DNA of 64,000 bases. Origin: Candidatus Woesebacteria bacterium (lineage in GTDB: Bacteria > Patescibacteriota > Microgenomatia > UBA1406 > HO2-37-13b). Position 1 is the first letter of the stretch, and every line of letters starts with the position of its first letter. The notes below the pieces were generated by a model. It was not told where the DNA came from. It did not search any database and saw only the letters and a list, made by a program, of their open reading frames with translations. Both the position numbers and the translations under genes were made by a program. This document shows, piece by piece, positions 1 through 64,000 of the stretch. The stretch spans positions 27,849-91,848 of the forward strand of contig JAGOSW010000002.1 in NCBI GenBank assembly GCA_018062135.1. Reading direction: 5' to 3'.

Positions 1-21
1 AACATTGTGATCTTCTTCCAT
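1..21 (-). CDS. possible 5' end of a minus-strand gene running off the left edge
   Basis: An ATG on the minus strand at 21 opens a frame (M-E-E-D-H-N-V) that leaves the window after seven codons. There is no SD in front of it. Only the first residues are visible, so this may be chance. Confidence 0.2.
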
Positions 22-156
22 CTTTTAACTCAGTACTCTTCAAGAATGCCTTCAAAGTCTGCTTAGAAACACGGTGATATAATATTTGTAAGCGGAAGAC
101 GTTAATTTCCGACCGATTGCCAGGGTAAGTACCCTGCTCGAACGGAAGGAAGGACG
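22..156. promoter_or_regulatory. intergenic leader of the first G+C-rich islet
   Basis: A TATAAT box lies at 78-83 on the plus strand with no convincing -35 hexamer. It is followed by a small hairpin (CAGGGT 121-126 with ACCCTG 131-136). A strong purine-rich SD (GGAAGGAAGG, about 144-153) precedes the GTG at 157. Promoter and hairpin are seen; any regulatory role is inference. Confidence 0.4.
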
Positions 157-369
157 GTGCAACAATCAGTAGTCATTAACTACGCGGATCACATTCGGGG
201 ATTCAGAGCAGGTAGAGGTTCAGGATTGGCTCGAGTTTTTGCCAATCTGCCGCAATGGACAGATGACGACGTTGAAAAGGTGGTCGCTGAGCGCGAGCGG
301 ATGGACGAGGAGCATAGAAAGGCTCGCCACATCTCTCGCGAATGTCTGGACACCGAGTTCACCATCTGA
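157..369 (+). CDS. small hypothetical protein, G+C-rich islet 1, gene A
   Basis: A 70-residue protein of unknown function starting at GTG 157 with a close, strong SD. It is hydrophilic and charged: a basic N-terminal third (R-G-F-R-A-G-R-G) is followed by a probable helix rich in E, R and D. No signal peptide, membrane segment or known motif is visible. Its base composition is clearly more G+C-rich than EF-Tu downstream. Gene B follows after a 25-base gap with its own SD, so the two form a small operon closed by the hairpin at 634-661. Confidence 0.6.
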   Translation: MQQSVVINYADHIRGFRAGRGSGLARVFANLPQWTDDDVEKVVAERERMDEEHRKARHISRECLDTEFTI

Positions 370-394
370 TCTCCCAATTCAAGAAAGGAAAGTC

Positions 395-613
395 ATGGGA
401 CATTCCGATGACCAAAGGGAGGATTTGCTGGCAGCAGCGGCAGCCAAAGTTCGTGCAGCCATGAATTCGCCAGAGGAGATCCGCAAAGGTCTTGAGGGGA
501 TCACCGCGGAAGATCTCCACAGTCCGCAGCTCGCCGAGATACTACGGCGAACAGAGACGCTCGATCCAGACGTAATGAATCGAGAGATTTGGAACAGAGG
601 GATTGGTTCGTGA
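395..613 (+). CDS. small hypothetical protein, G+C-rich islet 1, gene B
   Basis: A 72-residue protein. I start it at the ATG at 395, preceded by an AAAGGAAA SD, rather than at upstream in-frame starts that would overlap gene A. It is alanine- and glutamate-rich (A-A-A-A-A-K-V-R-A-A near residue 15) and predicted mostly helical. One stretch counted inside it (481-540) is 62 % G+C, against about 30-40 % in the ribosomal region. Function unknown; no family recognised. It ends just before a strong terminator. Confidence 0.6.
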   Translation: MGHSDDQREDLLAAAAAKVRAAMNSPEEIRKGLEGITAEDLHSPQLAEILRRTETLDPDVMNREIWNRGIGS

Positions 614-633
614 CTTAGCCGACGTCTTTCACC

Positions 634-667
634 GAGAGCGGGCCCTGCCCGGCCCGCTCTCATCTTC
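634..667 (+). terminator. G+C-rich intrinsic terminator of islet 1
   Basis: An 11-bp perfect stem (634-644 with 651-661, arm GAGAGCGGGCC) with a 6-base loop, followed by a T-containing tail. It closes the two-gene islet before the EF-Tu promoter. Confidence 0.75.
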
Positions 668-679
668 TATTAATGCTTC

Positions 680-708
680 TTGCAATTTAAAATTGCATTT
701 CGTATAAT
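680..708 (+). promoter_or_regulatory. EF-Tu promoter
   Basis: TTGCAA (680-685), a 17-base spacer, then TATAAT (703-708). An inverted repeat TGCAATT/AATTGCA (681-697) overlaps the -35 box and spacer and could be an operator. The leader is about 75 bases and contains a weak AACAG/CTGTT hairpin, so this highly expressed gene is not leaderless. Confidence 0.75.
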
Positions 709-791
709 TCATGAAATCTAGCCCATAACAGGAGTAATTTCTGTTGAGGGTCTTTGTTGTTATTTAAAAGTTACACTTTACACCACATAAA

Positions 792-1979
792 ATGGCAAAA
801 GGAACATTTACGCGAAATAAACCTCACGTCAATATTGGTACTATTGGTCACGTTGACCATGGTAAGACCACTACAACTTCAGCTATCCACTTCGTTCTAG
901 CGAAAAAAGGGTTGGCAGAAGCACTTAAATACGAAGACATTGATAAAGCTCCAGAAGAACGAGAAAGAGGAGTCACCATTAATGTACATCACTCTGAGTA
1001 TGAAACAGAAAAGAGACATTATGCTCATATTGATGCTCCAGGTCACGCAGACTACATTAAAAACATGATTACAGGTGCCGCCCAAATGGATGGTGCTATT
1101 CTTGTTGTATCTGCTCCAGACGGCCCAATGCCACAAACTCGTGAGCACGTTCTACTTGCAAAACAAGTAAACGTTCCAGCGATGGTTGTGTATCTTAATA
1201 AAACCGATATGGTTCAGGATCCTGAAATTCTAGAACTAGTTGAAATGGAAGTTCGTGATCTTCTTACGAAGTACGGATATCCAGGAGATGATGTTCCAGT
1301 TATCAAAGGATCATCCCTAAAGGCTATTGAGGGCGACCCAGCAGCAGAACAAGCAATTCTTGACTTGATGCAAGCTGTTGATGATTACATTCCAGATCCA
1401 GTACGTGATACAGAAAAGCCTTTCCTTATGCCAGTTGAGGACGTCTTCACCATTCAAGGTCGAGGTACTGTCGCAACAGGTCGTGTGGAAAGAGGTACTA
1501 TCAAGACTAATGACGAAATTGAAATCGTCGGACTTGGTCACGATAGTAAGAAAACCACAATTACTGGTGTGGAAATGTTCAGAAAAACATTAGACACAGC
1601 AGAAGCTGGTGATAACGTTGGACTTCTTCTTAGAGGTGTCGAAAAAACCGATATTGAAAGAGGACAAGTTATTGCTAAGTCTGGAACCGTTACACCACAC
1701 ACCGAATTCGAGGCAGAAATTTATGTCTTGAAGAAGGAAGAGGGTGGACGACACAGTCCTTTCTTTAAGGGTTACCGCCCACAGTTTTACATCAGAACAA
1801 CTGATGTAACTGGAGAAGTAACACTTCCAGAAGGAGTAGAAATGGTAATGCCAGGTGATAACATTAAGATCAATGCAACACTTATTTACCCTGTTGCGAT
1901 CGAAGAAGGTCTCCGTTTTGCTATCCGTGAGGGTGGAAAAACCGTAGGAGCTGGTGTTATGACCAAAGTTAACAAGTAA
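792..1979 (+). CDS. tuf: translation elongation factor Tu
   Basis: A 395-residue GTPase that carries aminoacyl-tRNA to the ribosomal A site. Visible signatures: G1 GHVDHGKT (residues 19-26), the G2 region RGVTI, G3 DAPGH, and G4 as NKTD where many bacteria have NKCD. The beta-barrel domains 2 and 3 follow, and the protein is full length. The ATG at 792 has no SD, as in most backbone genes here. S10 lies about 80 bases downstream, which recalls the str-S10 arrangement, but fusA, rpsL and rpsG are not in view. Confidence 0.98.
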
Positions 1980-1997
1980 TTAGTTCATTACATCCAT

Positions 1998-2021
1998 CAG
2001 CCCTGGCATTAGCCGGGGCTG
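1998..2021 (+). other. hairpin between tuf and S10
   Basis: A 10-bp stem (1998-2007 with 2012-2021) with one G-T pair and an ATTA loop. It lacks a T-tract (ACAAGG follows), so it is more likely a processing or stability hairpin than a terminator. The role is inferred. Confidence 0.5.
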
Positions 2022-2057
2022 ACAAGGATGATAAAGTTATAAGCACATACACATACA

Positions 2058-2369
2058 ATGCCAAAAGGAAAGATAAGAATTAGGCTTAAGTCATTTGACC
2101 ATCGTCTTATTGATGAAACGTGTCAAAAACTTATCGACACCGCTACAAAAACGGGTGCTTCCTTTTTAGGTCCTATTCCCCTTCCAACAAAAATTGAAAA
2201 ATACGTTGTAAACAAGGCGGCATTTATTGATAAAGATGCTCGCGAACACTTCGGCTTAAAAACTCACAAACGCGTTCTAGATATCGTCAATCCTACAAAC
2301 CAAACCATTGATTCACTTATGCATCTTGATCTTCCCGCTGGTGTCAGTGTGGAAGTTAAGATGGGATAA
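2058..2369 (+). CDS. rpsJ: ribosomal protein S10 (uS10)
   Basis: A 103-residue 30S head protein, also the NusB partner in antitermination. The [14 protein letters not shown] start and the central GPIPLPT segment are diagnostic. No SD. It normally heads the S10 operon directly before L3; here three unrelated genes (2379-5772) and a new promoter separate it from L3. Confidence 0.97.
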
Positions 2370-2378
2370 TCAAACTCC

Positions 2379-3032
2379 ATGATACAAGCAGTCCTCTTCG
2401 ATGTTGATGGAACGTTAGTTAACTCCCTGGATAATTTTTTAAATGCCTATAAAAAAGTCCTAAAATACTATGGATTTAGTTTTTCAGATAGGAAAGTTGT
2501 TAATCTGTGTTTTGGTCGAAAAGAAGAAGTAATTTGTTCAGATTTAGGAATTCCCAACAAGGTAGAAGAATTCAGAGCTATGTACTTCGATGAGGTAAAG
2601 AAAGCAATGCCAAAACTTAATCTTTTTTCTGATACTTTAGAAACAATTACTGATCTTAAGAACAAGAAAATTAAATTAGCGATCATTACATTTGCTGTAG
2701 GATGGTACTTGGAAGAAATCTTCAGGATTTTTAACATTAAGAAGGACTTCTCTGTAGCTTTAAGTACTGATGACGTTATCAATCCTAAACCACATCCTGA
2801 AGCTGTATATAAAGTATGCAGCGAACTCAGGATTGATCCAAATGCTGCGTTGGTTGTTGGAGATTCCAAGGGAGATATTCTTATGGGTAAAAGTGCAGGC
2901 AGTAAAACCGTGCTGTATACTCCTGAAGATAATATGAAGATCTACTCTTTTAAAGAATTAGAAGAAGAAGCAAAACCTGACTTTGTTATAAAACGCCTAT
3001 CAGACTTAGCAAGCGTGATCGGCTCGATTTAG
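2379..3032 (+). CDS. HAD-superfamily phosphatase (phosphoglycolate-phosphatase-like)
   Basis: A 217-residue soluble hydrolase. Motif I is DVDGT (residues 8-12, D8 nucleophile and D10 acid), motif II is near IITF, the motif III lysine is in NPKPHPE, and motif IV is GDSKGD (about 161-166). The insertion between motifs I and II suggests a small helical cap (subclass I: phosphoglycolate phosphatase, PpaX or beta-phosphoglucomutase-like). The substrate cannot be told. It starts 9 bases after S10 without an SD and may be co-transcribed with it. Confidence 0.85.
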   Translation: MIQAVLFDVDGTLVNSLDNFLNAYKKVLKYYGFSFSDRKVVNLCFGRKEEVICSDLGIPNKVEEFRAMYFDEVKKAMPKLNLFSDTLETITDLKNKKIKLAIITFAVGWYLEEIFRIFNIKKDFSVALSTDDVINPKPHPEAVYKVCSELRIDPNAALVVGDSKGDILMGKSAGSKTVLYTPEDNMKIYSFKELEEEAKPDFVIKRLSDLASVIGSI

Positions 3033-3034
3033 TG

Positions 3035-3040
3035 TATACT
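3035..3040 (+). promoter_or_regulatory. -10 box of a leaderless gene
   Basis: TATACT lies 7 bases before the ATG at 3048, and no SD is present. This spacing would put transcription start at or next to the start codon. Confidence 0.55.
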
Positions 3041-3047
3041 TTTGAGT

Positions 3048-3350
3048 ATGAAACAGCCACAGTTTCTTGATGACGCTTTCTCTTTAATTTGTTCCCATCT
3101 TCTTACAACCTTCATTCGCAAACATAAAGATTACGGTAAAGATAATATTCTCGATACAGGGGAGATGGGCATAATTTTTCGTGTTAACGACAAAGTAAAC
3201 CGCCTGAAAAATCTTCAGCAGAATAATAAAGAACCGCAGAATGAGTCGCTCGACGAAACATGGATAGATATAGCAGTCTATGCTGTAATTGCCATCTTGT
3301 ATCGCAAGGGATGGTTTCAAAAGCTTGATTTAAAGGAGCTTTCCAAGTAA
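3048..3350 (+). CDS. DUF1599-like protein (nucleotide modification associated domain 1 type)
   Basis: A 100-residue all-helical protein. The pattern KHKDYG (about residue 25), GIIFRVNDKVNRL (about 45-57) and SLDETWIDIAVYAVI resembles DUF1599, a MazG-like fold often found in phage nucleotide-modification clusters; family assignment is from memory of the pattern. I chose the ATG at 3048 over an upstream TTG because a TATACT box sits 7 bases before it. Activity unknown; a nucleotide pyrophosphohydrolase-type role is inference. Confidence 0.65.
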   Translation: MKQPQFLDDAFSLICSHLLTTFIRKHKDYGKDNILDTGEMGIIFRVNDKVNRLKNLQQNNKEPQNESLDETWIDIAVYAVIAILYRKGWFQKLDLKELSK

Positions 3351-3363
3351 CGCATACTTTGTT

Positions 3364-3369
3364 TATAAT
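3364..3369 (+). promoter_or_regulatory. -10 box of the P-type ATPase gene, leaderless
   Basis: TATAAT followed by 6 bases and then the ATG at 3376; no SD. A weak TTCCAA is at the -35 distance. Confidence 0.6.
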
Positions 3370-3375
3370 CAAAGT

Positions 3376-5772
3376 ATGGCTGAATATAAAGGTCTCACGC
3401 AGGACATAGTTCAAAAACAACTTTCTGAGTTTGGTGAAAATAAGCTTCCATCAAAGAAAAGACTTTCTGTTCTCACTCGTTTTATCCACCAATTCTCTTC
3501 ACCACTCATATATATTCTCGTTGCCGCCGGCGTCATTACGTACCTTTTGGGCCACTATACAGATGCGCTCATAATATTTGTTGCTGTATTTCTCAATACA
3601 GTACTGGGTTACTATCAGGAAAGTAAAGCAGAAAACGCATTAGAGGCATTAAAAAGTATTATTCAGCCTGTTACCAATGTATACAGAAAGGGACAGCTTG
3701 AAAAAATTCCCGTACATTTAATTGTCCCGGATGATATTGTCGTCTTGCACCAGGGCGATAAGGTTCCTGCTGATGGCATTGTTCTCGAGTCAGTTCAGCT
3801 TTCGACAAACGATGCTATCTTAACAGGAGAGAGTATTGCAATTCGCAAAAAAGTTAATGATACAGTCTACATGGGAACAACCGTTCTGACGGGACGAGCA
3901 GTCTTTCGGATAACCTCAACTGGCGTAAACACCAAAATTGGTTCGATTGCCGATAGATTATCTTCAACAAAAGAACCGCTCACACCCTTACAACAACGTA
4001 TTCAATCGCTCGCTCATGTTCTCGCAGCAGGTATTGTGAGTATCTCAATCGTTGTTTTTCTGATTGGTTTAATGCAAGGCGTTCCCATTCATGATATGTT
4101 TACGACTTCAGTAGCGCTCGCTGTTGGCGCAATTCCTGAAGGCTTAACTATTTCACTTACGGTGATCTTGTCGCTTGGAATGCAACGTATTTTAAAGAAG
4201 AAAGCTTTGGTAAGACGTCTAGTTGCTGCTGAAGCATTAGGATCAGTAACAGTAATAGCGACAGACAAGACAGGAACGCTCACTGAGGGAATTATGCGCG
4301 TTACAGATACGAAGCTTACTAATCTACATGACGCACTTGATGTTGCGTGTTATGCGAACAACTTAGATGATCCGATTGAATTTGCGCTCTGGGACTGGGT
4401 TTCAGAGAATAATATCGATCCAGAAACAAAAAATAAAAATATTGTGCGTCAAGATGAGGTTCCTTTTGACAGTATTAATAAGTACATGAGCGTCACCATT
4501 GATGGGGTGACGTATTTAAAAGGCGCACCAGAAGTCGTAATGAAGCTTTCACAACTTTCTGTGGCGGAAAAGAAAAAGATGATCGAACAGCTTACAGAAT
4601 GGTCGATGAAAGGACTTCGTGTTATTGCGTGCGCAAAAAAATCATCTAAAAGCAAAAAATTTACGTGGATTGGACTTATTGGAATTGAAGATCCTGTACG
4701 AATAGGATTGGGTAATGTTTTTGAAGAATGTAATAAGGCAGGCATTCGTATCATAATGATGACAGGTGACTACGTAGGAACGGCAGAAGCCATATGGAAG
4801 CAGGTTACCCATGGTAACGATAAAGAAGTCATAACGGTAACTGGTGAGGAACTAGACAAGATGTCGGATGAAGAAGTTCTGGATCGTATCGGAACACTAG
4901 ATATTTGTGCGAGAGTATCGCCAATGCAAAAGTTGCAACTAGTACAAGCATTGCAAAAGAGAGGAGAAATTGTTGCGCTTATTGGCGATGGGGTAAATGA
5001 CGCACTTGCACTTAAAGCCTCGCACTTGGGTGTCGTCGTTGGTGAGGCATCGGATGTAGCTAAAGAGACAGCCGATATGGTTTTGCTTGATTCCAATTTT
5101 AGGACAATTATTCAAGTTATACGGGAGGGAAGAGGAATATTTGATAATATTCAGAAAGTTATTTTGTATCTTCTGTCAGATAGTCTGAGTCAAATAATGT
5201 TAGTTGTTGGTACTATCCTTTTGGGCTTTCCTATTGCTCTAACTGCTGCACAGATTTTATGGATTAACATTATTACCGATGGATTGCCTTCGCTTGCGCT
5301 AACTTTTGAACCGTATGATGTATCGAAAACACGAAATTTCCCTAGAGCTCAAAGCTCGCTATTAAGCTTACCGCTTGTAGTATTTATGCTCTGCGTAAGT
5401 TTCTCTATTGGTGCCATAGGCTTAGCATTGTATTCATATTTCCTAAGCATTACTTCACTTGAGGTGGCAAGAACTGTCGTATTTAGCTATGTTGCTTTAT
5501 CTACAATGCTACTGGTCTTTCCGCTGAGAACTCTTCTCTTACCTATATGGAAAGTATCTTTCTTTAATAATCCTGTTTTACTTTTATCTGTCGCCATAGG
5601 TATTCTTATACAATTGTTTGTCATTCAACTAACATCATTACAGTTTATTATTAATACAGCACCGTTGTTAATTGATGAGTGGATGTATATTATTGGAGGA
5701 GTTGCATTAGTGCTGGTCTTGGTTGAAATCTTAAAGGCAATAATGCGCTATTTTAAGTTAGATGTTCGTTGA
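3376..5772 (+). CDS. P2-type (calcium-like) cation-transporting ATPase
   Basis: A 798-residue membrane pump. In order: a cation-ATPase N-terminal domain, M1-M2, an actuator domain with LTGES, M4 with the PEGL motif (P254-L257), the phosphorylation motif DKTGT (D297), KGAPE of the nucleotide-binding domain, MTGD, GDGVNDALAL in the hinge, and six C-terminal membrane segments. This matches the P2A family (SERCA/PMCA-like Ca2+ pumps). The ion is inferred; monovalent cations are not excluded. It has its own leaderless promoter and sits as an insertion between S10 and L3. Confidence 0.9.
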   Translation: MAEYKGLTQDIVQKQLSEFGENKLPSKKRLSVLTRFIHQFSSPLIYILVAAGVITYLLGHYTDALIIFVAVFLNTVLGYYQESKAENALEALKSIIQPVTNVYRKGQLEKIPVHLIVPDDIVVLHQGDKVPADGIVLESVQLSTNDAILTGESIAIRKKVNDTVYMGTTVLTGRAVFRITSTGVNTKIGSIADRLSSTKEPLTPLQQRIQSLAHVLAAGIVSISIVVFLIGLMQGVPIHDMFTTSVALAVGAIPEGLTISLTVILSLGMQRILKKKALVRRLVAAEALGSVTVIATDKTGTLTEGIMRVTDTKLTNLHDALDVACYANNLDDPIEFALWDWVSENNIDPETKNKNIVRQDEVPFDSINKYMSVTIDGVTYLKGAPEVVMKLSQLSVAEKKKMIEQLTEWSMKGLRVIACAKKSSKSKKFTWIGLIGIEDPVRIGLGNVFEECNKAGIRIIMMTGDYVGTAEAIWKQVTHGNDKEVITVTGEELDKMSDEEVLDRIGTLDICARVSPMQKLQLVQALQKRGEIVALIGDGVNDALALKASHLGVVVGEASDVAKETADMVLLDSNFRTIIQVIREGRGIFDNIQKVILYLLSDSLSQIMLVVGTILLGFPIALTAAQILWINIITDGLPSLALTFEPYDVSKTRNFPRAQSSLLSLPLVVFMLCVSFSIGAIGLALYSYFLSITSLEVARTVVFSYVALSTMLLVFPLRTLLLPIWKVSFFNNPVLLLSVAIGILIQLFVIQLTSLQFIINTAPLLIDEWMYIIGGVALVLVLVEILKAIMRYFKLDVR

Positions 5773-5797
5773 CTTGTATTATATCTTGTTATATAAT
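5769..5797 (+). promoter_or_regulatory. strong promoter of the L3 ribosomal operon
   Basis: TTGACT (5769-5774), a 17-base spacer and a perfect TATAAT (5792-5797). The -35 box overlaps the stop codon of the ATPase gene. Transcription would start near 5804, about 105 bases before the L3 ATG. Confidence 0.85.
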
Positions 5798-5851
5798 GCA
5801 GTTTGCATGTTTTGCCTAATGCCACACTCAGCATTTAGTACATAGCAGCAT

Positions 5852-5894
5852 CAGATTGGAAGGCTTCTAAAAAGCCCCAGTCTGGGGTTTTTTT
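5852..5894 (+). promoter_or_regulatory. attenuator in the L3 operon leader (antiterminator/terminator switch)
   Basis: Terminator: CCCCA (5875-5879) pairs with TGGGG (5883-5887), followed by seven T. Alternative fold: CAGATTGG (5852-5859) pairs with CCAGTCTG (5877-5884, one G-U) around an inner GGCTT/AAGCC hairpin (5862-5876). The two folds share bases 5875-5887 and exclude each other. The element lies between the operon promoter and the L3 start at 5910, so premature termination would silence the whole cluster. The ligand, perhaps a ribosomal protein such as L4, is a guess. Confidence 0.7.
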
Positions 5895-5909
5895 ATTTAA
5901 AAAAGTTCT

Positions 5910-6683
5910 ATGATCGCCAAATTTATTCTCGGTACAAAAGGAGCTACGTCGCAGGTGTTTTCTGACAAAGGAGACAGAATGCCCGTAACATTTATTAAAA
6001 CAAGACCCTGTCATGTGGTAAACGTGAGGACTATGGATACTCACGGCTACTGGGGACTTCAACTTGCATTTGGTCAAGCAAAGAATATTTCCAAGCCAAC
6101 ACAGGGAATATTAAAAAAAGCGGGGGTAAAAGCCCCGCTTCGTTTTTTAAGAGAGGTGCGACTTTCGTCATGCGAGCTTGTTGAAGATGGAAAAAAGAAA
6201 GGTCTAAAAGTCGGCGAAACTTCTTTTATGATCGGTGATGAAGTTCCACCTACCTATTTTGCGAAAGGCGATATGGTTACAGTGACTGGTAAATCAAAAG
6301 GAAAAGGTTTCCAAGGTGTCGTTAAACGACATAAGTTTGCAGGTGGTCCACGCACCCATGGTCAATCTGACCGTGAAAGATCTCCTGGATCTATTGGCCA
6401 AGGTACCACACCAGGTCGCGTATATAAAGGAAAAAGAATGGCAGGTCGTATGGGATACGAAACAGTTACAGTAAAGAATCTCTTGGTTGTCGACAGCCTT
6501 GAGGATGGGATCCTAATTAAAGGATTGGTCCCAGGACCAAGTGAGGGGCTCATTGCTATTTCTTCTGCTAATGCTGTTGCAGTGCCAGTTATGGAAGAGG
6601 TCATTGAAGAAGTAGTCGAAGAAGTAGTCGAAGAAGTTGTTGAAGAAGTTAAGCCAGAAGCTGAAACAGCTGAGGCAGAATAA
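5910..6683 (+). CDS. rplC: ribosomal protein L3 (uL3)
   Basis: A 257-residue protein of the peptidyl-transferase centre region. The core loop GKGFQGVVKRHKF...GGPRTHGQSDRERSPGS is intact. The length exceeds the usual ~205-210 because of a C-terminal acidic tail built from EEVVEEV repeats and a short E/A-rich end. It is the first gene of the large operon behind the attenuator, with no SD. Confidence 0.97.
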   Translation: MIAKFILGTKGATSQVFSDKGDRMPVTFIKTRPCHVVNVRTMDTHGYWGLQLAFGQAKNISKPTQGILKKAGVKAPLRFLREVRLSSCELVEDGKKKGLKVGETSFMIGDEVPPTYFAKGDMVTVTGKSKGKGFQGVVKRHKFAGGPRTHGQSDRERSPGSIGQGTTPGRVYKGKRMAGRMGYETVTVKNLLVVDSLEDGILIKGLVPGPSEGLIAISSANAVAVPVMEEVIEEVVEEVVEEVVEEVKPEAETAEAE

Positions 6684-6684
6684 C

Positions 6685-7386
6685 ATGGAAAAAACTAAAG
6701 AAGAAAGTACACCAAAGATAAAAAAAGAAGCATCAGTTAAGAAATTAACGGCGAAACTTTATATGGTTTCAGGTGATGAAGCGGGATCTGTAGAGCTTCC
6801 AGAAGGCATATTTAACGTAAATGCTTCTGAAAAATTACTTGCACAGTATGTGCGTGTGTACCTTGCAAACCAACGACAAGGAACGCATAAAACAAAAAAA
6901 AGAGGAGAAATTAATGCTTCAACAAGAAAAATTTATAAGCAAAAAGGTACAGGTCGTGCACGACATGGTGCAAAAAGCGCCCCAATCTTTGTCGGTGGAG
7001 GTGTTGCTCATGGTTTAGAGCCACGAGATTACACACTTAAAATGAATAAAAAACAGCGACAGAAGGCCCTTTATACAAGCTTAACACTTAAGAGAAAAGA
7101 TGAAGCACTTATGATTTTAAAGGATGCATCAACAGCAAGTGGCAAGACAAAAGAAATGAATCTTACATTAAAAAAGTGGGGCGTTGATATGAAGTCTAAA
7201 GCACTTTTTATCTATGCTCATGAAGAAAAGGATTCAGGATTTGGTCTGAGTTTAAGAAACATAGAATACGTGCACAGCACTGATTGTCATCTCTTAAACG
7301 CATATGAAGTTTTGAATGCAAAAAAGATTCTATTTACACAAGAAGGATTAAATGAGTTTATTAAGTTTAGAGGATTTGCAAAATGA
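6685..7386 (+). CDS. rplD: ribosomal protein L4 (uL4)
   Basis: A 233-residue 50S exit-tunnel protein. The start is the ATG at 6685, one base after the L3 stop; upstream starts would overlap L3. A lysine/glutamate-rich extension of about 20 residues precedes the family core, which has the tunnel-loop motif GTGRARHGAKSAPIFVGGG. L4 is an autoregulator of this operon in other bacteria, which makes it a candidate ligand for the leader attenuator. Confidence 0.96.
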   Translation: MEKTKEESTPKIKKEASVKKLTAKLYMVSGDEAGSVELPEGIFNVNASEKLLAQYVRVYLANQRQGTHKTKKRGEINASTRKIYKQKGTGRARHGAKSAPIFVGGGVAHGLEPRDYTLKMNKKQRQKALYTSLTLKRKDEALMILKDASTASGKTKEMNLTLKKWGVDMKSKALFIYAHEEKDSGFGLSLRNIEYVHSTDCHLLNAYEVLNAKKILFTQEGLNEFIKFRGFAK

Positions 7387-7676
7387 GAATTCAAGATATA
7401 TTAATTAAGCCAGTAGTAACTGAAAAAGCATTGAGTGGAAATGCTCAACAAGTATATGTGTTTCAGGTACAAAAAGAAGCCAGTAAGCATCAAGTAAAAG
7501 CAGTACTCGAAAAGCTTTTTAAAGTAGAAATTTCAGGCATAACATCGGTTACCACTAAAGGTAAAGTTCGAAGAGTAGGTAAGAGAATGCGATCAAAACA
7601 GCTATCTAGTATAAAAAAAATGTATGTGACTGTTAAAAAAGGAACTATTGATATAGTTCCAAGTTCCACACAATAA
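7383..7676 (+). CDS. rplW: ribosomal protein L23 (uL23)
   Basis: A 97-residue protein at the tunnel exit, where SRP and trigger factor dock. PVVTEKA near residue 11 and the central basic loop KGKVRRVGKRM are typical. It overlaps the L4 stop by 4 bases (ATGA), so translation is probably coupled. Confidence 0.95.
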   Translation: MRIQDILIKPVVTEKALSGNAQQVYVFQVQKEASKHQVKAVLEKLFKVEISGITSVTTKGKVRRVGKRMRSKQLSSIKKMYVTVKKGTIDIVPSSTQ

Positions 7677-7677
7677 C

Positions 7678-8445
7678 ATGGCAATTCGATTTTCAAACAC
7701 AAAACCAGAAAAGGGACTAACCTATATTCTTCCTAAAAAATCAGGAAGAGATAATACCGGTTCTATCTCAGTACGACACCAGGGTGGACGTCACAAAAGA
7801 TTCTATCGCATGATTGATTTTAAGCGAGATAAATTTGGAATAGAAGGAACTATTATTTCTGTCGAATACGATCCAAATAGAACAGCGAATATTGCACTTG
7901 TGGAGTATAAGGATGGCGAGAGAAGATATGTTCTCCATGCCGTCGGTATGGAAGCAGGTAATAAAGTTGTATCAGGAGTCTATGATAATATGCAAGTAGG
8001 AAGCGCTATGCCGCTTTCAGCGATTCCTTTAGGAGTGGAAATTCATAACATTGAGCTATATCCTGGAAAAGGTGGTAAGATTGTGAAGAGTGCTGGTTCA
8101 ACTGCTACTATTATTGCTAAAGACGATAAATACGCAGATGTAAAACTGCCTTCAAAAGAAGTCCGAAAGATTCTTCTTAACTGTATGGCGACCCTTGGTC
8201 GTATCAGTAATATTGAGCATAAATTAGAGAACTTAGGTAAAGCTGGAAGAAGTCGCCACATGGGCATCAGGCCAACCGTTCGTGGTGTAGCTCAGAACCC
8301 TCGTTCGCATCCACATGGTGGAGGAGAAGGTAAGAGTGGTCAGGGTATGCATCCAAAGACACCATGGGGTAAATCAGCCAGAGGTACGCGCACAAGAAAA
8401 CCAAAGTATAGTGATGCATTAATTGTTAAGAGAAGAAGTAAATAA
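7678..8445 (+). CDS. rplB: ribosomal protein L2 (uL2)
   Basis: A 255-residue 23S-binding protein. It has the RHQGGRHKRFYR segment near residue 33 and the conserved C-terminal NPRSHPHGGGEGKSG stretch with the functional histidine. The length is slightly short of the ~275 of model bacteria. S19 would be expected next but is absent here; L22 follows after 5 bases. Confidence 0.97.
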   Translation: MAIRFSNTKPEKGLTYILPKKSGRDNTGSISVRHQGGRHKRFYRMIDFKRDKFGIEGTIISVEYDPNRTANIALVEYKDGERRYVLHAVGMEAGNKVVSGVYDNMQVGSAMPLSAIPLGVEIHNIELYPGKGGKIVKSAGSTATIIAKDDKYADVKLPSKEVRKILLNCMATLGRISNIEHKLENLGKAGRSRHMGIRPTVRGVAQNPRSHPHGGGEGKSGQGMHPKTPWGKSARGTRTRKPKYSDALIVKRRSK

Positions 8446-8450
8446 TTATC

Positions 8451-8882
8451 ATGGAAGCTAGAGCAACAATAAAACACACAAAGATTTCACCAAGAAAATT
8501 GCGTTTCTTAACAGATGCAGTAAAATCAATGAAACCAGCAATTGCACTAGAGCATTTAGGACTTAGCCAAAAGAGATCTGCAAAGATCCTTTGGAAAGCG
8601 ATAAAGTCCGCTGTTGATAACGGAAAAACAGTTTATAATATGGTTCCTGAGAAAATGGTGTTTAAAACACTCGCAATTGATGAAGGCATATATCTAAAGA
8701 GATATCGAGCAGGATCAAGAGGAACTGGGAAACCTTACAAGAGAAGAACGTCACACATAACTGTGGTGCTTTCACAAAAAGAAGGTTCAGTAAAAGCAGC
8801 TAAAGCTGAAAGCGCTGAAATAGTTGAAGAGAAGCCAGTATTAGTGGCCGATACAAAGAAACAAGTTACAAAAAAACAATAA
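8451..8882 (+). CDS. rplV: ribosomal protein L22 (uL22)
   Basis: A 143-residue 50S tunnel protein. The start KHTKISPRKLRFL and the hairpin AGSRGTGKPYKRRTSHITVVL are family signatures. A charged tail of about 30 residues (K/E/A-rich) extends the C-terminus beyond the usual ~110. It follows L2 directly because S19 has moved. Confidence 0.95.
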   Translation: MEARATIKHTKISPRKLRFLTDAVKSMKPAIALEHLGLSQKRSAKILWKAIKSAVDNGKTVYNMVPEKMVFKTLAIDEGIYLKRYRAGSRGTGKPYKRRTSHITVVLSQKEGSVKAAKAESAEIVEEKPVLVADTKKQVTKKQ

Positions 8883-8883
8883 T

Positions 8884-9540
8884 ATGGGACAAAAAGTTAA
8901 TCCAATTGGTTTCAGAATGGGGATAACCCGAACATGGGATTCTCGATGGCTTTTTCCTGATAAGAGAACCTTTAAGGAGAATCTTATATCTGATATCGTG
9001 ATCCGAGCTGGAGTTTTCAAGAAATTTAACTTTGCGTTGATAACCCGTGTTGAAATTGAGCGCGCTATTAATAAAATTGTCGTCATTATTCATGCAGTAA
9101 AGCCAGGAATGATTATCGGCCGTGGTGGAAAAGGCTTAGAGGATGTCAAGAAGTTCATTGTTGACAGTATTGGTCAGGACAAGGTTGAGAAGGACAAAAT
9201 GAAAATTGAACTTAGAATTGAACCGGTTAAGAAACCACATTTGAATGCATATTACATTGCATATGATTTGGGAAGCAAGATTGAAAGAAATCTCCCTCAT
9301 AGAGCAGTTATTCATCACACAATGGAAAAAGTAATGGAATCGGGAGCAAAAGGTATAAAGATTCAGATTGGTGGAAGAATTCGTGGTGCCACCATCGCTC
9401 GTTCTGAAAAATATTATGAAGGTACGGTGCCAGTTTCGACAATCCGTGAAGACGTAGATTTTGCAACATACCCAGCCTTAACAAAGTCAGGATATGTCGG
9501 AGTAAAAGTTTGGATAGCAAGAAAACCTGAGGAGGAATAA
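8884..9540 (+). CDS. rpsC: ribosomal protein S3 (uS3)
   Basis: A 218-residue protein of the mRNA entry site. It has an N-terminal GQKVNPIGFRMG, a KH type 2 domain with GMIIGRGGKG (near residue 77), and a C-terminal S3 domain with GRIRGATIARSE. Full length. Confidence 0.97.
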   Translation: MGQKVNPIGFRMGITRTWDSRWLFPDKRTFKENLISDIVIRAGVFKKFNFALITRVEIERAINKIVVIIHAVKPGMIIGRGGKGLEDVKKFIVDSIGQDKVEKDKMKIELRIEPVKKPHLNAYYIAYDLGSKIERNLPHRAVIHHTMEKVMESGAKGIKIQIGGRIRGATIARSEKYYEGTVPVSTIREDVDFATYPALTKSGYVGVKVWIARKPEEE

Positions 9541-9542
9541 AC

Positions 9543-9953
9543 ATGTTACAGCCAAAACGATTAAAACATAGAAGACAGTTTCGAGGAATATATAGAAGAG
9601 TCGCTATTAAGGGGAACCAGGTAAATTTTGGTACCCATGGTATCAAAACTCTTGAGAGCGGCATGATAACAGATAGACAGATAGAAGCTTGCCGCGTAGT
9701 AATGGCAAGAGCGACGAGAAAAGCAGGAAGATTTTGGATGCGCATTTTTCCAGATAGGCCGTATACAAAGAAACCACCTGAGGTAACGATGGGTGCCGGA
9801 AAAGGTGACGTGTCGCATTATGTAGCGATTGTTACACCAGGGAGAATGCTGTACGAAATTGAGGGATTGGATGAAGATTCAATAAAAGTGATGCATAAGA
9901 ATTTAACATCAAAGCTTGGACTTAAAACAAAAGTTATTTTACGCCAAATATGA
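9543..9953 (+). CDS. rplP: ribosomal protein L16 (uL16)
   Basis: A 136-residue protein near the A-site tRNA. LQPKRLKHRRQFRG and the Arg-rich ARATRKAGRFWMRIFPDRPYT region are diagnostic. A GGAGG-like sequence precedes the ATG but is also codons of the S3 tail (E-E-E), so it may not be a selected SD. Confidence 0.97.
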   Translation: MLQPKRLKHRRQFRGIYRRVAIKGNQVNFGTHGIKTLESGMITDRQIEACRVVMARATRKAGRFWMRIFPDRPYTKKPPEVTMGAGKGDVSHYVAIVTPGRMLYEIEGLDEDSIKVMHKNLTSKLGLKTKVILRQI

Positions 9954-10144
9954 AAACTAAAGAATTACAGAAATTAAGGGATCAAAATGCCAATGAGCTT
10001 AGGCTTAGTGCGCAAAAACTTAAAGATGAAATCGCTCGATTGAGTATTGAGGGTTCAGTAAATAAGCCTAAGAACTCAAATGCTTTAGGTGCAAAGAAGA
10101 GAGAATTAGCAGTGATGTTAACAATTATTAACGAAAAAAAATAA
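9950..10144 (+). CDS. rpmC: ribosomal protein L29 (uL29)
   Basis: A 64-residue two-helix protein at the tunnel exit. KTKELQKLRDQNANELRL and the later GAKKRELAVMLTII fit the family. It overlaps the L16 stop by 4 bases (ATGA). Confidence 0.92.
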   Translation: MKTKELQKLRDQNANELRLSAQKLKDEIARLSIEGSVNKPKNSNALGAKKRELAVMLTIINEKK

Positions 10145-10148
10145 TAAC

Positions 10149-10382
10149 ATGGCAAAAGTATTAACTGGAAAAGTAGTCTCAACGAAAATGGAAAAAACTG
10201 CCGTTGTAGAGGTTGAGAAGTCTTTTAAACATAAACTTTATCACAAGATTTTAAAGAGACACAAAAAGTTTAAGGCACATTTGGACGGTACAATAGCAGT
10301 TCAAGATGGTGACAAGGTTGATATTGAAGAAACAAAACCGATCTCAAAAGATAAGCAGTTTAAAGTTATTAAAAAATATTAA
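10149..10382 (+). CDS. rpsQ: ribosomal protein S17 (uS17)
   Basis: A 77-residue OB-fold 16S-binding protein. LTGKVVSTKMEKTAVVEVE and HPLYHKI-like (HKLYHKILKRHKKFKAH) segments are clear. Standard position after L29. Confidence 0.95.
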   Translation: MAKVLTGKVVSTKMEKTAVVEVEKSFKHKLYHKILKRHKKFKAHLDGTIAVQDGDKVDIEETKPISKDKQFKVIKKY

Positions 10383-10389
10383 ATAGAAC

Positions 10390-10764
10390 ATGTTGCAATT
10401 ACGATCAGTTATGAACGTGGCCGATAACAGTGGTGCTAAACAGGCATATATTGTCGGCATCCCTGGGAGAGGTAATATGAAAATTGCCCATATTGGTGAT
10501 ATTGTAACTGCAGTAGTAAAAAAAGCAGATCCCTTCGGTCAAGTAAAAAAAGGTGAAATAGTACATGCAGTTGTCGTTCGCACAAAAAAAGAAACACGAA
10601 GAAAAGATGGAAGCTACATTAGGTTTGACGATAATGCATGCGTGTTGCTAACCGCGCGCGACTCAAAGGACCCAAAGGGAACACGATACTTTGGCCCTTT
10701 GGCACGAGAAGTTAAGGAGCGCGCATTTAATAAGATTGCAAGTTTAGCGACCGAAATTTATTAA
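10390..10764 (+). CDS. rplN: ribosomal protein L14 (uL14)
   Basis: A 124-residue subunit-interface protein. NVADNSGAKQAYIVGI near the start and GTRYFGPLAREV near the end are family signatures. Standard position. Confidence 0.97.
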   Translation: MLQLRSVMNVADNSGAKQAYIVGIPGRGNMKIAHIGDIVTAVVKKADPFGQVKKGEIVHAVVVRTKKETRRKDGSYIRFDDNACVLLTARDSKDPKGTRYFGPLAREVKERAFNKIASLATEIY

Positions 10765-10769
10765 TAACC

Positions 10770-11078
10770 ATGAAAATTAAAAAAGGCGACAAAGTTCGCA
10801 TCATAACCGGTAAAGACAAGGGTCGCGAAGGAACAATAGAAAAAGTCTATGAAGCTAAGAATAAGGTTTTGATTGCTGGAGTTAATATCTATAAGAGACA
10901 CGTAAAAAAGAGTGATCAGTTTCCACAGGGAGGAATTATTGAACTTCCACGACCTATGGATGCATCAAATGTCATGCTCATTAGTCAATCAACAAAGAAA
11001 GTTACGAGAGTTGGGTATGTTATTGAAGGAAACAAGAAATTTAGAGTTGAGAGAAAAACGAAAGAAAGAATTAAATAA
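10770..11078 (+). CDS. rplX: ribosomal protein L24 (uL24)
   Basis: A 102-residue assembly-initiator protein with an N-terminal KOW motif (KKGDKVRIITGKDKGREG) and the NIYKRHVKKSDQFPQGGII segment. Confidence 0.95.
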   Translation: MKIKKGDKVRIITGKDKGREGTIEKVYEAKNKVLIAGVNIYKRHVKKSDQFPQGGIIELPRPMDASNVMLISQSTKKVTRVGYVIEGNKKFRVERKTKERIK

Positions 11079-11089
11079 ATTTATAAAAC

Positions 11090-11626
11090 ATGAAACTTAA
11101 AGAGCACTATACAAACGAGGTCGCAGATAAGCTTTACAAGGAGCTTGATCTGAAAAATAAACATTTGATACCTAAGATCCAAAAAGTGGTACTAAATATT
11201 GGTTGTGGTGAGGGCGCCACAAGTAAAGCTACTGTCGAGCACGTGCTTAGTGATCTCGCACAAATCGCTGGTCAGAAGCCAATCATAGCTCATGCGAGAA
11301 AATCTGTCGCTGCATTTAAAATCAGAAAAGGTATGCCAATTGGCGCTAAAGTAACACTTCGTGGCGATAAAATGTACGACTTCTTGGAGAAATTCTTGAA
11401 AATCGTTCTTCCTCGTATCCGTGATTTTAGAGGTATTCCTGCGAAGAGCTTGGATGGACGCGGAAACCTTAATATCGGCATGGCCGATCAGACGCTGTTT
11501 CCTGAGATAGATTATGATAAAATAGACAAGATTAGAGGATTAGAGATAACTCTTGTGACATCTGTAACTTCAGATGCTCATGCCCGCAAACTATTAGAAG
11601 AGATGGGATTAGTTTTTGTTGACTAA
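11090..11626 (+). CDS. rplE: ribosomal protein L5 (uL5)
   Basis: A 178-residue 5S rRNA-binding protein. [53 protein letters not shown] and the [16 protein letters not shown] [12 protein letters not shown] segment are all present. Confidence 0.97.
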
Positions 11627-11631
11627 AAAAT

Positions 11632-11901
11632 ATGGCTAAAAAAGGAATGTTAGAGAAAGAAAAAAGACGAGAAAAACTCGTTGCTAAATATGCTGCCTTG
11701 CATGATGAGCTAAAGGCTAAAGGAGACTATGTTTCCCTCGCTGCTCTTCCCCGCAATGCAAGTGCAACACGACTAAGAAATAGATGCGGCATAACCGGCC
11801 GAAGCCGTGGATATATGAGAAGATTCGGCCTTTCAAGAATTGTATTTAGAGAGAAAGCATTAAGAGGAGAGATTCCTGGAGTTAAAAAGATTTCTTGGTA
11901 A
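11632..11901 (+). CDS. rpsN: ribosomal protein S14 (uS14), zinc-free long form
   Basis: An 89-residue 30S head protein. It is the long C-minus type: the CxxC pairs of the short zinc form are missing, and [23 protein letters not shown] is intact. S19 follows after 3 bases, which is unusual. Confidence 0.95.
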
Positions 11902-11904
11902 CCT

Positions 11905-12189
11905 ATGTCACGATCAGCTAAAAAAGGACCATATATAGACGCAAAGTTGCAGATAAAGATTCAGAAGCAAAAAGATTCTGGCGATCGTTCAGTAATAAAA
12001 ACCTGGGCACGACGTTCGCAGGTTTCACCAGATTTTGTTGGTCATAAGCTAGCGATCCATGATGGAAGAAAGTTCGTCGAAATTTTTGTAAGCGAGGGTA
12101 TGGTCGGTCATAGATTGGGAGAATTTGCTTTAAGTAGAACATTTAGAACACACGGAAAGGTTACTAAGCGTGTATTAGAAAAGACGTAA
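11905..12189 (+). CDS. rpsS: ribosomal protein S19 (uS19), displaced
   Basis: A 94-residue 30S head protein. SRSAKKGPYIDAKL, TWARRSQVSPDFVGHKLAIHDGRKF and the GHRLGEFALSRTF end are diagnostic. In nearly all bacteria this gene lies between L2 and L22; here it sits between S14 and S8 with tight 3- and 7-base gaps, so it is fully part of the operon and is not a second copy. Confidence 0.96.
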   Translation: MSRSAKKGPYIDAKLQIKIQKQKDSGDRSVIKTWARRSQVSPDFVGHKLAIHDGRKFVEIFVSEGMVGHRLGEFALSRTFRTHGKVTKRVLEKT

Positions 12190-12196
12190 TACTATT

Positions 12197-12586
12197 ATGA
12201 CAAGTTTAATTATCGATCTTGTAATCAGAATTAAAAATGGTTATATGGCTGAAAAGCCTTCTATTGCATGTCGCTATTCAATGTTGAATACAAATGTCTT
12301 GACTCTTTTAAAGAGAGAAAAATACATCAAAGATTTTTCCATTCAAGAAGACGGTCCTAAAAAAGATATAACTATTGAACTTTTATATCCGAATAATAAA
12401 CCCGCACTAAGAGGGGTAAAGATATTATCTAAGCCAGGCAGACGAACATATAATCGACTTCAAGATATGCGCCCGGTACTGGGAGGTTTAGGAATGTCGG
12501 TTCTTTCTACTTCTAAAGGAATTATGTCAGATAGAGAAGCCCGCACAAGTAAAATGGGCGGAGAAATTCTTTTTCAAATTTGGTAA
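12197..12586 (+). CDS. rpsH: ribosomal protein S8 (uS8)
   Basis: A 129-residue 16S central-domain protein. DLVIRIKNGYMAEKPS at the start and the C-terminal GLGMSVLSTSKGIMSDREAR motif are typical. Confidence 0.96.
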   Translation: MTSLIIDLVIRIKNGYMAEKPSIACRYSMLNTNVLTLLKREKYIKDFSIQEDGPKKDITIELLYPNNKPALRGVKILSKPGRRTYNRLQDMRPVLGGLGMSVLSTSKGIMSDREARTSKMGGEILFQIW

Positions 12587-12592
12587 TTACAT

Positions 12593-13132
12593 ATGTCACG
12601 AATAGGAAATAAACCAGTAATAATTACAGATGGTGTTCAGGTAAGCCTGGCAGATTCTATTATTAATGTGAAGGGTTCACAGGGAGAAATGTCTGTAGAA
12701 GTTCCTGAAGGAATTATTGTAGACATAAAAGATGGATTGGTAGATGTCACAAGATCAAATAATGTAAAGTCAACAAAGGCACTACATGGTCTTATTAGAT
12801 GTCTTATTCAAAATGCGGTAACCGGGGTTACAAAGACATGGGAAAAAAAACTTGAAGTTATTGGAACGGGATATAAAGTAAAGCTACAAGGTAGAGATTT
12901 AGTTTTCGATGTTGGCTTTTCACATTCCGTTACTTTTAAGAGCATTGAAAATATTCAATTTGGTGTTCAAGCAAACGTAGTTACCATATCTGGTTCAGAC
13001 AAACAGAAAGTTGGTCAAGCGGCAAATAAAATAAAGTCGATTAGAAAGCCTGATCCTTACAAAGGAAAAGGAATCCGATATGAAGGTGAGTTCATTAAAT
13101 TAAAGCCAGGCAAAAAGGCTAAAACAGCATAA
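12593..13132 (+). CDS. rplF: ribosomal protein L6 (uL6)
   Basis: A 179-residue protein near the factor-binding site, with two repeated domains. SRIGNKPV at the start and RKPDPYKGKGIRYEGE near the end are the family signature. Confidence 0.97.
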   Translation: MSRIGNKPVIITDGVQVSLADSIINVKGSQGEMSVEVPEGIIVDIKDGLVDVTRSNNVKSTKALHGLIRCLIQNAVTGVTKTWEKKLEVIGTGYKVKLQGRDLVFDVGFSHSVTFKSIENIQFGVQANVVTISGSDKQKVGQAANKIKSIRKPDPYKGKGIRYEGEFIKLKPGKKAKTA

Positions 13133-13137
13133 GTAAC

Positions 13138-13491
13138 ATGAAAAATAAAGTATTATTACGTAGAAAAAGGGTACAGAAGAGAGTGAGATCAAAGATTATT
13201 CGCCAATCTGCGTATCCACGATTGTCGGTACATCGTACAAATAAGCATATTTATGCACAGGTTATTGACGATCATAAAATGACAACTCTTGTATCTGCAA
13301 GTGATACAACAGCTAAAGATGGAGAGAAGCTAAACTCAACTCAAAAAGCGCAGTATGTAGGAAAGACAATTGCAGAACTTATGAAAAAAGAAAAGATAAC
13401 ACAAGTCGTCTTTGATAGAGGCGCCTATCCTTACAAAGGAAGAATTAAAGTTTTGGCGGAATCAGTTCGTGAAGGCGGTATCACAATTTAA
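13138..13491 (+). CDS. rplR: ribosomal protein L18 (uL18)
   Basis: A 117-residue 5S rRNA-binding protein. PRLSVHRTNKHIYAQVIDD and VVFDRGAYPYKGRIKVLAE are clear signatures. Confidence 0.96.
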   Translation: MKNKVLLRRKRVQKRVRSKIIRQSAYPRLSVHRTNKHIYAQVIDDHKMTTLVSASDTTAKDGEKLNSTQKAQYVGKTIAELMKKEKITQVVFDRGAYPYKGRIKVLAESVREGGITI

Positions 13492-13499
13492 AAAAAATT

Positions 13500-13982
13500 A
13501 TGGATAACAGAAATCGAAATAATAACCAAAGACAGAGAAGAGAACCTCAAGATGGTATTGAGGAGAAGGTTCTTTTAATTCGCCGACTATCAAAAAAGAC
13601 AAAAGGTGGAAACTATATAAGTTTTTCTGCTCTTGTTGTTGTCGGTGATAATATAAGTAAAGTTGGCATTGGGTTGGGTCGCGGACTTGAGGTTCCACAA
13701 GCAATCAGAAAAGCTATCTTATATGCACGTAAACATATGATTGAAATCCCAGTATATGAAGAAACTTTGCCACATGATGTAAAAGTAAAATTCAAGGCTT
13801 CGAATATTATTCTAAAGCCAGCTCCTAAAGGTGCAGGTTTGAAAGTAGGAAGTGTTGTTCGCTCGATTTTATCTCTTGGAGGCGTTAAAAATGCATCAGG
13901 AAAGATTCTTGGATCACGAAATCAGATATCGAATGTGTATGCAGTAATGAAGGCGTTAGAAAGTTTGAAAGCACGAACATAA
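13500..13982 (+). CDS. rpsE: ribosomal protein S5 (uS5)
   Basis: A 160-residue 30S decoding-fidelity protein. The double-stranded RNA-binding part (RRLSKKTKGGNYISFSALV) and the C-terminal GAGLKVGSVVRSILSLGGVKN are conserved. L15 begins 4 bases after the stop, where L30 would lie in most other bacteria. Confidence 0.96.
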   Translation: MDNRNRNNNQRQRREPQDGIEEKVLLIRRLSKKTKGGNYISFSALVVVGDNISKVGIGLGRGLEVPQAIRKAILYARKHMIEIPVYEETLPHDVKVKFKASNIILKPAPKGAGLKVGSVVRSILSLGGVKNASGKILGSRNQISNVYAVMKALESLKART

Positions 13983-13986
13983 TACA

Positions 13987-14433
13987 ATGACACAACTACA
14001 TACCCTTACAAAAATAGTAGAAACAAAAAAGAAAAGACTCGGAAGAGGTTTGGGTAGTGGCGCAGGTGCAAAATCCGGCCGAGGTACAACAAGACATCAA
14101 AAAGCTCGTGGGAAAATTCCACTTCATTTTGAAGGTGGTCAAAACCGATCAGTAAAAAGATATCCGCTTCTTAGAGGTAAAGGTAGAAATAAGTCGGTCC
14201 AGCCAAAAGCAATTACTATTAACTTAGATGATGTTTCAGTATTCGAGGCTAATGCTACGGTTACTGTCGAAGCACTTATTGAAAAACAAATAATAGACAT
14301 GTCAGCGAGGAAAAGAGGTGTTAAAATGGTATCTAGTGGAACCATTTCGGTTCCGTTACAGATTGCACTTCCTGTTTCACGCGTGGCTAAGGATAAGATT
14401 GAACAAGCAGGAGGCGCGGTGGTCGTCTTATGA
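13987..14433 (+). CDS. rplO: ribosomal protein L15 (uL15)
   Basis: A 148-residue 50S assembly protein. The glycine-rich [24 protein letters not shown] and FEGGQ segments are diagnostic. The stop overlaps the secY start by 4 bases (ATGA). Confidence 0.96.
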
Positions 14434-15716
14434 ATAATCCGTTCCAAAAACTAAAACTTTTCTTAAAAGACCCTGCTCTTCGCAGAAAAATATTCATTAC
14501 ATTCTTTATTATTGCAATATTTCGAGTATTCGCATATCTTCCAGTTCCGGTTGTAGATCGCGAAGCCCTACGAAGTCTTTTTTCTTCAAATCAATTCTTT
14601 GCCTTACTTGATATATTCTCAGGAGGTACTCTTATTAACTTTTCTGTAATGGCCTTGGGACTCGGACCGTACATTAATGCTTCAATCATTATTCAGCTTA
14701 TGACACTTGTTGTTCCGCAGTTAGAAGCACTCTCAAAAGAGGGAGAATTTGGACGTACAAAAATTAATCAATACACACGTTTACTGGCCTTGCCCATTAC
14801 CATTGTTCAAGCAATAGGTATGTATGTTGTGCTAAGGAATCAACAAGTTATATCAAGTCTAGGATTTATAGAATTTATAGCATTCTTAGTTACATTGACT
14901 GCGGGGTCATTTGTTCTACTTTGGTTTGGTGAAATTATCTCTGAATATGGTATCGGAAACGGTGTCTCTATGCTTATCTTTGCGGGTATCGTCGCAAGAA
15001 TACCAGTGGTTGCAAGTCAAGCTCTCTTTACTTCGAATTCCGAAAACTTTATTACAACAGCAATAATTCTAGGATTAATGTTCATCGTTATCGCCGGTGT
15101 TGTTTTTGTGAATCAGGCTATAAGAAAAGTACCGATTTACTATGCTAAGAGGATTAAAGGGAATAGAGTTTATCAAGGTGCGAGTAATTTCCTCCCGCTT
15201 AAGCTTAACCAAGCAGGAGTTATCCCAATCATTTTTGCTATCTCATTTGTATTATTCCCCCAGCTAATTGGTAACTTTTTAGCAGGGGTTAATAACCCTG
15301 CAGTTGCAGGATTCGCGCGATTTCTTACAGAAACATTTAATCCTCAAGGCCCTATTTACAACATACTTTACTTTTTATTAGTTGTGGCATTTACTTATTT
15401 TTATACCATCATTGTATTTAATCCAGAAAAAATTTCGGATGAGATTCAAAAACATGGTGGCTTTATTCCAGGAATTCGCCCTGGCCAGGCAACTCGAGCA
15501 TACTTGCAAAGCATATTAATTAAAATAACAACAGTTGGTGCACTTTTCCTTGGCACAATTGCCATATTACCTGCTATAATTGCAGGGTTAACCGGAACTA
15601 GTAATTTAGTTATCGGAGGAACAGGAGTACTTATCGTAGTTTCGGTAGTCTTGGAAACATTCAAGGTTCTTGAAACCCAGGTCGCTATGAAGCACTACGA
15701 CAAATATACCCGTTAA
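14430..15716 (+). CDS. secY: preprotein translocase subunit SecY
   Basis: A 428-residue channel of the Sec translocase. Ten hydrophobic segments are visible; the plug region ([27 protein letters not shown]) and the cytosolic loop with [22 protein letters not shown] are family signatures. Translation is coupled to L15. SecA begins at 63270 in the same window. Confidence 0.97.
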
Positions 15717-15732
15717 TAATCTATTCTGAATT

Positions 15733-15906
15733 ATGGCTAAAAAAGGACAGAGACTACAATTCGGATTGCAATGTACCGTATGTAACAATGTTAACTACGT
15801 TACTGAACGCAATAAGCAGAATACCCAGGAAGCTCTCAAGCTTTCCAAATATTGCCAGAGTTGCAAGAAGCATACCGAACACAAAGAGCGAAAAAAACTT
15901 GACTAA
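15733..15906 (+). CDS. rpmG: ribosomal protein L33 (bL33), zinc-binding form
   Basis: A 57-residue 50S E-site protein. Two CxxC pairs (C14/C17, C41/C44) form a zinc ribbon, and KYCQSCKKHTEHKE is typical. It sits between secY and adk, an unusual place, since many bacteria keep rpmG with rpmB or near secE. Confidence 0.93.
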   Translation: MAKKGQRLQFGLQCTVCNNVNYVTERNKQNTQEALKLSKYCQSCKKHTEHKERKKLD

Positions 15907-15909
15907 TAC

Positions 15910-17043
15910 ATGAAACTCGTTTTAATTGGAATACCCGGCGCTGGAAAGTCGACTCAAGGCAGTTTATTGTCTCGTCAACTTGGAGTACCCTATCTTTCTA
16001 CAGGTCACATCTTCCGTATTATCGCTAAGGAAAAAACTACTATTGGACGTTATGTAAAAGAAACTATGAACTCCGGTCTTTTAATTCCTGATGAGGAGAC
16101 TATTCCTATAGTGGAAGACTACTTATCACGAAGAGAGTATAAAAAAGGCTATATTTTAGATGGATTTCCCCGCACCTTAAATCAAGCTAAAAAGTTTAAG
16201 AGCGATCTCGATAAAATAATATATTTGGAGCTACCAGATAAAGAAGCCCTGTGGCGCATTGCATATCGAACAGAAGATGCGCGCGATGATCAAACCGTAG
16301 CTGCTGTAATGAAAAGAATTGAAATATTCAATGAAGTAACAAAGCCTGTCATTTCTCACTTTGATGAAAAAGGAAAGCTTATCCGTATTGATGGGACAAA
16401 AAGTATTGAGGATGTTAATAAGGAGATACTAAAGCTACTAGGAAAGGAATTTTATAAGAATAAGGTTCGTTCATGGAAGCAGAAGCAAAAAATCATTCTT
16501 GCAGTTACTGGGTTACCAGGCTCTGGGAAAACCGAAGCGACTACTTACTTTAAAAGTAAAAAACTACCGGTTGTTCATTTTGGGAACATAATCAATGATT
16601 TAGTAGCTGAGCGTAAACTTGCACATACTGAGGATGTTCATAAATTAGTTCGTATGGAAGTACGCGAGAAATATGGCATGGAGGCAATGGCAGTATTGAG
16701 TAAAGAGAAGATTAAAAAGTCGCTTGAAAAAGAAACATTGGTAGTTCTTGATGGGTTGTATTCGTTTGAAGAATACCAATATCTTAAGAAAGAATTTAAA
16801 GACGTCAAGGTTGTATTGTTAGTGCTTTGGGCAGATAAGAAACTTCGTTACGATCGAGTTGAAAAAAGAAAGGATCGAAGAGGACTAGCTAATGAGGAGC
16901 GTGACTTGAATGAGATTTTACAAGCTAACAAAGGCCCTACCCTTGCATTTGCAGATTTTATGGTTATTAACGATGGGTCCATGCACGATCTTCAGGCAAA
17001 GCTAGAAGAGGTTTATCGCGATGTGTACTTCTCTCTTGAATAA
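15910..17043 (+). CDS. adenylate kinase fused to a UPF0200/dephospho-CoA-kinase-like P-loop domain
   Basis: A 377-residue protein with two P-loop kinase domains. Residues 1-~185 are adenylate kinase (ATP + AMP = 2 ADP): P-loop GIPGAGKST, GLLIPDEET, DGFPRT, and a short LID with RDDQTVAAVMKRI. Residues ~195-377 begin with a second Walker A, GLPGSGKT (201-208), then PVVHFGNIINDLV, VRMEVREKYGMEAMA, VVLDGLYS and VEKRKDRRG, a pattern I associate with UPF0200, an archaeal-type family near dephospho-CoA kinase. adk is standard after secY; the second domain is not. Its substrate is unknown. Confidence 0.85.
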   Translation: MKLVLIGIPGAGKSTQGSLLSRQLGVPYLSTGHIFRIIAKEKTTIGRYVKETMNSGLLIPDEETIPIVEDYLSRREYKKGYILDGFPRTLNQAKKFKSDLDKIIYLELPDKEALWRIAYRTEDARDDQTVAAVMKRIEIFNEVTKPVISHFDEKGKLIRIDGTKSIEDVNKEILKLLGKEFYKNKVRSWKQKQKIILAVTGLPGSGKTEATTYFKSKKLPVVHFGNIINDLVAERKLAHTEDVHKLVRMEVREKYGMEAMAVLSKEKIKKSLEKETLVVLDGLYSFEEYQYLKKEFKDVKVVLLVLWADKKLRYDRVEKRKDRRGLANEERDLNEILQANKGPTLAFADFMVINDGSMHDLQAKLEEVYRDVYFSLE

Positions 17044-17046
17044 GAC

Positions 17047-17793
17047 ATGATTCACTACAAAACAAAACAGCAAATCGCTGATATGCAATATGGTGGCTCC
17101 ATACTCCATGATGTTCTGCAGGATGCAGCGGCGATGGTTGAACCAGGAATAACCACTAAGCATATTGATAGTTTTATTGATGCATACATTACCTCAAAAG
17201 GGGGAGAAGCTGGTTTTAAGCGAGTAGAAGGCTATTTGTGGGCAAGCTGTATCTGTGTAAATCAGCAAATAGTACACACGCCACCCACAAACCGTGTCAT
17301 AAAAGATGGCGATGTGGTAACCATTGATGCTGGAGTTTTTTACAAAGGTCTCCATACTGATTCTGCGATTACTGTTCAGGCTGGAAATCAAACACCCGAA
17401 GTGACAAAGTTTTTAGAAACAGGCAAAGTCGCTTTACGAAAAGCCTTAGCTGTGGCGACTAAAGGTCAAAGAATTGGACATATTTCAAAAGCTTTGCAGT
17501 CGACAATCGAAGATGCGGGCTATTCTATTGTTCGCGAGCTTACGGGGCATGGTGTTGGAAAAGAGCTTCATGAAGACCCATACGTACCATGCTTTGTTAA
17601 TAGACCTGCTGAAAAAACACTACTTTTAGAACCTGGACTGGTGATTGCTGTTGAAGTAATGTATGCTATGGGGGGTGGCGAGATGGCATATGAAGCAGAT
17701 GAATGGTCAATAAAAACGACCGATAACTCGCTTGCAGCATGCTTCGAACACTCAGTTGCAATCACTGAAAATGGGTCTTTAATTTTAACCTAG
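17047..17793 (+). CDS. map: type I methionine aminopeptidase
   Basis: A 248-residue metallo-enzyme removing initiator Met. Metal ligands are visible in order: D in TIDAG, D in HTDSA, H in TGHGVG, E in AVEVMY (commonly EPM) and E in FEHSVAIT; the upstream H of NQQIVH is also present. It lies 3 bases after the adk fusion, in the usual secY-adk-map-infA order. Confidence 0.96.
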   Translation: MIHYKTKQQIADMQYGGSILHDVLQDAAAMVEPGITTKHIDSFIDAYITSKGGEAGFKRVEGYLWASCICVNQQIVHTPPTNRVIKDGDVVTIDAGVFYKGLHTDSAITVQAGNQTPEVTKFLETGKVALRKALAVATKGQRIGHISKALQSTIEDAGYSIVRELTGHGVGKELHEDPYVPCFVNRPAEKTLLLEPGLVIAVEVMYAMGGGEMAYEADEWSIKTTDNSLAACFEHSVAITENGSLILT

Positions 17794-17801
17794 TAGTGTG
17801 G

Positions 17802-17812
17802 TACAATATAAT
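17802..17812 (+). promoter_or_regulatory. -10 region of infA, leaderless
   Basis: Overlapping TACAAT (17802-17807) and TATAAT (17807-17812) boxes lie 9 and 4 bases before the infA ATG at 17817, and no SD is present. This suggests an internal promoter giving a leaderless mRNA. Confidence 0.5.
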
Positions 17813-17816
17813 CTTT

Positions 17817-18041
17817 ATGAAGAGTCCGGATGTGTTGATAGTGGAAGGGGAGGTTCTTGAAAACCTTCCAAATACTTTATTTAAAGTACAACTAGACGAG
17901 AGATTTGAGAATAAGGTCATAACTTGTTATCTCTCAGGAAGAATGAGACGTCATTATATTAAGATTTTGCCCGGAGATCGAATCCGCGCTGAAGTAACTA
18001 AGTACGACCCTTCCCGAGGAAGAATTACTTATAGATTATAA
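17817..18041 (+). CDS. infA: translation initiation factor IF-1
   Basis: A 74-residue OB-fold protein that blocks the A site during initiation. [33 protein letters not shown] and SRGRITYRL are diagnostic. The ATG at 17817 gives the normal family length; an in-frame ATG 21 bases upstream falls inside the promoter. Confidence 0.95.
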
Positions 18042-18043
18042 CT

Positions 18044-18157
18044 ATGAAAGTTCAGGCTGCAGTAAAAAGAAGATGTCCGAAATGTATAGTCGTCATAAGA
18101 AAAGGACGAAAGTATATTATTTGTGAGAATCCTAAGCACAAACAGAAGCAAGGATAA
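18044..18157 (+). CDS. rpmJ: ribosomal protein L36 (bL36), zinc form
   Basis: A 37-residue 50S protein. The zinc ligands C11, C14, C27 and H32 and the [13 protein letters not shown] start are intact. It sits 2 bases after infA, before S13. Confidence 0.95.
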
Positions 18158-18185
18158 ATTTAGCAATTGTTAACATAAAAAAGCC

Positions 18186-18590
18186 ATGATTCGTATTTCA
18201 GGAAGAAACTTGCCAGATGATAAGCGTATTGAATACGCACTGACCATCGTATATGGTATTGGATGGAAAAAATCAGCAGATATTCTTGCTAAGATAGGAA
18301 TTGATATTCATAAAAAGGTAAAAGACCTTACTGAAGACGAAGTCCAGCAAATTCAGGTAGAAGTAGGTTCGATAAAGGTTGAGGGTGATCTAAAGGAAGA
18401 AATTAACTCAAACATTAAAAGATTACGTGAAATCGGTGCTTACAGAGGTATTCGTCACTTACGAGGATTACCTGCGAGAGGTCAAAGAACTCGATCAAAT
18501 GCACGCACACGACGCGGAAAGAGAAAGACAGTTGGTGCGCTTAAGAAAGAAGATTTAGCAAGATTAACGCAAGCTGCAGCAAAAAAATAA
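18186..18590 (+). CDS. rpsM: ribosomal protein S13 (uS13)
   Basis: A 134-residue 30S head protein contacting the P-site tRNA. RISGRNLPDDKRIEYALTIV at the start and HLRGLPARGQRTRSNARTRRG at the end are signatures. Confidence 0.97.
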   Translation: MIRISGRNLPDDKRIEYALTIVYGIGWKKSADILAKIGIDIHKKVKDLTEDEVQQIQVEVGSIKVEGDLKEEINSNIKRLREIGAYRGIRHLRGLPARGQRTRSNARTRRGKRKTVGALKKEDLARLTQAAAKK

Positions 18591-18603
18591 TTATTAAAGC
18601 ATT

Positions 18604-18978
18604 ATGAAAAAGGAAGCACAAAAAAGAGCAGTTGAGAAAGGACGTATTTACATTACGGCCACATACAACAATACGTTAGTTACAATTACTGATGAACAGG
18701 GAAAGCCTGTATTAGCAGGATCTTGTGGCATGTATGGATTTTCTGGTACAAGGAAATCGACACCATATGCAGCAACAGTAACAGTGCAGACAACTTTAAC
18801 AAAAGCAATTGATGCGCATCAGCTTAGAGAAGTTACCGTATATGTAAAGGGAATTGGCCCAGGAAGAACAGCATCACTAAAGGCTATTAAAGCAGCAGGA
18901 ATAGATATAAATCGAATACTTGATGTGACACCTATTCCACATAACGGCGTACGACCACCAAAGTTAAGAAAAGGATAA
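18604..18978 (+). CDS. rpsK: ribosomal protein S11 (uS11)
   Basis: A 124-residue 30S platform protein. GRIYITATYNNTLVTITD, FSGTRKSTPYAA and the C-terminal DVTPIPHNGVRPPK are diagnostic. Confidence 0.97.
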   Translation: MKKEAQKRAVEKGRIYITATYNNTLVTITDEQGKPVLAGSCGMYGFSGTRKSTPYAATVTVQTTLTKAIDAHQLREVTVYVKGIGPGRTASLKAIKAAGIDINRILDVTPIPHNGVRPPKLRKG

Positions 18979-18991
18979 TTATTTATAATAT

Positions 18992-19612
18992 ATGAGATAT
19001 ACAGGACCCAGAAACAGATTAGCTCGCAGAGAAGGAATTGACCTTGGTTTAAAGACCACAGGTTCAAAAGCCCAAGCGAGTCTTATGCGACGATTAGCCG
19101 TAAAGCCAGGTCAAAAGCCAAATGCGCGACAAGGAAAGCAAACTGAATATGCGCAACAATTAAGAGAAAAGCAAAAGTTACAACGCATCTATGGTTTAAC
19201 TGAGAAGCAGTTGCGACGCTATTTTAATGATGCAAATCATATGGTTGGTAACACAGCATTTATTCTTATTCAACTTCTTGAATCACGACTAGATAACGCT
19301 GTATATAGACTTGGATTTGCTCCTACGCGCGCTTCTGCACGCCAACTAGTAAATCATGCTCACTTCACCGTCAATACAAAAAAGAGTTCAATCCCTTCTT
19401 ATAGAGTAAAATTAGGTGATGTCATAACCTTCAAAAATGAGAAGACATCAAAAATCCCATATGTAGCAGAGCTTATTGCAATGAAAGACCAGGTGTTGCC
19501 TGAATGGCTTGAAAGAAAAGCCCTCTCAGGAAAAGTTAAAGACGCACCAAGTCTTGATGCATTAAAAGAAGGCGTAGACCTTCAGGCTGTTATTGAGTTT
19601 TACTCAAGATAA
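18992..19612 (+). CDS. rpsD: ribosomal protein S4 (uS4)
   Basis: A 206-residue 16S assembly protein of the type without a full zinc-cysteine set. The S4 RNA-binding domain RLDNAVYRLGFAPTRASARQ and LVNHAHFTVN are present. Located before rpoA as in most bacteria. Confidence 0.97.
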   Translation: MRYTGPRNRLARREGIDLGLKTTGSKAQASLMRRLAVKPGQKPNARQGKQTEYAQQLREKQKLQRIYGLTEKQLRRYFNDANHMVGNTAFILIQLLESRLDNAVYRLGFAPTRASARQLVNHAHFTVNTKKSSIPSYRVKLGDVITFKNEKTSKIPYVAELIAMKDQVLPEWLERKALSGKVKDAPSLDALKEGVDLQAVIEFYSR

Positions 19613-19633
19613 TTTTAAAAATTAACACATACT

Positions 19634-20575
19634 ATGATAAAACCTTCATTCACCACGAAAAAAGTTGAAAGTTCTGAGAACTACGGAAAATTTATACTTA
19701 CACCACTTCCAGCAGGATATGGTCATAGTATGGGAAATGCTCTAAGAAGAGTATTGCTTTCATCAATAGAAGGTGTTGCAGTAACCTACGTGAAAATAAA
19801 TAGCGTTGTGCATCCATTTTCATCTGTCGATGGTGTGAAGGAGTCAGCATTAGAGATGATTCTCAACATAAAATCACTCCGATTTAGCTTCAAGGGTAAT
19901 GGTCCATTCACTATGGTGCTTTCGCACAAAGGTAAAGGTCAAATAACCGGAGCAGATTTTAAAGGCGGTGATGTCGAAGTTGTAAATAAAGATCAGTCAA
20001 TTGCTGAGCTTACAACCAATGATGCAAAGCTTGAAATCGAAATCACCATTGAAAAAGGAATGGGATTTAGTGCTGCGGAAGAAAAAGAAGAAGCAGTTTT
20101 TGGCACCATGGCCATTGACTCAGTGTTCTCACCGGTAACAAAGGTAGTATATAAAGTCGAAGACGAGCGCGTAGGTCGTACTTCAAACTATGATAAGCTT
20201 ACACTTGAAGTGTGGACTGATGGAGCAATCTCTCCAGAAGATGCACTCACCCAATCTTCAGAGGTAATAACCTCGTTCTTTGGAAGTGTTTCGAGTGAGA
20301 CCGAAGATAATGCTGGCGTAAGCAAGCTTGTCTCAGCCGAAGGAGAAAGAGCTGCACGAGTAGCTGATGAGAAAGTAAATGAAATTATCATTGACGAACT
20401 CGATCTTCCTACAAGAGTTATTAATGCTCTCTTGAGAGAGAAAATTGAAACGGTTGGAGACCTTATGACAAGAGGTCCTGAGGCACTTGCAAACCTTAAA
20501 GGTGTCGGCCGAAAATCAATCTCACTCATAGAAAAGGAAGTAGAGAAATTCGGTGTCAAAATTGAACTTAAATGA
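19634..20575 (+). CDS. rpoA: RNA polymerase alpha subunit
   Basis: A 313-residue protein. The assembly domain has GYGHSMGNALRRVLLSSIEG; the C-terminal domain has LPTRVINALL and the helix-hairpin-helix NLKGVGRKSI, so promoter UP-element contacts are possible. L17 overlaps its stop by 4 bases. Confidence 0.97.
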   Translation: MIKPSFTTKKVESSENYGKFILTPLPAGYGHSMGNALRRVLLSSIEGVAVTYVKINSVVHPFSSVDGVKESALEMILNIKSLRFSFKGNGPFTMVLSHKGKGQITGADFKGGDVEVVNKDQSIAELTTNDAKLEIEITIEKGMGFSAAEEKEEAVFGTMAIDSVFSPVTKVVYKVEDERVGRTSNYDKLTLEVWTDGAISPEDALTQSSEVITSFFGSVSSETEDNAGVSKLVSAEGERAARVADEKVNEIIIDELDLPTRVINALLREKIETVGDLMTRGPEALANLKGVGRKSISLIEKEVEKFGVKIELK

Positions 20576-21027
20576 AACACGGTATAAGTAAAGTAAAATT
20601 CAAGAACGGTCAAGATGCAAACGAAGCTCTTATGAGAAAGCTTTTTGTTAATTTTATTGCAACAGGTAAATTGAGCACGACTCTTGCAAAGGCAAAGTTT
20701 TTGAAAGGACATATTGATAGACTGGTGTATAAGGCCTCACAAGGTAAAGAATCTGATAAAAATGTTTTACTGAGAAAGATTGGCAGTGTTAAGGTTGTAA
20801 AACATATGCTTACAGTAGTTGGGCCTTCTTTTGTAGGTCAAACAAGTGGGTATACAAAAATGTTTAGATTAGCGCCTCGCCAAGGTGATAATGCTGATAC
20901 AGCACGCTTAGAATGGGTAAAACCACTCATAGAAATAAAAAAAGCTGATATAGTAGAGCCTAAAGAAAAAAAAGTTGAAAAAAAAGCCTCAAAAAAAGTT
21001 ACCGCAGAAAAAACTAAAACACAATGA
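20572..21027 (+). CDS. rplQ: ribosomal protein L17 (bL17)
   Basis: A 151-residue protein near the tunnel exit. The core has RKLFVNFIATGKLSTTLAKAK and a TSGYTKMFRLAPRQGDNADTA region. A lysine-rich tail of about 30 residues (KEKKVEKKASKK) extends it. It overlaps rpoA and L13 by 4 bases each. Confidence 0.94.
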   Translation: MKHGISKVKFKNGQDANEALMRKLFVNFIATGKLSTTLAKAKFLKGHIDRLVYKASQGKESDKNVLLRKIGSVKVVKHMLTVVGPSFVGQTSGYTKMFRLAPRQGDNADTARLEWVKPLIEIKKADIVEPKEKKVEKKASKKVTAEKTKTQ

Positions 21028-21455
21028 CACAACTTACAACTACAACAAAAACAATTAGCGAGAAGGATATTGCAAGAAAGTGGCATATAGTTGATGCAAA
21101 CAAGATAGTGCTTGGACGTTTTGCAACGCAGATAAGCACACTTCTAATAGGAAAAGGTAAGACCAACTTTTCACCAAACTTAGATTCAGGTGACTATGTG
21201 GTCGTTATTAATGCAAAACACATTAAAGTTACTGGCACGAAAGAAAAGGACAAGGTATACACAAGATATTCTGGATATCCAGGAGGTCTTAAAAAGGTTC
21301 CATATTTTAGACAGCACGAGAAGGATTGTAGAAAAATCATAGAAAACGCAGTTTCTGGCATGCTTCCTAAAAATAAGCATAGAGATAGAAGAATGCGAAG
21401 ATTATTCGTGTTCCCTGAAAACGAACATCCATACGCAGAAAAAGTTAATAATTAA
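21024..21455 (+). CDS. rplM: ribosomal protein L13 (uL13)
   Basis: A 143-residue 50S protein. WHIVDANKIVLGRFAT, YVVVINAKHIKVTG and the AVSGMLPKNKHRDRRMRRLFV segment are signatures. The start overlaps the L17 stop (ATGA). Confidence 0.96.
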   Translation: MTQLTTTTKTISEKDIARKWHIVDANKIVLGRFATQISTLLIGKGKTNFSPNLDSGDYVVVINAKHIKVTGTKEKDKVYTRYSGYPGGLKKVPYFRQHEKDCRKIIENAVSGMLPKNKHRDRRMRRLFVFPENEHPYAEKVNN

Positions 21456-21465
21456 GATATAAATA

Positions 21466-21918
21466 ATGGCTAAACAAGAAAAAACAATCACATATTATGA
21501 AAGTATCGGACGACGCAAGTCTGCCGTTGCTCGAGTAAGACTTTATCTTTCAAGTGCAAAAGCGAAGCTTCCAAAGGAGCTTGCAGATGCAAAAAAAGGT
21601 GAAATATATGCAAACCATAAGCTTGTTGAGGATTATTTTCCTGGAGATGTCTATAAGAAAGATTATTTACTTCCTTTAAACCTAACTGACAACTTAAATA
21701 GATTCATAATTTCTACATTACTTCGTGGCGGAGGTATTCACGGACAACTAGATGCGCTTAAGCTTGGTATATCACGAGCATTGGAAATGGTTGATGCTGA
21801 TAATCGAGCCAAACTTAAACCCGCAGGACTACTTAAGCGTGATGCGCGCGTGCGTGAACGCAGAAAAGTTGGTACTGGTGGAAAGGCTCGACGTCAGAAG
21901 CAATCACCAAAGCGTTAA
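21466..21918 (+). CDS. rpsI: ribosomal protein S9 (uS9)
   Basis: A 150-residue protein whose tail reaches the P-site tRNA. ESIGRRKSAVARVRL, GGGIHGQLDALKLGISRAL and the basic tail ending in SPKR are intact. Last gene of the operon; the VanW gene converges 5 bases away with no visible terminator. Confidence 0.97.
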   Translation: MAKQEKTITYYESIGRRKSAVARVRLYLSSAKAKLPKELADAKKGEIYANHKLVEDYFPGDVYKKDYLLPLNLTDNLNRFIISTLLRGGGIHGQLDALKLGISRALEMVDADNRAKLKPAGLLKRDARVRERRKVGTGGKARRQKQSPKR

Positions 21919-21923
21919 TACGT

Positions 21924-23333
21924 TTATTCTCCTATACCCACAAGATAGACTGCTTGCCAAGGACGAAAGGCAGTATAGAAAACTTTATCTTGAAGAATTT
22001 CTCCAGATGCTGAAGTGACTTTGTATGTAAACTGAGATTTCGCACCAGGAGCTGCCCAATCTACTTGCTTAGTAACGCCCCGTGGTAATGTTGGAGTTTC
22101 CTCATATAATGGCGCAGGGGCTGCTGTGTGATCGTACACACGGGCATCTGAAAGCTCGACCCGTCGCCCATCGCTTTTTCCATAAAATGTAAATACAAGA
22201 TCCTGAGTTTTCTTGTTGTTAGACATCTGAATAAGAATGTGTGCTGATGTATCATTTTTAAACTTAAAATCTACACTTGGCGCATACACCGTCGCGTCAA
22301 ACCCAGGCTTACTATCATTTTCATAATACTTTACGCGATATGCGTGTCCTTTTCTCTCGATAATAGGTAGTCCTGTATTAAGTGCTGCTCGAAATAATGT
22401 CGTAGAATCTTGACATACGCCCCCACCATCTCCAAGAACAGTTCTTCCGTTCTTGATAACGTATGCTGTTTTATATCCTGTAGCTGCAGAAATATCCCCA
22501 ACAATTTTGTTGTAAGAAAAATTTTCACCTGGAGGAATAAGTACACCATGAAATTTAGTTGCTGCCAAAGACAAATTATGAATTCTTTCTGCTGAGGATC
22601 CTTTGTAATTCGAACGTCCTTCACCAATTTTTTCTAGGATTCCGAATTCATTTGCTTCCGAGAGCTTAATATCTGGTTCTAGAGCCTTATCATTAACTGT
22701 CAAGAGAACTGTAGTGGGTATTTGGTGCTCAGAAATCATCGCCAGGTTTTTTCTCAACTCTTCTTTTGTAGCTGTTGTGTTAACAGCGATACCATCTTCC
22801 TCTATTCTAAAAGCAGTGACGCGACCATTATTCAGCTCAAAGAGGGCATTCTTTGGCTCTTTCGTGTATGTTTCACCTAATTCTTGAAGGTGAAGATCAA
22901 TGTTCTCTGCGGTATATTGTGGCTTATAAAGAAATTGATGATTTGATAAGTGTAAAAGTGACGTGTACTTTTGAAGCATTCTTGTTGGCCAATTCTGTGA
23001 CCTTCCTATATCGTAAAGCTGACTAGCTATGGTATTAGCGTCATAATGAAGATTAAGTGTTTCGCCGGAGAATGTTGCGACTGTATCCTTATATTGAATC
23101 ACAACTGCAAGTTTAGATAGTCGTGAGTTTATTTTTGAATAATGATCGATGATATCACTTTTTTGCATTCCTCCAAAATCATTAGTATTAGCGAAGACTT
23201 GTGGGTAAATTCGATCTTGGTATGTCCTATCTCGTTGAACTAAAACAGCTACAAGAAGTACCGCATATATAGCAGTAAATATACATGCAAAAAATAACGA
23301 CTTTGTTATTAATTGAATAAGTTTGATCGACAT
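21924..23333 (-). CDS. VanW-family envelope protein with peptidoglycan-binding-like domain
   Basis: A 469-residue protein with one N-terminal membrane anchor (about 10-32) and an outside part. In order: a region like the YoaR/PG_binding_4 domain (about 40-220), a VanW domain (about 240-370; PPGENFSYNKIVG, GGGVCQDSTTLFRAAL, RKGHAYRVKYY), and a short G5-like beta end (KSQFTYKVTSASGEI). VanW proteins occur in glycopeptide-resistance loci and commonly in CPR surface proteomes, but their activity is unclear. Convergent with S9. Confidence 0.85.
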   Translation of the reverse strand: MSIKLIQLITKSLFFACIFTAIYAVLLVAVLVQRDRTYQDRIYPQVFANTNDFGGMQKSDIIDHYSKINSRLSKLAVVIQYKDTVATFSGETLNLHYDANTIASQLYDIGRSQNWPTRMLQKYTSLLHLSNHQFLYKPQYTAENIDLHLQELGETYTKEPKNALFELNNGRVTAFRIEEDGIAVNTTATKEELRKNLAMISEHQIPTTVLLTVNDKALEPDIKLSEANEFGILEKIGEGRSNYKGSSAERIHNLSLAATKFHGVLIPPGENFSYNKIVGDISAATGYKTAYVIKNGRTVLGDGGGVCQDSTTLFRAALNTGLPIIERKGHAYRVKYYENDSKPGFDATVYAPSVDFKFKNDTSAHILIQMSNNKKTQDLVFTFYGKSDGRRVELSDARVYDHTAAPAPLYEETPTLPRGVTKQVDWAAPGAKSQFTYKVTSASGEILQDKVFYTAFRPWQAVYLVGIGE

Positions 23334-23387
23334 TGCTTTTGAAATCCAACTGGATTTTGGTTACTATGTAGTAGTCATTATACACGT

Positions 23388-24884
23388 ATGCCTGATCAAA
23401 ACACCAATGTCCCGGTGTTCGAAACTATTCCTGTCGAGGAAGAGCCTTCTATGCCTTCGCAGCAACCCAGCGACACTATAATTCCTGAGGTTATCCCAGA
23501 AGAATTAACGCCAGAAGATGTTTCAGCTAGCGGTGGAAGTGGAGAACCACCCTCAGTTGATGATAGCTTGCCCCCTATGATGGAAGAGGAGGACGATCAC
23601 AAGAAGAAATTTATATTCATTGCAATTGGCGTTGCAGTTTTCCTAGTTATTTTCTTCTTTGTCCTCTCACTGCTTTTTTCACTTGGAAAAAAAACTGAGA
23701 AAGTTGAACTTGAGTATTGGGGTCTTTGGGAGGATGAAAAGATTTATGAAGGAGTTATTCAAGATTATGAAAAGGCACATCCATCGGTAAATATCACATA
23801 TGTAAAACAAGCACCCGAAGATTATCGATTAAAGCTCCTTGCCAGAATTAAAGAGGGTAATGGACCTGATATTTTCCGTTTTCATAATACCTGGCTCCCA
23901 ACCATAGCAGAAATCGTTTCGCCTTTACCGTCTAAGGTCATGTCTAATGAAGTATTTGAAAGCACTTTTTATAAAGTCGCTCAGAATGATCTTAAAATTG
24001 GAAACTCATATTATGGTTTGCCGTTGGAAATTGATGGACTCGTATTGATCTATAATAATGAACTTTTGAGAAAAGCAGGAATTACATCGCCCCCGAAGAC
24101 TTGGGAAGAGCTATTGAATGCTGCAAACACGCTGAGAGTTCAAGATGCGGATGGTAACATTCTTACTTCGGGTATCTCATTGGGTACGGCAAATAATATA
24201 GAACACTATTCCGATATTCTTGGATGGATGTTGCTACAAAACGGTGCAAATTTAAATAAATTAGATTCTAATGAAGCTATTGAAGTTCTCGCAAATTATA
24301 GGCAATTCGCAGAACCTCCACTTAACTTTTGGAGCGATAAAATGCCCAATAACATATCGGCATTTATCCAGGGGAAAGTAGCTATGATTATTGCCCCCTC
24401 ATGGCGCATATTAGAAATAAAAGCCGCAAACGCTGAGCTTGAGGTTAAAGCAACTTCACTTCCACTATTATCTGGTAATCAACCGTTATCTTTGGCAACA
24501 TACTGGGTTGAAGGTGTTTCAAAAGCTAGCAAAAATCAGCTGGAGGCTTGGCAATTTCTTAACTTTCTGATTCAGAAAGACACTATGACCAAACTATATC
24601 AGACTCAGTCACAAACGCGGTTATTTGGTGAGCCATACTCTAGAGTTGACTTACGTGAGAGTTTGGCTCAAAATGAATACATTGGCCCCGTTGTGGAACA
24701 AGCCCTATATATGCAGAGTTTGCCTATGATATCACGTACCTTCGATAAAGGAATTAACGAGGAAATCATTGCATATATTGAGGACGCAATTAACGCCACA
24801 ATGAAGGGCGTATCATATAATCAGGCCTTCGCAACAGCCTCTAAGGGGGTGGAACAGGTATTTGCGAAATACAATATAAAGTAA
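23388..24884 (+). CDS. membrane-tethered family 1 extracellular solute-binding protein
   Basis: A 498-residue protein. Residues 1-70 are acidic and proline-rich and probably cytosolic, a single membrane segment spans about 75-99, and from ~106 there is a solute-binding fold (LEYWGLWEDEKIYEGVIQDY, GPDIFRFHNTWLP, GKVAMIIAPSWR, WQFLNFLIQK) like sugar-binding components of ABC transporters. Lipoprotein anchoring is replaced by a transmembrane helix, and no ABC permease or ATPase is nearby. It heads a three-gene run with a PilM-like protein and a sortase, which suggests a surface role. The ligand is unknown. Confidence 0.8.
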   Translation: MPDQNTNVPVFETIPVEEEPSMPSQQPSDTIIPEVIPEELTPEDVSASGGSGEPPSVDDSLPPMMEEEDDHKKKFIFIAIGVAVFLVIFFFVLSLLFSLGKKTEKVELEYWGLWEDEKIYEGVIQDYEKAHPSVNITYVKQAPEDYRLKLLARIKEGNGPDIFRFHNTWLPTIAEIVSPLPSKVMSNEVFESTFYKVAQNDLKIGNSYYGLPLEIDGLVLIYNNELLRKAGITSPPKTWEELLNAANTLRVQDADGNILTSGISLGTANNIEHYSDILGWMLLQNGANLNKLDSNEAIEVLANYRQFAEPPLNFWSDKMPNNISAFIQGKVAMIIAPSWRILEIKAANAELEVKATSLPLLSGNQPLSLATYWVEGVSKASKNQLEAWQFLNFLIQKDTMTKLYQTQSQTRLFGEPYSRVDLRESLAQNEYIGPVVEQALYMQSLPMISRTFDKGINEEIIAYIEDAINATMKGVSYNQAFATASKGVEQVFAKYNIK

Positions 24885-24888
24885 AAGT

Positions 24889-27003
24889 ATGAATTTTTTT
24901 AATAAAGCAGACAAAAAAGAATACGTCGTCGCGATTTTACTTCGACATAATGATGGCCAAGGTTTTTTATTGGAGGTTATCGAGGCAAAAAGATCGGTAA
25001 AAATTATTGATCAGAGATCTTTTGTCTATACGAATAGTTGGGAGAATCTAACATACGATATCGATGAGCTCCTCTTTAATCTTGAGAACGATCATAAAGT
25101 CGAGCTTAAAAAAGCCGCTTTCTTTGTTTACTCCCATCTTGTAGATCTGTCAACGCGAGAAATATTAGAACAATACAAAACACCATTGGAGAAAATTATT
25201 AAAGATAATGAAATTGAGGCACTTGGATATCTCGAAATGGATCAGATCATATCAAAGTATATTACTGAGAAAGAAAGTTCACCGCTATCAGCAACCGTAA
25301 TTGAGATTGATACTCCTGCAGTTTCTGTTTTCATGTACCAAGGAGGCGAACTAGTATTTTCAGAATCTGTGTCGAGATCAGAAGACATAGTTGCAGATCT
25401 TAATGAGCTTTTCCAGCATACGCAGAAAGACACAGTAATGCCATCGCGACTAGTCATGTATGACTCTGGTGGTATACAAGAAGAGGCATCAAAGGTAATT
25501 TCGCATAAGTGGCCAAAAGAAGTATTTATGCACGTGCCGAAGGTTGATGTAATGACAGAAACAGACATACAAAATGCTATTTTAAAGGCATCGCCAGAAT
25601 ATCTATTTTCTTCTGAAGGGCATGGTGCGGAAGCGCCAGTAATAGTGGCACCTGTTGAAGAAATCGTAGAGGAACAAGAATCTATGTATGAGACAGAATC
25701 TGTGCCTGAAGATTTAGGGTTTATCGTCGGTGAGGACGTTAAAAAATCGCATCTCCCCGATCCTGCAGGTTCGGATGTATATGAAAGCCCTATGCAAACT
25801 CAGCCTGCAGTAGCGACAGTGCCGTCATTTGTTACTAAAATTAAGAATCTTATACATATGCCAAAACTAACAATGCCAAATGCATCACGAAAGAAAACAT
25901 TAATTATTGGAATTGTTTTCTTGATGATGATTGGAGGTCTAGTCGCTGGCCTTTATTATCTTCATTCAGCGACATTAACGATCTATTACGAAAAATCTGA
26001 AATTAGCCAATCCGTTGACTTTGAAAACGCAGACTTTATCCAAAAGAAAACAGAGAATCTTGATACCGAAGCATCTATTGAAACTTCGGGTACAAAGAAA
26101 GTGGGTGAAAAGGCGAGTGGATCGGTGACCATATTTAATGCGACTGAATCAGATAAGACTTTTAAAAAGGCTACGAAACTTACTGCACCGAATAAACTTG
26201 TTTTTATTCTTGATAACGATGTCACAGTTAAAGCCGCGACAAAAACGGTTACAAGTGGCGGCGATATTCTAACAACTACTTCAAAGGTGAATGCCAATGT
26301 GACCGCGGAAGAAATAGGAACAGCGCACAATTTAGGTAAAGACACCAAATTCGTATTTGAGGGGAGCTCTGATACGACATACTTTGCAAAGTCGACTGAG
26401 ACGTTTACTGGTGGCTCTGAGAAAGAAATTCAAACTGCCTCAAAAGAAGATTTTACACGCATAAAAACTGAAATTGAGGAACAAATTAACAAGAAAAAGG
26501 CAGACGCACTTAAAGAAAGTGACACAACGCAAAAAGTACTCAACGAGCTTACAGAAGTAGAATTAACAAAAGAAGATTATTCAAAGGAACTTGCTGAAGA
26601 AGCAAAAACACTTGATGCAAAAGTGACTGCAGAGGTTAGTTATTATTTATACGATGACGAAGTCGTTAAAGAAGCCTTATTAGCTAAGCTCGCAGATCAG
26701 ATTCCAGAAAATTATTTGCTAAAACCTGAAGATATAACATTCACCGTTACGTCATCAGAAAAAACAGATGACGGAGTAAATTTAAGCCTCGAAATAAAAG
26801 GAGAGCCGTCATATAAGGTTGATGAGAAAGCCACTATTGCACTCATTAAGGGCAAAACTATAGGTTCAGTTGAAAAAAAACTAAAGGAGAATGTTGATTC
26901 GAAAGGATATTCTGTAGAGGTAATTTCACCAATTCCATTCTTCAAATTCTTTACGCCTCTTTTTGATAAGAATTACAAAATAACTACAGAGCCACTCGAG
27001 TAA
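24889..27003 (+). CDS. PilM/actin-fold-like N-terminus plus membrane segment and baseplate-J-like C-terminus
   Basis: A 704-residue protein. The cytosolic part (1-~240) has alternating strands and helices reminiscent of PilM/FtsA-type actin folds; this is a weak match. An acidic linker follows, a membrane segment at about 335-358, and then an extracytoplasmic region with EKASGSVTIFNATESDKTFKK, a pattern I associate with CPR proteins annotated as baseplate J-like, a helical EEQINKKKADALKES region, and a C-terminal FKFFTPLFDKNYKI. It starts 4 bases after the solute-binding gene. Function unknown; a surface assembly is inferred. Confidence 0.6.
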   Translation: MNFFNKADKKEYVVAILLRHNDGQGFLLEVIEAKRSVKIIDQRSFVYTNSWENLTYDIDELLFNLENDHKVELKKAAFFVYSHLVDLSTREILEQYKTPLEKIIKDNEIEALGYLEMDQIISKYITEKESSPLSATVIEIDTPAVSVFMYQGGELVFSESVSRSEDIVADLNELFQHTQKDTVMPSRLVMYDSGGIQEEASKVISHKWPKEVFMHVPKVDVMTETDIQNAILKASPEYLFSSEGHGAEAPVIVAPVEEIVEEQESMYETESVPEDLGFIVGEDVKKSHLPDPAGSDVYESPMQTQPAVATVPSFVTKIKNLIHMPKLTMPNASRKKTLIIGIVFLMMIGGLVAGLYYLHSATLTIYYEKSEISQSVDFENADFIQKKTENLDTEASIETSGTKKVGEKASGSVTIFNATESDKTFKKATKLTAPNKLVFILDNDVTVKAATKTVTSGGDILTTTSKVNANVTAEEIGTAHNLGKDTKFVFEGSSDTTYFAKSTETFTGGSEKEIQTASKEDFTRIKTEIEEQINKKKADALKESDTTQKVLNELTEVELTKEDYSKELAEEAKTLDAKVTAEVSYYLYDDEVVKEALLAKLADQIPENYLLKPEDITFTVTSSEKTDDGVNLSLEIKGEPSYKVDEKATIALIKGKTIGSVEKKLKENVDSKGYSVEVISPIPFFKFFTPLFDKNYKITTEPLE

Positions 27004-27008
27004 TTAAT

Positions 27009-27758
27009 ATGGCCCTTTATAGTTACAAAAAGCAGTTATTTGGTCCAAAAAAGGCAATTTTAGTGGCCATTTCGTATACATCTATGACCTTGGGCTCATT
27101 GTTTCTTTTTTGGTCATTCTATCCTGTTTTAGCCTCAGAATTTTATACTAGGGTATATATAGATAATTCAGTAAAAGCGGCAGTACCCAGCAATGTCGTT
27201 ACATCGGTACAAAAGGCTAATCTAGTTCAAGGTACGACGAATAAATTCTCTACCAATTTAGTTGATTATACAAAAGCTTCAAACTGGTTTATTACACCTG
27301 AGAATACAACACAACTAGGTCCAGAATCACTTGAAAACGTAAAGGAGTATACAATTGATATTCCTAAGATTGGCATAGCCAACGCTAGGGTGGTTGTGGC
27401 AGGTGATGAACTACTTTCTAGCATAGTGCATTACCTACCTCGAACTTTGCCTGGAAAACGAGGAAAAGTTTCCCTTTTTGGCCATTCTTCATTACTTCAG
27501 CTGTATAAACCCAATAATTATGAGCATATTTTTAGTTATGTTCCTTTCTTGGAAAAAGGTGACGTTATCTACATTACGGTCCAGGGAGCTCGGTACACAT
27601 ATGAAGTGTTTGATAAAGTAGTAGTAAAGCCCGAAGAAGTTGAGGTTCTTGATCAGCAATACGATGATTCCTATGTTGATTTAATAACCTGTGTCCCTCA
27701 CGGAACATACCTCAAACGAGCGGTAATTAAGGCAAAACTTAAAGATCTCGTAAACTAA
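27009..27758 (+). CDS. sortase (class D/E-like transpeptidase)
   Basis: A 249-residue protein with an N-terminal membrane segment (about 18-42) and a sortase barrel. Catalytic residues are visible: H159 in FGHSS, C228 in LITCVPHG and R237 in YLKR. Sortases attach surface proteins to the wall or polymerise pili. No LPxTG-type substrate appears in this window; the preceding two surface genes are the best candidates for functional partners, which is inference. Confidence 0.88.
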   Translation: MALYSYKKQLFGPKKAILVAISYTSMTLGSLFLFWSFYPVLASEFYTRVYIDNSVKAAVPSNVVTSVQKANLVQGTTNKFSTNLVDYTKASNWFITPENTTQLGPESLENVKEYTIDIPKIGIANARVVVAGDELLSSIVHYLPRTLPGKRGKVSLFGHSSLLQLYKPNNYEHIFSYVPFLEKGDVIYITVQGARYTYEVFDKVVVKPEEVEVLDQQYDDSYVDLITCVPHGTYLKRAVIKAKLKDLVN

Positions 27759-27775
27759 TTCAATTTACTCTAGGC

Positions 27776-27804
27776 TTGTTTTATCCTATAAAATATGTTA
27801 AAAT
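27776..27804 (+). promoter_or_regulatory. promoter of the first PBP gene
   Basis: TTGTTT (27776-27781), a 17-base spacer and TAAAAT (27799-27804), about 18 bases before the ATG. Confidence 0.6.
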
Positions 27805-27822
27805 TCGTACCTAACTTTTACT

Positions 27823-30066
27823 ATGCCAGCTTACGTGAAAAAACAAACCGGATTCTATGGGATAGTCGTAAAATCCGTTTTTTACGCCTTTTTCTATTTC
27901 GTCGTCTTCTTAATTTTTATAGGTGATGTAGTTATCTCACTTTGCAGTCCTATATTTAAGGGAGTATTATCAATACTTAAAACATTTGGACGAGGTTTTA
28001 GTTCAGTTTCACTGCCTAAGGTACCTAAAAAGTTCTCAAAACCAAAGAAACTGCAAAAGGCCGCTTTTTCCGTTCCAGGTTCACTAAAAACAAAGTTGGG
28101 GTACTTTTTTATAGGAGTTTTGACTGCCCTGAGTATAGTATTCGTATTTAGGGGTTATGATTTTATTCTTTCTTTACCTAACCCACGCTTGATCGGAAAT
28201 GTAAATTTCCCCGTATCAACTCAAATTTATGATAGGAACGGCGTTCTTCTATATGATTTTTATAGGGATCAAAATAGAACCCCCATTGACATAGATGTGG
28301 TGCCAAATCATGTTATTCAAGCCACGATTTCGATTGAAGACAAAGATTTTTATTCTCACAAGGGTGTATCCCCAATTGGAGGAATTCTTCGCGCAGTAAA
28401 AGAAATGATACTTAAAGGCGAGCTTCAAGGTGGCTCGACAATAACTCAGCAGCTCGTTAAGACCTCACTTCTTACACCGGAAAGAACACTTGAAAGAAAG
28501 ATTCGTGAAGGAGTCTTGGCTTTATGGACAGAGCAGATATTTTCTAAAAAAGAAATTCTACAAATGTACCTAAACCAAGTTCCCTATGGAGGTTCTGCTT
28601 ATGGTATTGAAGAAGCATCAAAAACTTACTTTAATAAGTCTGCAAAAGATTTAAGTGTCGGCGAAGCAGCTATGCTCGCAGGCCTTACGAGAGCTCCTTC
28701 AAAGTACTCTCCCTTTATTAACCCACAATTTGCTGTTAATAGAAAGAATGAAGTATTACGAGCTATGTATAACGTAGGCTATCTTAGTAAAGAACAATAT
28801 GCGAAAGAATTGCAAACAGAAATAGTCATTCAACCACCAAAAGTTTTTGTGAGAGCTCCTCACTTTGTATTCTATGTGAAAGCATTGCTTGAAGAGCAGT
28901 ATGGCATTCAGCGTGTTGAAGAAGGTGGCCTTAGAGTCAATACTTCACTTGATATAAATATTCAGCAGGATGCGGAAAAAATACTCGTAGAGGAGCTCGA
29001 AAAAATTAAACAGCTCAATGTGTCTAACGGCTCTGTTCTAGTGACGTCTCCAAGTACTGGTGAAGTTCTAGCTATGGTCGGGTCACGAAACTACTATGAA
29101 AAACCATACGGTGCCTTCAATGTTACTACGGCAGAACGACAACCGGGATCATCAATAAAACCGCTTTTATATTCACTTGCATTAGAGAGCAACTACACAG
29201 CTGCAACAATTATCGATGATAGTCCCGTTCAGTTTAGTATTTCCGGCTCTCAAGCGTATAGACCAGTTAATTATGATGGTAGGTATCACGGTAAGGTTCC
29301 ATTGAGATATGCACTCGCGAACTCGTACAATATCCCTGCTGTAAAAACCCTCAATACGCTAGGTGTAGGTAATTTTATCACTCATGCTCAGAAACTAGGT
29401 ATTACAACTTGGAATACTCCAGAGAGATATGGTTTATCATTGGCCCTTGGAGGTGCAGAAGTCAAGATGATAGATATGGCAGTTGCCTATGGAACATTCG
29501 CGAACTATGGCATGAAAGTGCCATTAAATCCAATTTTATCTATTACTGATTACAGAGGTCAGAATTTAAATCTTAATACCCCTGCCCCTGAACGAGTATT
29601 ATCAGAAGAAACTTCATTTATTCTTTCAGATATTCTTTCGGATAATTTTGCACGACAGTCAGCATTTGGTCCAAATTCTGACTTAAATTTAGGAGATAAA
29701 GTAGTATCAGTTAAAACAGGCACGACAAATAGCAAGAGAGATAATTGGACCTTCGGTTACAACAGAAAATTTCTTACCGCTGTATGGGTAGGTAATAATG
29801 ATAATACGCCAATGAACCAGAATTTGACATCTGGCGTTACAGGCGCCTCACCGATTTGGAAGCGAGCAATGACAATGGTCATCGATAAGAATATTTCTGT
29901 AAAAGGAGATGTGCAGCCTCCGATGGAGTTTACCATTCCTGGAACTGTAGTTTCGAAGCAATGCTACTTTAAGAAAATAGAGTACTTTAAAGCAGGCATA
30001 GATGTAAACAATTTATGTAAACAATCTATCGGAAATCCAACTCCAAGTCCAGAGCAAAGTAATTAA
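27823..30066 (+). CDS. bifunctional penicillin-binding protein (PBP1A-like), copy 1
   Basis: A 747-residue enzyme that polymerises and cross-links peptidoglycan. The GT51 domain has EDKDFYSHKG (catalytic Glu) and GGSTITQQLVK; the transpeptidase has SSIK (SxxK), SYN (SxN) and KTGTT. Two hydrophobic segments precede GT51 (about 12-40 and 92-109) where class A PBPs usually have one. The window holds a second copy at 34061. Confidence 0.94.
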   Translation: MPAYVKKQTGFYGIVVKSVFYAFFYFVVFLIFIGDVVISLCSPIFKGVLSILKTFGRGFSSVSLPKVPKKFSKPKKLQKAAFSVPGSLKTKLGYFFIGVLTALSIVFVFRGYDFILSLPNPRLIGNVNFPVSTQIYDRNGVLLYDFYRDQNRTPIDIDVVPNHVIQATISIEDKDFYSHKGVSPIGGILRAVKEMILKGELQGGSTITQQLVKTSLLTPERTLERKIREGVLALWTEQIFSKKEILQMYLNQVPYGGSAYGIEEASKTYFNKSAKDLSVGEAAMLAGLTRAPSKYSPFINPQFAVNRKNEVLRAMYNVGYLSKEQYAKELQTEIVIQPPKVFVRAPHFVFYVKALLEEQYGIQRVEEGGLRVNTSLDINIQQDAEKILVEELEKIKQLNVSNGSVLVTSPSTGEVLAMVGSRNYYEKPYGAFNVTTAERQPGSSIKPLLYSLALESNYTAATIIDDSPVQFSISGSQAYRPVNYDGRYHGKVPLRYALANSYNIPAVKTLNTLGVGNFITHAQKLGITTWNTPERYGLSLALGGAEVKMIDMAVAYGTFANYGMKVPLNPILSITDYRGQNLNLNTPAPERVLSEETSFILSDILSDNFARQSAFGPNSDLNLGDKVVSVKTGTTNSKRDNWTFGYNRKFLTAVWVGNNDNTPMNQNLTSGVTGASPIWKRAMTMVIDKNISVKGDVQPPMEFTIPGTVVSKQCYFKKIEYFKAGIDVNNLCKQSIGNPTPSPEQSN

Positions 30067-30069
30067 GTA

Positions 30070-30840
30070 CTATGACTTAGGTGTGACTGAGGGTTCGAGT
30101 GGAGCTGCAAAAAACTCCTGTGGAAGAATAAGTACACGCACTGCCGATGCCTTGTCGCCATCCTTTGCTGGTTTTACATATACAGCATGAATTCGATCAC
30201 CTATCTTGAATTTACTAAATCCAGCCTTAGTTAATTTAAAGGTTTTTACGTCAATTATTTGTTGAGTAGTAGTTTGTTCAATATCAAGACTAATTTCTTC
30301 CTTATCACTTGTTACGATATCGATAGTAAAATTTGCACTATCAATGCTTGTAATCTCACCTTGGGCAGTAACATAATGCGCTTGTTTAATAACTTTGTTT
30401 GCAGAAATCTGGTCTTCAATTATAGGTCCAAAGACAATTATTAAGTCATTCTTATCTAGATCAGTCTTTTCAATCTCATCTGTTGTTTTTAATGTCGTAC
30501 TAAAAAACTTTGTAACCGTCGTATCAATGTTTACTTTAAACGCCTTTCCGTTTTCCTGAGTTAGCTCAAGTGTGTCATCTTCAATTTTATTAAGCACACC
30601 AACAATTACTTTTTTACTTGATTTGTTAATTTCATCAACTTTGTCTTCAATTTTTTCCTTAATAATCTTTAAGGTATCGTCGATTGGCTTACTTTCGGTT
30701 TCTTCTTTCGGTGTTGGCGTTGTTTTCTGAGTTGGCTCAGCAGAAGGCTTAATCGTCTGAGCTAACGCTAATGACGGAGTAAAGACAATGAGGCTAAGGG
30801 CAAAAAAGCTAAGAAATAAATTCGATTGTAAATGTTTCAT
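30070..30840 (-). CDS. secreted hypothetical protein with OB-like repeats
   Basis: A 256-residue exported protein. A signal peptide (1-27, ending in ALAQ) is followed by a T/P/E-rich linker, a charged helix (IIKEKIEDKVDEI) and two beta-rich segments (VGVLNKIEDDTLELTQ and AQGEITSIDSANFTIDIV) resembling DUF5666-type repeats. Function unknown. Convergent with PBP copy 1, 3 bases apart; it follows the Ig-like membrane protein gene on the same strand. Confidence 0.7.
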   Translation of the reverse strand: MKHLQSNLFLSFFALSLIVFTPSLALAQTIKPSAEPTQKTTPTPKEETESKPIDDTLKIIKEKIEDKVDEINKSSKKVIVGVLNKIEDDTLELTQENGKAFKVNIDTTVTKFFSTTLKTTDEIEKTDLDKNDLIIVFGPIIEDQISANKVIKQAHYVTAQGEITSIDSANFTIDIVTSDKEEISLDIEQTTTQQIIDVKTFKLTKAGFSKFKIGDRIHAVYVKPAKDGDKASAVRVLILPQEFFAAPLEPSVTPKS

Positions 30841-30851
30841 TATTAATTAAG

Positions 30852-31271
30852 TTATGTTGCGTCAACATAGTAAATAGTAAGCTGTCGAGATTCGATTTCC
30901 TTTTTATTATAAGAAGTAATACGAATATTATTTGCGCCCTCAATCAGTTTTACTTCTTGAGACATTTCATCCGATGCGGCTTCTTGAGCAAATTCTTGAA
31001 GGGGGGACTGAATAATAACTAAGCTTCCTTTTTTAACTTTGCCTTTTATTGTTATTGTATCAGTACTTGCTACAAAGCCATCTTCTGGTTCTGAGATAAG
31101 AAGGGGCTCCACAACCGTTGTCGATACAGAGATTGAGGGAGTAATCTGATCATTAATAATCAAAGCATCTTTACCCTTATCATTTGATTGGGTTCCTCGA
31201 ATAACAAAGAGCGCTATTAATACACCTGCCCCAATTCCGAGAAGAATTGCAAAAACGGTCTCCTTCTTCAT
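30852..31271 (-). CDS. membrane-anchored protein with bacterial Ig-like domain
   Basis: A 139-residue protein starting at the ATG at 31271, with TATAGT (31279-31284) 7 bases upstream, so leaderless; a longer in-frame reading would overlap nnrD. One membrane segment at about 4-24, then a linker and a beta-sandwich-like region (SEPEDGFVASTDTITIKGKV, GANNIRITSYNKK) typical of Big_9/glucodextranase-B-type domains. Possibly a cell-surface adhesion or spacer module. Confidence 0.65.
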   Translation of the reverse strand: MKKETVFAILLGIGAGVLIALFVIRGTQSNDKGKDALIINDQITPSISVSTTVVEPLLISEPEDGFVASTDTITIKGKVKKGSLVIIQSPLQEFAQEAASDEMSQEVKLIEGANNIRITSYNKKEIESRQLTIYYVDAT

Positions 31272-31299
31272 AAGTTCAACTATAATAAGCCACGAAAGC

Positions 31300-32217
31300 T
31301 TAATTGTCAAATAATACCTGTTTAGCAGTTGAGGGTAGTTGGCTTATTAGATCTGAGCTATTGTATAGAAGTCCTGAGGATAAAAACAGGTCTTCGGCAC
31401 TCTTTTTAATAAGAAATGATGCAATTATTGCTGAGGAAACAGGATCGCTCTTTGTGTAAAGCGCAGCTGCAACTCCAGCTAGTACATCACCTGTACCGCC
31501 CTTTGTAAGGCCTGCATTGCCACCTGTTATGGCTATTGATGTAGCACCATCCGTTACGATGTCAGTTATCTGCTTAAAGAGAATAGCACATCGATATTTT
31601 TTCGCAGTAGACATAAGCATCGCTCGTTTTTCTTCCAGCGGCAGATCGCAGAGAGATACTGAAAAGAGTGTTTCAAACTCTTTGCAATGAGGTGTCAGAA
31701 TGGGTTTTTCTTCAAGTTCCAGAAGCCATTCGGGTTCCATTACCTGTAGCGCAGCTGCATCAAAGACAAATTTTTTCTTAGGGTAGTTTTTTATTAAAAA
31801 ACGAATTAAGGCATATGTATAGTCCGCTTCGTTCTCCAAAGTGCTGATTTCTTCAAACGAATAATCCTTGGATTTCGCTTCATCACTAATTTCCCCACGC
31901 TCCATCCCTGGGCCAATTAAAATACAATCATCTTCTTCAACGTAACTTAAAAGATCCTTTTGATGAATGACAATACCGTCAATAAAACGCGACTTCAGCT
32001 GCAGCATAATTTCATTATTTTCCTTTGTGGATGAGTAGTGGACCATGTCTACTATGCGCGAAGCTGCCTCAGCTGCCCATATTGAGGCCGCGTGAAATAT
32101 TGATGAGCCACCAATAACTAGGAGACGACCATTTTGGCCTTTATGCGAGTTTTTTTCTGGAGTGTATATAGATGCTAAGGCGTCCTCAATACTTTTTTCA
32201 GGAGAAACAGATACCAT
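31300..32217 (-). CDS. nnrD: ADP-dependent NAD(P)H-hydrate dehydratase
   Basis: A 305-residue repair enzyme of the ribokinase-like fold. GRLLVIGGS at the start, a DAAALQV-type active-site segment and GGNAGLTKGGTGDVLAG near the C-terminus are diagnostic. The NnrE epimerase half often fused to it is absent. TATAAT (32224-32229, minus strand) lies 6 bases before the ATG, so it is leaderless and divergent from alaS. Confidence 0.9.
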   Translation of the reverse strand: MVSVSPEKSIEDALASIYTPEKNSHKGQNGRLLVIGGSSIFHAASIWAAEAASRIVDMVHYSSTKENNEIMLQLKSRFIDGIVIHQKDLLSYVEEDDCILIGPGMERGEISDEAKSKDYSFEEISTLENEADYTYALIRFLIKNYPKKKFVFDAAALQVMEPEWLLELEEKPILTPHCKEFETLFSVSLCDLPLEEKRAMLMSTAKKYRCAILFKQITDIVTDGATSIAITGGNAGLTKGGTGDVLAGVAAALYTKSDPVSSAIIASFLIKKSAEDLFLSSGLLYNSSDLISQLPSTAKQVLFDN

Positions 32218-32223
32218 GACCCT

Positions 32224-32270
32224 ATTATACCCAAGTTCTTGATTAAGTTTTAGGTGTGATAAAATAGAAT
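32224..32270. promoter_or_regulatory. divergent leaderless promoters nnrD / alaS
   Basis: Minus strand: TATAAT at 32224-32229, 6 bases from the nnrD ATG. Plus strand: TAAAAT at 32260-32265, 8 bases from the alaS ATG, with TTGATT at 32239-32244 upstream. No SD on either side. Confidence 0.6.
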
Positions 32271-32273
32271 ACT

Positions 32274-34040
32274 ATGAAGACCCATAGCGAACTTCGCAGG
32301 CTTTTTACCCAATTTTGGAAAGAAGCTCCGAGAAATCATACAGAAATTCCTGCTGCGCCACTTGTTTTAGCCAATGACGCAACAACATTATTTACCAGCT
32401 CTGGGATGCAACCACTTGTTCCATATTTAATTGGCGAAAAACATCCTTTAGGAACAAGACTTTTTGATATTCAGCCGAGTATTCGTACGCAAGATATTGA
32501 AGAAGTTGGTAACAATAGACATACAACATTTTTTCATATGATGGGAAATTGGTCGTTAGGAGAGTACTTTAAAGAAGAGCAGTTAGCGTGGAAATGGGAA
32601 TTTTTCACAAAAGTTCTAGGCTTACCAAAAGAAAAACTATATGTATCAGTATTCGAGGGAAACAATGATGTTCCTCGAGATAATGAATCTGCAGAAATGT
32701 GGAAAAAACTTGGGATAGAAGATGACCATCTTTCGTATTATGGCGTTGATAAAAATTGGTGGTCACGCTCAGGTCCTCCTGATAAGATGCCAGAAGGAGA
32801 AATTGGTGGGCCAGACTCAGAGGTTTTTTATGATTTTGGAACGGAACACGATTCTAAGTTCGGAGAGATTTGCCACCCAAATTGTGACTGTGGTCGGTTT
32901 ATGGAAATCGGCAATTCGGTATTCATTCAATATATTAAACGCAATGGAAAACTAGAAGAGCTTCCGCAGAAAAATGTTGATTTCGGCGGGGGGTTTGAAA
33001 GAATTCTTGCAGCCTGGAATGATAATCCTGATATATTTTCTACTGATATCTTCACAAAAACAATTATTGAAATTGAGAAGCTGACTGGTAAAAATTATGA
33101 GGAAGATAAGAATAAATGGGCACTCCGTGTAATTGCTGATCATATGCGTGGAGCTACATACCTTGTTAAGGATGGCGTCACACCAGGAAATAAGGAACAT
33201 GGATACGTGTTGCGAAGATTACTCAGAAGATCTGCAGTGAAAATGTATGATCTTACCGGCAGTATATTTACCTCAACATATGCACCTATCGTTACATCAG
33301 TAATTGATGACCTACACATTGCGCAAGTTATCGATGATGAAATGAAGAAATTTAATGCTACATTAGAAAAAGGTCTTCTTCTTTTCGAAAAAGAAAAACA
33401 ACTAGATGCACACAGTGCTTTTAATCTTTTCCAGAGTTACGGATTTCCTTTCGAACTTACGCAAGAATTGGCTCTGAAGAAAGGTATTAATTTAAGCAAA
33501 GAAGATTTTGACAAAGAATTTGAAGCTCATAAACAACTATCAAAGACCACATCTGCCGGAAAGTTTAAAGGGGGACTTGCTGATCAATCTGATCAAGTAC
33601 TAAAGTATCATACGGCGACCCATCTGCTCCATAAGGCTTTGCAAGAAATATATGGTGACATTATTCGTCAAGAAGGTTCGAATATTACCCAAGAACGAAT
33701 GCGTTTTGATACGCGTCTTGATCATAAGCCAACTGATGATGAAGTGAAAAGGATAGAAGACATTATTAATGAGAAAATAAAAGAAAATCTTCCTGTGTAT
33801 GCGCTTTCTATGTCAAAGCAAGACTCTGAAAAGCTTGGTGCCTCAGCATTTTTCAAGGAGAAGTACGGCGATATGGTGCAAGTATATTGTATCGGCGGAA
33901 GTCCAGAAGAGCCTTCATCAGCTTACTCTAAAGAGCTTTGTGGCGGTCCACATATTAAGAATACTGGAGAAATAGGCGAGGTGCATCTTTCTAAGGTTAA
34001 AAAAATAGGCACGCAACTCGTGCGTTTTTACCTAGAGTAA
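32274..34040 (+). CDS. alaS: alanyl-tRNA synthetase, short form without C-Ala
   Basis: A 588-residue enzyme charging tRNA-Ala. The class II catalytic core, the tRNA-recognition region and the editing domain are present, the last with the zinc-type motif HTATH (446-450) and CGGPH (C556, H560). The protein stops right after the editing domain; the C-terminal C-Ala domain of the usual ~870-residue enzyme is missing. In the database family, short AlaRS forms are known from reduced genomes including CPR. Confidence 0.93.
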   Translation: MKTHSELRRLFTQFWKEAPRNHTEIPAAPLVLANDATTLFTSSGMQPLVPYLIGEKHPLGTRLFDIQPSIRTQDIEEVGNNRHTTFFHMMGNWSLGEYFKEEQLAWKWEFFTKVLGLPKEKLYVSVFEGNNDVPRDNESAEMWKKLGIEDDHLSYYGVDKNWWSRSGPPDKMPEGEIGGPDSEVFYDFGTEHDSKFGEICHPNCDCGRFMEIGNSVFIQYIKRNGKLEELPQKNVDFGGGFERILAAWNDNPDIFSTDIFTKTIIEIEKLTGKNYEEDKNKWALRVIADHMRGATYLVKDGVTPGNKEHGYVLRRLLRRSAVKMYDLTGSIFTSTYAPIVTSVIDDLHIAQVIDDEMKKFNATLEKGLLLFEKEKQLDAHSAFNLFQSYGFPFELTQELALKKGINLSKEDFDKEFEAHKQLSKTTSAGKFKGGLADQSDQVLKYHTATHLLHKALQEIYGDIIRQEGSNITQERMRFDTRLDHKPTDDEVKRIEDIINEKIKENLPVYALSMSKQDSEKLGASAFFKEKYGDMVQVYCIGGSPEEPSSAYSKELCGGPHIKNTGEIGEVHLSKVKKIGTQLVRFYLE

Positions 34041-34047
34041 CTTCTGC

Positions 34048-34053
34048 TACAAT
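34048..34053 (+). promoter_or_regulatory. -10 box of the second PBP gene, leaderless
   Basis: TACAAT followed by 7 bases and the ATG at 34061; no SD. Confidence 0.5.
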
Positions 34054-34060
34054 AAGTCGT

Positions 34061-36394
34061 ATGTCCATCAAAATTAAAGGAAAAAAACTAATATCGGACA
34101 TTAAAATAGGCATTCCAAAAAATAGATTCAAGAAGCTAATCCTGCAGTATACGATAGCTTCAATGGTGATTGGTTGGATTATTGTTGGCATTGTCTTCTA
34201 TATTTTTATTTTTAGAGATCTGCCAGATCCTCGAGGACTCAGAAATTACGGTGTGATTCCTCTGTCGACAAGAATTCATGACCGAAATGGTGAGTTGCTG
34301 TATGAAATCTTCAGAGATCAAAATAGAACCCCAATTAAACTTAAGGACTTGCCAAAACACGTGTCACAGGCAACTCTTGCAATAGAAGATGCGAATTTTT
34401 ATAAGCATGGAGGCATTTCTTTGTTTGGCGGTGTGTTACGTGCAGCTAAAGATATGGTTCTTAAAGGTAAAGCAAAGCAAGGTGGCTCTACAATTACCCA
34501 ACAACTGGTAAAGTCGGCCCTTCTTACTCCAGAAAGAACCATTCAGAGAAAACTCAAGGAGGCAGTCCTAGCAATCCAAATTGAACACATGCTTTCTAAA
34601 GATCAGATTCTTGAGTTGTATCTGAACCAAGTTCCTTATGGCGGAGTTTCATATGGTATTCAAGAAGCAGCGCAGTCATATTTTCAAAAAGATGCAAAGG
34701 ATCTGACTCTTGCTGAGGCAGCACTCCTAGCAGGTCTTCCAGCAGCGCCGAGCGCTTATAATCCATTTACTCACTTTGATCGAGCAAAAAGCAGACAGGC
34801 GTCAGTTCTAAAAAGAATGGAAGATGTTGGTTACATAACAAAAGTACAGCGCGAAGAGGCTGAGAAGCAAGAATTTAAGCTAATACCACCAGGAAATACT
34901 ATCAAGGCGCCGCATTTTGTGTTCTTTGTGCGCTCGGTCCTTGAAGAAGAATATGGAAAGCAGCTCGTCGAGGAAGGTGGACTAGTTGTAAAAACTACAC
35001 TTGACAGTAATATTCAAGCCTCAGCAGAAGCAATTTTGAATGAAGAAGTAGCTAAAATAAAAAGGCTAAAAGTTTCAAATGGAGCAATGCTTGTTACCAG
35101 ACCATCAACAGGTGAAATTCTATCGATGGTTGGATCAACGGATTTCTTTGCTACCGGGTCAGGATCATATAATGTAACTACTGCACAGAGACAACCTGGA
35201 TCCTCAATAAAGCCTATTAATTATGCTATCGGCATTGACAGAAGGATTGTGACTGGTGCTAGTATCTTTAACGACGGCCCCACATGTTTTTCAGCAGCTG
35301 GACAGCCAAAAGCATATTGTCCAGTTAACTACGATGGAAGTTATCGTGGTCCAGTCACTTTAAGATTCTCCCTCGCAAATTCGCTCAATATTCCTGCTGT
35401 AAAAATGTTGGCTAAAAATGGTGTAGAAAACTTTGTTGCCTCCTCCAGTGCCTTTATGCTTGATTCTCTCAAAGATCCAAAACGATATGGTCTTTCGCTG
35501 ACGCTCGGTGGAGGAGAAGTAACTATGGTAGAAATGGCCCAGGCATTTTCAGTATTTGCGAATGAGGGTATTCCACGAAAATTAACAAGTATCCTTGAGG
35601 TGACCGACAAGAACGGAAAGAAAATATATGAATACAAAGATCCTAATCTTGTACAAGATATAAGCGCACCCTTAGAATTCCCTAACTTTTTAGCGATAAA
35701 GGGGAAGAGAGCAATTTCTAAAGAAGCAGCTTTCATTATTTCACATATTCTGCAAGATAATGCAGCGCGATCGACTGCATTCGGACCAAGTAGCAGTCTC
35801 GTTGTAAAGGGAAAAAAAGGTGTATCAGTAAAAACGGGAACAACAAATGATCTTCGTGATAACTGGACAATTGGATACACCCCCAATTTCCTTGTGGCTG
35901 TTTGGGTAGGAAATAATGATAATTCTGCCATGTCGGGTCTTGCTTCTGGAATAACAGGTGCAGCACCAATATGGAATAAAATAATGACTCGATTACTTGA
36001 GAATCAGCCAGATCTGTTATCGAGACAGCCTGATGGCGTTGTGGGAAAGTCGGAATGTATTATTAAAGATCCAAGCCAAACAAATGGTGATCAGCCTCCT
36101 GCTGAGGGGGCTCAGCCAACATGTCAGTCGCAATTTGAGTACTTTATTAAAGGCACAGAGGGAATTGGTGCAGGATCTATTAAACATGAGCAAGTGCCAG
36201 TTAATAAAGACACGGATGTATTATTGCTCGAGCAGGGAAATCCTGCTATTGAAATGAGAGATCACACGGTTGTGTGGGATGGTCTTTCGAACTATTGTCT
36301 TGACTGTAATCATGAAGGTGAGCCACGAACTACGGTTATCGTGCCTCCAAATGGTATTATTGAGCCGACTCGTGCTGTTGTGCGTCAAGAATAG
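34061..36394 (+). CDS. bifunctional penicillin-binding protein (PBP1A-like), copy 2
   Basis: A 777-residue class A PBP with a single membrane anchor (about 29-51), GT51 (EDANFYKHGG, GGSTITQQLVK) and transpeptidase motifs SSIK, SLN and KTGTT. A C-terminal extension of about 110 residues carries cysteines (SECIIKDPSQ, PTCQSQFEYF, YCLDC) that could form disulfides outside the membrane, fitting the DsbA-like proteins of this window. The last 38 bases overlap the convergent pgk gene. Confidence 0.94.
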   Translation: MSIKIKGKKLISDIKIGIPKNRFKKLILQYTIASMVIGWIIVGIVFYIFIFRDLPDPRGLRNYGVIPLSTRIHDRNGELLYEIFRDQNRTPIKLKDLPKHVSQATLAIEDANFYKHGGISLFGGVLRAAKDMVLKGKAKQGGSTITQQLVKSALLTPERTIQRKLKEAVLAIQIEHMLSKDQILELYLNQVPYGGVSYGIQEAAQSYFQKDAKDLTLAEAALLAGLPAAPSAYNPFTHFDRAKSRQASVLKRMEDVGYITKVQREEAEKQEFKLIPPGNTIKAPHFVFFVRSVLEEEYGKQLVEEGGLVVKTTLDSNIQASAEAILNEEVAKIKRLKVSNGAMLVTRPSTGEILSMVGSTDFFATGSGSYNVTTAQRQPGSSIKPINYAIGIDRRIVTGASIFNDGPTCFSAAGQPKAYCPVNYDGSYRGPVTLRFSLANSLNIPAVKMLAKNGVENFVASSSAFMLDSLKDPKRYGLSLTLGGGEVTMVEMAQAFSVFANEGIPRKLTSILEVTDKNGKKIYEYKDPNLVQDISAPLEFPNFLAIKGKRAISKEAAFIISHILQDNAARSTAFGPSSSLVVKGKKGVSVKTGTTNDLRDNWTIGYTPNFLVAVWVGNNDNSAMSGLASGITGAAPIWNKIMTRLLENQPDLLSRQPDGVVGKSECIIKDPSQTNGDQPPAEGAQPTCQSQFEYFIKGTEGIGAGSIKHEQVPVNKDTDVLLLEQGNPAIEMRDHTVVWDGLSNYCLDCNHEGEPRTTVIVPPNGIIEPTRAVVRQE

Positions 36395-37508
36395 CTTCAA
36401 TTCCTGGGAGTGTTCCATTTTCAATAAATTCAAGCATTGCTCCTCCTCCAGTAGAAATATGAGAAATATGAGATTTTTCTTCTTCTGATTTGTTTTCAAG
36501 GATTAATAAGGTGTCGCCGCCGCCGATTATCGATAATGCAGTATGGTTGGCGGCGATTGCTGAGAATAATAAGTCGGACCCAGCGCGGTAGCGCGGGTCC
36601 TCATAATAACCCATTGGACCATTCCAAATTATTGTATGTGCGCGGCTAATGATTTCCGCGTATTGTTTTACCGTATCTGGTCCAATATCGAGCACGGCCA
36701 TAGTTTCATCATCACATACAAAATCAATAGGAAGTAGCATTTTGCAACCTTTATCTTCAGCGTTTTTTACCAGCTCCCTTGCTTTGTTTAAATAGTCTTT
36801 TTCAAATAGGCTTTCTCCCATTTGATCGCCTCTAGCGGCTAGAAATGTATTTGCAAGAGCGCCTCCGAGCAAAATATAATCAGACGAGTTAATGAATGCA
36901 TCTATTAAGTTGATTTTTGTTGATACTTTTGCACCACCTAGTATAGTAACGCGCGGTTTACCTTTTCCGCCCAATGCCTTTTTTAGCATTTTTACTTCTC
37001 TTTCCAACAAGAAACCAGCATATGAAGGCATGTATTGAGGCAGCTCGGTTACAGTAGCTTCTTTTCTATGCGATACTGAAAATGCATCATTAACAAATAT
37101 ATCACCATAACTAGCTATCTTTTTTACATATGAAACCTCACAGTTTTTTTCCTCAGGATGGAACCGAATGTTCTCTAAAAGTATGATTTGATTGCCTGTC
37201 TGATTTATGATTTGCGAATCGTCCTTTAAGAAATCATCAACAAAAACCATTTCGTATTCCGGATACAATTCTGCGAGATTCTTAAGTGCCGGTTTTAGAG
37301 AAAATGAAGGATCATTTTTTTCAGGTCTACCGAGATAAGAAATGAGAATAACTTTACAATTATGTTCAAGCAAATAGTCAAGTGTAGGTTTTGATGCTTT
37401 TATGCGTGTATCGTCCTCTACAATCCCTTTACTATCAATGGGAACATTAAAATCGACACGAAGAATTACGCGCTTCCTTTCTATGTTAAACGAATCGACT
37501 GACCGCAT
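36357..37508 (-). CDS. pgk: phosphoglycerate kinase
   Basis: A 383-residue glycolytic enzyme (1,3-bisphosphoglycerate + ADP = 3-phosphoglycerate + ATP). LRVDFNVP (17-24), SYLGRP, GGAKVSTK, NGPMG and GGGDT...STGGGAMLEF are all present. The start overlaps the end of the aldolase gene by 23 bases, and the end overlaps PBP copy 2 on the other strand. Confidence 0.97.
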   Translation of the reverse strand: MRSVDSFNIERKRVILRVDFNVPIDSKGIVEDDTRIKASKPTLDYLLEHNCKVILISYLGRPEKNDPSFSLKPALKNLAELYPEYEMVFVDDFLKDDSQIINQTGNQIILLENIRFHPEEKNCEVSYVKKIASYGDIFVNDAFSVSHRKEATVTELPQYMPSYAGFLLEREVKMLKKALGGKGKPRVTILGGAKVSTKINLIDAFINSSDYILLGGALANTFLAARGDQMGESLFEKDYLNKARELVKNAEDKGCKMLLPIDFVCDDETMAVLDIGPDTVKQYAEIISRAHTIIWNGPMGYYEDPRYRAGSDLLFSAIAANHTALSIIGGGDTLLILENKSEEEKSHISHISTGGGAMLEFIENGTLPGIEAILDAQQHESAQ

Positions 37509-38730
37509 CTTTTGTATTGAGAACGTTTAATTCAGTAAAAAGATATTCAAGTTTTTTTTCTAGTGCAGTCATAATGCTCTGCTTTTCTTCGGCGGGTAAA
37601 TTCCATACTTCTTTTTTAAAATTACCCCATGCTTTTTTTCGAGATTTATATATAAATTGCTCGTCTGTCATGCCTTCCTTGAATTCTTCGCGCGCATTTT
37701 CTCTTAGCCATGCCCACATCTTTTGCTTTAGCCCATCATTTATGTGGGCATACACAATATTTTGAAATTCTGTTGCCAAATGAATTTCGAGCGTTTTACA
37801 GTCTGGGAATTTATTGAAAAGATTTTCTGGAAGTGTCGAAGCTCCATGTTGCACAGGGCCACCCAATCCATATTTGTTTCTTGCGACATCTCCAATGTCC
37901 TGGATAACCTTAAAATCAATATCTACCTGTGCCATGGTGCCATCTGGTAATGGAACGCCACCATGGCTCGTTCCTGTTTGAATAGCTACTTTACTAATTC
38001 CTGGCAAATCTTTCTCTTTATTCTGATCATATCCTTTCATAAAAGCCTCAAAATCTTCAACTGTGCTATTTTTACCGCCTATATGACCTATCTCTCCTCC
38101 AATTGAAACCATTACACCTTCTGGCTGAACAGAGCGGATGTACTTAGTCATGAGAGAAGTCATTTCGTAGTTATGTATCTGTTGTTCATCAAGCGTTGCT
38201 TTTTCTAAGTCGACTAACGTCGATCCATCAATATCAATATTGTAGAAAGCCCCATCAAGGGAACGACGAATTAGATCTTTAACTCGCTCAATTTCCTTTT
38301 CAGGTGACTCTCTAAAAATGTCAGCTTTCATTTGGTAATGATCGCCTTGAATAAATACTGGACCTCGGTAACCAACTTTTATTGCGCCAGCAATTATGGA
38401 CGCAGAATATTCTGAAGGGGGTTGACCTGTGTATTGTTGTTCGGTATTTGCCAGTTCAAAGATCATACAGCCAACGTTGTGTTTCATGGCTAAAGAGAAT
38501 GCTTTTTGCGCAAAGTCGTATGAGAGCATTCGTACATTCATTGCTGGAACGGTAAATCCTGACAATTCTCCACGACCAAAAGCCATATAGACTTCATGCA
38601 TCGACTGTGAATAAATTCCTTTTTCCTTACCTAATGCTCTTATTGCTTTTTGAGCTGCGATTCTTTCTTCCTCGTTTTCTGAGAGAGCAGAAGTATATGC
38701 TAGTTCGTCTATAGTAGATTGTGATTGCAT
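37486..38730 (-). CDS. fba: class II fructose-bisphosphate aldolase
   Basis: A 414-residue zinc aldolase splitting fructose-1,6-bisphosphate. FTVPAMNVR near residue 59, FIQGDHYQ with the catalytic/zinc region, GGEIGHIGGKNS, and GTSHGGVPLPDG are recognisable. The sequence is longer and more divergent than E. coli FbaA, so a tagatose-bisphosphate-type aldolase is possible. Operon with pgk, under a divergent promoter next to the TrpR-like regulator. Confidence 0.85.
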   Translation of the reverse strand: MQSQSTIDELAYTSALSENEEERIAAQKAIRALGKEKGIYSQSMHEVYMAFGRGELSGFTVPAMNVRMLSYDFAQKAFSLAMKHNVGCMIFELANTEQQYTGQPPSEYSASIIAGAIKVGYRGPVFIQGDHYQMKADIFRESPEKEIERVKDLIRRSLDGAFYNIDIDGSTLVDLEKATLDEQQIHNYEMTSLMTKYIRSVQPEGVMVSIGGEIGHIGGKNSTVEDFEAFMKGYDQNKEKDLPGISKVAIQTGTSHGGVPLPDGTMAQVDIDFKVIQDIGDVARNKYGLGGPVQHGASTLPENLFNKFPDCKTLEIHLATEFQNIVYAHINDGLKQKMWAWLRENAREEFKEGMTDEQFIYKSRKKAWGNFKKEVWNLPAEEKQSIMTALEKKLEYLFTELNVLNTKDAVSRFV

Positions 38731-38743
38731 GTTTCTGAGCTAA

Positions 38744-38772
38744 AATGTAGCTTAAATTAAGTTTAATGTCAA
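38744..38772 (-). promoter_or_regulatory. promoter of the fba-pgk operon
   Basis: On the minus strand TTGACA (38767-38772), a 17-base spacer and TACATT (38744-38749), 13 bases before the ATG. Its -35 box lies 13 bases from the -35 box of the divergent TrpR-like gene. Confidence 0.75.
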
Positions 38773-38785
38773 GTTTATTTACGTC

Positions 38786-38813
38786 TTGACACCTCAATAA
38801 ATACTAGTATACT
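38786..38813 (+). promoter_or_regulatory. promoter of the TrpR-like gene 1
   Basis: TTGACA (38786-38791), a 16-base spacer and TATACT (38808-38813), 11 bases before the ATG at 38825. The -10 box lies inside the palindrome at 38803-38816. Confidence 0.8.
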
Positions 38814-38816
38814 AGT
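38803..38816. promoter_or_regulatory. trp-operator-like palindrome over the -10 box
   Basis: The perfect 14-bp palindrome ACTAGTATACTAGT covers the -10 box. The E. coli trp operator core is ACTAGTTAACTAGT, so only the two central bases are exchanged; the following AC also matches the E. coli operator. Position and the TrpR-like recognition helix of the adjacent gene imply autorepression. Binding is inferred. Confidence 0.75.
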
Positions 38817-38824
38817 ACGATAGT

Positions 38825-39112
38825 ATGATATCAAAAACTAAAATCTCTAAAATAGTCGAAGTATTCTCATCTCTAAAAAATGATGGAGAAGTACAAGATT
38901 TTATACAAGGCATATTCACGGAAAAAGAACTGAATGAAATAGTTCAAAGACTTGAAATTGTGAAAGCTCTTCATGAAGGAGTTCCACATCATGACATTGC
39001 AAAGAAACTTGGTGTTGGTGTGGCGACAGTAACTCGCGGATCTAAAGAAATTAAAAAAGGTCGATTCTCATATCTTTTAAACTCTTCTTGGCGACTCAAT
39101 AGATCAAAGTAG
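38825..39112 (+). CDS. TrpR/YerC-like DNA-binding regulator 1
   Basis: A 95-residue helical repressor-fold protein. The helix-turn-helix is at about 53-76, and the recognition helix reads GVGVATVTRGS (63-73), against GAGIATITRGS in E. coli TrpR, so the base-reading surface is nearly identical. The N-terminal QRLEIVKAL region fits the TrpR-YerC/YecD group, which lacks a known tryptophan pocket role. Divergent from fba-pgk; its own promoter carries a trp-like operator. Any effector is unknown. Confidence 0.88.
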   Translation: MISKTKISKIVEVFSSLKNDGEVQDFIQGIFTEKELNEIVQRLEIVKALHEGVPHHDIAKKLGVGVATVTRGSKEIKKGRFSYLLNSSWRLNRSK

Positions 39113-39195
39113 TATTTTGGTGCTGAGTCTATATTCTTTCAAATTCTCAATATGTATTCATCGCCGCAATACTGCGGGCAAAAAAGGAGTTTCTA
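39113..39195 (+). promoter_or_regulatory. leader of G+C-rich islet 2, gene A
   Basis: A small hairpin CCGCA/TGCGG lies at about 39163-39176, followed by A-rich sequence and a canonical AAGGAG SD (39184-39189) before the GTG at 39196. I see no convincing promoter hexamers, so transcription may read through from the TrpR-like gene. Confidence 0.4.
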
Positions 39196-39396
39196 GTGTC
39201 TGGATATTGTTGGTGGGACTGGGCTGGATTGAACTATTCGACGAGTGAACCGGCGAAGAAGGTGTGCGAGACGTGCAAAGATACTCGCATCGTACCTGCA
39301 CCTGCCGGAGGTTGGGATCTCGACCCTGAAATGGTTCCATGTCCGGACTGCTGTCCTGATGAAGCGGCACAGGCATCTACTAATCCTGCGCAGTAA
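39196..39396 (+). CDS. small CxxC/CPxC zinc-ribbon-like protein, G+C-rich islet 2, gene A
   Basis: A 66-residue protein from GTG 39196 behind a perfect AAGGAG SD. Two cysteine pairs (VCETC about 24-28 and CPDC about 49-52), with a spacer rich in Pro and Gly, form a likely treble-clef or DnaJ-like zinc ribbon. The N-terminus is aromatic (C-W-W-D-W). Strong G+C bias compared with neighbours. No homologue recognised. It ends before the bidirectional hairpin at 39433-39466. Confidence 0.65.
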   Translation: MSGYCWWDWAGLNYSTSEPAKKVCETCKDTRIVPAPAGGWDLDPEMVPCPDCCPDEAAQASTNPAQ

Positions 39397-39432
39397 GCTT
39401 GCACAGCGGAAGTAGGTGCTCATGCAAAGTGT

Positions 39433-39480
39433 GTGGCCAGCAGAGAGGGCAATCTCTGCTGGCCACGTTGTCTTCGATTT
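39433..39480. terminator. bidirectional terminator hairpin between the convergent islet 2 genes
   Basis: A perfect 14-bp stem (39433-39446 with 39453-39466, loop GGGCAA). A T-rich tail follows on the plus strand. The minus-strand gene ends 13 bases away, so the hairpin can serve both genes. Confidence 0.75.
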
Positions 39481-39706
39481 ATCGCAAGGGCATCTCCGTA
39501 TGGTATCCGTAGGTATCGGAACCGAACCAGAAAAAGCTCCCTCGGAAGTTCGGAATGGTCTTGTGTTTGGCACCCCATCGGCCGCCACGGGGGCCAAAAT
39601 GTGTGTCTTCCAGCTTCCATTCATCCGGATCCAGGTTGCACTTCCGCATGAAGTTGCGGGCGTCCTGTTCGGTGAAATCGCCGTGTAGTTCTAGTTCCAT
39701 GTCCAT
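39479..39706 (-). CDS. small hypothetical protein, G+C-rich islet 2, gene B
   Basis: A 75-residue protein with a strong SD (AAGGAGA) 6 bases before the ATG at 39706. It is acidic at the N-terminus (DMELELHGDFTEQDARNF) and rich in Gly and aromatic residues later (FGPRGGRWGAKH, FFWFGSDTYGYH). No signal peptide or membrane segment. Family not recognised. It converges on gene A. Confidence 0.65.
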   Translation of the reverse strand: MDMELELHGDFTEQDARNFMRKCNLDPDEWKLEDTHFGPRGGRWGAKHKTIPNFRGSFFWFGSDTYGYHTEMPLR

Positions 39707-39764
39707 CTCCTTGGCTAGTAAAGAGGTTAACGCGGTTGTTGTCCATATCTATGTTTGCCCACAC

Positions 39765-39816
39765 AGATTGCGACAGATGAAAAGGTGGTTGAGTACCTTC
39801 TCATGTGTCGCAATCT
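39765..39816. repeat. long inverted repeat (22-bp arms)
   Basis: Arms 39765-39786 and 39795-39816 match at 20 of 22 positions around an 8-base loop. No T-tract follows, so it is not an intrinsic terminator. On the minus strand it lies upstream of islet 2 gene B and could be a 5' stability hairpin; on DNA level it could be a cruciform or a dimer-protein site. Role unknown. Confidence 0.7.
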
Positions 39817-39839
39817 TCATCGTATTTGTAAAAGTGCAT

Positions 39840-39864
39840 AAAAAAACCTCCCTTGTGGGGAGGT
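39840..39864 (-). terminator. intrinsic terminator on the minus strand
   Basis: Stem CCTCCC/GGGAGG (39847-39852 with 39858-39863), extendable by one A-T pair, next to a run of A on the plus strand, which is a U-tract on the minus strand. It ends a minus-strand transcript from higher coordinates. Confidence 0.8.
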
Positions 39865-39968
39865 CAAGTCTGTGCTTGTTAGTAGGTAATGCTTTATGTC
39901 GCGCAATAACTACCCTCCCCGAAGAGAAGGTAGTAGAGGTACAAATTGTTGAATGAAAAGTTATTCAT
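39865..39968 (-). ncRNA. possible structured RNA or micro-ORF transcript
   Basis: The minus strand contains a 10-bp hairpin closed by a UUCG tetraloop (39910-39933, two G-U pairs) and ends at the terminator 39840-39864. The same stretch also has a 24-codon frame from ATG 39968 to TAA 39894 (start M-N-N-F-S-F). No promoter with good spacing is seen, so it may depend on read-through from the transcript above 39989. RNA or peptide cannot be decided. Confidence 0.35.
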
Positions 39969-39988
39969 GTTTATTAATTTTTTGGCAC

Positions 39989-40010
39989 AAAAAAACCCGC
40001 TTTTCGCGGG
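39989..40010 (-). terminator. intrinsic terminator on the minus strand
   Basis: Stem CCCGC/GCGGG (39996-40000 with 40006-40010), followed on the minus strand by seven U. It closes the short transcription unit that starts near 40104. Confidence 0.85.
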
Positions 40011-40104
40011 CTGGTAATTGAACTATGTTTTTTATGCCATAGCAATACCAACCTTTTGGGCATAATATGCTGGCACAAATTGGTTGGATCTTGCTTTTAA
40101 CATT
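39989..40104 (-). ncRNA. candidate ~115-nt structured RNA that also encodes a 23-residue leaderless micro-ORF
   Basis: A complete minus-strand unit: promoter (40111-40138), predicted start near 40104, terminator at 39996-40010. Foldable stems: GCAA 40091-40094 with 40042-40045 and CCAACC 40082-40087 with 40048-40053, an inner GCAT/ATGC hairpin, and CTATG/CATAG before the terminator. The same RNA opens with ATG (40103) and encodes 23 residues to TAA (40032-40034), beginning M-L-K-A-R-S and ending G-I-A-M-A. It does not match tmRNA, SRP or 6S RNA by the features I know. Confidence 0.55.
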
Positions 40105-40110
40105 AAAGGT

Positions 40111-40138
40111 ATTATAGCGTAAGATTTACCTTTTACAA
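40111..40138 (-). promoter_or_regulatory. promoter of the micro-ORF/small RNA unit
   Basis: On the minus strand TTGTAA (40133-40138), a 16-base spacer and a perfect TATAAT (40111-40116). The ATG at 40103 is 7 bases past the -10 box. Confidence 0.7.
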
Positions 40139-40185
40139 CACCCTAAAAAATTATCGACAATCTTACTACACTTTTCCTAAGTATT

Positions 40186-40256
40186 CGCGTAGTACTGCAC
40201 GATATCAGAAATAAATAATGAGCTTGTTTTCTTTTGTGAATGCGCGTAGTACTACA
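40186..40256. repeat. two direct repeats upstream of TrpR-like gene 2
   Basis: CGCGTAGTACTGCA (40186-40199) and CGCGTAGTACTACA (40243-40256) match at 13 of 14 bases, 57 bp apart. Both contain the palindrome AGTACT; in the second it extends to GTAGTACTAC. They lie between the divergent small RNA unit and TrpR-like gene 2 and are plausible operators for one of them. Confidence 0.6.
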
Positions 40257-40334
40257 TCGTTACTTCGTAATTGGTATGAGCAATTCGCCATCCCTGCAAT
40301 CAATTTTTAACAATCGGATATTAGTATATGCAAT

Positions 40335-40664
40335 ATGGCTAGAAGTGATCAAAAAAGCACTGAAGATATTATTAAATCGGAATATTACAACGAGCTTGTG
40401 TTTCTACTACAAAACTTAAATTCTGAAGAGAAAGCAGAAGATTTTTTACTCAGTGTTTTTACACCAACAGAGGCATTCAATATTTCTCAAAGACTTAGTA
40501 TTGTTGAATACATTAATTTAGGTTACACACATAGAAAAATCGCAAAGCTATTGCATGTAAGCATTACTACAGTTTCTCGAGCCTCTAGACAAATCAAAGA
40601 AGGTCGATTTGTACGCTTTTATAGTGAAGAAAGTCTCCTATCCTCATTAGAGGATCCGGATTAA
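40335..40664 (+). CDS. TrpR/YerC-like DNA-binding regulator 2
   Basis: A 109-residue paralogue of the regulator at 38825. The fold and the HTH (about 64-87) match, but the recognition helix is HVSITTVSRAS instead of GVGVATVTRGS, so it should read a different site. An N-terminal extension of about 15 residues and an acidic C-terminus are extra. The leaderless SUF operon begins 15 bases after its stop; whether it controls SUF is open. Confidence 0.82.
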   Translation: MARSDQKSTEDIIKSEYYNELVFLLQNLNSEEKAEDFLLSVFTPTEAFNISQRLSIVEYINLGYTHRKIAKLLHVSITTVSRASRQIKEGRFVRFYSEESLLSSLEDPD

Positions 40665-40666
40665 GG

Positions 40667-40672
40667 TATAAT
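40667..40672 (+). promoter_or_regulatory. -10 box of the SUF operon, leaderless
   Basis: TATAAT followed by 7 bases and the sufC ATG at 40680; no SD. Confidence 0.65.
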
Positions 40673-40679
40673 AGCCGGT

Positions 40680-41396
40680 ATGTTGCAAGTCAAAAATCTC
40701 ACCGTCTCAATAGGTGAGAAACAAATTCTAGACAATCTAAACTTTACTTTTGAAAAAGGAAAGGTCTATGCAATTATGGGTCCTAATGGCTCAGGAAAAT
40801 CTACTCTTGCCGCAAGCATAATGGGGCATCCGCTTTATTCGATTTCACCAAAATCCAAAATCATTTATAATGATGTGGAAATTCAGGAAGAAGAATCATA
40901 TAAACGATCAAAAAAAGGTATTTTCCTCTCTTTCCAATCTCCATTAACACTTTCTGGAGTGAATATTTTCCAACTTCTACGCGTTGCACTTGATGGAAAA
41001 ATGGAGCCTTTAGCTCTTAAAAACAAGCTAAAAGACCTTGCAAAGGAATTGAAAATCAAAGAAGAGTTAATTTCTCGTTCATTAAACGACGGGTTTTCCG
41101 GCGGTGAAAAAAAGAAAATGGAAGTTATGCAAGCTGCAATCATGAAACCATCTTTCCTCATGCTTGATGAAATTGATACGGGAGTTGATATCGATTCACT
41201 TAAGACTATTGCAGAATTTATCTCACAAATGAAGAATAACGACAGAACAATTGTCATAATTACTCATTACAATCGTATTCTAAAGTACCTCAGTCCTGAC
41301 GAGGTGCTCATTATTATCAATGGAAAGATTGCATCCCAAGGTACTGCTGAGCTAGCACAAAAAATTGAAACACAGGGATACGGGTGGATAGAATGA
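40680..41396 (+). CDS. sufC: Fe-S cluster assembly ATPase SufC
   Basis: A 238-residue ABC-type ATPase of the SufBC(D) scaffold. Walker A GPNGSGKS (34-41), signature FSGGEKKKMEV, Walker B FLMLDEID and the switch H in IITHYNR are present. First gene of the operon; its stop overlaps the sufB start (ATGA). Confidence 0.97.
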   Translation: MLQVKNLTVSIGEKQILDNLNFTFEKGKVYAIMGPNGSGKSTLAASIMGHPLYSISPKSKIIYNDVEIQEEESYKRSKKGIFLSFQSPLTLSGVNIFQLLRVALDGKMEPLALKNKLKDLAKELKIKEELISRSLNDGFSGGEKKKMEVMQAAIMKPSFLMLDEIDTGVDIDSLKTIAEFISQMKNNDRTIVIITHYNRILKYLSPDEVLIIINGKIASQGTAELAQKIETQGYGWIE

Positions 41397-42799
41397 CCAA
41401 AACTAAAGATTCACAAAATTTAGACTTCGACTATAAATACGGATTCTCAATGCCCGATACCTCAGTTGTAAGAATTCCCAAAGGAATTAATGAAGAAGTA
41501 GTTCGTCAAATTTCTGCTCTTAAAAACGAGCCGGAATGGATGACTGATATTCGTGTGAAAAGCTATCAGATTTTTTTAGAAAAACAAATGCCCGAATGGG
41601 GAGCTGATCTTTCTGCGATAAATTTTGACGAAATAACATACTTTGCCCGAGCGACAAAAGACCAGTCAAGTTCATGGGAAGATCTTCCTGCAGAAATAAA
41701 AGAAACATACGATAAGATTGGTGTGCCAGAAGCAGAAAGAAATTTCCTTGCGGGCGTTTCTGCACAGTATGATTCTGAAGTTGTATATGAGAGTTTTAGT
41801 AAGGAGCTCAATAAAATTGGTGTGATTTTTTGTGACATGGATACTGCCTTACAAAAATATCCAGAGATTGTAAAAGAATATTTTACGACGCTTATTCCAC
41901 CACATGATAATAAGTTTGCAGCGTTAAATACAGCAACGTGGTCTGGAGGGTCATTCGTATATGTGCCGAAAGGCGTACATGTAAAGCTTCCTTTGCAAGC
42001 ATACTTCAGAATAAATTCTGAGAGATTTGGACAGTTTGAACGCACTTTAATCATTGCAGAAGAAGATAGTCAAGTGCACTATGTAGAAGGTTGTACGGCG
42101 CCAATATATACAACGGATTCTCTCCATGCCGCCGTTGTAGAAATCTTTGTTAAGCCGCGCGCAAAAGTTCGCTATACCACAGTTCAAAACTGGAGCAATA
42201 ACGTGTATAACCTTGTGACAAAGCGCGCGAAAGCCGAGGATCATGCCCTTATGGAGTGGATTGACTGTAATATAGGAAGCAAAGTGACGATGAAGTATCC
42301 TTCCGTATATCTTGTTGGCGACTACGCGCGAGGTGAAGTATTATCGATTGCGTATGCTGGCGCTAACCAGCACCAAGACGCTGGTGCGAAAATGATGCAT
42401 ATGGCGCCCCACACATCTTCACGCATTGTTTCAAAATCAATCTCAAAGGCAGGTGGCAGAACATCATATCGTGGCCTCATAACTGTAACTCCTGCGGCAA
42501 CTGATTCACAGGTTTATGTCTCTTGTGATGCTCTTTTGCTTGATGAGACATCGCGTTCTGATACCTATCCATACATGAAGATTAAGAATAATGAAGTAGA
42601 AGTTCAGCACGAAGCAACTGTTGAGAAAATTGGTGAGGAAAAACTTTTTTATCTTATGTCGCGGGGAATTGAGAGATCTGCTGCAGAAGGAATGCTTGTC
42701 AATGGATTTATAGAGCCCGTCACAAAGGAGATTCCTTTTGAGTATTCTATCGAGTTAAATCGACTTATTAATTTAGAAATGGCTGGTTCAGTAGGCTAA
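41393..42799 (+). CDS. sufB: Fe-S cluster scaffold protein SufB
   Basis: A 468-residue scaffold. I start at the ATG at 41393, which overlaps the sufC stop, rather than at an upstream GTG inside sufC. SufB landmarks: SGGSFVYVPKGVHV, EGCTAP, a long beta-helix, and EVQHEATVEKIGEEKLFYLMSRGI near the C-terminus. Full length. Confidence 0.96.
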   Translation: MTKTKDSQNLDFDYKYGFSMPDTSVVRIPKGINEEVVRQISALKNEPEWMTDIRVKSYQIFLEKQMPEWGADLSAINFDEITYFARATKDQSSSWEDLPAEIKETYDKIGVPEAERNFLAGVSAQYDSEVVYESFSKELNKIGVIFCDMDTALQKYPEIVKEYFTTLIPPHDNKFAALNTATWSGGSFVYVPKGVHVKLPLQAYFRINSERFGQFERTLIIAEEDSQVHYVEGCTAPIYTTDSLHAAVVEIFVKPRAKVRYTTVQNWSNNVYNLVTKRAKAEDHALMEWIDCNIGSKVTMKYPSVYLVGDYARGEVLSIAYAGANQHQDAGAKMMHMAPHTSSRIVSKSISKAGGRTSYRGLITVTPAATDSQVYVSCDALLLDETSRSDTYPYMKIKNNEVEVQHEATVEKIGEEKLFYLMSRGIERSAAEGMLVNGFIEPVTKEIPFEYSIELNRLINLEMAGSVG

Positions 42800-42800
42800 T

Positions 42801-43400
42801 ATGAAAACCCACATTCACGTTTTAGAGAAAGGTCATACACAAGAGGAGTATGTCGTTAACGATGTTGATAACCAGATATTCCTTTTGTACAACTACTCAG
42901 GAAAACTCCATGTCAAAATTCAAAAGGAACAAGCAAAAGTATATATTTTTGGCATTTATGTAGGAAAGGGAGACGACAATATTAAAATAAAGACAATTCA
43001 GGATCACCAAATGGGCAAATCGTTATCTGACCTGTTTATTCGCGGCGTTTTTTTCGACAATGCAAAATTCCTATACGAGGGTCTTATTACCATCGCAAAA
43101 AACGCACAACAATCAAACGCCTACCAGAAAAATCAGAATCTTCTTTTATCGAAAGGGGCATTTGTAGATTCGCGCCCTTTTTTAGAAATCGAAGCAAACG
43201 ACGTGCGATGTACGCACGGCTCTACAACAGGTAGAATAGACAAGGAGCAGTTATATTATATGAATATGCGAGGCATTGATAATGAAAATGCACAGAAAAT
43301 TATTGTCGATGGATTTATTGAAGAAGTGTTTATCAAAATTGCAGAAATTTCTGGTAAAAGTTCTGATATAGACATGTTAAGAAAAAAAATTGTACAATAA
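42801..43400 (+). CDS. sufD: short SufD-like protein
   Basis: A 199-residue protein placed where sufD is expected. Only the C-terminal SufBD core is recognisable (GAFVDSRPFLEIEANDVRCTHGS, IDKEQLYYMNMRGID, IIVDGFIEEV); normal SufD has about 420 residues. It may be a minimal partner for SufB or a divergent remnant. One base separates it from sufB. Confidence 0.8.
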   Translation: MKTHIHVLEKGHTQEEYVVNDVDNQIFLLYNYSGKLHVKIQKEQAKVYIFGIYVGKGDDNIKIKTIQDHQMGKSLSDLFIRGVFFDNAKFLYEGLITIAKNAQQSNAYQKNQNLLLSKGAFVDSRPFLEIEANDVRCTHGSTTGRIDKEQLYYMNMRGIDNENAQKIIVDGFIEEVFIKIAEISGKSSDIDMLRKKIVQ

Positions 43401-43405
43401 GCCCT

Positions 43406-44629
43406 ATGAAATCGATGGCTGATTATAGAAAAGATTTCCCTATTCTTCAGAATCATCCAGACGTTGTGTACTTCGATTCAACTGCCACTTCCTTAAAGCC
43501 ACAAGTGGTTATTGATGCAATTTCCCATTATTACACACACTTTGGAGCAAACATTCACAGAGGAATATATGATCTTTCTGAATCTGCAACAGAAGCATTC
43601 GAAGAGACAAGAAGTGTTGTTGCGGAATTTTTAAATGCTTCAGAAGACGAGGTAATATTTACTCGCGGAACGACAGAATCAATGAATCTCCTAGGATATA
43701 CAGTGGGCGAGCAAATTGTTGAAGAGGGCGATGAAGTTGTAGCGACACTAATGGAGCATCATGCAAATTTTGTGACATGGCAACAACTTGCTGCACGAAA
43801 AAAAGCGAAATTTAAAGTTGTAGAAATTGATGAAAACGGCGACTTAGATATTGAGCATTTAGATAAATATATTGGTCCAAAAACAAAAATATTCGCATGC
43901 ACATACGTCTCGAACGTATTAGGCATTATTAATCCAATCGTAGAAATTGTGAAAGCAGTACGATCTATAAATCCAAATACACTAATTGTTATTGATGCGG
44001 CACAGGCAGTGCCACACATAAAAATAGATGTGTGCGACATAGATTGTGATTTCCTTGCTTTTTCTGCGCACAAGATGTGTGGTCCAACAGGTGTTGGTGT
44101 TCTGTATGGTAAGAGAGAAAGATTAGCTGAAATGAAGCCATTTATGTATGGAGGAGACATGATTCTGAATGTATTCGTGGATTCTTCGACGTATCAAGAA
44201 CCTCCATATCGCTTCGAAGCCGGAACGCCACATATTTCAGGCATAATCGCATTTAAAGAATCTATTCGTTATCTCCAAGAAGTAACATTCGAAGCGATTG
44301 AAGAACATGAGAAGAAACTATCCGACCTTTTTATGAAATTAACCAAGGAAAGCCTAGGAGATCGACTAATCATTATGGGTGAGAACAGCAAGTATCCTCG
44401 AGTAGCAGTTATGGCAATGGCTGTTAAGAATACTCATCCGCACGATCTAGCTGATTTACTAAATGATGACCATATGTGTGTGAGGGCAGGTCACCATTGT
44501 GCAATGCCACTGCATAGTTTCTTCAAAATTCCAGCTTCAACGCGCGCAAGTATGTATTTCTATAACACCGAAGAAGAAATAACCAGATTTGTGGAGTCAT
44601 TTGTTAAAGCAGTAGACTTATTTTCATGA
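43406..44629 (+). CDS. sufS: cysteine desulfurase SufS
   Basis: A 407-residue PLP enzyme supplying sulfur from cysteine. The PLP lysine is in FSAHKMCGPTG, the catalytic cysteine in RAGHHCAMP, with DAAQAVPH and EAGTPHISG as further class V landmarks. An alternative start is the ATG 9 bases later. Its stop overlaps the sufU start by 4 bases. Confidence 0.96.
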   Translation: MKSMADYRKDFPILQNHPDVVYFDSTATSLKPQVVIDAISHYYTHFGANIHRGIYDLSESATEAFEETRSVVAEFLNASEDEVIFTRGTTESMNLLGYTVGEQIVEEGDEVVATLMEHHANFVTWQQLAARKKAKFKVVEIDENGDLDIEHLDKYIGPKTKIFACTYVSNVLGIINPIVEIVKAVRSINPNTLIVIDAAQAVPHIKIDVCDIDCDFLAFSAHKMCGPTGVGVLYGKRERLAEMKPFMYGGDMILNVFVDSSTYQEPPYRFEAGTPHISGIIAFKESIRYLQEVTFEAIEEHEKKLSDLFMKLTKESLGDRLIIMGENSKYPRVAVMAMAVKNTHPHDLADLLNDDHMCVRAGHHCAMPLHSFFKIPASTRASMYFYNTEEEITRFVESFVKAVDLFS

Positions 44630-45006
44630 GTATTGATATCTATAAAGAAGTGATTCTTGATCACTATAAAAGCCCTCGAAACTTTGGCACTTTTGAAACA
44701 TCGCCAAATAAAGCAAATGTAGCCAATCCTTTATGTGGCGATTCCATTACTATGGAACTAAGAATTGAAGGTGATTCAATTGAAGACATCAGATTTAATG
44801 GCGAGGGATGTGCTATTGCAATAGCTTCAGCGTCACTCTTAACCGAATATGCAAAAAATAAAAAGCTGAGTGACTTGACAATCTTAACTAAAGATTCTAT
44901 GCTAGATTTGCTCTCCGTAGAGTTGTCGCCAAATCGTTTAAAATGTGCGCTTGTTTCATTAGAGGCGCTTCAAAGAGCAATAAAAACATATGGATCAAAC
45001 ACCTAA
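44626..45006 (+). CDS. sufU: Fe-S assembly sulfur acceptor SufU
   Basis: A 126-residue IscU-fold protein that takes sulfur from SufS. The three cysteines are C37 (PLCGD), C62 (GEGCAI) and C107 (RLKCALV). D39 of the CGD motif fits the SufU zinc ligand. Overlaps the ferredoxin gene by 17 bases. Confidence 0.94.
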   Translation: MSIDIYKEVILDHYKSPRNFGTFETSPNKANVANPLCGDSITMELRIEGDSIEDIRFNGEGCAIAIASASLLTEYAKNKKLSDLTILTKDSMLDLLSVELSPNRLKCALVSLEALQRAIKTYGSNT

Positions 45007-45262
45007 AGACGCACAGCACCCATCGGGTCCTGTTCAAGTTAACTCTCAGAAAATTACTATTGATCGTGATCTTTGCATTGGTGCAGCAACGTGTCTGGCA
45101 ATTGCTCCTGAGGTTTTCGTGCTAGATAACGAAGCAAAAGCAATTATCATAAGCACTGCCGATACAACTGACGATGCCACGATTTTAGATGCTGCACGTG
45201 GATGTCCTACAGCAGCAATTACTATAGAGGATAAGGACGGTCAAAAAGTATACCCCAAATAA
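44990..45262 (+). CDS. single-cluster ferredoxin, 3-Cys ([3Fe-4S]-type) pattern
   Basis: A 90-residue electron carrier. Cluster ligands C29 and C35 are in CIGAATC, and C72 in GCP; the second cysteine of the CxxCxxC motif is replaced by alanine, as in [3Fe-4S] ferredoxins of the P450-associated type. An N-terminal polar extension of about 20 residues precedes it. As the last SUF operon gene it may supply electrons to cluster assembly, which is inferred. Confidence 0.88.
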   Translation: MDQTPKDAQHPSGPVQVNSQKITIDRDLCIGAATCLAIAPEVFVLDNEAKAIIISTADTTDDATILDAARGCPTAAITIEDKDGQKVYPK

Positions 45263-45267
45263 CCTCC

Positions 45268-45296
45268 TTGACAACTAGCAGATGCATTGATATACT
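45268..45296 (+). promoter_or_regulatory. lon promoter
   Basis: TTGACA (45268-45273), a 17-base spacer and TATACT (45291-45296), 9 bases before the ATG at 45306. The near-consensus form suggests strong expression; I see no CIRCE element. Confidence 0.8.
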
Positions 45297-45305
45297 GCTA
45301 AAACC

Positions 45306-47705
45306 ATGGATGAAATAACATATTCCGATAACCAAAAATATCCTGTTGTAGCGCTCCGAGATGGGATTATCTTCCCTACAACTGAGAATGCACTCCTGTT
45401 TGGGAGAGGTAAGAGTGTCATGGCAATAAAACATGCAATGGATCATGGTAAAAAGATTATTTTAGTAATGCAAAAGGACGCAAAGTTTGATGATCCAAGT
45501 GCAAGTGATTTATTCGATATTGGCGTACTTGCACACATTGAGAAGATACTTGAAGGAGAAAAAGGAGAGATAAGTGCTCTTATGCTTGGACTTTCTCGCG
45601 TCAAAATAACTTCTTACATAAGTGAAAGTCCATTTTTAGAAGCAGAAATTGAGGAATTAAAAGAAATTAATGAGGATAGTGCAGAAATTGATGCACTTAT
45701 TCGTCATATAAATACAGAACTAAAACAAGCTGTTAACTTGGGGAAAGGTGTTGATGTGGTGTATCTCATGAATATTATGAGTGGGGCGACACCGCGCCAA
45801 TTCTCTGAACAGGTTGCAATGATCTTAGATCTTAGCACAAAAGAGCGACAAAATCTTCTAGAAGAACTCGATCTTCTCAACCGTTTAAAGAAACAGGCAG
45901 AGCTTGTCACAAAAGAAGTAAAAATTCTTGAAATTGAGAAAAACATTCATGTAAAAACGCAGAAAAAGTTTGAAAAAGGTATGAAGGATGCTGTTTTAAG
46001 AGAGAAACTTAAGACAATTGAGAAAGAACTTGGTGGGGAAAGTGAAGATGATAAAGAAATTAATGAATTGCGCAAGAAGATAAAAGCAGCAAAGATGCCT
46101 TCCGATGTAGAAGAAAAAGCATTGGTCGAACTAAAGCGACTTGCACAAATGTCACAATATAATCCTGAGGCTTCTTACATTCGAACCTATATTGAAGTAC
46201 TTGTAGATCTTCCTTGGAGTAAAAAAGGTAAAGATCGCCTTGATCTTAAAAAAGCTGAACAGATTCTTGATGACCAACACTATGGTTTGAAAAAGGCAAA
46301 AGAGCGTATTCTTGAATATCTTGCGGTCATGAAACTAAAAAAGGCAGAGAAGGTAGATAGAAATGAAAAAGATAATAAGAAAAAAAGATATGGCCGCACA
46401 ATTAAGCAACCAACAATCTTATGTTTTGCTGGACCACCGGGAGTAGGAAAAACCTCTCTAGGACGGTCCATTGCGGAATCATTAGATCGTGAATTTATTA
46501 AAATGTCATTAGGCGGTATCCGTGATGAAGCAGAAATTCGTGGTCATCGTCGTACCTATGTTGGTGCAATGCCAGGGCGCATTATTCAGGGAATTCGACA
46601 AGCAAAAACAAACAATCCAGTATTTATGCTGGATGAGATTGATAAAATAGGAATGGACTATCGTGGCGATCCGTCATCTTCACTTTTGGAAGCATTAGAT
46701 CCAGAACAAAATTATATTTTCTCAGATAATTATCTCGAGGTTCCTTTTGATCTGTCAGATGTATTTTTTATTACGACAGCCAATGTTCTAGATACTATTC
46801 CTTCGGCACTTCTTGATCGTCTAGAAGTAATTCAATTTGCAGGTTATACCGAAGATGAAAAGTTTCATATTGCAAAGAATCATTTGATTAAAAAACAATT
46901 AGAAGCCCATGGTCTAAAGACAAAGAAAGTTTCAATGGACGATGCTGCTCTACGACTTATTATCCAACGCTATACCCGAGAGGCAGGAGTTCGTGAATTG
47001 GAGCGACAGATTGCAGGTAATTTTAGAAAGGTTGCGAGAGAGATTGTAGAAAAAGGCTTAAAAGATAAAAAAATCGGTGCAAAGGATATTCAAAAAAATC
47101 TGGGTGCATTTAAGTATTCTTCCCAGCTCGCAGAAAAAGAAAATGTTGTTGGAACATCAACGGGACTTGCTGTTACACAAGTTGGCGGAGACATTCTAAC
47201 TATTGAAGTTGGTATTATGCCGGGTAAAGGAAGTCTTACGTTAACAGGACAATTAGGAAATGTTATGAAAGAATCGTGTCAGGCCGCTTTAAGTTATATA
47301 AGGTCTCATTGGGAAGAGCTTGGATTACAGAAAGACTTTTTCAACAAAATGGAAATACATATTCATGTACCAGAAGGCGCGGTTCCGAAAGATGGTCCTT
47401 CGGCAGGCTTGGCTATTGCCACAGCAATGGTTTCTGCTCTGACAAAGATACCCGTTAGCAAGTCTGTTGCAATGACAGGTGAGATTACCTTACGAGGGAG
47501 AGCGCTCGAGATAGGTGGCTTAAAAAGTAAGATTCTCGCAGCACATCGAGCTGGTATAAAAACTGTTATTATTCCTGAAGAGAATAAGAAAAATCTAGAA
47601 GATGTTCCAGATTTTGTACTTAAAGATATCAAAGTAATTCCTGTATCTAATGTCGATGAGGTACTGAAAATCGCTTTGGTTCACCCTAAAAAACGTACAT
47701 CTTGA
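45306..47705 (+). CDS. lon: ATP-dependent protease Lon
   Basis: A 799-residue LonA protease. N-terminal substrate domain, then AAA+ with Walker A GPPGVGKT (376-383), Walker [10 protein letters not shown], and the protease domain with catalytic S699 in PKDGPSAG and a lysine near 742 in [13 protein letters not shown]. Full length. Confidence 0.97.
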
Positions 47706-47730
47706 CACGCTTTTTTTATTCCTATATAGT
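47702..47730 (+). promoter_or_regulatory. promoter of the first DsbA-like gene
   Basis: TTGACA (47702-47707, overlapping the lon stop codon), a 17-base spacer and TATAGT (47725-47730). Confidence 0.75.
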
Positions 47731-47758
47731 GTAAGAGTTATAAGTACTCATTACATCT

Positions 47759-48532
47759 ATGGCTAGAGTTGCTAAAAAAAGTGAACCTATGGCAATGGAT
47801 CCGCTCAAGAACAACATGTATGTTCTGCTTGGAGTCGGGCTCGTGATCGGCTTTATAGTTGGTCATCTTTATACACAAGTTACTTACCTGAAAAAAGGCG
47901 TTGGTGTCACACAGCCAACTAATGCTGCTGCACAGGGCGGTGAACAGGCTGCAGCTCCTGCTGCTCCGACGACCGTTACGATTACAAAACCTGATGCCTC
48001 TAAGGATCATTGGAAAGGCCCTAAGGATGCACGCTATGTTCTGGTCGAATATTCAGATCTTGAATGCCCATTTTGTAAAAGATGGTTCGACGATGCATAC
48101 ACAAAAATCCAGGCTGAATATGGTGACAAAGTTGGACTTGTGTTCAGACACTTCCCACTTTCATTCCATCCTAAAGCTGAACCATCTGCTCGTGCTACAG
48201 AATGTGTAGCCAGTTTAGGTGGCGAAACAGCGTTTTGGGTAATGCATGATGAGGTATTTAAGGCTATGCCAGCAATGGAATTAACCCAGCTTGGTGATCT
48301 TGCCGTAAAAGCAGGTGTCAACAAAGCTGCGTTCCAAACATGTTTGGATAGCAACAAGTTTAAAGAAAAAGTACAAGCTCAGCTTGATGAAGGTACAAAA
48401 GCAGGTGTAGCTGCTACCCCAACATCAGTGATCTATGACATGGAGACTGGTGAGTCTGCTGTCATTGAAGGTGCTCTTCCATTCGAATCTGCAAAGCAGA
48501 TAATCGATGGTCTAATGAGTAAGGGTAGTTAA
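47759..48532 (+). CDS. membrane-anchored DsbA-family thiol oxidoreductase 1
   Basis: A 257-residue protein with a membrane segment (about 20-40), an Ala/Pro-rich linker, and a thioredoxin fold with an inserted helical domain (Thioredoxin_4 type). The active site is C103-P-F-C106, and the cis-proline loop is GVAATPTSVI. It probably introduces or shuffles disulfides outside the membrane. A paralogue with CPAC lies at 49578. Confidence 0.92.
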   Translation: MARVAKKSEPMAMDPLKNNMYVLLGVGLVIGFIVGHLYTQVTYLKKGVGVTQPTNAAAQGGEQAAAPAAPTTVTITKPDASKDHWKGPKDARYVLVEYSDLECPFCKRWFDDAYTKIQAEYGDKVGLVFRHFPLSFHPKAEPSARATECVASLGGETAFWVMHDEVFKAMPAMELTQLGDLAVKAGVNKAAFQTCLDSNKFKEKVQAQLDEGTKAGVAATPTSVIYDMETGESAVIEGALPFESAKQIIDGLMSKGS

Positions 48533-48550
48533 TAAGAAATTTAATAAGAA

Positions 48551-48584
48551 AGCTCCTCGTGCAGAAATGCCGGGGAGTTTTTTT
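48551..48584 (+). terminator. intrinsic terminator after the first DsbA-like gene
   Basis: Stem CTCCTCG/CGGGGAG (48553-48559 with 48571-48577, one G-T) with an inner GCA/TGC, followed by seven T. Confidence 0.85.
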
Positions 48585-49563
48585 ATAGGCTTAAGCGATC
48601 AACTTCTACATTTTCTGTATGAACTTTGACGAAGCGTGTAGCTATAAGAAGTTTAAAGAGACCGAGCGTGATAGCTGATTCCATTATTTGAAGCGGGATA
48701 ACTAGTGGCTGGAATATCAGAAATGTAAATAAGGCAATAATAAAAGGCGCTATAAGTGCATACTGCGCTAACTTAGAATTCAATGTTGCTGAAATAATGG
48801 GAAGCATTCCTTCAAATACAGGTGACAGATCAATCCTTCCAGTACTCGAGATACTTGTTTTATTAATGGGTATTTCGCTTGGTGGAATGCCATACACAGT
48901 TCCCGTTTCTTTATTCGTCATGTTTACTATAGTCTGCTTAAGTACGAGTTGTATAGCTTGTTTGCGCTCAGTTTCTGGGAGTTTTGCTAAGGTTTCTCCA
49001 ACTTCTGACTGGAGTTGGGAATTAATTTGTTGACTAAGGATTGATACTGACGGCTTCATAACAATGCGAACAATATCTGGTGTGATGAGCGAATTTTCTG
49101 ATAAAAGCTTTCGCGACTGTCCATATGCAAGTAGCGAGAGCATTATAAGAATATAAAAGAAGCTATTTCTTAAAATGGGAAAAAATATTTCTCGAGGTGA
49201 AAATCGTACGAATAAATTAAACCGAGATGTTGTTGAGCGTGATGCATATTGAAGCAGCATGTAATATGATGCAAGTGAGATGATTGTAAGTAGGGGATTA
49301 AGATTCATGAAGAAAAAAGTAACGCCGAACAAAATGGCTGAAAAAATAATATAGCTGTGAATTTTTTCAGAGTGGCCAATATTGAGGAGAAAAACGGTAA
49401 TAAGAGAAACATATAGTAGTATCGCCGACATCAATAAGAGTGTTAAGCTAATGGTGTGTCGACCGTCTATGAATCCGAATACGTCTAATAAACCGAATGC
49501 GAGTCCAGAGAATATGGATGTAACTGCTAGAACAGTAAATAGAAACATCTGCTTATGCGTCAT
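48583..49563 (-). CDS. multi-pass membrane protein of unknown function
   Basis: A 326-residue protein. Five or so hydrophobic segments occupy the first ~150 residues, a soluble helical part follows (about 160-255, rich in Q, S and E), and two more membrane segments lie near the C-terminus. The pattern does not match a family I know. It lies between the two DsbA-like genes on the same strand as the second. Confidence 0.7.
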   Translation of the reverse strand: MTHKQMFLFTVLAVTSIFSGLAFGLLDVFGFIDGRHTISLTLLLMSAILLYVSLITVFLLNIGHSEKIHSYIIFSAILFGVTFFFMNLNPLLTIISLASYYMLLQYASRSTTSRFNLFVRFSPREIFFPILRNSFFYILIMLSLLAYGQSRKLLSENSLITPDIVRIVMKPSVSILSQQINSQLQSEVGETLAKLPETERKQAIQLVLKQTIVNMTNKETGTVYGIPPSEIPINKTSISSTGRIDLSPVFEGMLPIISATLNSKLAQYALIAPFIIALFTFLIFQPLVIPLQIMESAITLGLFKLLIATRFVKVHTENVEVDRLSL

Positions 49564-49577
49564 TATCTAATTGTACG

Positions 49578-50219
49578 TTATTGCAGAAGCTTTTCAAATT
49601 CTTCTAAGGATTGTGGCGAAGAGATCTTCTTTCCATTAAAGTAGAATGTTGGTGTCGCATTTACTCCCGCAGCTGTTCCGCTATTAAGGTCACTATTTAC
49701 ACTATCTTTAGCCGTCGCACTGTCTGCATCTTTCTTCAGTTTTTCTATGTCAAGCTTAAGTTCTTCCGCGTAGGTTACAAATATTTCTTCGGGTTTTGAT
49801 GATTCTTCCCAGTTTGATTGGCCTTCAAACAACTTGTCATGCATCTCAAAGAACTTATTTTGCATTCCTGCTGCTTCAGCGTAGTATGCCGCAACTTTTG
49901 CGTTTTTATGTTGTTGTAGCGGGTAGTGTCTGTATACAAGTTTGATCTTTTCTTTATGTTTTTCAGAAAATTCCTTGATTAATGGAGCATATACTTTACA
50001 CGCTGGGCATTGAAAATCACTATATTCTACGAGAGTTGCTGAAGCACTTGCTGAACCTTTTTGCCAATCTGCTTCATTTACTTTAAGATCGACAGCTACT
50101 TCTGATTGGGTAGGTTTTGAAGTTCCATTGAGCATTTTCCATACGCCCCAAAGTCCCACCAACAATATAACGCCAATAATTGTTCCCGATACTAATTTGT
50201 TTTGCATGAGTGTGTTCAT
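49578..50219 (-). CDS. membrane-anchored DsbA-family thiol oxidoreductase 2
   Basis: A 213-residue protein with a membrane anchor (about 8-27) and a thioredoxin fold with active site CPAC (in DFQCPACKVY), an inserted helical domain and the cis-Pro loop GVNATPTFYF. Full length for the Thioredoxin_4 group. The CPAC site differs from CPFC of copy 1, which may shift redox potential. Its partner could be a VKOR or DsbB protein, not seen here. Confidence 0.92.
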   Translation of the reverse strand: MNTLMQNKLVSGTIIGVILLVGLWGVWKMLNGTSKPTQSEVAVDLKVNEADWQKGSASASATLVEYSDFQCPACKVYAPLIKEFSEKHKEKIKLVYRHYPLQQHKNAKVAAYYAEAAGMQNKFFEMHDKLFEGQSNWEESSKPEEIFVTYAEELKLDIEKLKKDADSATAKDSVNSDLNSGTAAGVNATPTFYFNGKKISSPQSLEEFEKLLQ

Positions 50220-50292
50220 AGTTAAGAGTAATTTAATAATAACGTTTTACAATCCATATATTACGCAATTATAAAGTCATAATCAAACCTAA

Positions 50293-50952
50293 ATGAGTAT
50301 AAAACAATTACCCCTGCATAAGAGGCCACGAGAAAAACTTGCAGAACTGGGTGTAAAAAATTTAACCAACAAAGAGCTTGTAGCGATCATACTTAGAACA
50401 GGGACTACGAAAACAAGTGTCCTAAAGACTGCTGGTAATCTTCTTGATAAAACAAGTCTAAAAGATATTTCTGACATGTCCGTAAACGACCTTCAGAAAG
50501 TTTCTGGTATTGGAAATGCCTATGCGTCTTCACTGGTCGCAGCAATTGAGTTAGCCAATAGAGTAAAAGACGATCAAAATATATCATTAACACAGCCTGA
50601 GCAGATCATGCAATTAGTAGATTACCTGAAAATCAAAAAACAGGAACACTTTGTGTGTCTTTATGTAAATGCTCGCTATAACCTATTGGCGAAGCGAACG
50701 ATATCTATAGGAACAATTGATGCGAGCTTAGCCCATCCACGAGAAGTTTTTAGGCCAGGAATAGAAATGGGCGCTTCCTACATCATTATTGCGCATAATC
50801 ACCCCTCAGGCATTCCTGACCCATCAGAAGCAGATCTAGTCTTAACTGCTAGAATGGTTGAAGTCGGTGAGGTAATAGGTATTCGCGTGCTTGATCATAT
50901 TATTGTCGGAAGCAAAGGTTGGGTTAGTTTGAAAAGAATGGAAATAATGTAG
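50293..50952 (+). CDS. radC: RadC-family JAMM protein
   Basis: A 219-residue protein. An N-terminal helix-hairpin-helix region (LQKVSGIGNAYASSLVAAIEL) is followed by a JAB1/MPN metalloprotease-like domain with H168-x-H170 in HNHPSG and D181. Despite the old name, a DNA repair role is doubtful; the biochemical activity is unknown. A CATAAT box lies about 9 bases before the ATG. Confidence 0.93.
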   Translation: MSIKQLPLHKRPREKLAELGVKNLTNKELVAIILRTGTTKTSVLKTAGNLLDKTSLKDISDMSVNDLQKVSGIGNAYASSLVAAIELANRVKDDQNISLTQPEQIMQLVDYLKIKKQEHFVCLYVNARYNLLAKRTISIGTIDASLAHPREVFRPGIEMGASYIIIAHNHPSGIPDPSEADLVLTARMVEVGEVIGIRVLDHIIVGSKGWVSLKRMEIM

Positions 50953-50961
50953 AATAAATGA

Positions 50962-52320
50962 ATGAAGAAAATATCATTTCATGGTGCATCGGGTACTGTT
51001 ACCGGATCTGCTTATGTATTAACTCGCTATGATAAGGATCCCCTCATGATTGACCTGGGAATGTTTCAAGGGCCAAAGGAAGTTTCTGATTTAAATTATG
51101 AACCCCTGCAATTTGACCCTTCCCAACTAATTGCTGTACTTCTTACTCATGCTCACTTAGATCACTGTGGGCGCCTTCCACTTCTTGTACAGAGAGGATT
51201 TAATAAAAAGATATATATGACGCGTCCAACAGCAGAGTTGTTAGAGCTTGTATTAATGGACGCTGCTCATATTGCTGAGCATGATGAAACGAAAACCCCA
51301 CTTTTCAATGAGCACGATATAGAAAGAATCTTGTCCTTGGTTGAGCTGGTTGAATACAACAAGGAGTTCGAAGTAGGTCCTTACTCAGTTTTATATAAAG
51401 ATTCTGGGCATATAATGGGCTCTGCTTCGATTCAGCTACGCGATAACTTTAATCAAGACGGTGTGGGTACAATCATTTTCAGTGGAGATATTGGTAATTT
51501 TCCACAAGACCTTGTTCAGCCTACCGAGTTTTTTTCGCATGCCGACGTTGTGCTTATGGAATCGACGTATGGAGGTCGTGTTCATTCCTATGAAAGCGCA
51601 AATAAGGTATTGCAAGAAGAAATCAATATAGTTGAGAAAGAGGACGCAGCACTTTTAATTCCATCATTTTCTATTGAAAGAACTCAGGAAATTCTGCACA
51701 GAATTGATCATCTAAAGAGCTCAGGAAAGATAAAAGAAGCAACGCCTATTTTTCTTGATAGTCCAATGGCGATTAAGGCAACGGAGATATATAAGAAATA
51801 CAGAATGTATTTTAATAAAGAATTAACTGATCATATTGCAAATAATGACCCCTTTGATTTTCCTGGACTACGAGTTATAGAGAAAAGCGATCAAAGCATG
51901 AAGATCCACAATACTCCTGGAGCAAAAGTAATTATTGCGGGGAGCGGCATGATGACTGGTGGTCGCATAGTGCAGCATGCGTTTCATTATTTAAAGCGCT
52001 CTACATCAAGGCTCTTGATTGTAGGATATCAAGGTGAGGGAACTTTAGGAAGAGCTCTCGCTGATGGTGCAACAGAAGTTCAAATCAATAAGCAAACTGT
52101 TCCTGTGCATGCGAATGTGCGCGTTGTAACATCGATGAGCGCCCACGCTGATGAACCAAAGCTCCTTGAATGGCTTGGACATATAAAAGACGTTAAGCAA
52201 GTATTTCTCGTACATGGGGATGACGAACCAAGGGCGATACTAAAAGAAAAAATAATTCAAAGTGGAATTAATGCTATCAAAATGCCTCAGATGTACGAGA
52301 CGTTTGAACTTAAGGCTTAG
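50962..52320 (+). CDS. beta-CASP metallo-beta-lactamase-fold RNase
   Basis: A 452-residue hydrolase. The metal motif is HAHLDH (H63, H65, D67, H68), and SGDIGNF and the beta-CASP domain with FLDSPMA and GSGMMTGGRI...VGYQGEGTLGR follow. It resembles the YsmA/CPSF-like RNA-processing group. TAGAAT (50950-50955) lies 6 bases before the ATG, so leaderless. It overlaps the next gene convergently by 11 bases. Confidence 0.9.
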   Translation: MKKISFHGASGTVTGSAYVLTRYDKDPLMIDLGMFQGPKEVSDLNYEPLQFDPSQLIAVLLTHAHLDHCGRLPLLVQRGFNKKIYMTRPTAELLELVLMDAAHIAEHDETKTPLFNEHDIERILSLVELVEYNKEFEVGPYSVLYKDSGHIMGSASIQLRDNFNQDGVGTIIFSGDIGNFPQDLVQPTEFFSHADVVLMESTYGGRVHSYESANKVLQEEINIVEKEDAALLIPSFSIERTQEILHRIDHLKSSGKIKEATPIFLDSPMAIKATEIYKKYRMYFNKELTDHIANNDPFDFPGLRVIEKSDQSMKIHNTPGAKVIIAGSGMMTGGRIVQHAFHYLKRSTSRLLIVGYQGEGTLGRALADGATEVQINKQTVPVHANVRVVTSMSAHADEPKLLEWLGHIKDVKQVFLVHGDDEPRAILKEKIIQSGINAIKMPQMYETFELKA

Positions 52321-52822
52321 AACCTTGCTTCACAAGTTTTGCAGATTGCTTTATCTGGTAGGTTTCTCCATCGTTCATCGTAATGCTATCTTTCTTTGTC
52401 ATTTCTGAATACTGCAACAAATTTTTCGAAAGATACCCATCGAGCTCCTTTACTTCTTCGCCTAAATTCTTCATTTCGACTTTTGCTTCAATAACACTGG
52501 ACAAACTCATAAGTTGGTCTTTGGTTGCTTGTTGTTCTCGTTTTGCATCATTAATTTTTTCTTGTTGTATCGCGAAGGTCTTATCAGTTTCAAGAGTATC
52601 GTTTATCATATCGCGAAGTTTCTTAAGTTCTTCACGCTTCATTTTTACCCCGTCATAAAAATTCTTTATGGTCTTTTCCAAATCAATCATTTGTAAGGCA
52701 TCTCCGCCGCTTGTACTTTCATCTCCAGCTTCTTCTTCTCCTTCTTCTTCAGTTACTACTACGTCTTCTGATTCGTCGACGATTTCTCCCTCGGTTAAGG
52801 TTGGTGTTGTTGTGTCATCCAT
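52310..52822 (-). CDS. acidic coiled-coil protein of unknown function
   Basis: A 170-residue protein. I start at the ATG at 52822 because TATAGT (52832-52837, minus strand) lies 9 bases upstream. The first ~55 residues are very acidic and T/E-rich; the rest is a predicted coiled coil (KMKREELKKLRDMINDTLE, QEKINDAKREQQ) with a short polar end. Function unknown. Divergent from the gene at 52882 through a shared promoter region. Confidence 0.65.
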   Translation of the reverse strand: MDDTTTPTLTEGEIVDESEDVVVTEEEGEEEAGDESTSGGDALQMIDLEKTIKNFYDGVKMKREELKKLRDMINDTLETDKTFAIQQEKINDAKREQQATKDQLMSLSSVIEAKVEMKNLGEEVKELDGYLSKNLLQYSEMTKKDSITMNDGETYQIKQSAKLVKQGSKP

Positions 52823-52831
52823 AGGATTTAC

Positions 52832-52876
52832 ACTATACACAATATCTATCGCAATTTGCAAGATGCAACGTATAAT
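52832..52876. promoter_or_regulatory. divergent leaderless promoters
   Basis: Minus strand: TATAGT (52832-52837), 9 bases from the ATG at 52822. Plus strand: TATAAT (52871-52876), 5 bases from the ATG at 52882. The -35 regions must overlap. Confidence 0.55.
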
Positions 52877-52881
52877 ATGGT

Positions 52882-53388
52882 ATGGAAATTCCACAGACAC
52901 TTTTCTACGCTACAGTGCTCTATACTGACGGCCGTCAAGTTACACCGCCATATTTTGTATTTGAAAAATTTCCAGAGGGCGTAACTATGTTGCGACATTA
53001 TTACGAAGATAGAGAACAAGAAATCGAATCGCTGATCGTGAAAGAATTGAGATTTATTGAAACAAAGGTTTTACCTGATGAGGCATCAATACTCATTCCG
53101 CACACAGATGACACAATAGCCGAAGAGCCTCCACAAGAAGAACAAGAAGACAAAGTAATAAGAGCAGAAGTAGGAGACCCCTCAGAAAGTATTATGGTCG
53201 TGTTCCCAGAAGAACAGGAGAACGACGATCTTTTATGCCGATCTTTTTATATGGGGCCTTTTTTGAAAGCTGAATCCGTAGAGGATTTAATTGATCAGCT
53301 TATAGCAGAGCCCTTTGTAACAGCACTTCCTATTGATTATGTGTGGCTGTATCGTCCCACTGGTGAAATGAAAGCAGTAAAGGTATAA
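52882..53388 (+). CDS. hypothetical acidic protein
   Basis: A 168-residue soluble protein with two beta/helix parts (EIPQTLFYATVLYTDGRQ; DDLLCRSFYMGPF) joined by a highly acidic linker (about 75-115). No membrane segment and no known motif. Leaderless promoter. The dedA-like gene follows, whose -10 box lies inside the end of this gene. Confidence 0.65.
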   Translation: MEIPQTLFYATVLYTDGRQVTPPYFVFEKFPEGVTMLRHYYEDREQEIESLIVKELRFIETKVLPDEASILIPHTDDTIAEEPPQEEQEDKVIRAEVGDPSESIMVVFPEEQENDDLLCRSFYMGPFLKAESVEDLIDQLIAEPFVTALPIDYVWLYRPTGEMKAVKV

Positions 53389-53389
53389 T
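53384..53389 (+). promoter_or_regulatory. -10 box of the DedA gene, leaderless
   Basis: TATAAT ends directly before an ATG at 53390 and 6 bases before a second ATG at 53396. The 6-base spacing of the second fits the leaderless pattern in this window. Confidence 0.5.
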
Positions 53390-53395
53390 ATGCCA

Positions 53396-54094
53396 ATGGA
53401 CTTTTTTAAATTATTTCTTCATATTGACGAATCACTCATTACGATTATTAATCAATTTGGCGTATGGTCATACGTCATTTTGTTTTCCATAATCTTCGCA
53501 GAGACTGGACTGGTTATTATTCCTTTCTTACCTGGTGATTCACTTCTCTTTGTCGTAGGGACGCTTGCGGGTAGCGGATTCCTTAATATCTGGGTAGTAT
53601 ATTTCACACTATTAGCTGCAGCTATTCTTGGTGACACTGCGAACTACTGGATTGGAAACAAGTTGGGTCTTAAATTATTTGAGAAAAGCAATTCTCGATT
53701 TCTTAATAAAAGTCATCTAGAAAAAACACGCGAATTTTACGATAAACATGGTGGAAAGACAATTATTTTAGCTCGTTTCTTACCTATCATTCGTACTTTT
53801 GCTCCTTTCGTAGCTGGTATTGGCAATATGCATTACAACACTTTCCTTATGTACAATATCGTGGGAGGATTTATCTGGGTTACAAGCCTGACATTTATCG
53901 GCTACTTTCTAGGTGGACTTCCTATAGTCAAAGAAAACTTTGAGACGGCAATTTTCGGCATTGTTGGTTTGTCTCTTCTACCGGTTGTAGTCGAATATGT
54001 GAAGCACAAACTATCAAAGAAAAAAGAGAAAGTCGAAACCACAAACACCAAAGAGATTAAAGAGACTTTCAAAAAAGAACATTTAAGCGATTAA
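53396..54094 (+). CDS. DedA-family membrane protein
   Basis: A 232-residue protein (two residues longer if 53390 is used). It has the SNARE-associated/DedA landmarks FAETGLVIIPFLPGDSLLFVVG and FYDKHGGKTIILARFLPIIRTFAPFVAG, and four to five membrane segments. DedA proteins are now seen as lipid scramblases or flippases for undecaprenyl phosphate and phospholipids. The charged tail is cytosolic. Convergent overlap of 12 bases with the TPR gene. Confidence 0.93.
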   Translation: MDFFKLFLHIDESLITIINQFGVWSYVILFSIIFAETGLVIIPFLPGDSLLFVVGTLAGSGFLNIWVVYFTLLAAAILGDTANYWIGNKLGLKLFEKSNSRFLNKSHLEKTREFYDKHGGKTIILARFLPIIRTFAPFVAGIGNMHYNTFLMYNIVGGFIWVTSLTFIGYFLGGLPIVKENFETAIFGIVGLSLLPVVVEYVKHKLSKKKEKVETTNTKEIKETFKKEHLSD

Positions 54095-54955
54095 TGCTGC
54101 CAATTCTTTTTCTACTTCACCCAAATCAGCAACGCGTAAAGTTTTTGTAGGAAACTCTTTTGCTATGCTCTCGACGAGAAACCGTGCTTTATTTATATAG
54201 CCATGCCATTCATTCGAACGCTCGGCCTGAGGTTTTTTTGCATCCGCTTGTGCGAGTCTTGCTGCAAGACGCATACATGCTCCCGAGTTCCAGACAAGCC
54301 ACGTATAGCGCGCATTAGGATCTGCTTCGCCTCCTCCGATAGTGTTGGGGTTCTGTTCAATTTCGAGCTGTCCTTGTTTTAGTGCTTGAATACCTTCTTC
54401 TGTACGGTCAGCTCCGCATAGTGCATCGCCATATTGATAGCGGTACTGTCCTGTTTCCGCGATACCAGCTGGGAAGCGCTTTTCGCGCTCTTCAATTGCT
54501 TTTGTAAATAAAGTTAATGCTGTCTTGTCTTTCGGTAGTAACTTTATTTGAGCATCCGCAACTCTAAAATATGCTCGTGGGATCACCGCTGTTACCCGGT
54601 CATCATGTTTTTGCGCAATTTGTAAGCCCATATTCATATTCATGCGAGCTAAATTAAGTCGATGCTGAGAAGTACTCTTGTCTTTTTCTTGATCTGCCAT
54701 TGTGGACAACCTAAGATGTGTTAGCCCAATTCCTAGATGTGTTTCTGCTATTTGTAGATGATTCTCCTGTGCTCCGTACTGTTTTAGAGCGACATAATAA
54801 TTCGCGAACGCATCATCAAATCTTCCGTCTTCTCGAGCCTGTTCGCCGTTCTGATGATTAACTTCGGCACTCGGAGAAAATTCCGGAGCGCTAGCTAGTT
54901 CTACTTTTGCTTCTGGTTGAATTCCTTGTGGTGGTTGTTCTGCTGCTTCTGTCAT
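54083..54955 (-). CDS. TPR-like helical repeat protein
   Basis: A 290-residue soluble protein. After a Pro/Glu-rich N-terminus (~35 residues), repeated helix pairs appear: NGEQAREDGRFDDAFANYYVAL, HLGIGLTHLRL, and YGDALCGADRTEEGIQALKQG, consistent with tetratricopeptide repeats used for protein contacts. TATTAT (54964-54969, minus strand) lies 8 bases before the ATG, so leaderless. Partner unknown. Confidence 0.75.
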   Translation of the reverse strand: MTEAAEQPPQGIQPEAKVELASAPEFSPSAEVNHQNGEQAREDGRFDDAFANYYVALKQYGAQENHLQIAETHLGIGLTHLRLSTMADQEKDKSTSQHRLNLARMNMNMGLQIAQKHDDRVTAVIPRAYFRVADAQIKLLPKDKTALTLFTKAIEEREKRFPAGIAETGQYRYQYGDALCGADRTEEGIQALKQGQLEIEQNPNTIGGGEADPNARYTWLVWNSGACMRLAARLAQADAKKPQAERSNEWHGYINKARFLVESIAKEFPTKTLRVADLGEVEKELAALIA

Positions 54956-54974
54956 GTTTTCATATAATACACCA

Positions 54975-55268
54975 TTAGTTTGTGCACCTAACCTTTTTTG
55001 CTCTTATAAAACCACCATTCTGATCCTTATATATATTTGATCCATCTTCGAGTTGATAGAATAATGTATAGCCACTTTTATCATCGCATAGCGAAATTAC
55101 AGGCCATGTATCCACATCTTTAAGCTCTTTTGGAAGAGTTTTGCTCGTTGGAGATGGATGTACAATAGCCCCAGTGTTTTCTTTAGACCTCACAAAGGAT
55201 GAATAGGAATAGACAATAAGAAAACCTAGCAGAAAAGCAAGTAGTCGGTATTTGGTGTAATGTTTCAT
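54975..55268 (-). CDS. small membrane-anchored or secreted protein
   Basis: A 97-residue protein with an uncleaved or weakly cleavable N-terminal hydrophobic segment (about 8-25), a Ser/Thr/Pro linker and a small C-terminal part with two cysteines (SLCDDKSGY; VRCTN) that could form a disulfide. Function unknown. Confidence 0.6.
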   Translation of the reverse strand: MKHYTKYRLLAFLLGFLIVYSYSSFVRSKENTGAIVHPSPTSKTLPKELKDVDTWPVISLCDDKSGYTLFYQLEDGSNIYKDQNGGFIRAKKVRCTN

Positions 55269-55293
55269 TAGTGAACTGTAGACGAATTGTATC

Positions 55294-57771
55294 TTACATC
55301 TTGCCTGATATTACGTAATAACCCCCAATTCTATGTAAGGCAGCTACAGTATGATTTATCGTATCAACAACAGAAGTCGGGAGTATCTTCCAGGTTTTTC
55401 CATCAACAGAGTAAGCAAGCTTTAGCATTTTTGAATTAAATTTACTTTTTGGCTTTCCTGGTGGAATTAAATCAGCATCAGAATATGAAAGAGCCACAAT
55501 AGATTGTTTTTTCTGCAGTGCCGGAATAATTCTAGCTGGTTCTTTGTCTGATCCAAGTGGAGGATACGCCTTATACCAAATCTGCTGTATTTTTCCAATT
55601 TGCCAATATGTAGCTCCAGCTGATCGAAAGCTAACGACCCCACTTTTACCTGAATAAAGTGAGTTAGGCTCAACATATATAGATGACAGAAACGCATTAA
55701 AATTAAAAGTGTACGGCTCAATAATAGCAAGTACCGTCTGACCAGCTGTTGATGAATCTCCCGTAGCCCATGCAGTTACCCCCACGGCAGATGATTCTTG
55801 TGGGATCTGAGGTGAAAAGTTCGTACTTGATGAACTTGAAGTTGAACTCCCCGAACTTGATGAGGAGGCTCCGATAGTATAAGCATAAGACAGATAGTGA
55901 GATTGTGCTGTGTATGATGTGTTCGAATCATAAGAACGAATGTAGATTGTGTGCGCCCCGACGGTGGTAGGTGCTGACGATGTAGTACACGTAAAGAATT
56001 CAGATGTACTATTAAAATTGCCATCAGAGGCAGTACAGGATATCCAGCTACCTGATGGGCTATTGCTATCTATCTGATATTGCACACCCGATATTGATGT
56101 CGTGGAGTTAATAGCAGAAACAGTACCAACTATTGTTGCTGTGGCATCGGCTCTTGTCGCATTTGTTTGAGAAACTGTATGTGGAAAGTTGTAAATTATG
56201 TAATTTGAACCCGAATTTGCTCTTGAATTATTATCTGCAAGTGCGTCATTATTGATGATATCTACTTTTCCGTCACCGTTTAGATCGACATTTGTATAGA
56301 TTGCATCAAATTGATTATTCACAGGTCCCGTATATCGAATCGAATAATTTGTGCTCGAAGCCATATTGAGCGTGTTGCCGGTTCCTGTAAAAGAAGAAAA
56401 AATTGAGTTATATAGAATAAAAACGCTGTTGTCTACGCAACAATTATCAGCAATTATATCCATCAGTCCGTCTGAGTTATAGTCAACCACCCAATTATCA
56501 TAGCCAAAGTAAGAATTTGCGTCGCTCCCATCAATTCTTAAGTTATAGCTTGAGGTAGAAGAAAGATCTAAGGTATTTCCAGTACCTGTAAGACTTGATA
56601 GAAGCGAATGATACAGTACGTAGATCGAACCCGAATAAGATTTTGAGTTATAGCTGGTTGCAGAATCAGCTATCATCAAATCATTTTGACTGTCATTATT
56701 AAGATCTACAAAGTTTGTGATTGAATAACCAAGTGTATATCCATCATTTGTTGCTCCATTGATACGAACATTGTATTTAGAGCTGTCAGAAAGATCTAGG
56801 GTATTCCCAGTACCGGTATAATCATCAATAATTGTGTTGTAGATAAGATATAAAGAGCCAGTTCCAGAATAGCTCGCATTAGGTGATGCAAGAAACACAT
56901 CATCTTTCCCATCGCTATCAATATCGCCATCACCAGGAATTAGGTATGAATATAGCTGTACACCAGCAACAGCACCATCAAAGCGCGTGTTGTAATTGCT
57001 ACTTGTAGTCATTGATACGATATTTCCGGTACCAGAATAGTCATCAATCAATGTATTGAGTAGCATATATGCTGAACCAGAATTAGATCGAGAGTTGTTA
57101 CTTGCACTCGATGAAACTAAAAACAAATCATTTTTTCCATCATTATCAAAGTCTTGATCTACTCCGATACTTGATCCAAAATTATCGCTTGCGCTCGCTC
57201 CAATGTATTTAGTAGTAAAATTGGTTGTCGTGGCAAGGTCAATGGTATTACCTGTGCCGGAATAATCGTCAAGCAAATCGTCCTTTATGTAATAAACTGC
57301 TCCTCGATTGCTAGTCCCACCATGGTCGGCAGCATAGTGTGAAATGATTAAATCATTTTCGCCGTTTCCACTCAAGTCGCTTGCTGCAACTGCATAGTAT
57401 GAGGCTGAGTCACCTGTTACTGCTCCAACATAGCGTATATTCCAGTTGCTTGAATTGCTTAAATCAATAGTATTGCCTGTGCCCGTTAATGAAGATATAA
57501 GGTTATCGTATAAAATGTATGTGATTGCGACAGAAGTTCTTCCGGAGTATGTCCCTGATGGGACAGTTATAATGAGGTCGGGAATATCATTTTGGTTTAA
57601 ATCGTTGGCATGAAAATCATAATTTCCTAATTTCTCATTAGCTGACGCACCGTCAATCCTTATGTTGATATTTGAGAGTGAAGTCATATCAATAGTTTGT
57701 GCAGCTTGTGCTGTTGGTGCAACTAGAAAATACATCAAGCAGAAAATTAAGAAGAATCGTAATACCTTCAT
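55294..57771 (-). CDS. secreted FG-GAP/VCBS beta-propeller protein
   Basis: An 825-residue exported protein. Signal peptide 1-23 (ends AQAAQ), then about seven repeats of ~65 residues carrying the Ca-binding loop type DxNxDxxxD (DLNQNDIPDLII, DFDNDGKNDLFL, DIDSDGKDDVFL, DLNNDSQNDLMI, DLNGDGKVDII), each followed by the strand (L/Y)TGTGNTIDLS. Seven such repeats suggest an integrin-like propeller. A short Ig-like region, a Ser-rich linker, and a C-terminal domain close it. No LPxTG is visible. Probably an adhesin or surface protein. Confidence 0.88.
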   Translation of the reverse strand: MKVLRFFLIFCLMYFLVAPTAQAAQTIDMTSLSNINIRIDGASANEKLGNYDFHANDLNQNDIPDLIITVPSGTYSGRTSVAITYILYDNLISSLTGTGNTIDLSNSSNWNIRYVGAVTGDSASYYAVAASDLSGNGENDLIISHYAADHGGTSNRGAVYYIKDDLLDDYSGTGNTIDLATTTNFTTKYIGASASDNFGSSIGVDQDFDNDGKNDLFLVSSSASNNSRSNSGSAYMLLNTLIDDYSGTGNIVSMTTSSNYNTRFDGAVAGVQLYSYLIPGDGDIDSDGKDDVFLASPNASYSGTGSLYLIYNTIIDDYTGTGNTLDLSDSSKYNVRINGATNDGYTLGYSITNFVDLNNDSQNDLMIADSATSYNSKSYSGSIYVLYHSLLSSLTGTGNTLDLSSTSSYNLRIDGSDANSYFGYDNWVVDYNSDGLMDIIADNCCVDNSVFILYNSIFSSFTGTGNTLNMASSTNYSIRYTGPVNNQFDAIYTNVDLNGDGKVDIINNDALADNNSRANSGSNYIIYNFPHTVSQTNATRADATATIVGTVSAINSTTSISGVQYQIDSNSPSGSWISCTASDGNFNSTSEFFTCTTSSAPTTVGAHTIYIRSYDSNTSYTAQSHYLSYAYTIGASSSSSGSSTSSSSSTNFSPQIPQESSAVGVTAWATGDSSTAGQTVLAIIEPYTFNFNAFLSSIYVEPNSLYSGKSGVVSFRSAGATYWQIGKIQQIWYKAYPPLGSDKEPARIIPALQKKQSIVALSYSDADLIPPGKPKSKFNSKMLKLAYSVDGKTWKILPTSVVDTINHTVAALHRIGGYYVISGKM

Positions 57772-57793
57772 GTATAGATGATATCACATCATG

Positions 57794-57867
57794 TGACCCC
57801 GACGAGATTCGAACTCGTGATTTTCAGGATGAGAACCTGACGTCCTAGGCCACTAGACGACGGGGCC
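57794..57867 (-). tRNA. tRNA-Glu (anticodon CUC)
   Basis: A 74-base cloverleaf. Acceptor GGCCCCG (57861-57867) pairs with CGGGGTC (57795-57801), the anticodon arm TCAGG/CCTGA holds the loop TTCTCAT with anticodon CTC, and the T arm carries TTCGAAT. The discriminator base is A, and CCA is not encoded. A TATAAT (57896-57901, minus strand) lies about 28 bases upstream. Confidence 0.95.
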
Positions 57868-57970
57868 ATGTCACAAAAAGCTAAACAGCTACGATATTAT
57901 ACATTAGTTGGACCACTGGGGGAAGTTTTCACAAGCTGTATGTCACGAGTAGTACAGTCTAGTACTGAAG
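57868..57970. other. intergenic region between tRNA-Glu and islet 3
   Basis: Holds the tRNA-Glu -10 box (57896-57901, minus strand) and the sequence CGAGTAGTACAGTCTAGTAC near 57946-57966, with two TAGTAC cores as in the repeats near TrpR-like gene 2. No further gene is seen. Confidence 0.45.
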
Positions 57971-58016
57971 TAGAAAAGACAGCCCGGCGGGTGGGCAAAA
58001 GTGGACCCGCCGGGCT
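57971..58016 (-). terminator. G+C-rich intrinsic terminator of islet 3, gene A
   Basis: A 12-bp perfect stem (57981-57992 with 58005-58016), then GTCTTTTCTA on the minus strand. Confidence 0.8.
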
Positions 58017-58046
58017 GGTTGTCGCGCGCTGCGACGTCTGCGCGAA

Positions 58047-58238
58047 TTACGCCGGGAGCGGGCTGAAGCCAGCCGCGACCGCCGCATCCGCCGCCTCTTG
58101 TTCGGAGGCGAAAATGTAGTTCGGCTTGTCCGGAATCGGATTCGGGTTGGGTACGAATCCCGAGTCCCTTCCGTCGATCACCTTCACGGCAATCCAGTGC
58201 CCAACGTGGTCCTTGGACTTGCGTAGTCGAAAGTTCAT
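58047..58238 (-). CDS. small hypothetical protein, G+C-rich islet 3, gene A
   Basis: A 63-residue protein. I start at the ATG at 58238 (SD GCGAGG, promoter 58263-58291); an in-frame ATG at 58259 is only 3 bases from the -10 box. The protein reads as short beta strands (WIAVKVIDGRDSGF), a Pro/Asn loop, and a C-terminal FASEQEAADAAVAAGF helix. It shares this layout with gene B below. Function unknown. High G+C. Confidence 0.65.
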   Translation of the reverse strand: MNFRLRKSKDHVGHWIAVKVIDGRDSGFVPNPNPIPDKPNYIFASEQEAADAAVAAGFSPLPA

Positions 58239-58262
58239 GTTGCCTCGCTTTCTGCCCATAGT

Positions 58263-58291
58263 ATTTTACCATAAGGCCACTTATTAGACAA
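58263..58291 (-). promoter_or_regulatory. promoter of islet 3 gene A
   Basis: On the minus strand TTGTCT (58286-58291), a 17-base spacer and TAAAAT (58263-58268). About 20 bases of leader with an SD follow, unlike backbone genes. Confidence 0.6.
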
Positions 58292-58366
58292 TTGGGACAG
58301 TCTACGTGCAATATTGTTATATAGGCGGGCGTTTTGGAAAGCTATCGTGCATTGAAGTGTGGTAGT

Positions 58367-58411
58367 AAATAGAAAGTGTGGTGAGCGGGGAGGGCGCGAA
58401 CCCCGCTCACC
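58367..58411 (-). terminator. G+C-rich intrinsic terminator of islet 3, gene B
   Basis: An 11-bp perfect stem (58380-58390 with 58401-58411, arm GGTGAGCGGGG), then ACACTTTCTATT on the minus strand. Confidence 0.8.
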
Positions 58412-58414
58412 AGG

Positions 58415-58621
58415 TTAAAGAGAATAGCCCCATTTGACGGAAGCCTTCCCACGCGCCTCCTCGCGAGTTGTGAAAGTTTCCTTAAGATTCTCGCGTGGGG
58501 TCGCGGTACCATCGCGACGCATGTAGCCGACCTCTTGGCCGGTGACTGCATCGTGAAGTACGACGTAGTAGCCTAGTTCTTCAGTCCCACATACAGTGTA
58601 GATGTAGTCTTTGCCTGTCAT
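58415..58621 (-). CDS. small hypothetical protein, G+C-rich islet 3, gene B
   Basis: A 68-residue protein from the ATG at 58621 with SD AGGTGAG. Beta strands (YVVLHDAVTGQEVGYMRRDG) are followed by FTTREEARGKA, parallel to gene A's FASEQEAADAAV. TATAAT (58654-58659, minus strand) is about 32 bases upstream. Function unknown. Confidence 0.65.
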   Translation of the reverse strand: MTGKDYIYTVCGTEELGYYVVLHDAVTGQEVGYMRRDGTATPRENLKETFTTREEARGKASVKWGYSL

Positions 58622-58662
58622 CTCACCTCATTTCAGCGCCCTTTTGTACCTGAATTATACTA

Positions 58663-58681
58663 TAAGATTAACCTAATCTTA
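58663..58681. promoter_or_regulatory. inverted repeat between greA and islet 3 gene B
   Basis: TAAGATTA (58663-58670) and TAATCTTA (58674-58681), a perfect 8-bp palindrome with a 3-base gap, lying upstream of the gene B -10 box and just before the greA -35 box. An operator for one or both genes is inferred. Confidence 0.45.
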
Positions 58682-58682
58682 T

Positions 58683-58711
58683 TTGACAATTAATATGGTG
58701 TATAGTATAGT
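58683..58711 (+). promoter_or_regulatory. greA promoter
   Basis: TTGACA (58683-58688), a 17-base spacer and TATAGT (58706-58711). Start would be near 58718. Confidence 0.8.
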
Positions 58712-58722
58712 TATGAGTATCT

Positions 58723-58746
58723 AAGGCGCTCGAGCCTTATTTTTTT
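58723..58746 (+). terminator. terminator-like hairpin in the greA leader
   Basis: Stem AAGGC/GCCTT (58723-58727 with 58734-58738), followed by A and a run of T (58740-58746). It lies about 5 bases after the predicted start and 6 bases before the greA ATG at 58753. Terminated RNA would be about 29 nt. Confidence 0.65.
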
Positions 58747-58752
58747 GTATAT

Positions 58753-59214
58753 ATGTCAGATCAATATAACTTATCACAAGAAGGCTACGACAATCTTCTC
58801 AAAGAGGTTGACGAACTAAAAAATGTAAAACGACCGAGAGCCGTTGAGCGACTCGCTACTGCTCGTGCTATGGGCGATTTATCTGAAAATAGTGAATATG
58901 TTGCTGCAAAAGACGACTTGGGCTTTATTGATAGTCGCATAATGGAGATAGATCAAATTGTCCAGAATACAAATATTGTTCAGCATCATTCAGGAGAATC
59001 CGCAATTCAAATCGGAAATAAAGTAGTCGTAGAATCTAATGGAAACGAAGAGCTCTATCATATAGTCGGAGAGTTCGAAGCTGACATTACTGCTGGAAAA
59101 ATTTCTGAATCATCCCCAATTGGAAAAGCACTTCTTGGAGCCAAAGTTGGATCAACCGTAAGTGTTGAAATTCCAGCAGGAAGCGTTACCTATAAAGTAG
59201 TTAAGGTGGACTAA
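58753..59214 (+). CDS. greA: transcription elongation factor GreA
   Basis: A 153-residue factor that stimulates transcript cleavage by stalled RNA polymerase. The N-terminal coiled coil carries the acidic tip ATARAMGDLSENSEY, and the C-terminal domain ends with GSVTYKVVKV. Full length. Its leader contains a terminator-like hairpin, so expression may be set by premature termination. Confidence 0.96.
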   Translation: MSDQYNLSQEGYDNLLKEVDELKNVKRPRAVERLATARAMGDLSENSEYVAAKDDLGFIDSRIMEIDQIVQNTNIVQHHSGESAIQIGNKVVVESNGNEELYHIVGEFEADITAGKISESSPIGKALLGAKVGSTVSVEIPAGSVTYKVVKVD

Positions 59215-59221
59215 GGGTTTG

Positions 59222-59269
59222 ATGCTCAAAATGAGCATTTATAGCCCCGCGATCAGGCGGGGTTTTTTT
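59222..59269 (+). terminator. tandem hairpins and terminator after greA
   Basis: A hairpin ATGCTCA/TGAGCAT (59222-59238) is followed by the terminator stem CCCCGC/GCGGGG (59245-59250 with 59257-59262) and seven T. Confidence 0.85.
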
Positions 59270-59301
59270 ATACCTGATACGTTATAATTCACAATAAATA
59301 T

Positions 59302-61392
59302 ATGGCACAAATCGATGAGATCAAAAAAAATAGTCTTGAGAAACTTGAGCGCATAAAAGCACTTGGATGGAATCCATACGCTTCTAAATTTGATAAAAAA
59401 CACACAATTGCTGAAGCACTCATATTAGATGGAAAAGAGGTTCAAACAGCTGGCAAAATCTCTTCTTTGCGCACTCATGGCAATATTACTTTTGCCGACC
59501 TAAAAGACGCGACGGCAGAAATACAATTATTTTTCAAAAGTGATTCACTTGATGCCGACGCATATAAAAATCTAAAACTCCTTGATGTTGGCGACGTAAT
59601 AGGCATAAAAGGGACTGTTGGCAAGACCTCAACTGGCCAAATTTCCATTATTCCCACAGAATATACGCTTTTGACAAAATCCGTCCTGCCTTTGCCAAAT
59701 GAATGGTACGGCCTTAAAGATGTAGAAACTCGTTATCGAAAACGATATTTAGATCTACAAATGAATCCGCATGTTAAAGATATTTTCTTAGTAAGATCGA
59801 AAGTAATAACGCTTTTACGAAAATATCTTGATGAGCATGGTTTTCTCGAAGTTGAGACACCTGTTTTGCAGCCAATTTATGGAGGCGCGTATGCAAAACC
59901 ATTTACCACAAAATACAATGCACTTGATGCTGATTATTATCTTCGTATAGCTGTAGAGCTCTATCTGAAGAGACTGCTTGTGGGTGGATTTGAAAAAGTA
60001 TATGAACTTGGAAAGAACTTTCGCAATGAAGGTTTTAGTCGCGCGCATAATCCAGAGTTTACAATGCTTGAATTCTACTGGGCATATGCGGACTATGAAG
60101 ATTTAATGAATTTTACTGAAGAAATGTTGACTTCGGTTATAAAAGAAGTGCTGGGAAGCCTGACTGTAGAATCTGAAGGCCAAACTTACGATTTTACTTC
60201 TCCTTGGGAACGAAAAACATACCGTGAACTTTTTATAGAACATATGCAGCTTGACATTAACGAGTATGCAAATGAAGAATCACTCCAAAAAGTTATTGAT
60301 GAAAAAAAATTGCTTAATGAAAAGGTTGTGGGATATGGTCAAACACTTGACGAACTGTATAAGAAATATGTACGACCGCACTTAAAAGGTCCGATGTTTG
60401 TAACAGAATATCCTCTTGAAATTAAAGCCTTAGCAAAAGCAAGCGAAAAAGATCCAACTAAGTCGGCAAGCTTCCAGCTGTTGATAAATGGTATGGAAAT
60501 GATAAACGCATATAACGAACTTAACGATCCTATGGATCAAAAAGCGCGTTGGGAAGAAGAAATGAAACTTGCTGCCCGCGGAGGCGAAGATTACCAGGTG
60601 CTTGATGATGATTATATTGAAGCTCTTTCTTATGGCATGCCACCAACTGCTGGTTGGGGAATGGGCATTGATCGCTTGGTGGCATTCTTAACAAGTCAAC
60701 ATAGTATTAAAGAGACAATTTTGTTTCCTACAGTTCGTCCAGAAACAAATAACATTTCTGAAGTTAAAGTAGAACAGCCAACCTCTGATGTTCCACCAGC
60801 TAAATTAGCAATGTCTGTACCGCTAAAAATTACTCGCGACTCGGCTCTCGAGATTCTAAACGCGCATCTGAAAAATCGAAACCTTGTTAACCATTGTAAA
60901 GCTGTAGAAGTAACGATGGGTGCTCTGGCAGAGAAACTTGGTGGAAATGTTGACGCATGGAAAATGGCAGGGCTTTTGCATGATGCTGATTGGGAAGAAA
61001 CCCAGGAAGATCCAAGTCAACATACCCATAAAACTATTGAATGGTTAAAAGAAGCAGGTGAAGACTCAGAGGAAATCATAAACTGCATTTTTACTCACAA
61101 TCATCATCACAATGGCTATAGGCAGCCAGAATCAAAGATGGAATGGTCGCTCTACTGTTGCGACGAACTTACAGGATTTATTGTGGCCGTCGCACTAGTA
61201 CGTCCAGAAAAAAAGCTTTCTTCTGTAAATGTCGATTCAGTTTTAAAGAAATTTAATCAAGTTGCATTCGCGCGCCCTGTTGATAGAGAGCAAATAAAGC
61301 TTTGTGAAGAAAAACTAGGCATAAAACTTGAAGATTTTGTCGCTTTGACTCTTTCCGCTATGCAAGGCATATCCGATGATCTCGGATTATAA
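59302..61392 (+). CDS. lysS: lysyl-tRNA synthetase (class II) fused to an HD domain
   Basis: A 696-residue protein. An OB anticodon-binding domain (about 50-150), then the class II core with motif 2 ELGKNFRNEGFSRAHNPEFT (about 235-254) and motif 3 GMGIDRLVAFL (about 452-462). Normal LysRS ends near 490; here a linker (ISEVKVEQPT) leads into an HD-type domain (about 510-640) with NHCKAVEVTM, LLHDADWEE and FTHNHHH. This would be a metal-dependent phosphohydrolase or nucleotidase. The reading frame is continuous. Substrate unknown. Confidence 0.9.
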   Translation: MAQIDEIKKNSLEKLERIKALGWNPYASKFDKKHTIAEALILDGKEVQTAGKISSLRTHGNITFADLKDATAEIQLFFKSDSLDADAYKNLKLLDVGDVIGIKGTVGKTSTGQISIIPTEYTLLTKSVLPLPNEWYGLKDVETRYRKRYLDLQMNPHVKDIFLVRSKVITLLRKYLDEHGFLEVETPVLQPIYGGAYAKPFTTKYNALDADYYLRIAVELYLKRLLVGGFEKVYELGKNFRNEGFSRAHNPEFTMLEFYWAYADYEDLMNFTEEMLTSVIKEVLGSLTVESEGQTYDFTSPWERKTYRELFIEHMQLDINEYANEESLQKVIDEKKLLNEKVVGYGQTLDELYKKYVRPHLKGPMFVTEYPLEIKALAKASEKDPTKSASFQLLINGMEMINAYNELNDPMDQKARWEEEMKLAARGGEDYQVLDDDYIEALSYGMPPTAGWGMGIDRLVAFLTSQHSIKETILFPTVRPETNNISEVKVEQPTSDVPPAKLAMSVPLKITRDSALEILNAHLKNRNLVNHCKAVEVTMGALAEKLGGNVDAWKMAGLLHDADWEETQEDPSQHTHKTIEWLKEAGEDSEEIINCIFTHNHHHNGYRQPESKMEWSLYCCDELTGFIVAVALVRPEKKLSSVNVDSVLKKFNQVAFARPVDREQIKLCEEKLGIKLEDFVALTLSAMQGISDDLGL

Positions 61393-61407
61393 GCTCTTCA
61401 GTTTATT

Positions 61408-62028
61408 ATGAAACTCTTAATCGGCACGCATAATCCGGCAAAACAGCAAGATATGATACGTTCTTTCTCTGTTGAAGGAGCCTCGCAAGATATGCAGTTT
61501 GACTTTCTGCTTCCTAAAGATCTTAGTATATCTTCAGATGCAGACGAAACTGGTACGACATTTGAGGAGAACTCAAAAATAAAAGCAAAATTTTTCTACA
61601 AAGCTTCGCTTATGCCTACAGTTGGGGACGATGGCGGAATAATGATTGCAGAACTAAATAATGAGCCAGGTGTATATACGCGTCGATGGATTGGGCATGA
61701 TAATGCGACAGATGAAGAAATTATTCAATATGTACTTAAAAGAATGGCTCATTTGAAAGGCGAAGAACAAAGAAGGACCGTATTTGCTACATGTGTTACG
61801 TATTTTGATGGCACAAATTTTTTTCAGGAATCTGGAAGAACAGAAGGCTATATAGCAGAAAAAGCATTAACAAATTACAAAAGTAATGGATTCCCAATGC
61901 GCGCGCTCTTTGTGCATAAGAATGGTAAGTACTACGATGAGCTAACACCTGAGGAGCATGAGATGTATAATCATAGAGATAAAGCAGTTAAGTTACTTGT
62001 TGCAAAAATAAAACATGTTATCGATTGA
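61408..62028 (+). CDS. non-canonical purine NTP pyrophosphatase (RdgB/HAM1 family)
   Basis: A 206-residue enzyme that removes dITP/XTP from the nucleotide pool. GTHNPAK (6-12), VGDDGGI where ADDSG is usual, EPGVYTRRW, and HRDKAVK near the end mark the family. The exchange in the DDSG motif is unusual and may affect specificity. It overlaps serS by 14 bases. Confidence 0.88.
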   Translation: MKLLIGTHNPAKQQDMIRSFSVEGASQDMQFDFLLPKDLSISSDADETGTTFEENSKIKAKFFYKASLMPTVGDDGGIMIAELNNEPGVYTRRWIGHDNATDEEIIQYVLKRMAHLKGEEQRRTVFATCVTYFDGTNFFQESGRTEGYIAEKALTNYKSNGFPMRALFVHKNGKYYDELTPEEHEMYNHRDKAVKLLVAKIKHVID

Positions 62029-63268
62029 ATATATTCGCACAAATAAGGAAAAGGTTAAGCAGTCAGCGATAAATAAGAACCGACCATTTGACATAGATAG
62101 GTTGTTGGAGCTTGATGAAAAGAGAAGAACGTTAAACACTCAAGAACAAGAGCTTCGTCAAAAGCGTAACGAGCTTGCAAAACAAGGCAATAGTGAGACT
62201 GCTCATGAAGAAGGAAGACAAATAAAGGACTCCTTAAAGAAGATTCAAGATGACTTAGAGCCAGTTGAGAAGGAATTCAATACTATGATGCTTTTTGTTC
62301 CAAATGTGCCACTCGATGAAGTCCCAGTTGGTAAAGATGAAAGCGGCAACAAAGAAATAAAAACCTGGGGAGAATTGCCAAAATTTTCTTTTGAGCCAAA
62401 GTCACATATTGAGCTTGCAGAATCACTCCAGCTTATTGATATGGAAAGAGGGTCAAAGATTGGTGGATTTCGTGGCTATTTTCTACTAAATGAACTGGCA
62501 CTTATCCAGACTGCGCTCATGCAATATGCATTTATGAAACTTGCAAATAAAGGATATACTCCGATGATTCCTCCAGCTGTAGTTAAAGAATTTACACTTT
62601 TTGGATCGGCCCATTTTCCATGGGGACGAGCTGAAGATGTGTATAAATTAAATGATGACGATGCATATCTTGCCGGAACTGCTGAAATTCCAGTAACTGC
62701 CTTTCATAGTGACGAGATCCTTACAGAAGAATCGCTACCAAAAAGATTCGTCGCATTATCGCCGTGTTATCGCCGTGAGGCAGGTGCCTATGGAAAAGAT
62801 ACAAGGGGCATTCTCCGTGTTCATGAATTCTGGAAAATCGAACAGGTAATTCTTGCAAAGAACAACTTAGAAGAAGCACGAATTTTGCACGACGAGTTAC
62901 AAAAAAATACCGAGGAAATATTTCAAGATTTAGAGCTTCCGTATCATGTTCTTTTAATGTGTACAGGCGATATGGGAGAACCACAAATGTTAAAGTACGA
63001 TACTGAGGTGTGGATTCCATCTGAAAATGCATATCGCGAAGTAGCCTCTAACTCTATTATGGGCGATTTTCAAGCACGAAGATTAAAGATTCGTTATAAA
63101 AAGCCTGATGGGGCAACTGAATTCTGTTATACGTTGAATGATACGGCAATTGCTTCTACACGCCCATTAATAGCTATTTTGGAACATTACCAGCAAGAAG
63201 ATGGTAGCGTAAGTGTGCCGAAAGTCCTTCAACCTCTCGTGGGATTTGATACAATAAAACCTCACTAA
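62015..63268 (+). CDS. serS: seryl-tRNA synthetase
   Basis: A 417-residue class II synthetase. The N-terminal coiled-coil arm (about 30-100), [16 protein letters not shown], motif 2 [15 protein letters not shown] and motif 3 [14 protein letters not shown] are present. Full length. secA follows 1 base after the stop. Confidence 0.96.
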
Positions 63269-63269
63269 C

Positions 63270-64000
63270 ATGCTGGGATTTGTAAAAAAAATATTCGACT
63301 TTAACGAGCGTGAAATAAAACGTGTTGCTTCGATAGTTGCTCTCATAAATACCCAAGAGGAGGCGGTAAAAAAACTTAAAGATACCGATTTTGCTAAAGA
63401 AACCGAAAAACTAAAGAAAGAATTTGCTGAAGGAAAAACGCTTGATGAAATGCTCCCATGGGCCTTTGCACTGGTGCGAGAAGCATCGTTTAGAATGCTG
63501 GGGCTCCGACAGTTTGACGAGCAGCTTATTGCAGGGGTCGCTTTGCATGAAGGCAAAGTTGCTGAACAGAAAACAGGTGAAGGAAAAACACTTTCTGCTG
63601 TAGCTCCTCTATATTTAAATGCGCTTACGGGTAGAGGAGCTCACTTAGTTACAGTAAATGACTATCTAGCTCGTCGTGACGCAGGTTGGATGGGGCCTGT
63701 GTATAATCTTCTTGGCCTTACCGTATCTTCAATAATTTCAGATAAGACATATCAATACGATGCTGAATACCAGGATGCAAATGTATCAGACTGGCGCTTA
63801 AAGAATCTAAAACCTGTTTCACGTAAAGAAGGATATCTCACCGACGTAACCTATGGAATAAATTCAGAATTTGGTTTTGATTATCTTCGCGACAACATGG
63901 CAAAGTCGTTTGAGCAAGTTGCTCAAAGAGATTTTCATTATGCAATAATCGACGAAGTTGATTCAGTTCTTATTGACGAAGCCAGAACGCCTCATATTAT
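63270..64000 (+). CDS. secA: preprotein translocase ATPase SecA, 5' part (runs off right edge)
   Basis: The first 243 residues of the SecA motor. Walker A TGEGKT (102-107), [32 protein letters not shown], and the DEVDS box are seen; RTPHII stands where most SecA have RTPLII. Open at the window end. Confidence 0.96.

Follow-up and report, generated by a model that had tools for sequence, protein, structure and literature searches.

A conserved leader ahead of the rplC (L3) operon of a Candidatus Woesebacteria bacterium has the features of a probable translation-coupled transcription attenuator

Introduction

In Escherichia coli, ribosomal protein L4 binds the leader of the S10 operon upstream of rpsJ and causes transcription attenuation. 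The whiB7/wblC attenuator responds to impaired translation. As far as it is described where it is cited in PMC13236596, it is an actinobacterial attenuator in which transcription attenuation is coupled to an upstream open reading frame (uORF), and it governs a regulator of antibiotic resistance; the same source cites the leaderless polycysteine uORFs of mycobacteria (PMC8764745) as cysteine-specific attenuators through which operonic genes respond to cysteine. In the trp, his and ilv leader-peptide attenuators, including that of Mycobacterium tuberculosis ilvB1 (PMC13236596), the stop codon of a 5′ ORF abuts the antiterminator strand and the two helices are exclusive. The leader RNA of the Bacillus subtilis rplJL operon is bound by L10(L12)4 and encodes a leader peptide, with a Shine-Dalgarno (SD) sequence lying within the 3′ arm of the terminator, that counteracts Rho (PMC4538822).

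Here we describe a leader immediately upstream of rplC, the gene for ribosomal protein L3, in a Candidatus Woesebacteria bacterium and its relatives. Like the E. coli S10 leader, it would act by transcription attenuation before the same gene cluster. Unlike that leader, it lies between the S10 (or an ATPase) gene and rplC, preceding L3 and not S10; it shows no Rfam similarity, S10/L4 leaders included, and it contains a short ORF, which points to a sensor other than L4. None of our tests supported the analogy with L4 control drawn in the initial annotation. With the trp, his and ilv attenuators the leader shares mutually exclusive antiterminator and terminator helices and a conserved ORF whose end lies at the antiterminator 5′ strand, but it has no run of regulatory codons, its target is a ribosomal protein operon and its start is apparently leaderless. 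As the citing source presents them, whiB7/wblC would resemble it in having uORF-coupled attenuation (here with no amino acid code in the uORF) and the polycysteine uORFs would resemble it as leaderless short ORFs; they differ from it in the targets and the cysteine response noted above, and the whiB7/wblC sequence is unrelated. The rplJL leader likewise combines an attenuator and a leader peptide at a ribosomal protein operon but differs in being bound by L10(L12)4 and in the position of the peptide's SD sequence.

Results

The window, a 64,000-nucleotide stretch of contig JAGOSW010000002.1 (assembly GCA_018062135.1), carries rplC, the first gene of the operon, at 5910-6683 (Pfam PF00297) on the forward strand, as are all of the features described below. 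There is no SD sequence ahead of rplC (anti-SD duplex energy about 0), and few genes of the operon have one. Some 28 genes had initially been assigned to this operon. ORF lists and Pfam place about 30 same-strand genes in a run from L3 to S9 (5910-21918), with SecY (14430) and RpoA (19634) confirmed by Pfam; their layout suggests a single transcript, and the whole run is expected to be under leader control.

The promoter proposed in the initial annotation is borne out, with TTGACT (5769-5774) and TATAAT (5792-5797) separated by 17 nt. With 11/12 matches, this promoter ranked top of 38 promoter-like sites within 20 kb, a class of sites no more frequent there than in shuffled sequence, and TTGAC and TATAAT are kept at the same position in the leaders of relatives across the order. 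Downstream, CAGATTGG (5852-5859), mostly invariant or nearly so in 44 leaders, can pair with CCAGTCTG (5877-5884), as had been noted, to form an antiterminator. A further pairing of GGCTT (5862-5866) with AAGCC (5872-5876), which had been missed, lengthens this arm in the minimum free energy fold; the extension is lineage specific, and visual inspection also showed it in some other leaders that have long loops. The terminator hairpin CCCCA-GTC-TGGGG (5875-5887) is likewise where it had been placed and is followed by a U-tract of seven residues (5888-5894), a T-run found in 44/44 aligned leaders, and then by 15 nt before the L3 ATG (5910). In our pattern scan this hairpin was listed for the minus strand alone, and the plus-strand U-tract was read straight from the sequence. 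Because the antiterminator and terminator helices both use 5877-5884, they are mutually exclusive. Folding of the 90-nt leader gives −27.9 kcal/mol, with z = −2.9 relative to dinucleotide-shuffled sequences.

Searching with a covariance model, we found the leader element in 49 of the 57 genomes from the order, directly 5′ of L3 and essentially as a single copy in each; conservation on this scale excludes a chance origin. Here and below, counts allow for relatedness only through a per-genus tally. The whole element is missing from a few relatives (L119, L122, L124, L132 and L133), and none was found at operons other than L3. Two matches outside the order (G147 and G263; E values of 0.005 to 0.007) lie away from L3 and look like chance. 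The compensatory changes that had been asked of both helices were found in the terminator, where four pairs are altered on both sides (22 cells) and the covariation score exceeds those of 500/500 shuffles, but double changes are almost absent from the antiterminator within the order. Its pairing is retained at 93%, with mostly wobble-compatible changes, and the near-absence of double changes follows from the requirement that its 3′ strand also form the terminator. In many relatives, L3 starts 0 to 30 nt past the U-tract, a gap with scarcely any space for a second promoter, or none.

Other families of the class have the same layout built from unrelated complementary sequences: families f9, f4 and f25 each have their own complementary pairs, and in family f18 the uORF stop codon falls inside the antiterminator strand. 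The signature of an AUG at the transcript start was not seen in other CPR classes (2/25 versus 4.9 expected; 40 L3 upstream regions). Rfam searches with the window and 12 related loci returned nothing relevant at the gathering score or at a relaxed E value, the best subthreshold matches being to unrelated families, and no counterpart of the leader was found in Rfam or in the literature searched. The comparative evidence thus strongly supports the initial reading, in which transcription is attenuated ahead of L3 through an antiterminator and a terminator that exclude each other.

That reading had missed an ORF within the leader and a second terminator inside L3. The ORF (5807-5845, ATG to TAG, encoding MFCLMPHSAFST), identified from its start spacing and from stop placement in relatives, has 12 codons (10 to 18 in most relatives) and starts 9 nt past the −10 box, so that a 5′ untranslated region of 0 to 3 nt is expected. 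This spacing implies that the uORF is probably leaderless, with transcription starting at or beside the AUG. The genome makes such starts plausible: a −10-like box lies 5 to 9 nt before the ATG of 15 of 59 long ORFs, compared with 1 to 6 ORFs in each other 5-nt bin. An ATG lies 7 to 9 nt past the −10 box in 39/47 leaders (shuffle mean, 2.3), and an in-frame stop codon lies 3 to 18 nt ahead of the antiterminator strand (GATTG) in 43/45 (7.7 ± 2.3 in shuffles); the two other frames place a stop there in only 1/45 and 11/45. The uORF signature is present in 26 of 28 genera, and TAA, TAG and TGA are each used. The antiterminator 5′ strand begins 6 nt past the uORF stop in the window, and the stop-to-GATTG distance has its mode at 8 to 10 nt. 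Exceptions among the 47 leaders are L014 and L130, which have no ATG, and L029, in which the uORF reads through GATTG. Apart from its start and stop, the uORF is near random in sequence (33% identity versus a chance expectation of 28%). No regulatory codon run was found in the uORFs, the peptides are unrelated between genera, and amino acid composition is near expectation except for Phe (33 versus 18.6 expected).

We modeled the fold of the leader with and without a ribosome, using a crude treatment of occlusion (a fixed 26-nt footprint and no kinetics). In the window, the probability of the terminator was 0.00 in the free RNA and rose to 0.93 when the region of the uORF stop was occluded. For most relatives, the equilibrium fold without a ribosome already favors the terminator (median probability, 0.90), which means that the switch in these leaders has to be a kinetic one. 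With a ribosome modeled at the stop codon on truncated RNA, the 5-bp antiterminator core stays mostly paired (median, 0.91), and the stop-to-GATTG spacing gives partial rather than full occlusion. The model thus agrees with a translation-sensing switch in the window and weakly in many relatives.

The second predicted intrinsic terminator, AAGCGGGG-GTAAAAG-CCCCGCTT followed by CG and TTTTTT (6118-6148), lies about 208 nt into L3 and is encoded by the codons for KAG[IV]K[TA]PLRFL. Synonymous constraint at this site is extreme, with GGG used in 31/39 cases against a background of 8%. The native terminator beats 95% of synonymous re-draws in 45/54 relatives from the order versus 3/57 outside the CPR, and it is rare in other CPR classes (2/21 L3 genes). 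The L3 hairpin is presumed to terminate transcription. We considered −1 frameshifting at U UUU UUA, the phase of which fits most members of the order, but other families have CGC TTT TTT or CGT TTT TTG; what is conserved is therefore the stem with its U-tract and not the heptamer. A terminator acting on antisense transcription was rejected as well, since codon choice enriches the downstream T-tract and not the upstream A-tract.

Discussion

We consider it likely that the leader is a translation-coupled attenuator in which a ribosome finishing the uORF blocks the antiterminator and the operon is stopped, with passage of the L3 hairpin requiring translation of L3. The architecture of the leader is well supported; the direction of regulation is inferred. 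Transcription would begin on the AUG or no more than about 3 nt from it, so that the RNA would open with a leaderless 12-codon ORF. A ribosome promptly reaching the uORF stop would sit against or over the antiterminator 5′ strand; the weakened antiterminator would allow the terminator hairpin to form, turning the operon off after an RNA of about 90 nt. If no ribosome arrived in time, GATTGG would pair with CCAATC, the terminator would be blocked, and RNA polymerase would enter L3 and beyond. Because the uORF codons are unconserved and carry no amino acid signature, the signal would most simply be the supply of initiating ribosomes, which would place ribosome synthesis under negative feedback. 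The L3-internal terminator would fire if no ribosome trailed RNA polymerase on L3, making the rest of the operon dependent on L3 translation.

Operons of this kind are usually controlled by one of their own proteins, and L4, L3 or another product might bind the leader and shift the balance between antiterminator and terminator, in the manner of L4 at the S10 leader of E. coli. The high conservation of the GATTGG/CCCCAATCTGGGG core would suit such a site, but it is accounted for by the same bases serving two pairings, and a conserved protein site does not readily allow other families to keep the layout with unrelated sequences. Protein binding would also leave the uORF unexplained, Rfam holds no matching leader, and a search for mimicry of 23S rRNA found none of CAGATTGG, CGGATTGG and CCAATCTGG in this genome's 23S rRNA locus and its flanks; we regard this explanation as unlikely. 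We give still less weight to a uORF on which ribosomes stall in response to a specific cue (an amino acid, an arrest peptide or an antibiotic), as in the trp, ilvB and whiB7 leaders. The architecture is that of leader-peptide attenuators and Phe is somewhat enriched, but peptides that differ between genera and lie near the expectation from base composition do not suggest a coded cue, and a response that induced ribosomal proteins when amino acids run short would be contrary to stringent control as it usually works.

Marginally less probable again is that uORF translation promotes expression, for instance because it protects the leader from Rho or supplies ribosomes for reinitiation at L3, with the hairpins setting RNA stability or reinitiation distance. 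The B. subtilis rplJL leader peptide does raise expression (PMC4538822), and L3 lacks an SD sequence of its own; the uORF stop, however, is nearly fixed relative to the antiterminator strand and not relative to L3, whose start lies between about 0 and over 100 nt past the U-tract. The position of the element between two genes might even suggest that the upstream gene (S10 or ATPase) simply ends in an ordinary terminator and that the complementarity arose by chance. This we consider highly improbable, since in most relatives a promoter separates the upstream gene from the terminator, the element stays at L3 when the upstream neighbor switches from S10 to ATPase, and L3 often starts only a few nucleotides past the U-tract.

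Extending the translation-coupled attenuator to the class as a whole, apparently the Microgenomates, is more tentative, and we would put it somewhat short of an even chance: the operon may be gated twice by translation, with a leaderless uORF closing it when free ribosomes are plentiful and a terminator in the L3 codons closing it when L3 is untranslated. Such double gating would amount to a feedback loop that counts ribosomes and works without any ribosomal protein repressor.

To our knowledge, little has been established about how CPR bacteria, which have very small genomes and few regulators, keep ribosome synthesis in balance. The leader and the L3 terminator offer a concrete, testable circuit in much of one class. 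If the translation-coupled reading is correct, bacterial ribosomal protein operons could be controlled by the direct sensing of translation through a leaderless uORF and not by a ribosomal protein repressor. It would also mean that an intrinsic terminator is kept within an essential coding sequence through selection on synonymous codons, tying translation of L3 to transcription of the genes downstream.

A conserved leader element upstream of L3

The initial annotation described a promoter and, in front of the L3 gene (rplC, 5910 to 6683, forward strand), two mutually exclusive pairings, an antiterminator (5852 to 5859 with 5877 to 5884) and a terminator hairpin (5875 to 5887) with its U-tract (5888 to 5894). 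All of these were found, as were secY and rpoA, which the attenuator was proposed to govern, within the gene run from L3 to S9. The attenuator observation was thus confirmed, and its reading as an attenuator is supported and extended by what follows. The promoter (TTGACT-17-TATAAT, 5769 to 5797) is the top match within 20 kb, the leader folds at −27.9 kcal/mol (z = −2.9 against shuffles), and GGCTT/AAGCC (5862 to 5876) extends the antiterminator arm.

We found no further genomes of the window's own genus, the closest relatives being ~58% identical in L3. Most of 57 order-level genomes nevertheless have the same element upstream of L3: TTGAC-N17-TATAAT, (C/A)(A/G)GATTGG, a short variable loop, AGCCCCAATCTGGGGCT, and a T-run. 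A covariance model built from 44 order leaders matched 49 of the 57 genomes, essentially one copy each, adjoining L3; across 374 class-level genomes it found the order's own copies and a few at L3 in families f24 and f25. A few order members lack the element (L119, L122, L124, L132, and L133); L119 retains the promoter and has lost both pairings, and L132 and L133 lack the promoter as well. The leader remains with L3 whether the upstream neighbor is a cation ATPase, as in the window and several other genomes of its family, or S10, as elsewhere. In the window, S10 and EF-Tu lie farther upstream, and three genes set S10 apart from L3 (2379 to 5772: a HAD-like hydrolase, a small ORF, and the P-type cation ATPase). 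The adenylate kinase gene (15910 to 17043) encodes a 377-amino-acid product whose C-terminal half contains a second AAA/kinase-like domain (PF13238).

Compensatory changes in the two pairings had been proposed as a test of this reading. In the 44-sequence alignment the terminator shows them, with 91% of cells paired, both sides changed in 22 cells over four pairs, and a covariation score higher than that of any of the 500 shuffles or any slid version. The antiterminator keeps its pairing (93% of cells) through mostly wobble-compatible changes (C-G to U-G and A-U to G-U) with only one double change, a scarcity expected because its 3′ strand also builds the terminator. Other families remake the antiterminator from different sequence: CGGATTTTGGG with CCCCGATCCG in f25, CTCGGATGAG with CTCAACCGAG in f9, GGCTACATAATAGAGTC with GACTCTATGTGGTC in f18, and CTGAGTGGG with CCTCATTCGG in f4. 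In these other families, many but not all cases have an upstream segment with stronger predicted binding to the terminator than shuffled sequence (17 of 46 in the best 5%).

A short, putatively leaderless ORF precedes the antiterminator

An ATG lies 7 to 9 nt past the −10 box in 39 of 47 order leaders (shuffles: mean, 2.3; maximum, 8), a distance that fits the transcription start in nearly every leader. In 43 of 45 leaders its frame stops 3 to 18 nt ahead of GATTG, whereas shuffles give a mean of 7.7 (standard deviation, 2.3; maximum, 15), the +1 frame 1, and the +2 frame 11; the stops are TAA (29), TAG (13), and TGA (3). Counted per genus, this upstream ORF (uORF) is present in 26 of 28. The window uORF (5807 to 5845) encodes MFCLMPHSAFST and ends 6 nt ahead of CAGATTGG. 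Interior nucleotides are 33% identical across genera, against 28% expected from base composition, and no common peptide motif was found among the order's uORFs, with Phe modestly overrepresented.

Beyond the order but within the class, a terminator is present in 48 of 60 L3 upstream regions. Of the 44 regions with a −10 box, 25 carry an ATG 5 to 14 nt past it (expected, 8.4; maximum, 15); several further uORFs begin with GTG. In f18 the stop codon falls within the antiterminator strand (MARQTLEVIVAT and MTKRMEVFLAT, each followed by the stop), and the f18 peptides (L180, L185, L196, L200, and L207) end in a common (E)V[FI][LV]A[TA], which may reflect constraint on either the peptide or the RNA. 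The leader ORFs of L195, L204, L216, L218, L224, and L230 (f19, f7, f35, f16, and f28) start with ATGGAGGTG, which places a strong Shine-Dalgarno-like sequence within the first codons; that sequence is able to pair with CCTCC in the terminator loop of some of the same leaders, and this pairing may be another means of sensing 30S subunits. Among 40 L3 upstream regions of other CPR classes the ATG signature was absent (2 of 25; expected, 4.9), and L246, L255, L250, and L260 from those classes have L3 leaders of another kind, which look conserved and do not carry it.

Initiation at the first codon of the RNA fits the ORF starts of the window genome: a −10-like box lies 5 to 9 nt before the ATG in 15 of 59 long window ORFs (1 to 6 in every other 5-nt bin), a spacing that suggests widespread leaderless transcripts in the lineage. 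Shine-Dalgarno sequences are rare among the operon genes.

A second, predicted terminator lies within L3

A hairpin on the forward strand inside L3 (6118 to 6148; AAGCGGGG-GTAAAAG-CCCCGCTT-CG-TTTTTT) begins 208 nt from the gene's start. At each of its aligned codons in 39 relatives, a single synonymous codon is used almost throughout, in contrast to its background frequency: Ala GCG in 36/39 (background, 0.13), Gly GGG in 31/39 (0.08), Thr ACC in 35/36 (0.23), Pro CCG in 38/39 (0.29), Leu CTT in 37/39 (0.23), Arg CGT in 35/39 (0.13), Phe TTT in 37/37 (0.81), and Leu TTA in 30/34 (0.33), with binomial P values as low as 1e-28 when the relatedness of the sequences is ignored. In L010, a G-C pair replaces the outer A-U pair, both sides having changed. 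Other families hold a hairpin at the same place with different stems (AGGAGCC/GGCTCCT in f7, AGGAGCAAC/GTTGCTCCT in f40, GAGGAGCT/AGCTCCTC in f26, and ACGGGAA/TTTCCCGT in f24). When synonymous codons were redrawn, the natural sequence ranked in the top 5% for 45 of 54 L3 genes of the order and 19 of 27 of the class, but for only 2 of 21 in other CPR classes and 3 of 57 beyond CPR. An antisense terminator was rejected, since the coding-strand U-tract is selected and the A-tract it would need is not. In f25 L3 (L167, L168, L171, L172, and L173), a Pro-Pro motif (NPPRF) sits exactly at this terminator, where ribosomes could slow.

A translation-coupled model

The order of ORF, antiterminator, and terminator is the layout of leader-peptide attenuation. 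A ribosome on a stop codon covers roughly 9 to 10 nt past the stop, and at the usual spacing one at the uORF stop would reach the start of the antiterminator strand. The ribosome footprint used in PMC13236596 is 26 nt overall. In folding of the window leader, the predicted probability of the terminator was 0.00 without a ribosome, when the antiterminator was predicted, and 0.93 with one. In many relatives the terminator is favored at equilibrium either way, so that the switch there would have to be kinetic. The uORF has no codon signature, which argues that the supply of initiation is measured rather than an amino acid; because intact 70S ribosomes bind leaderless AUGs (PMC9031893), the sensed quantity may be free 70S.

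Control by a ribosomal protein binding the leader, as L4 might, is less likely: no known leader family matched, and wholesale sequence change between families is ill suited to a protein site. The B. subtilis rplJL leader also encodes a leader peptide, but that peptide is placed differently and serves a different function. The main text of Eckert and Weinberg's study of 20 leader candidates (PMC7247131) mentions neither Microgenomates, Patescibacteria, nor candidate phyla, and the literature searched, largely open-access and without bioRxiv preprints, yielded no account of this leader or of an rplC-internal terminator.

As comparative pattern, the leader architecture is strongly supported. We consider it probable that it works as a translation-coupled attenuator, with the direction and signal inferred: a ribosome on the uORF would cause termination, and its absence read-through into L3. 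The principle that a ribosome close behind RNA polymerase suppresses an intrinsic terminator is stated in PMC5021804, and a ribosome trailing on L3 would be expected to suppress the L3 terminator. In this way the terminator would shut off downstream transcription whenever L3 translation failed, a possible block by a ribosomal protein included, and the two gates would act with opposite signs.
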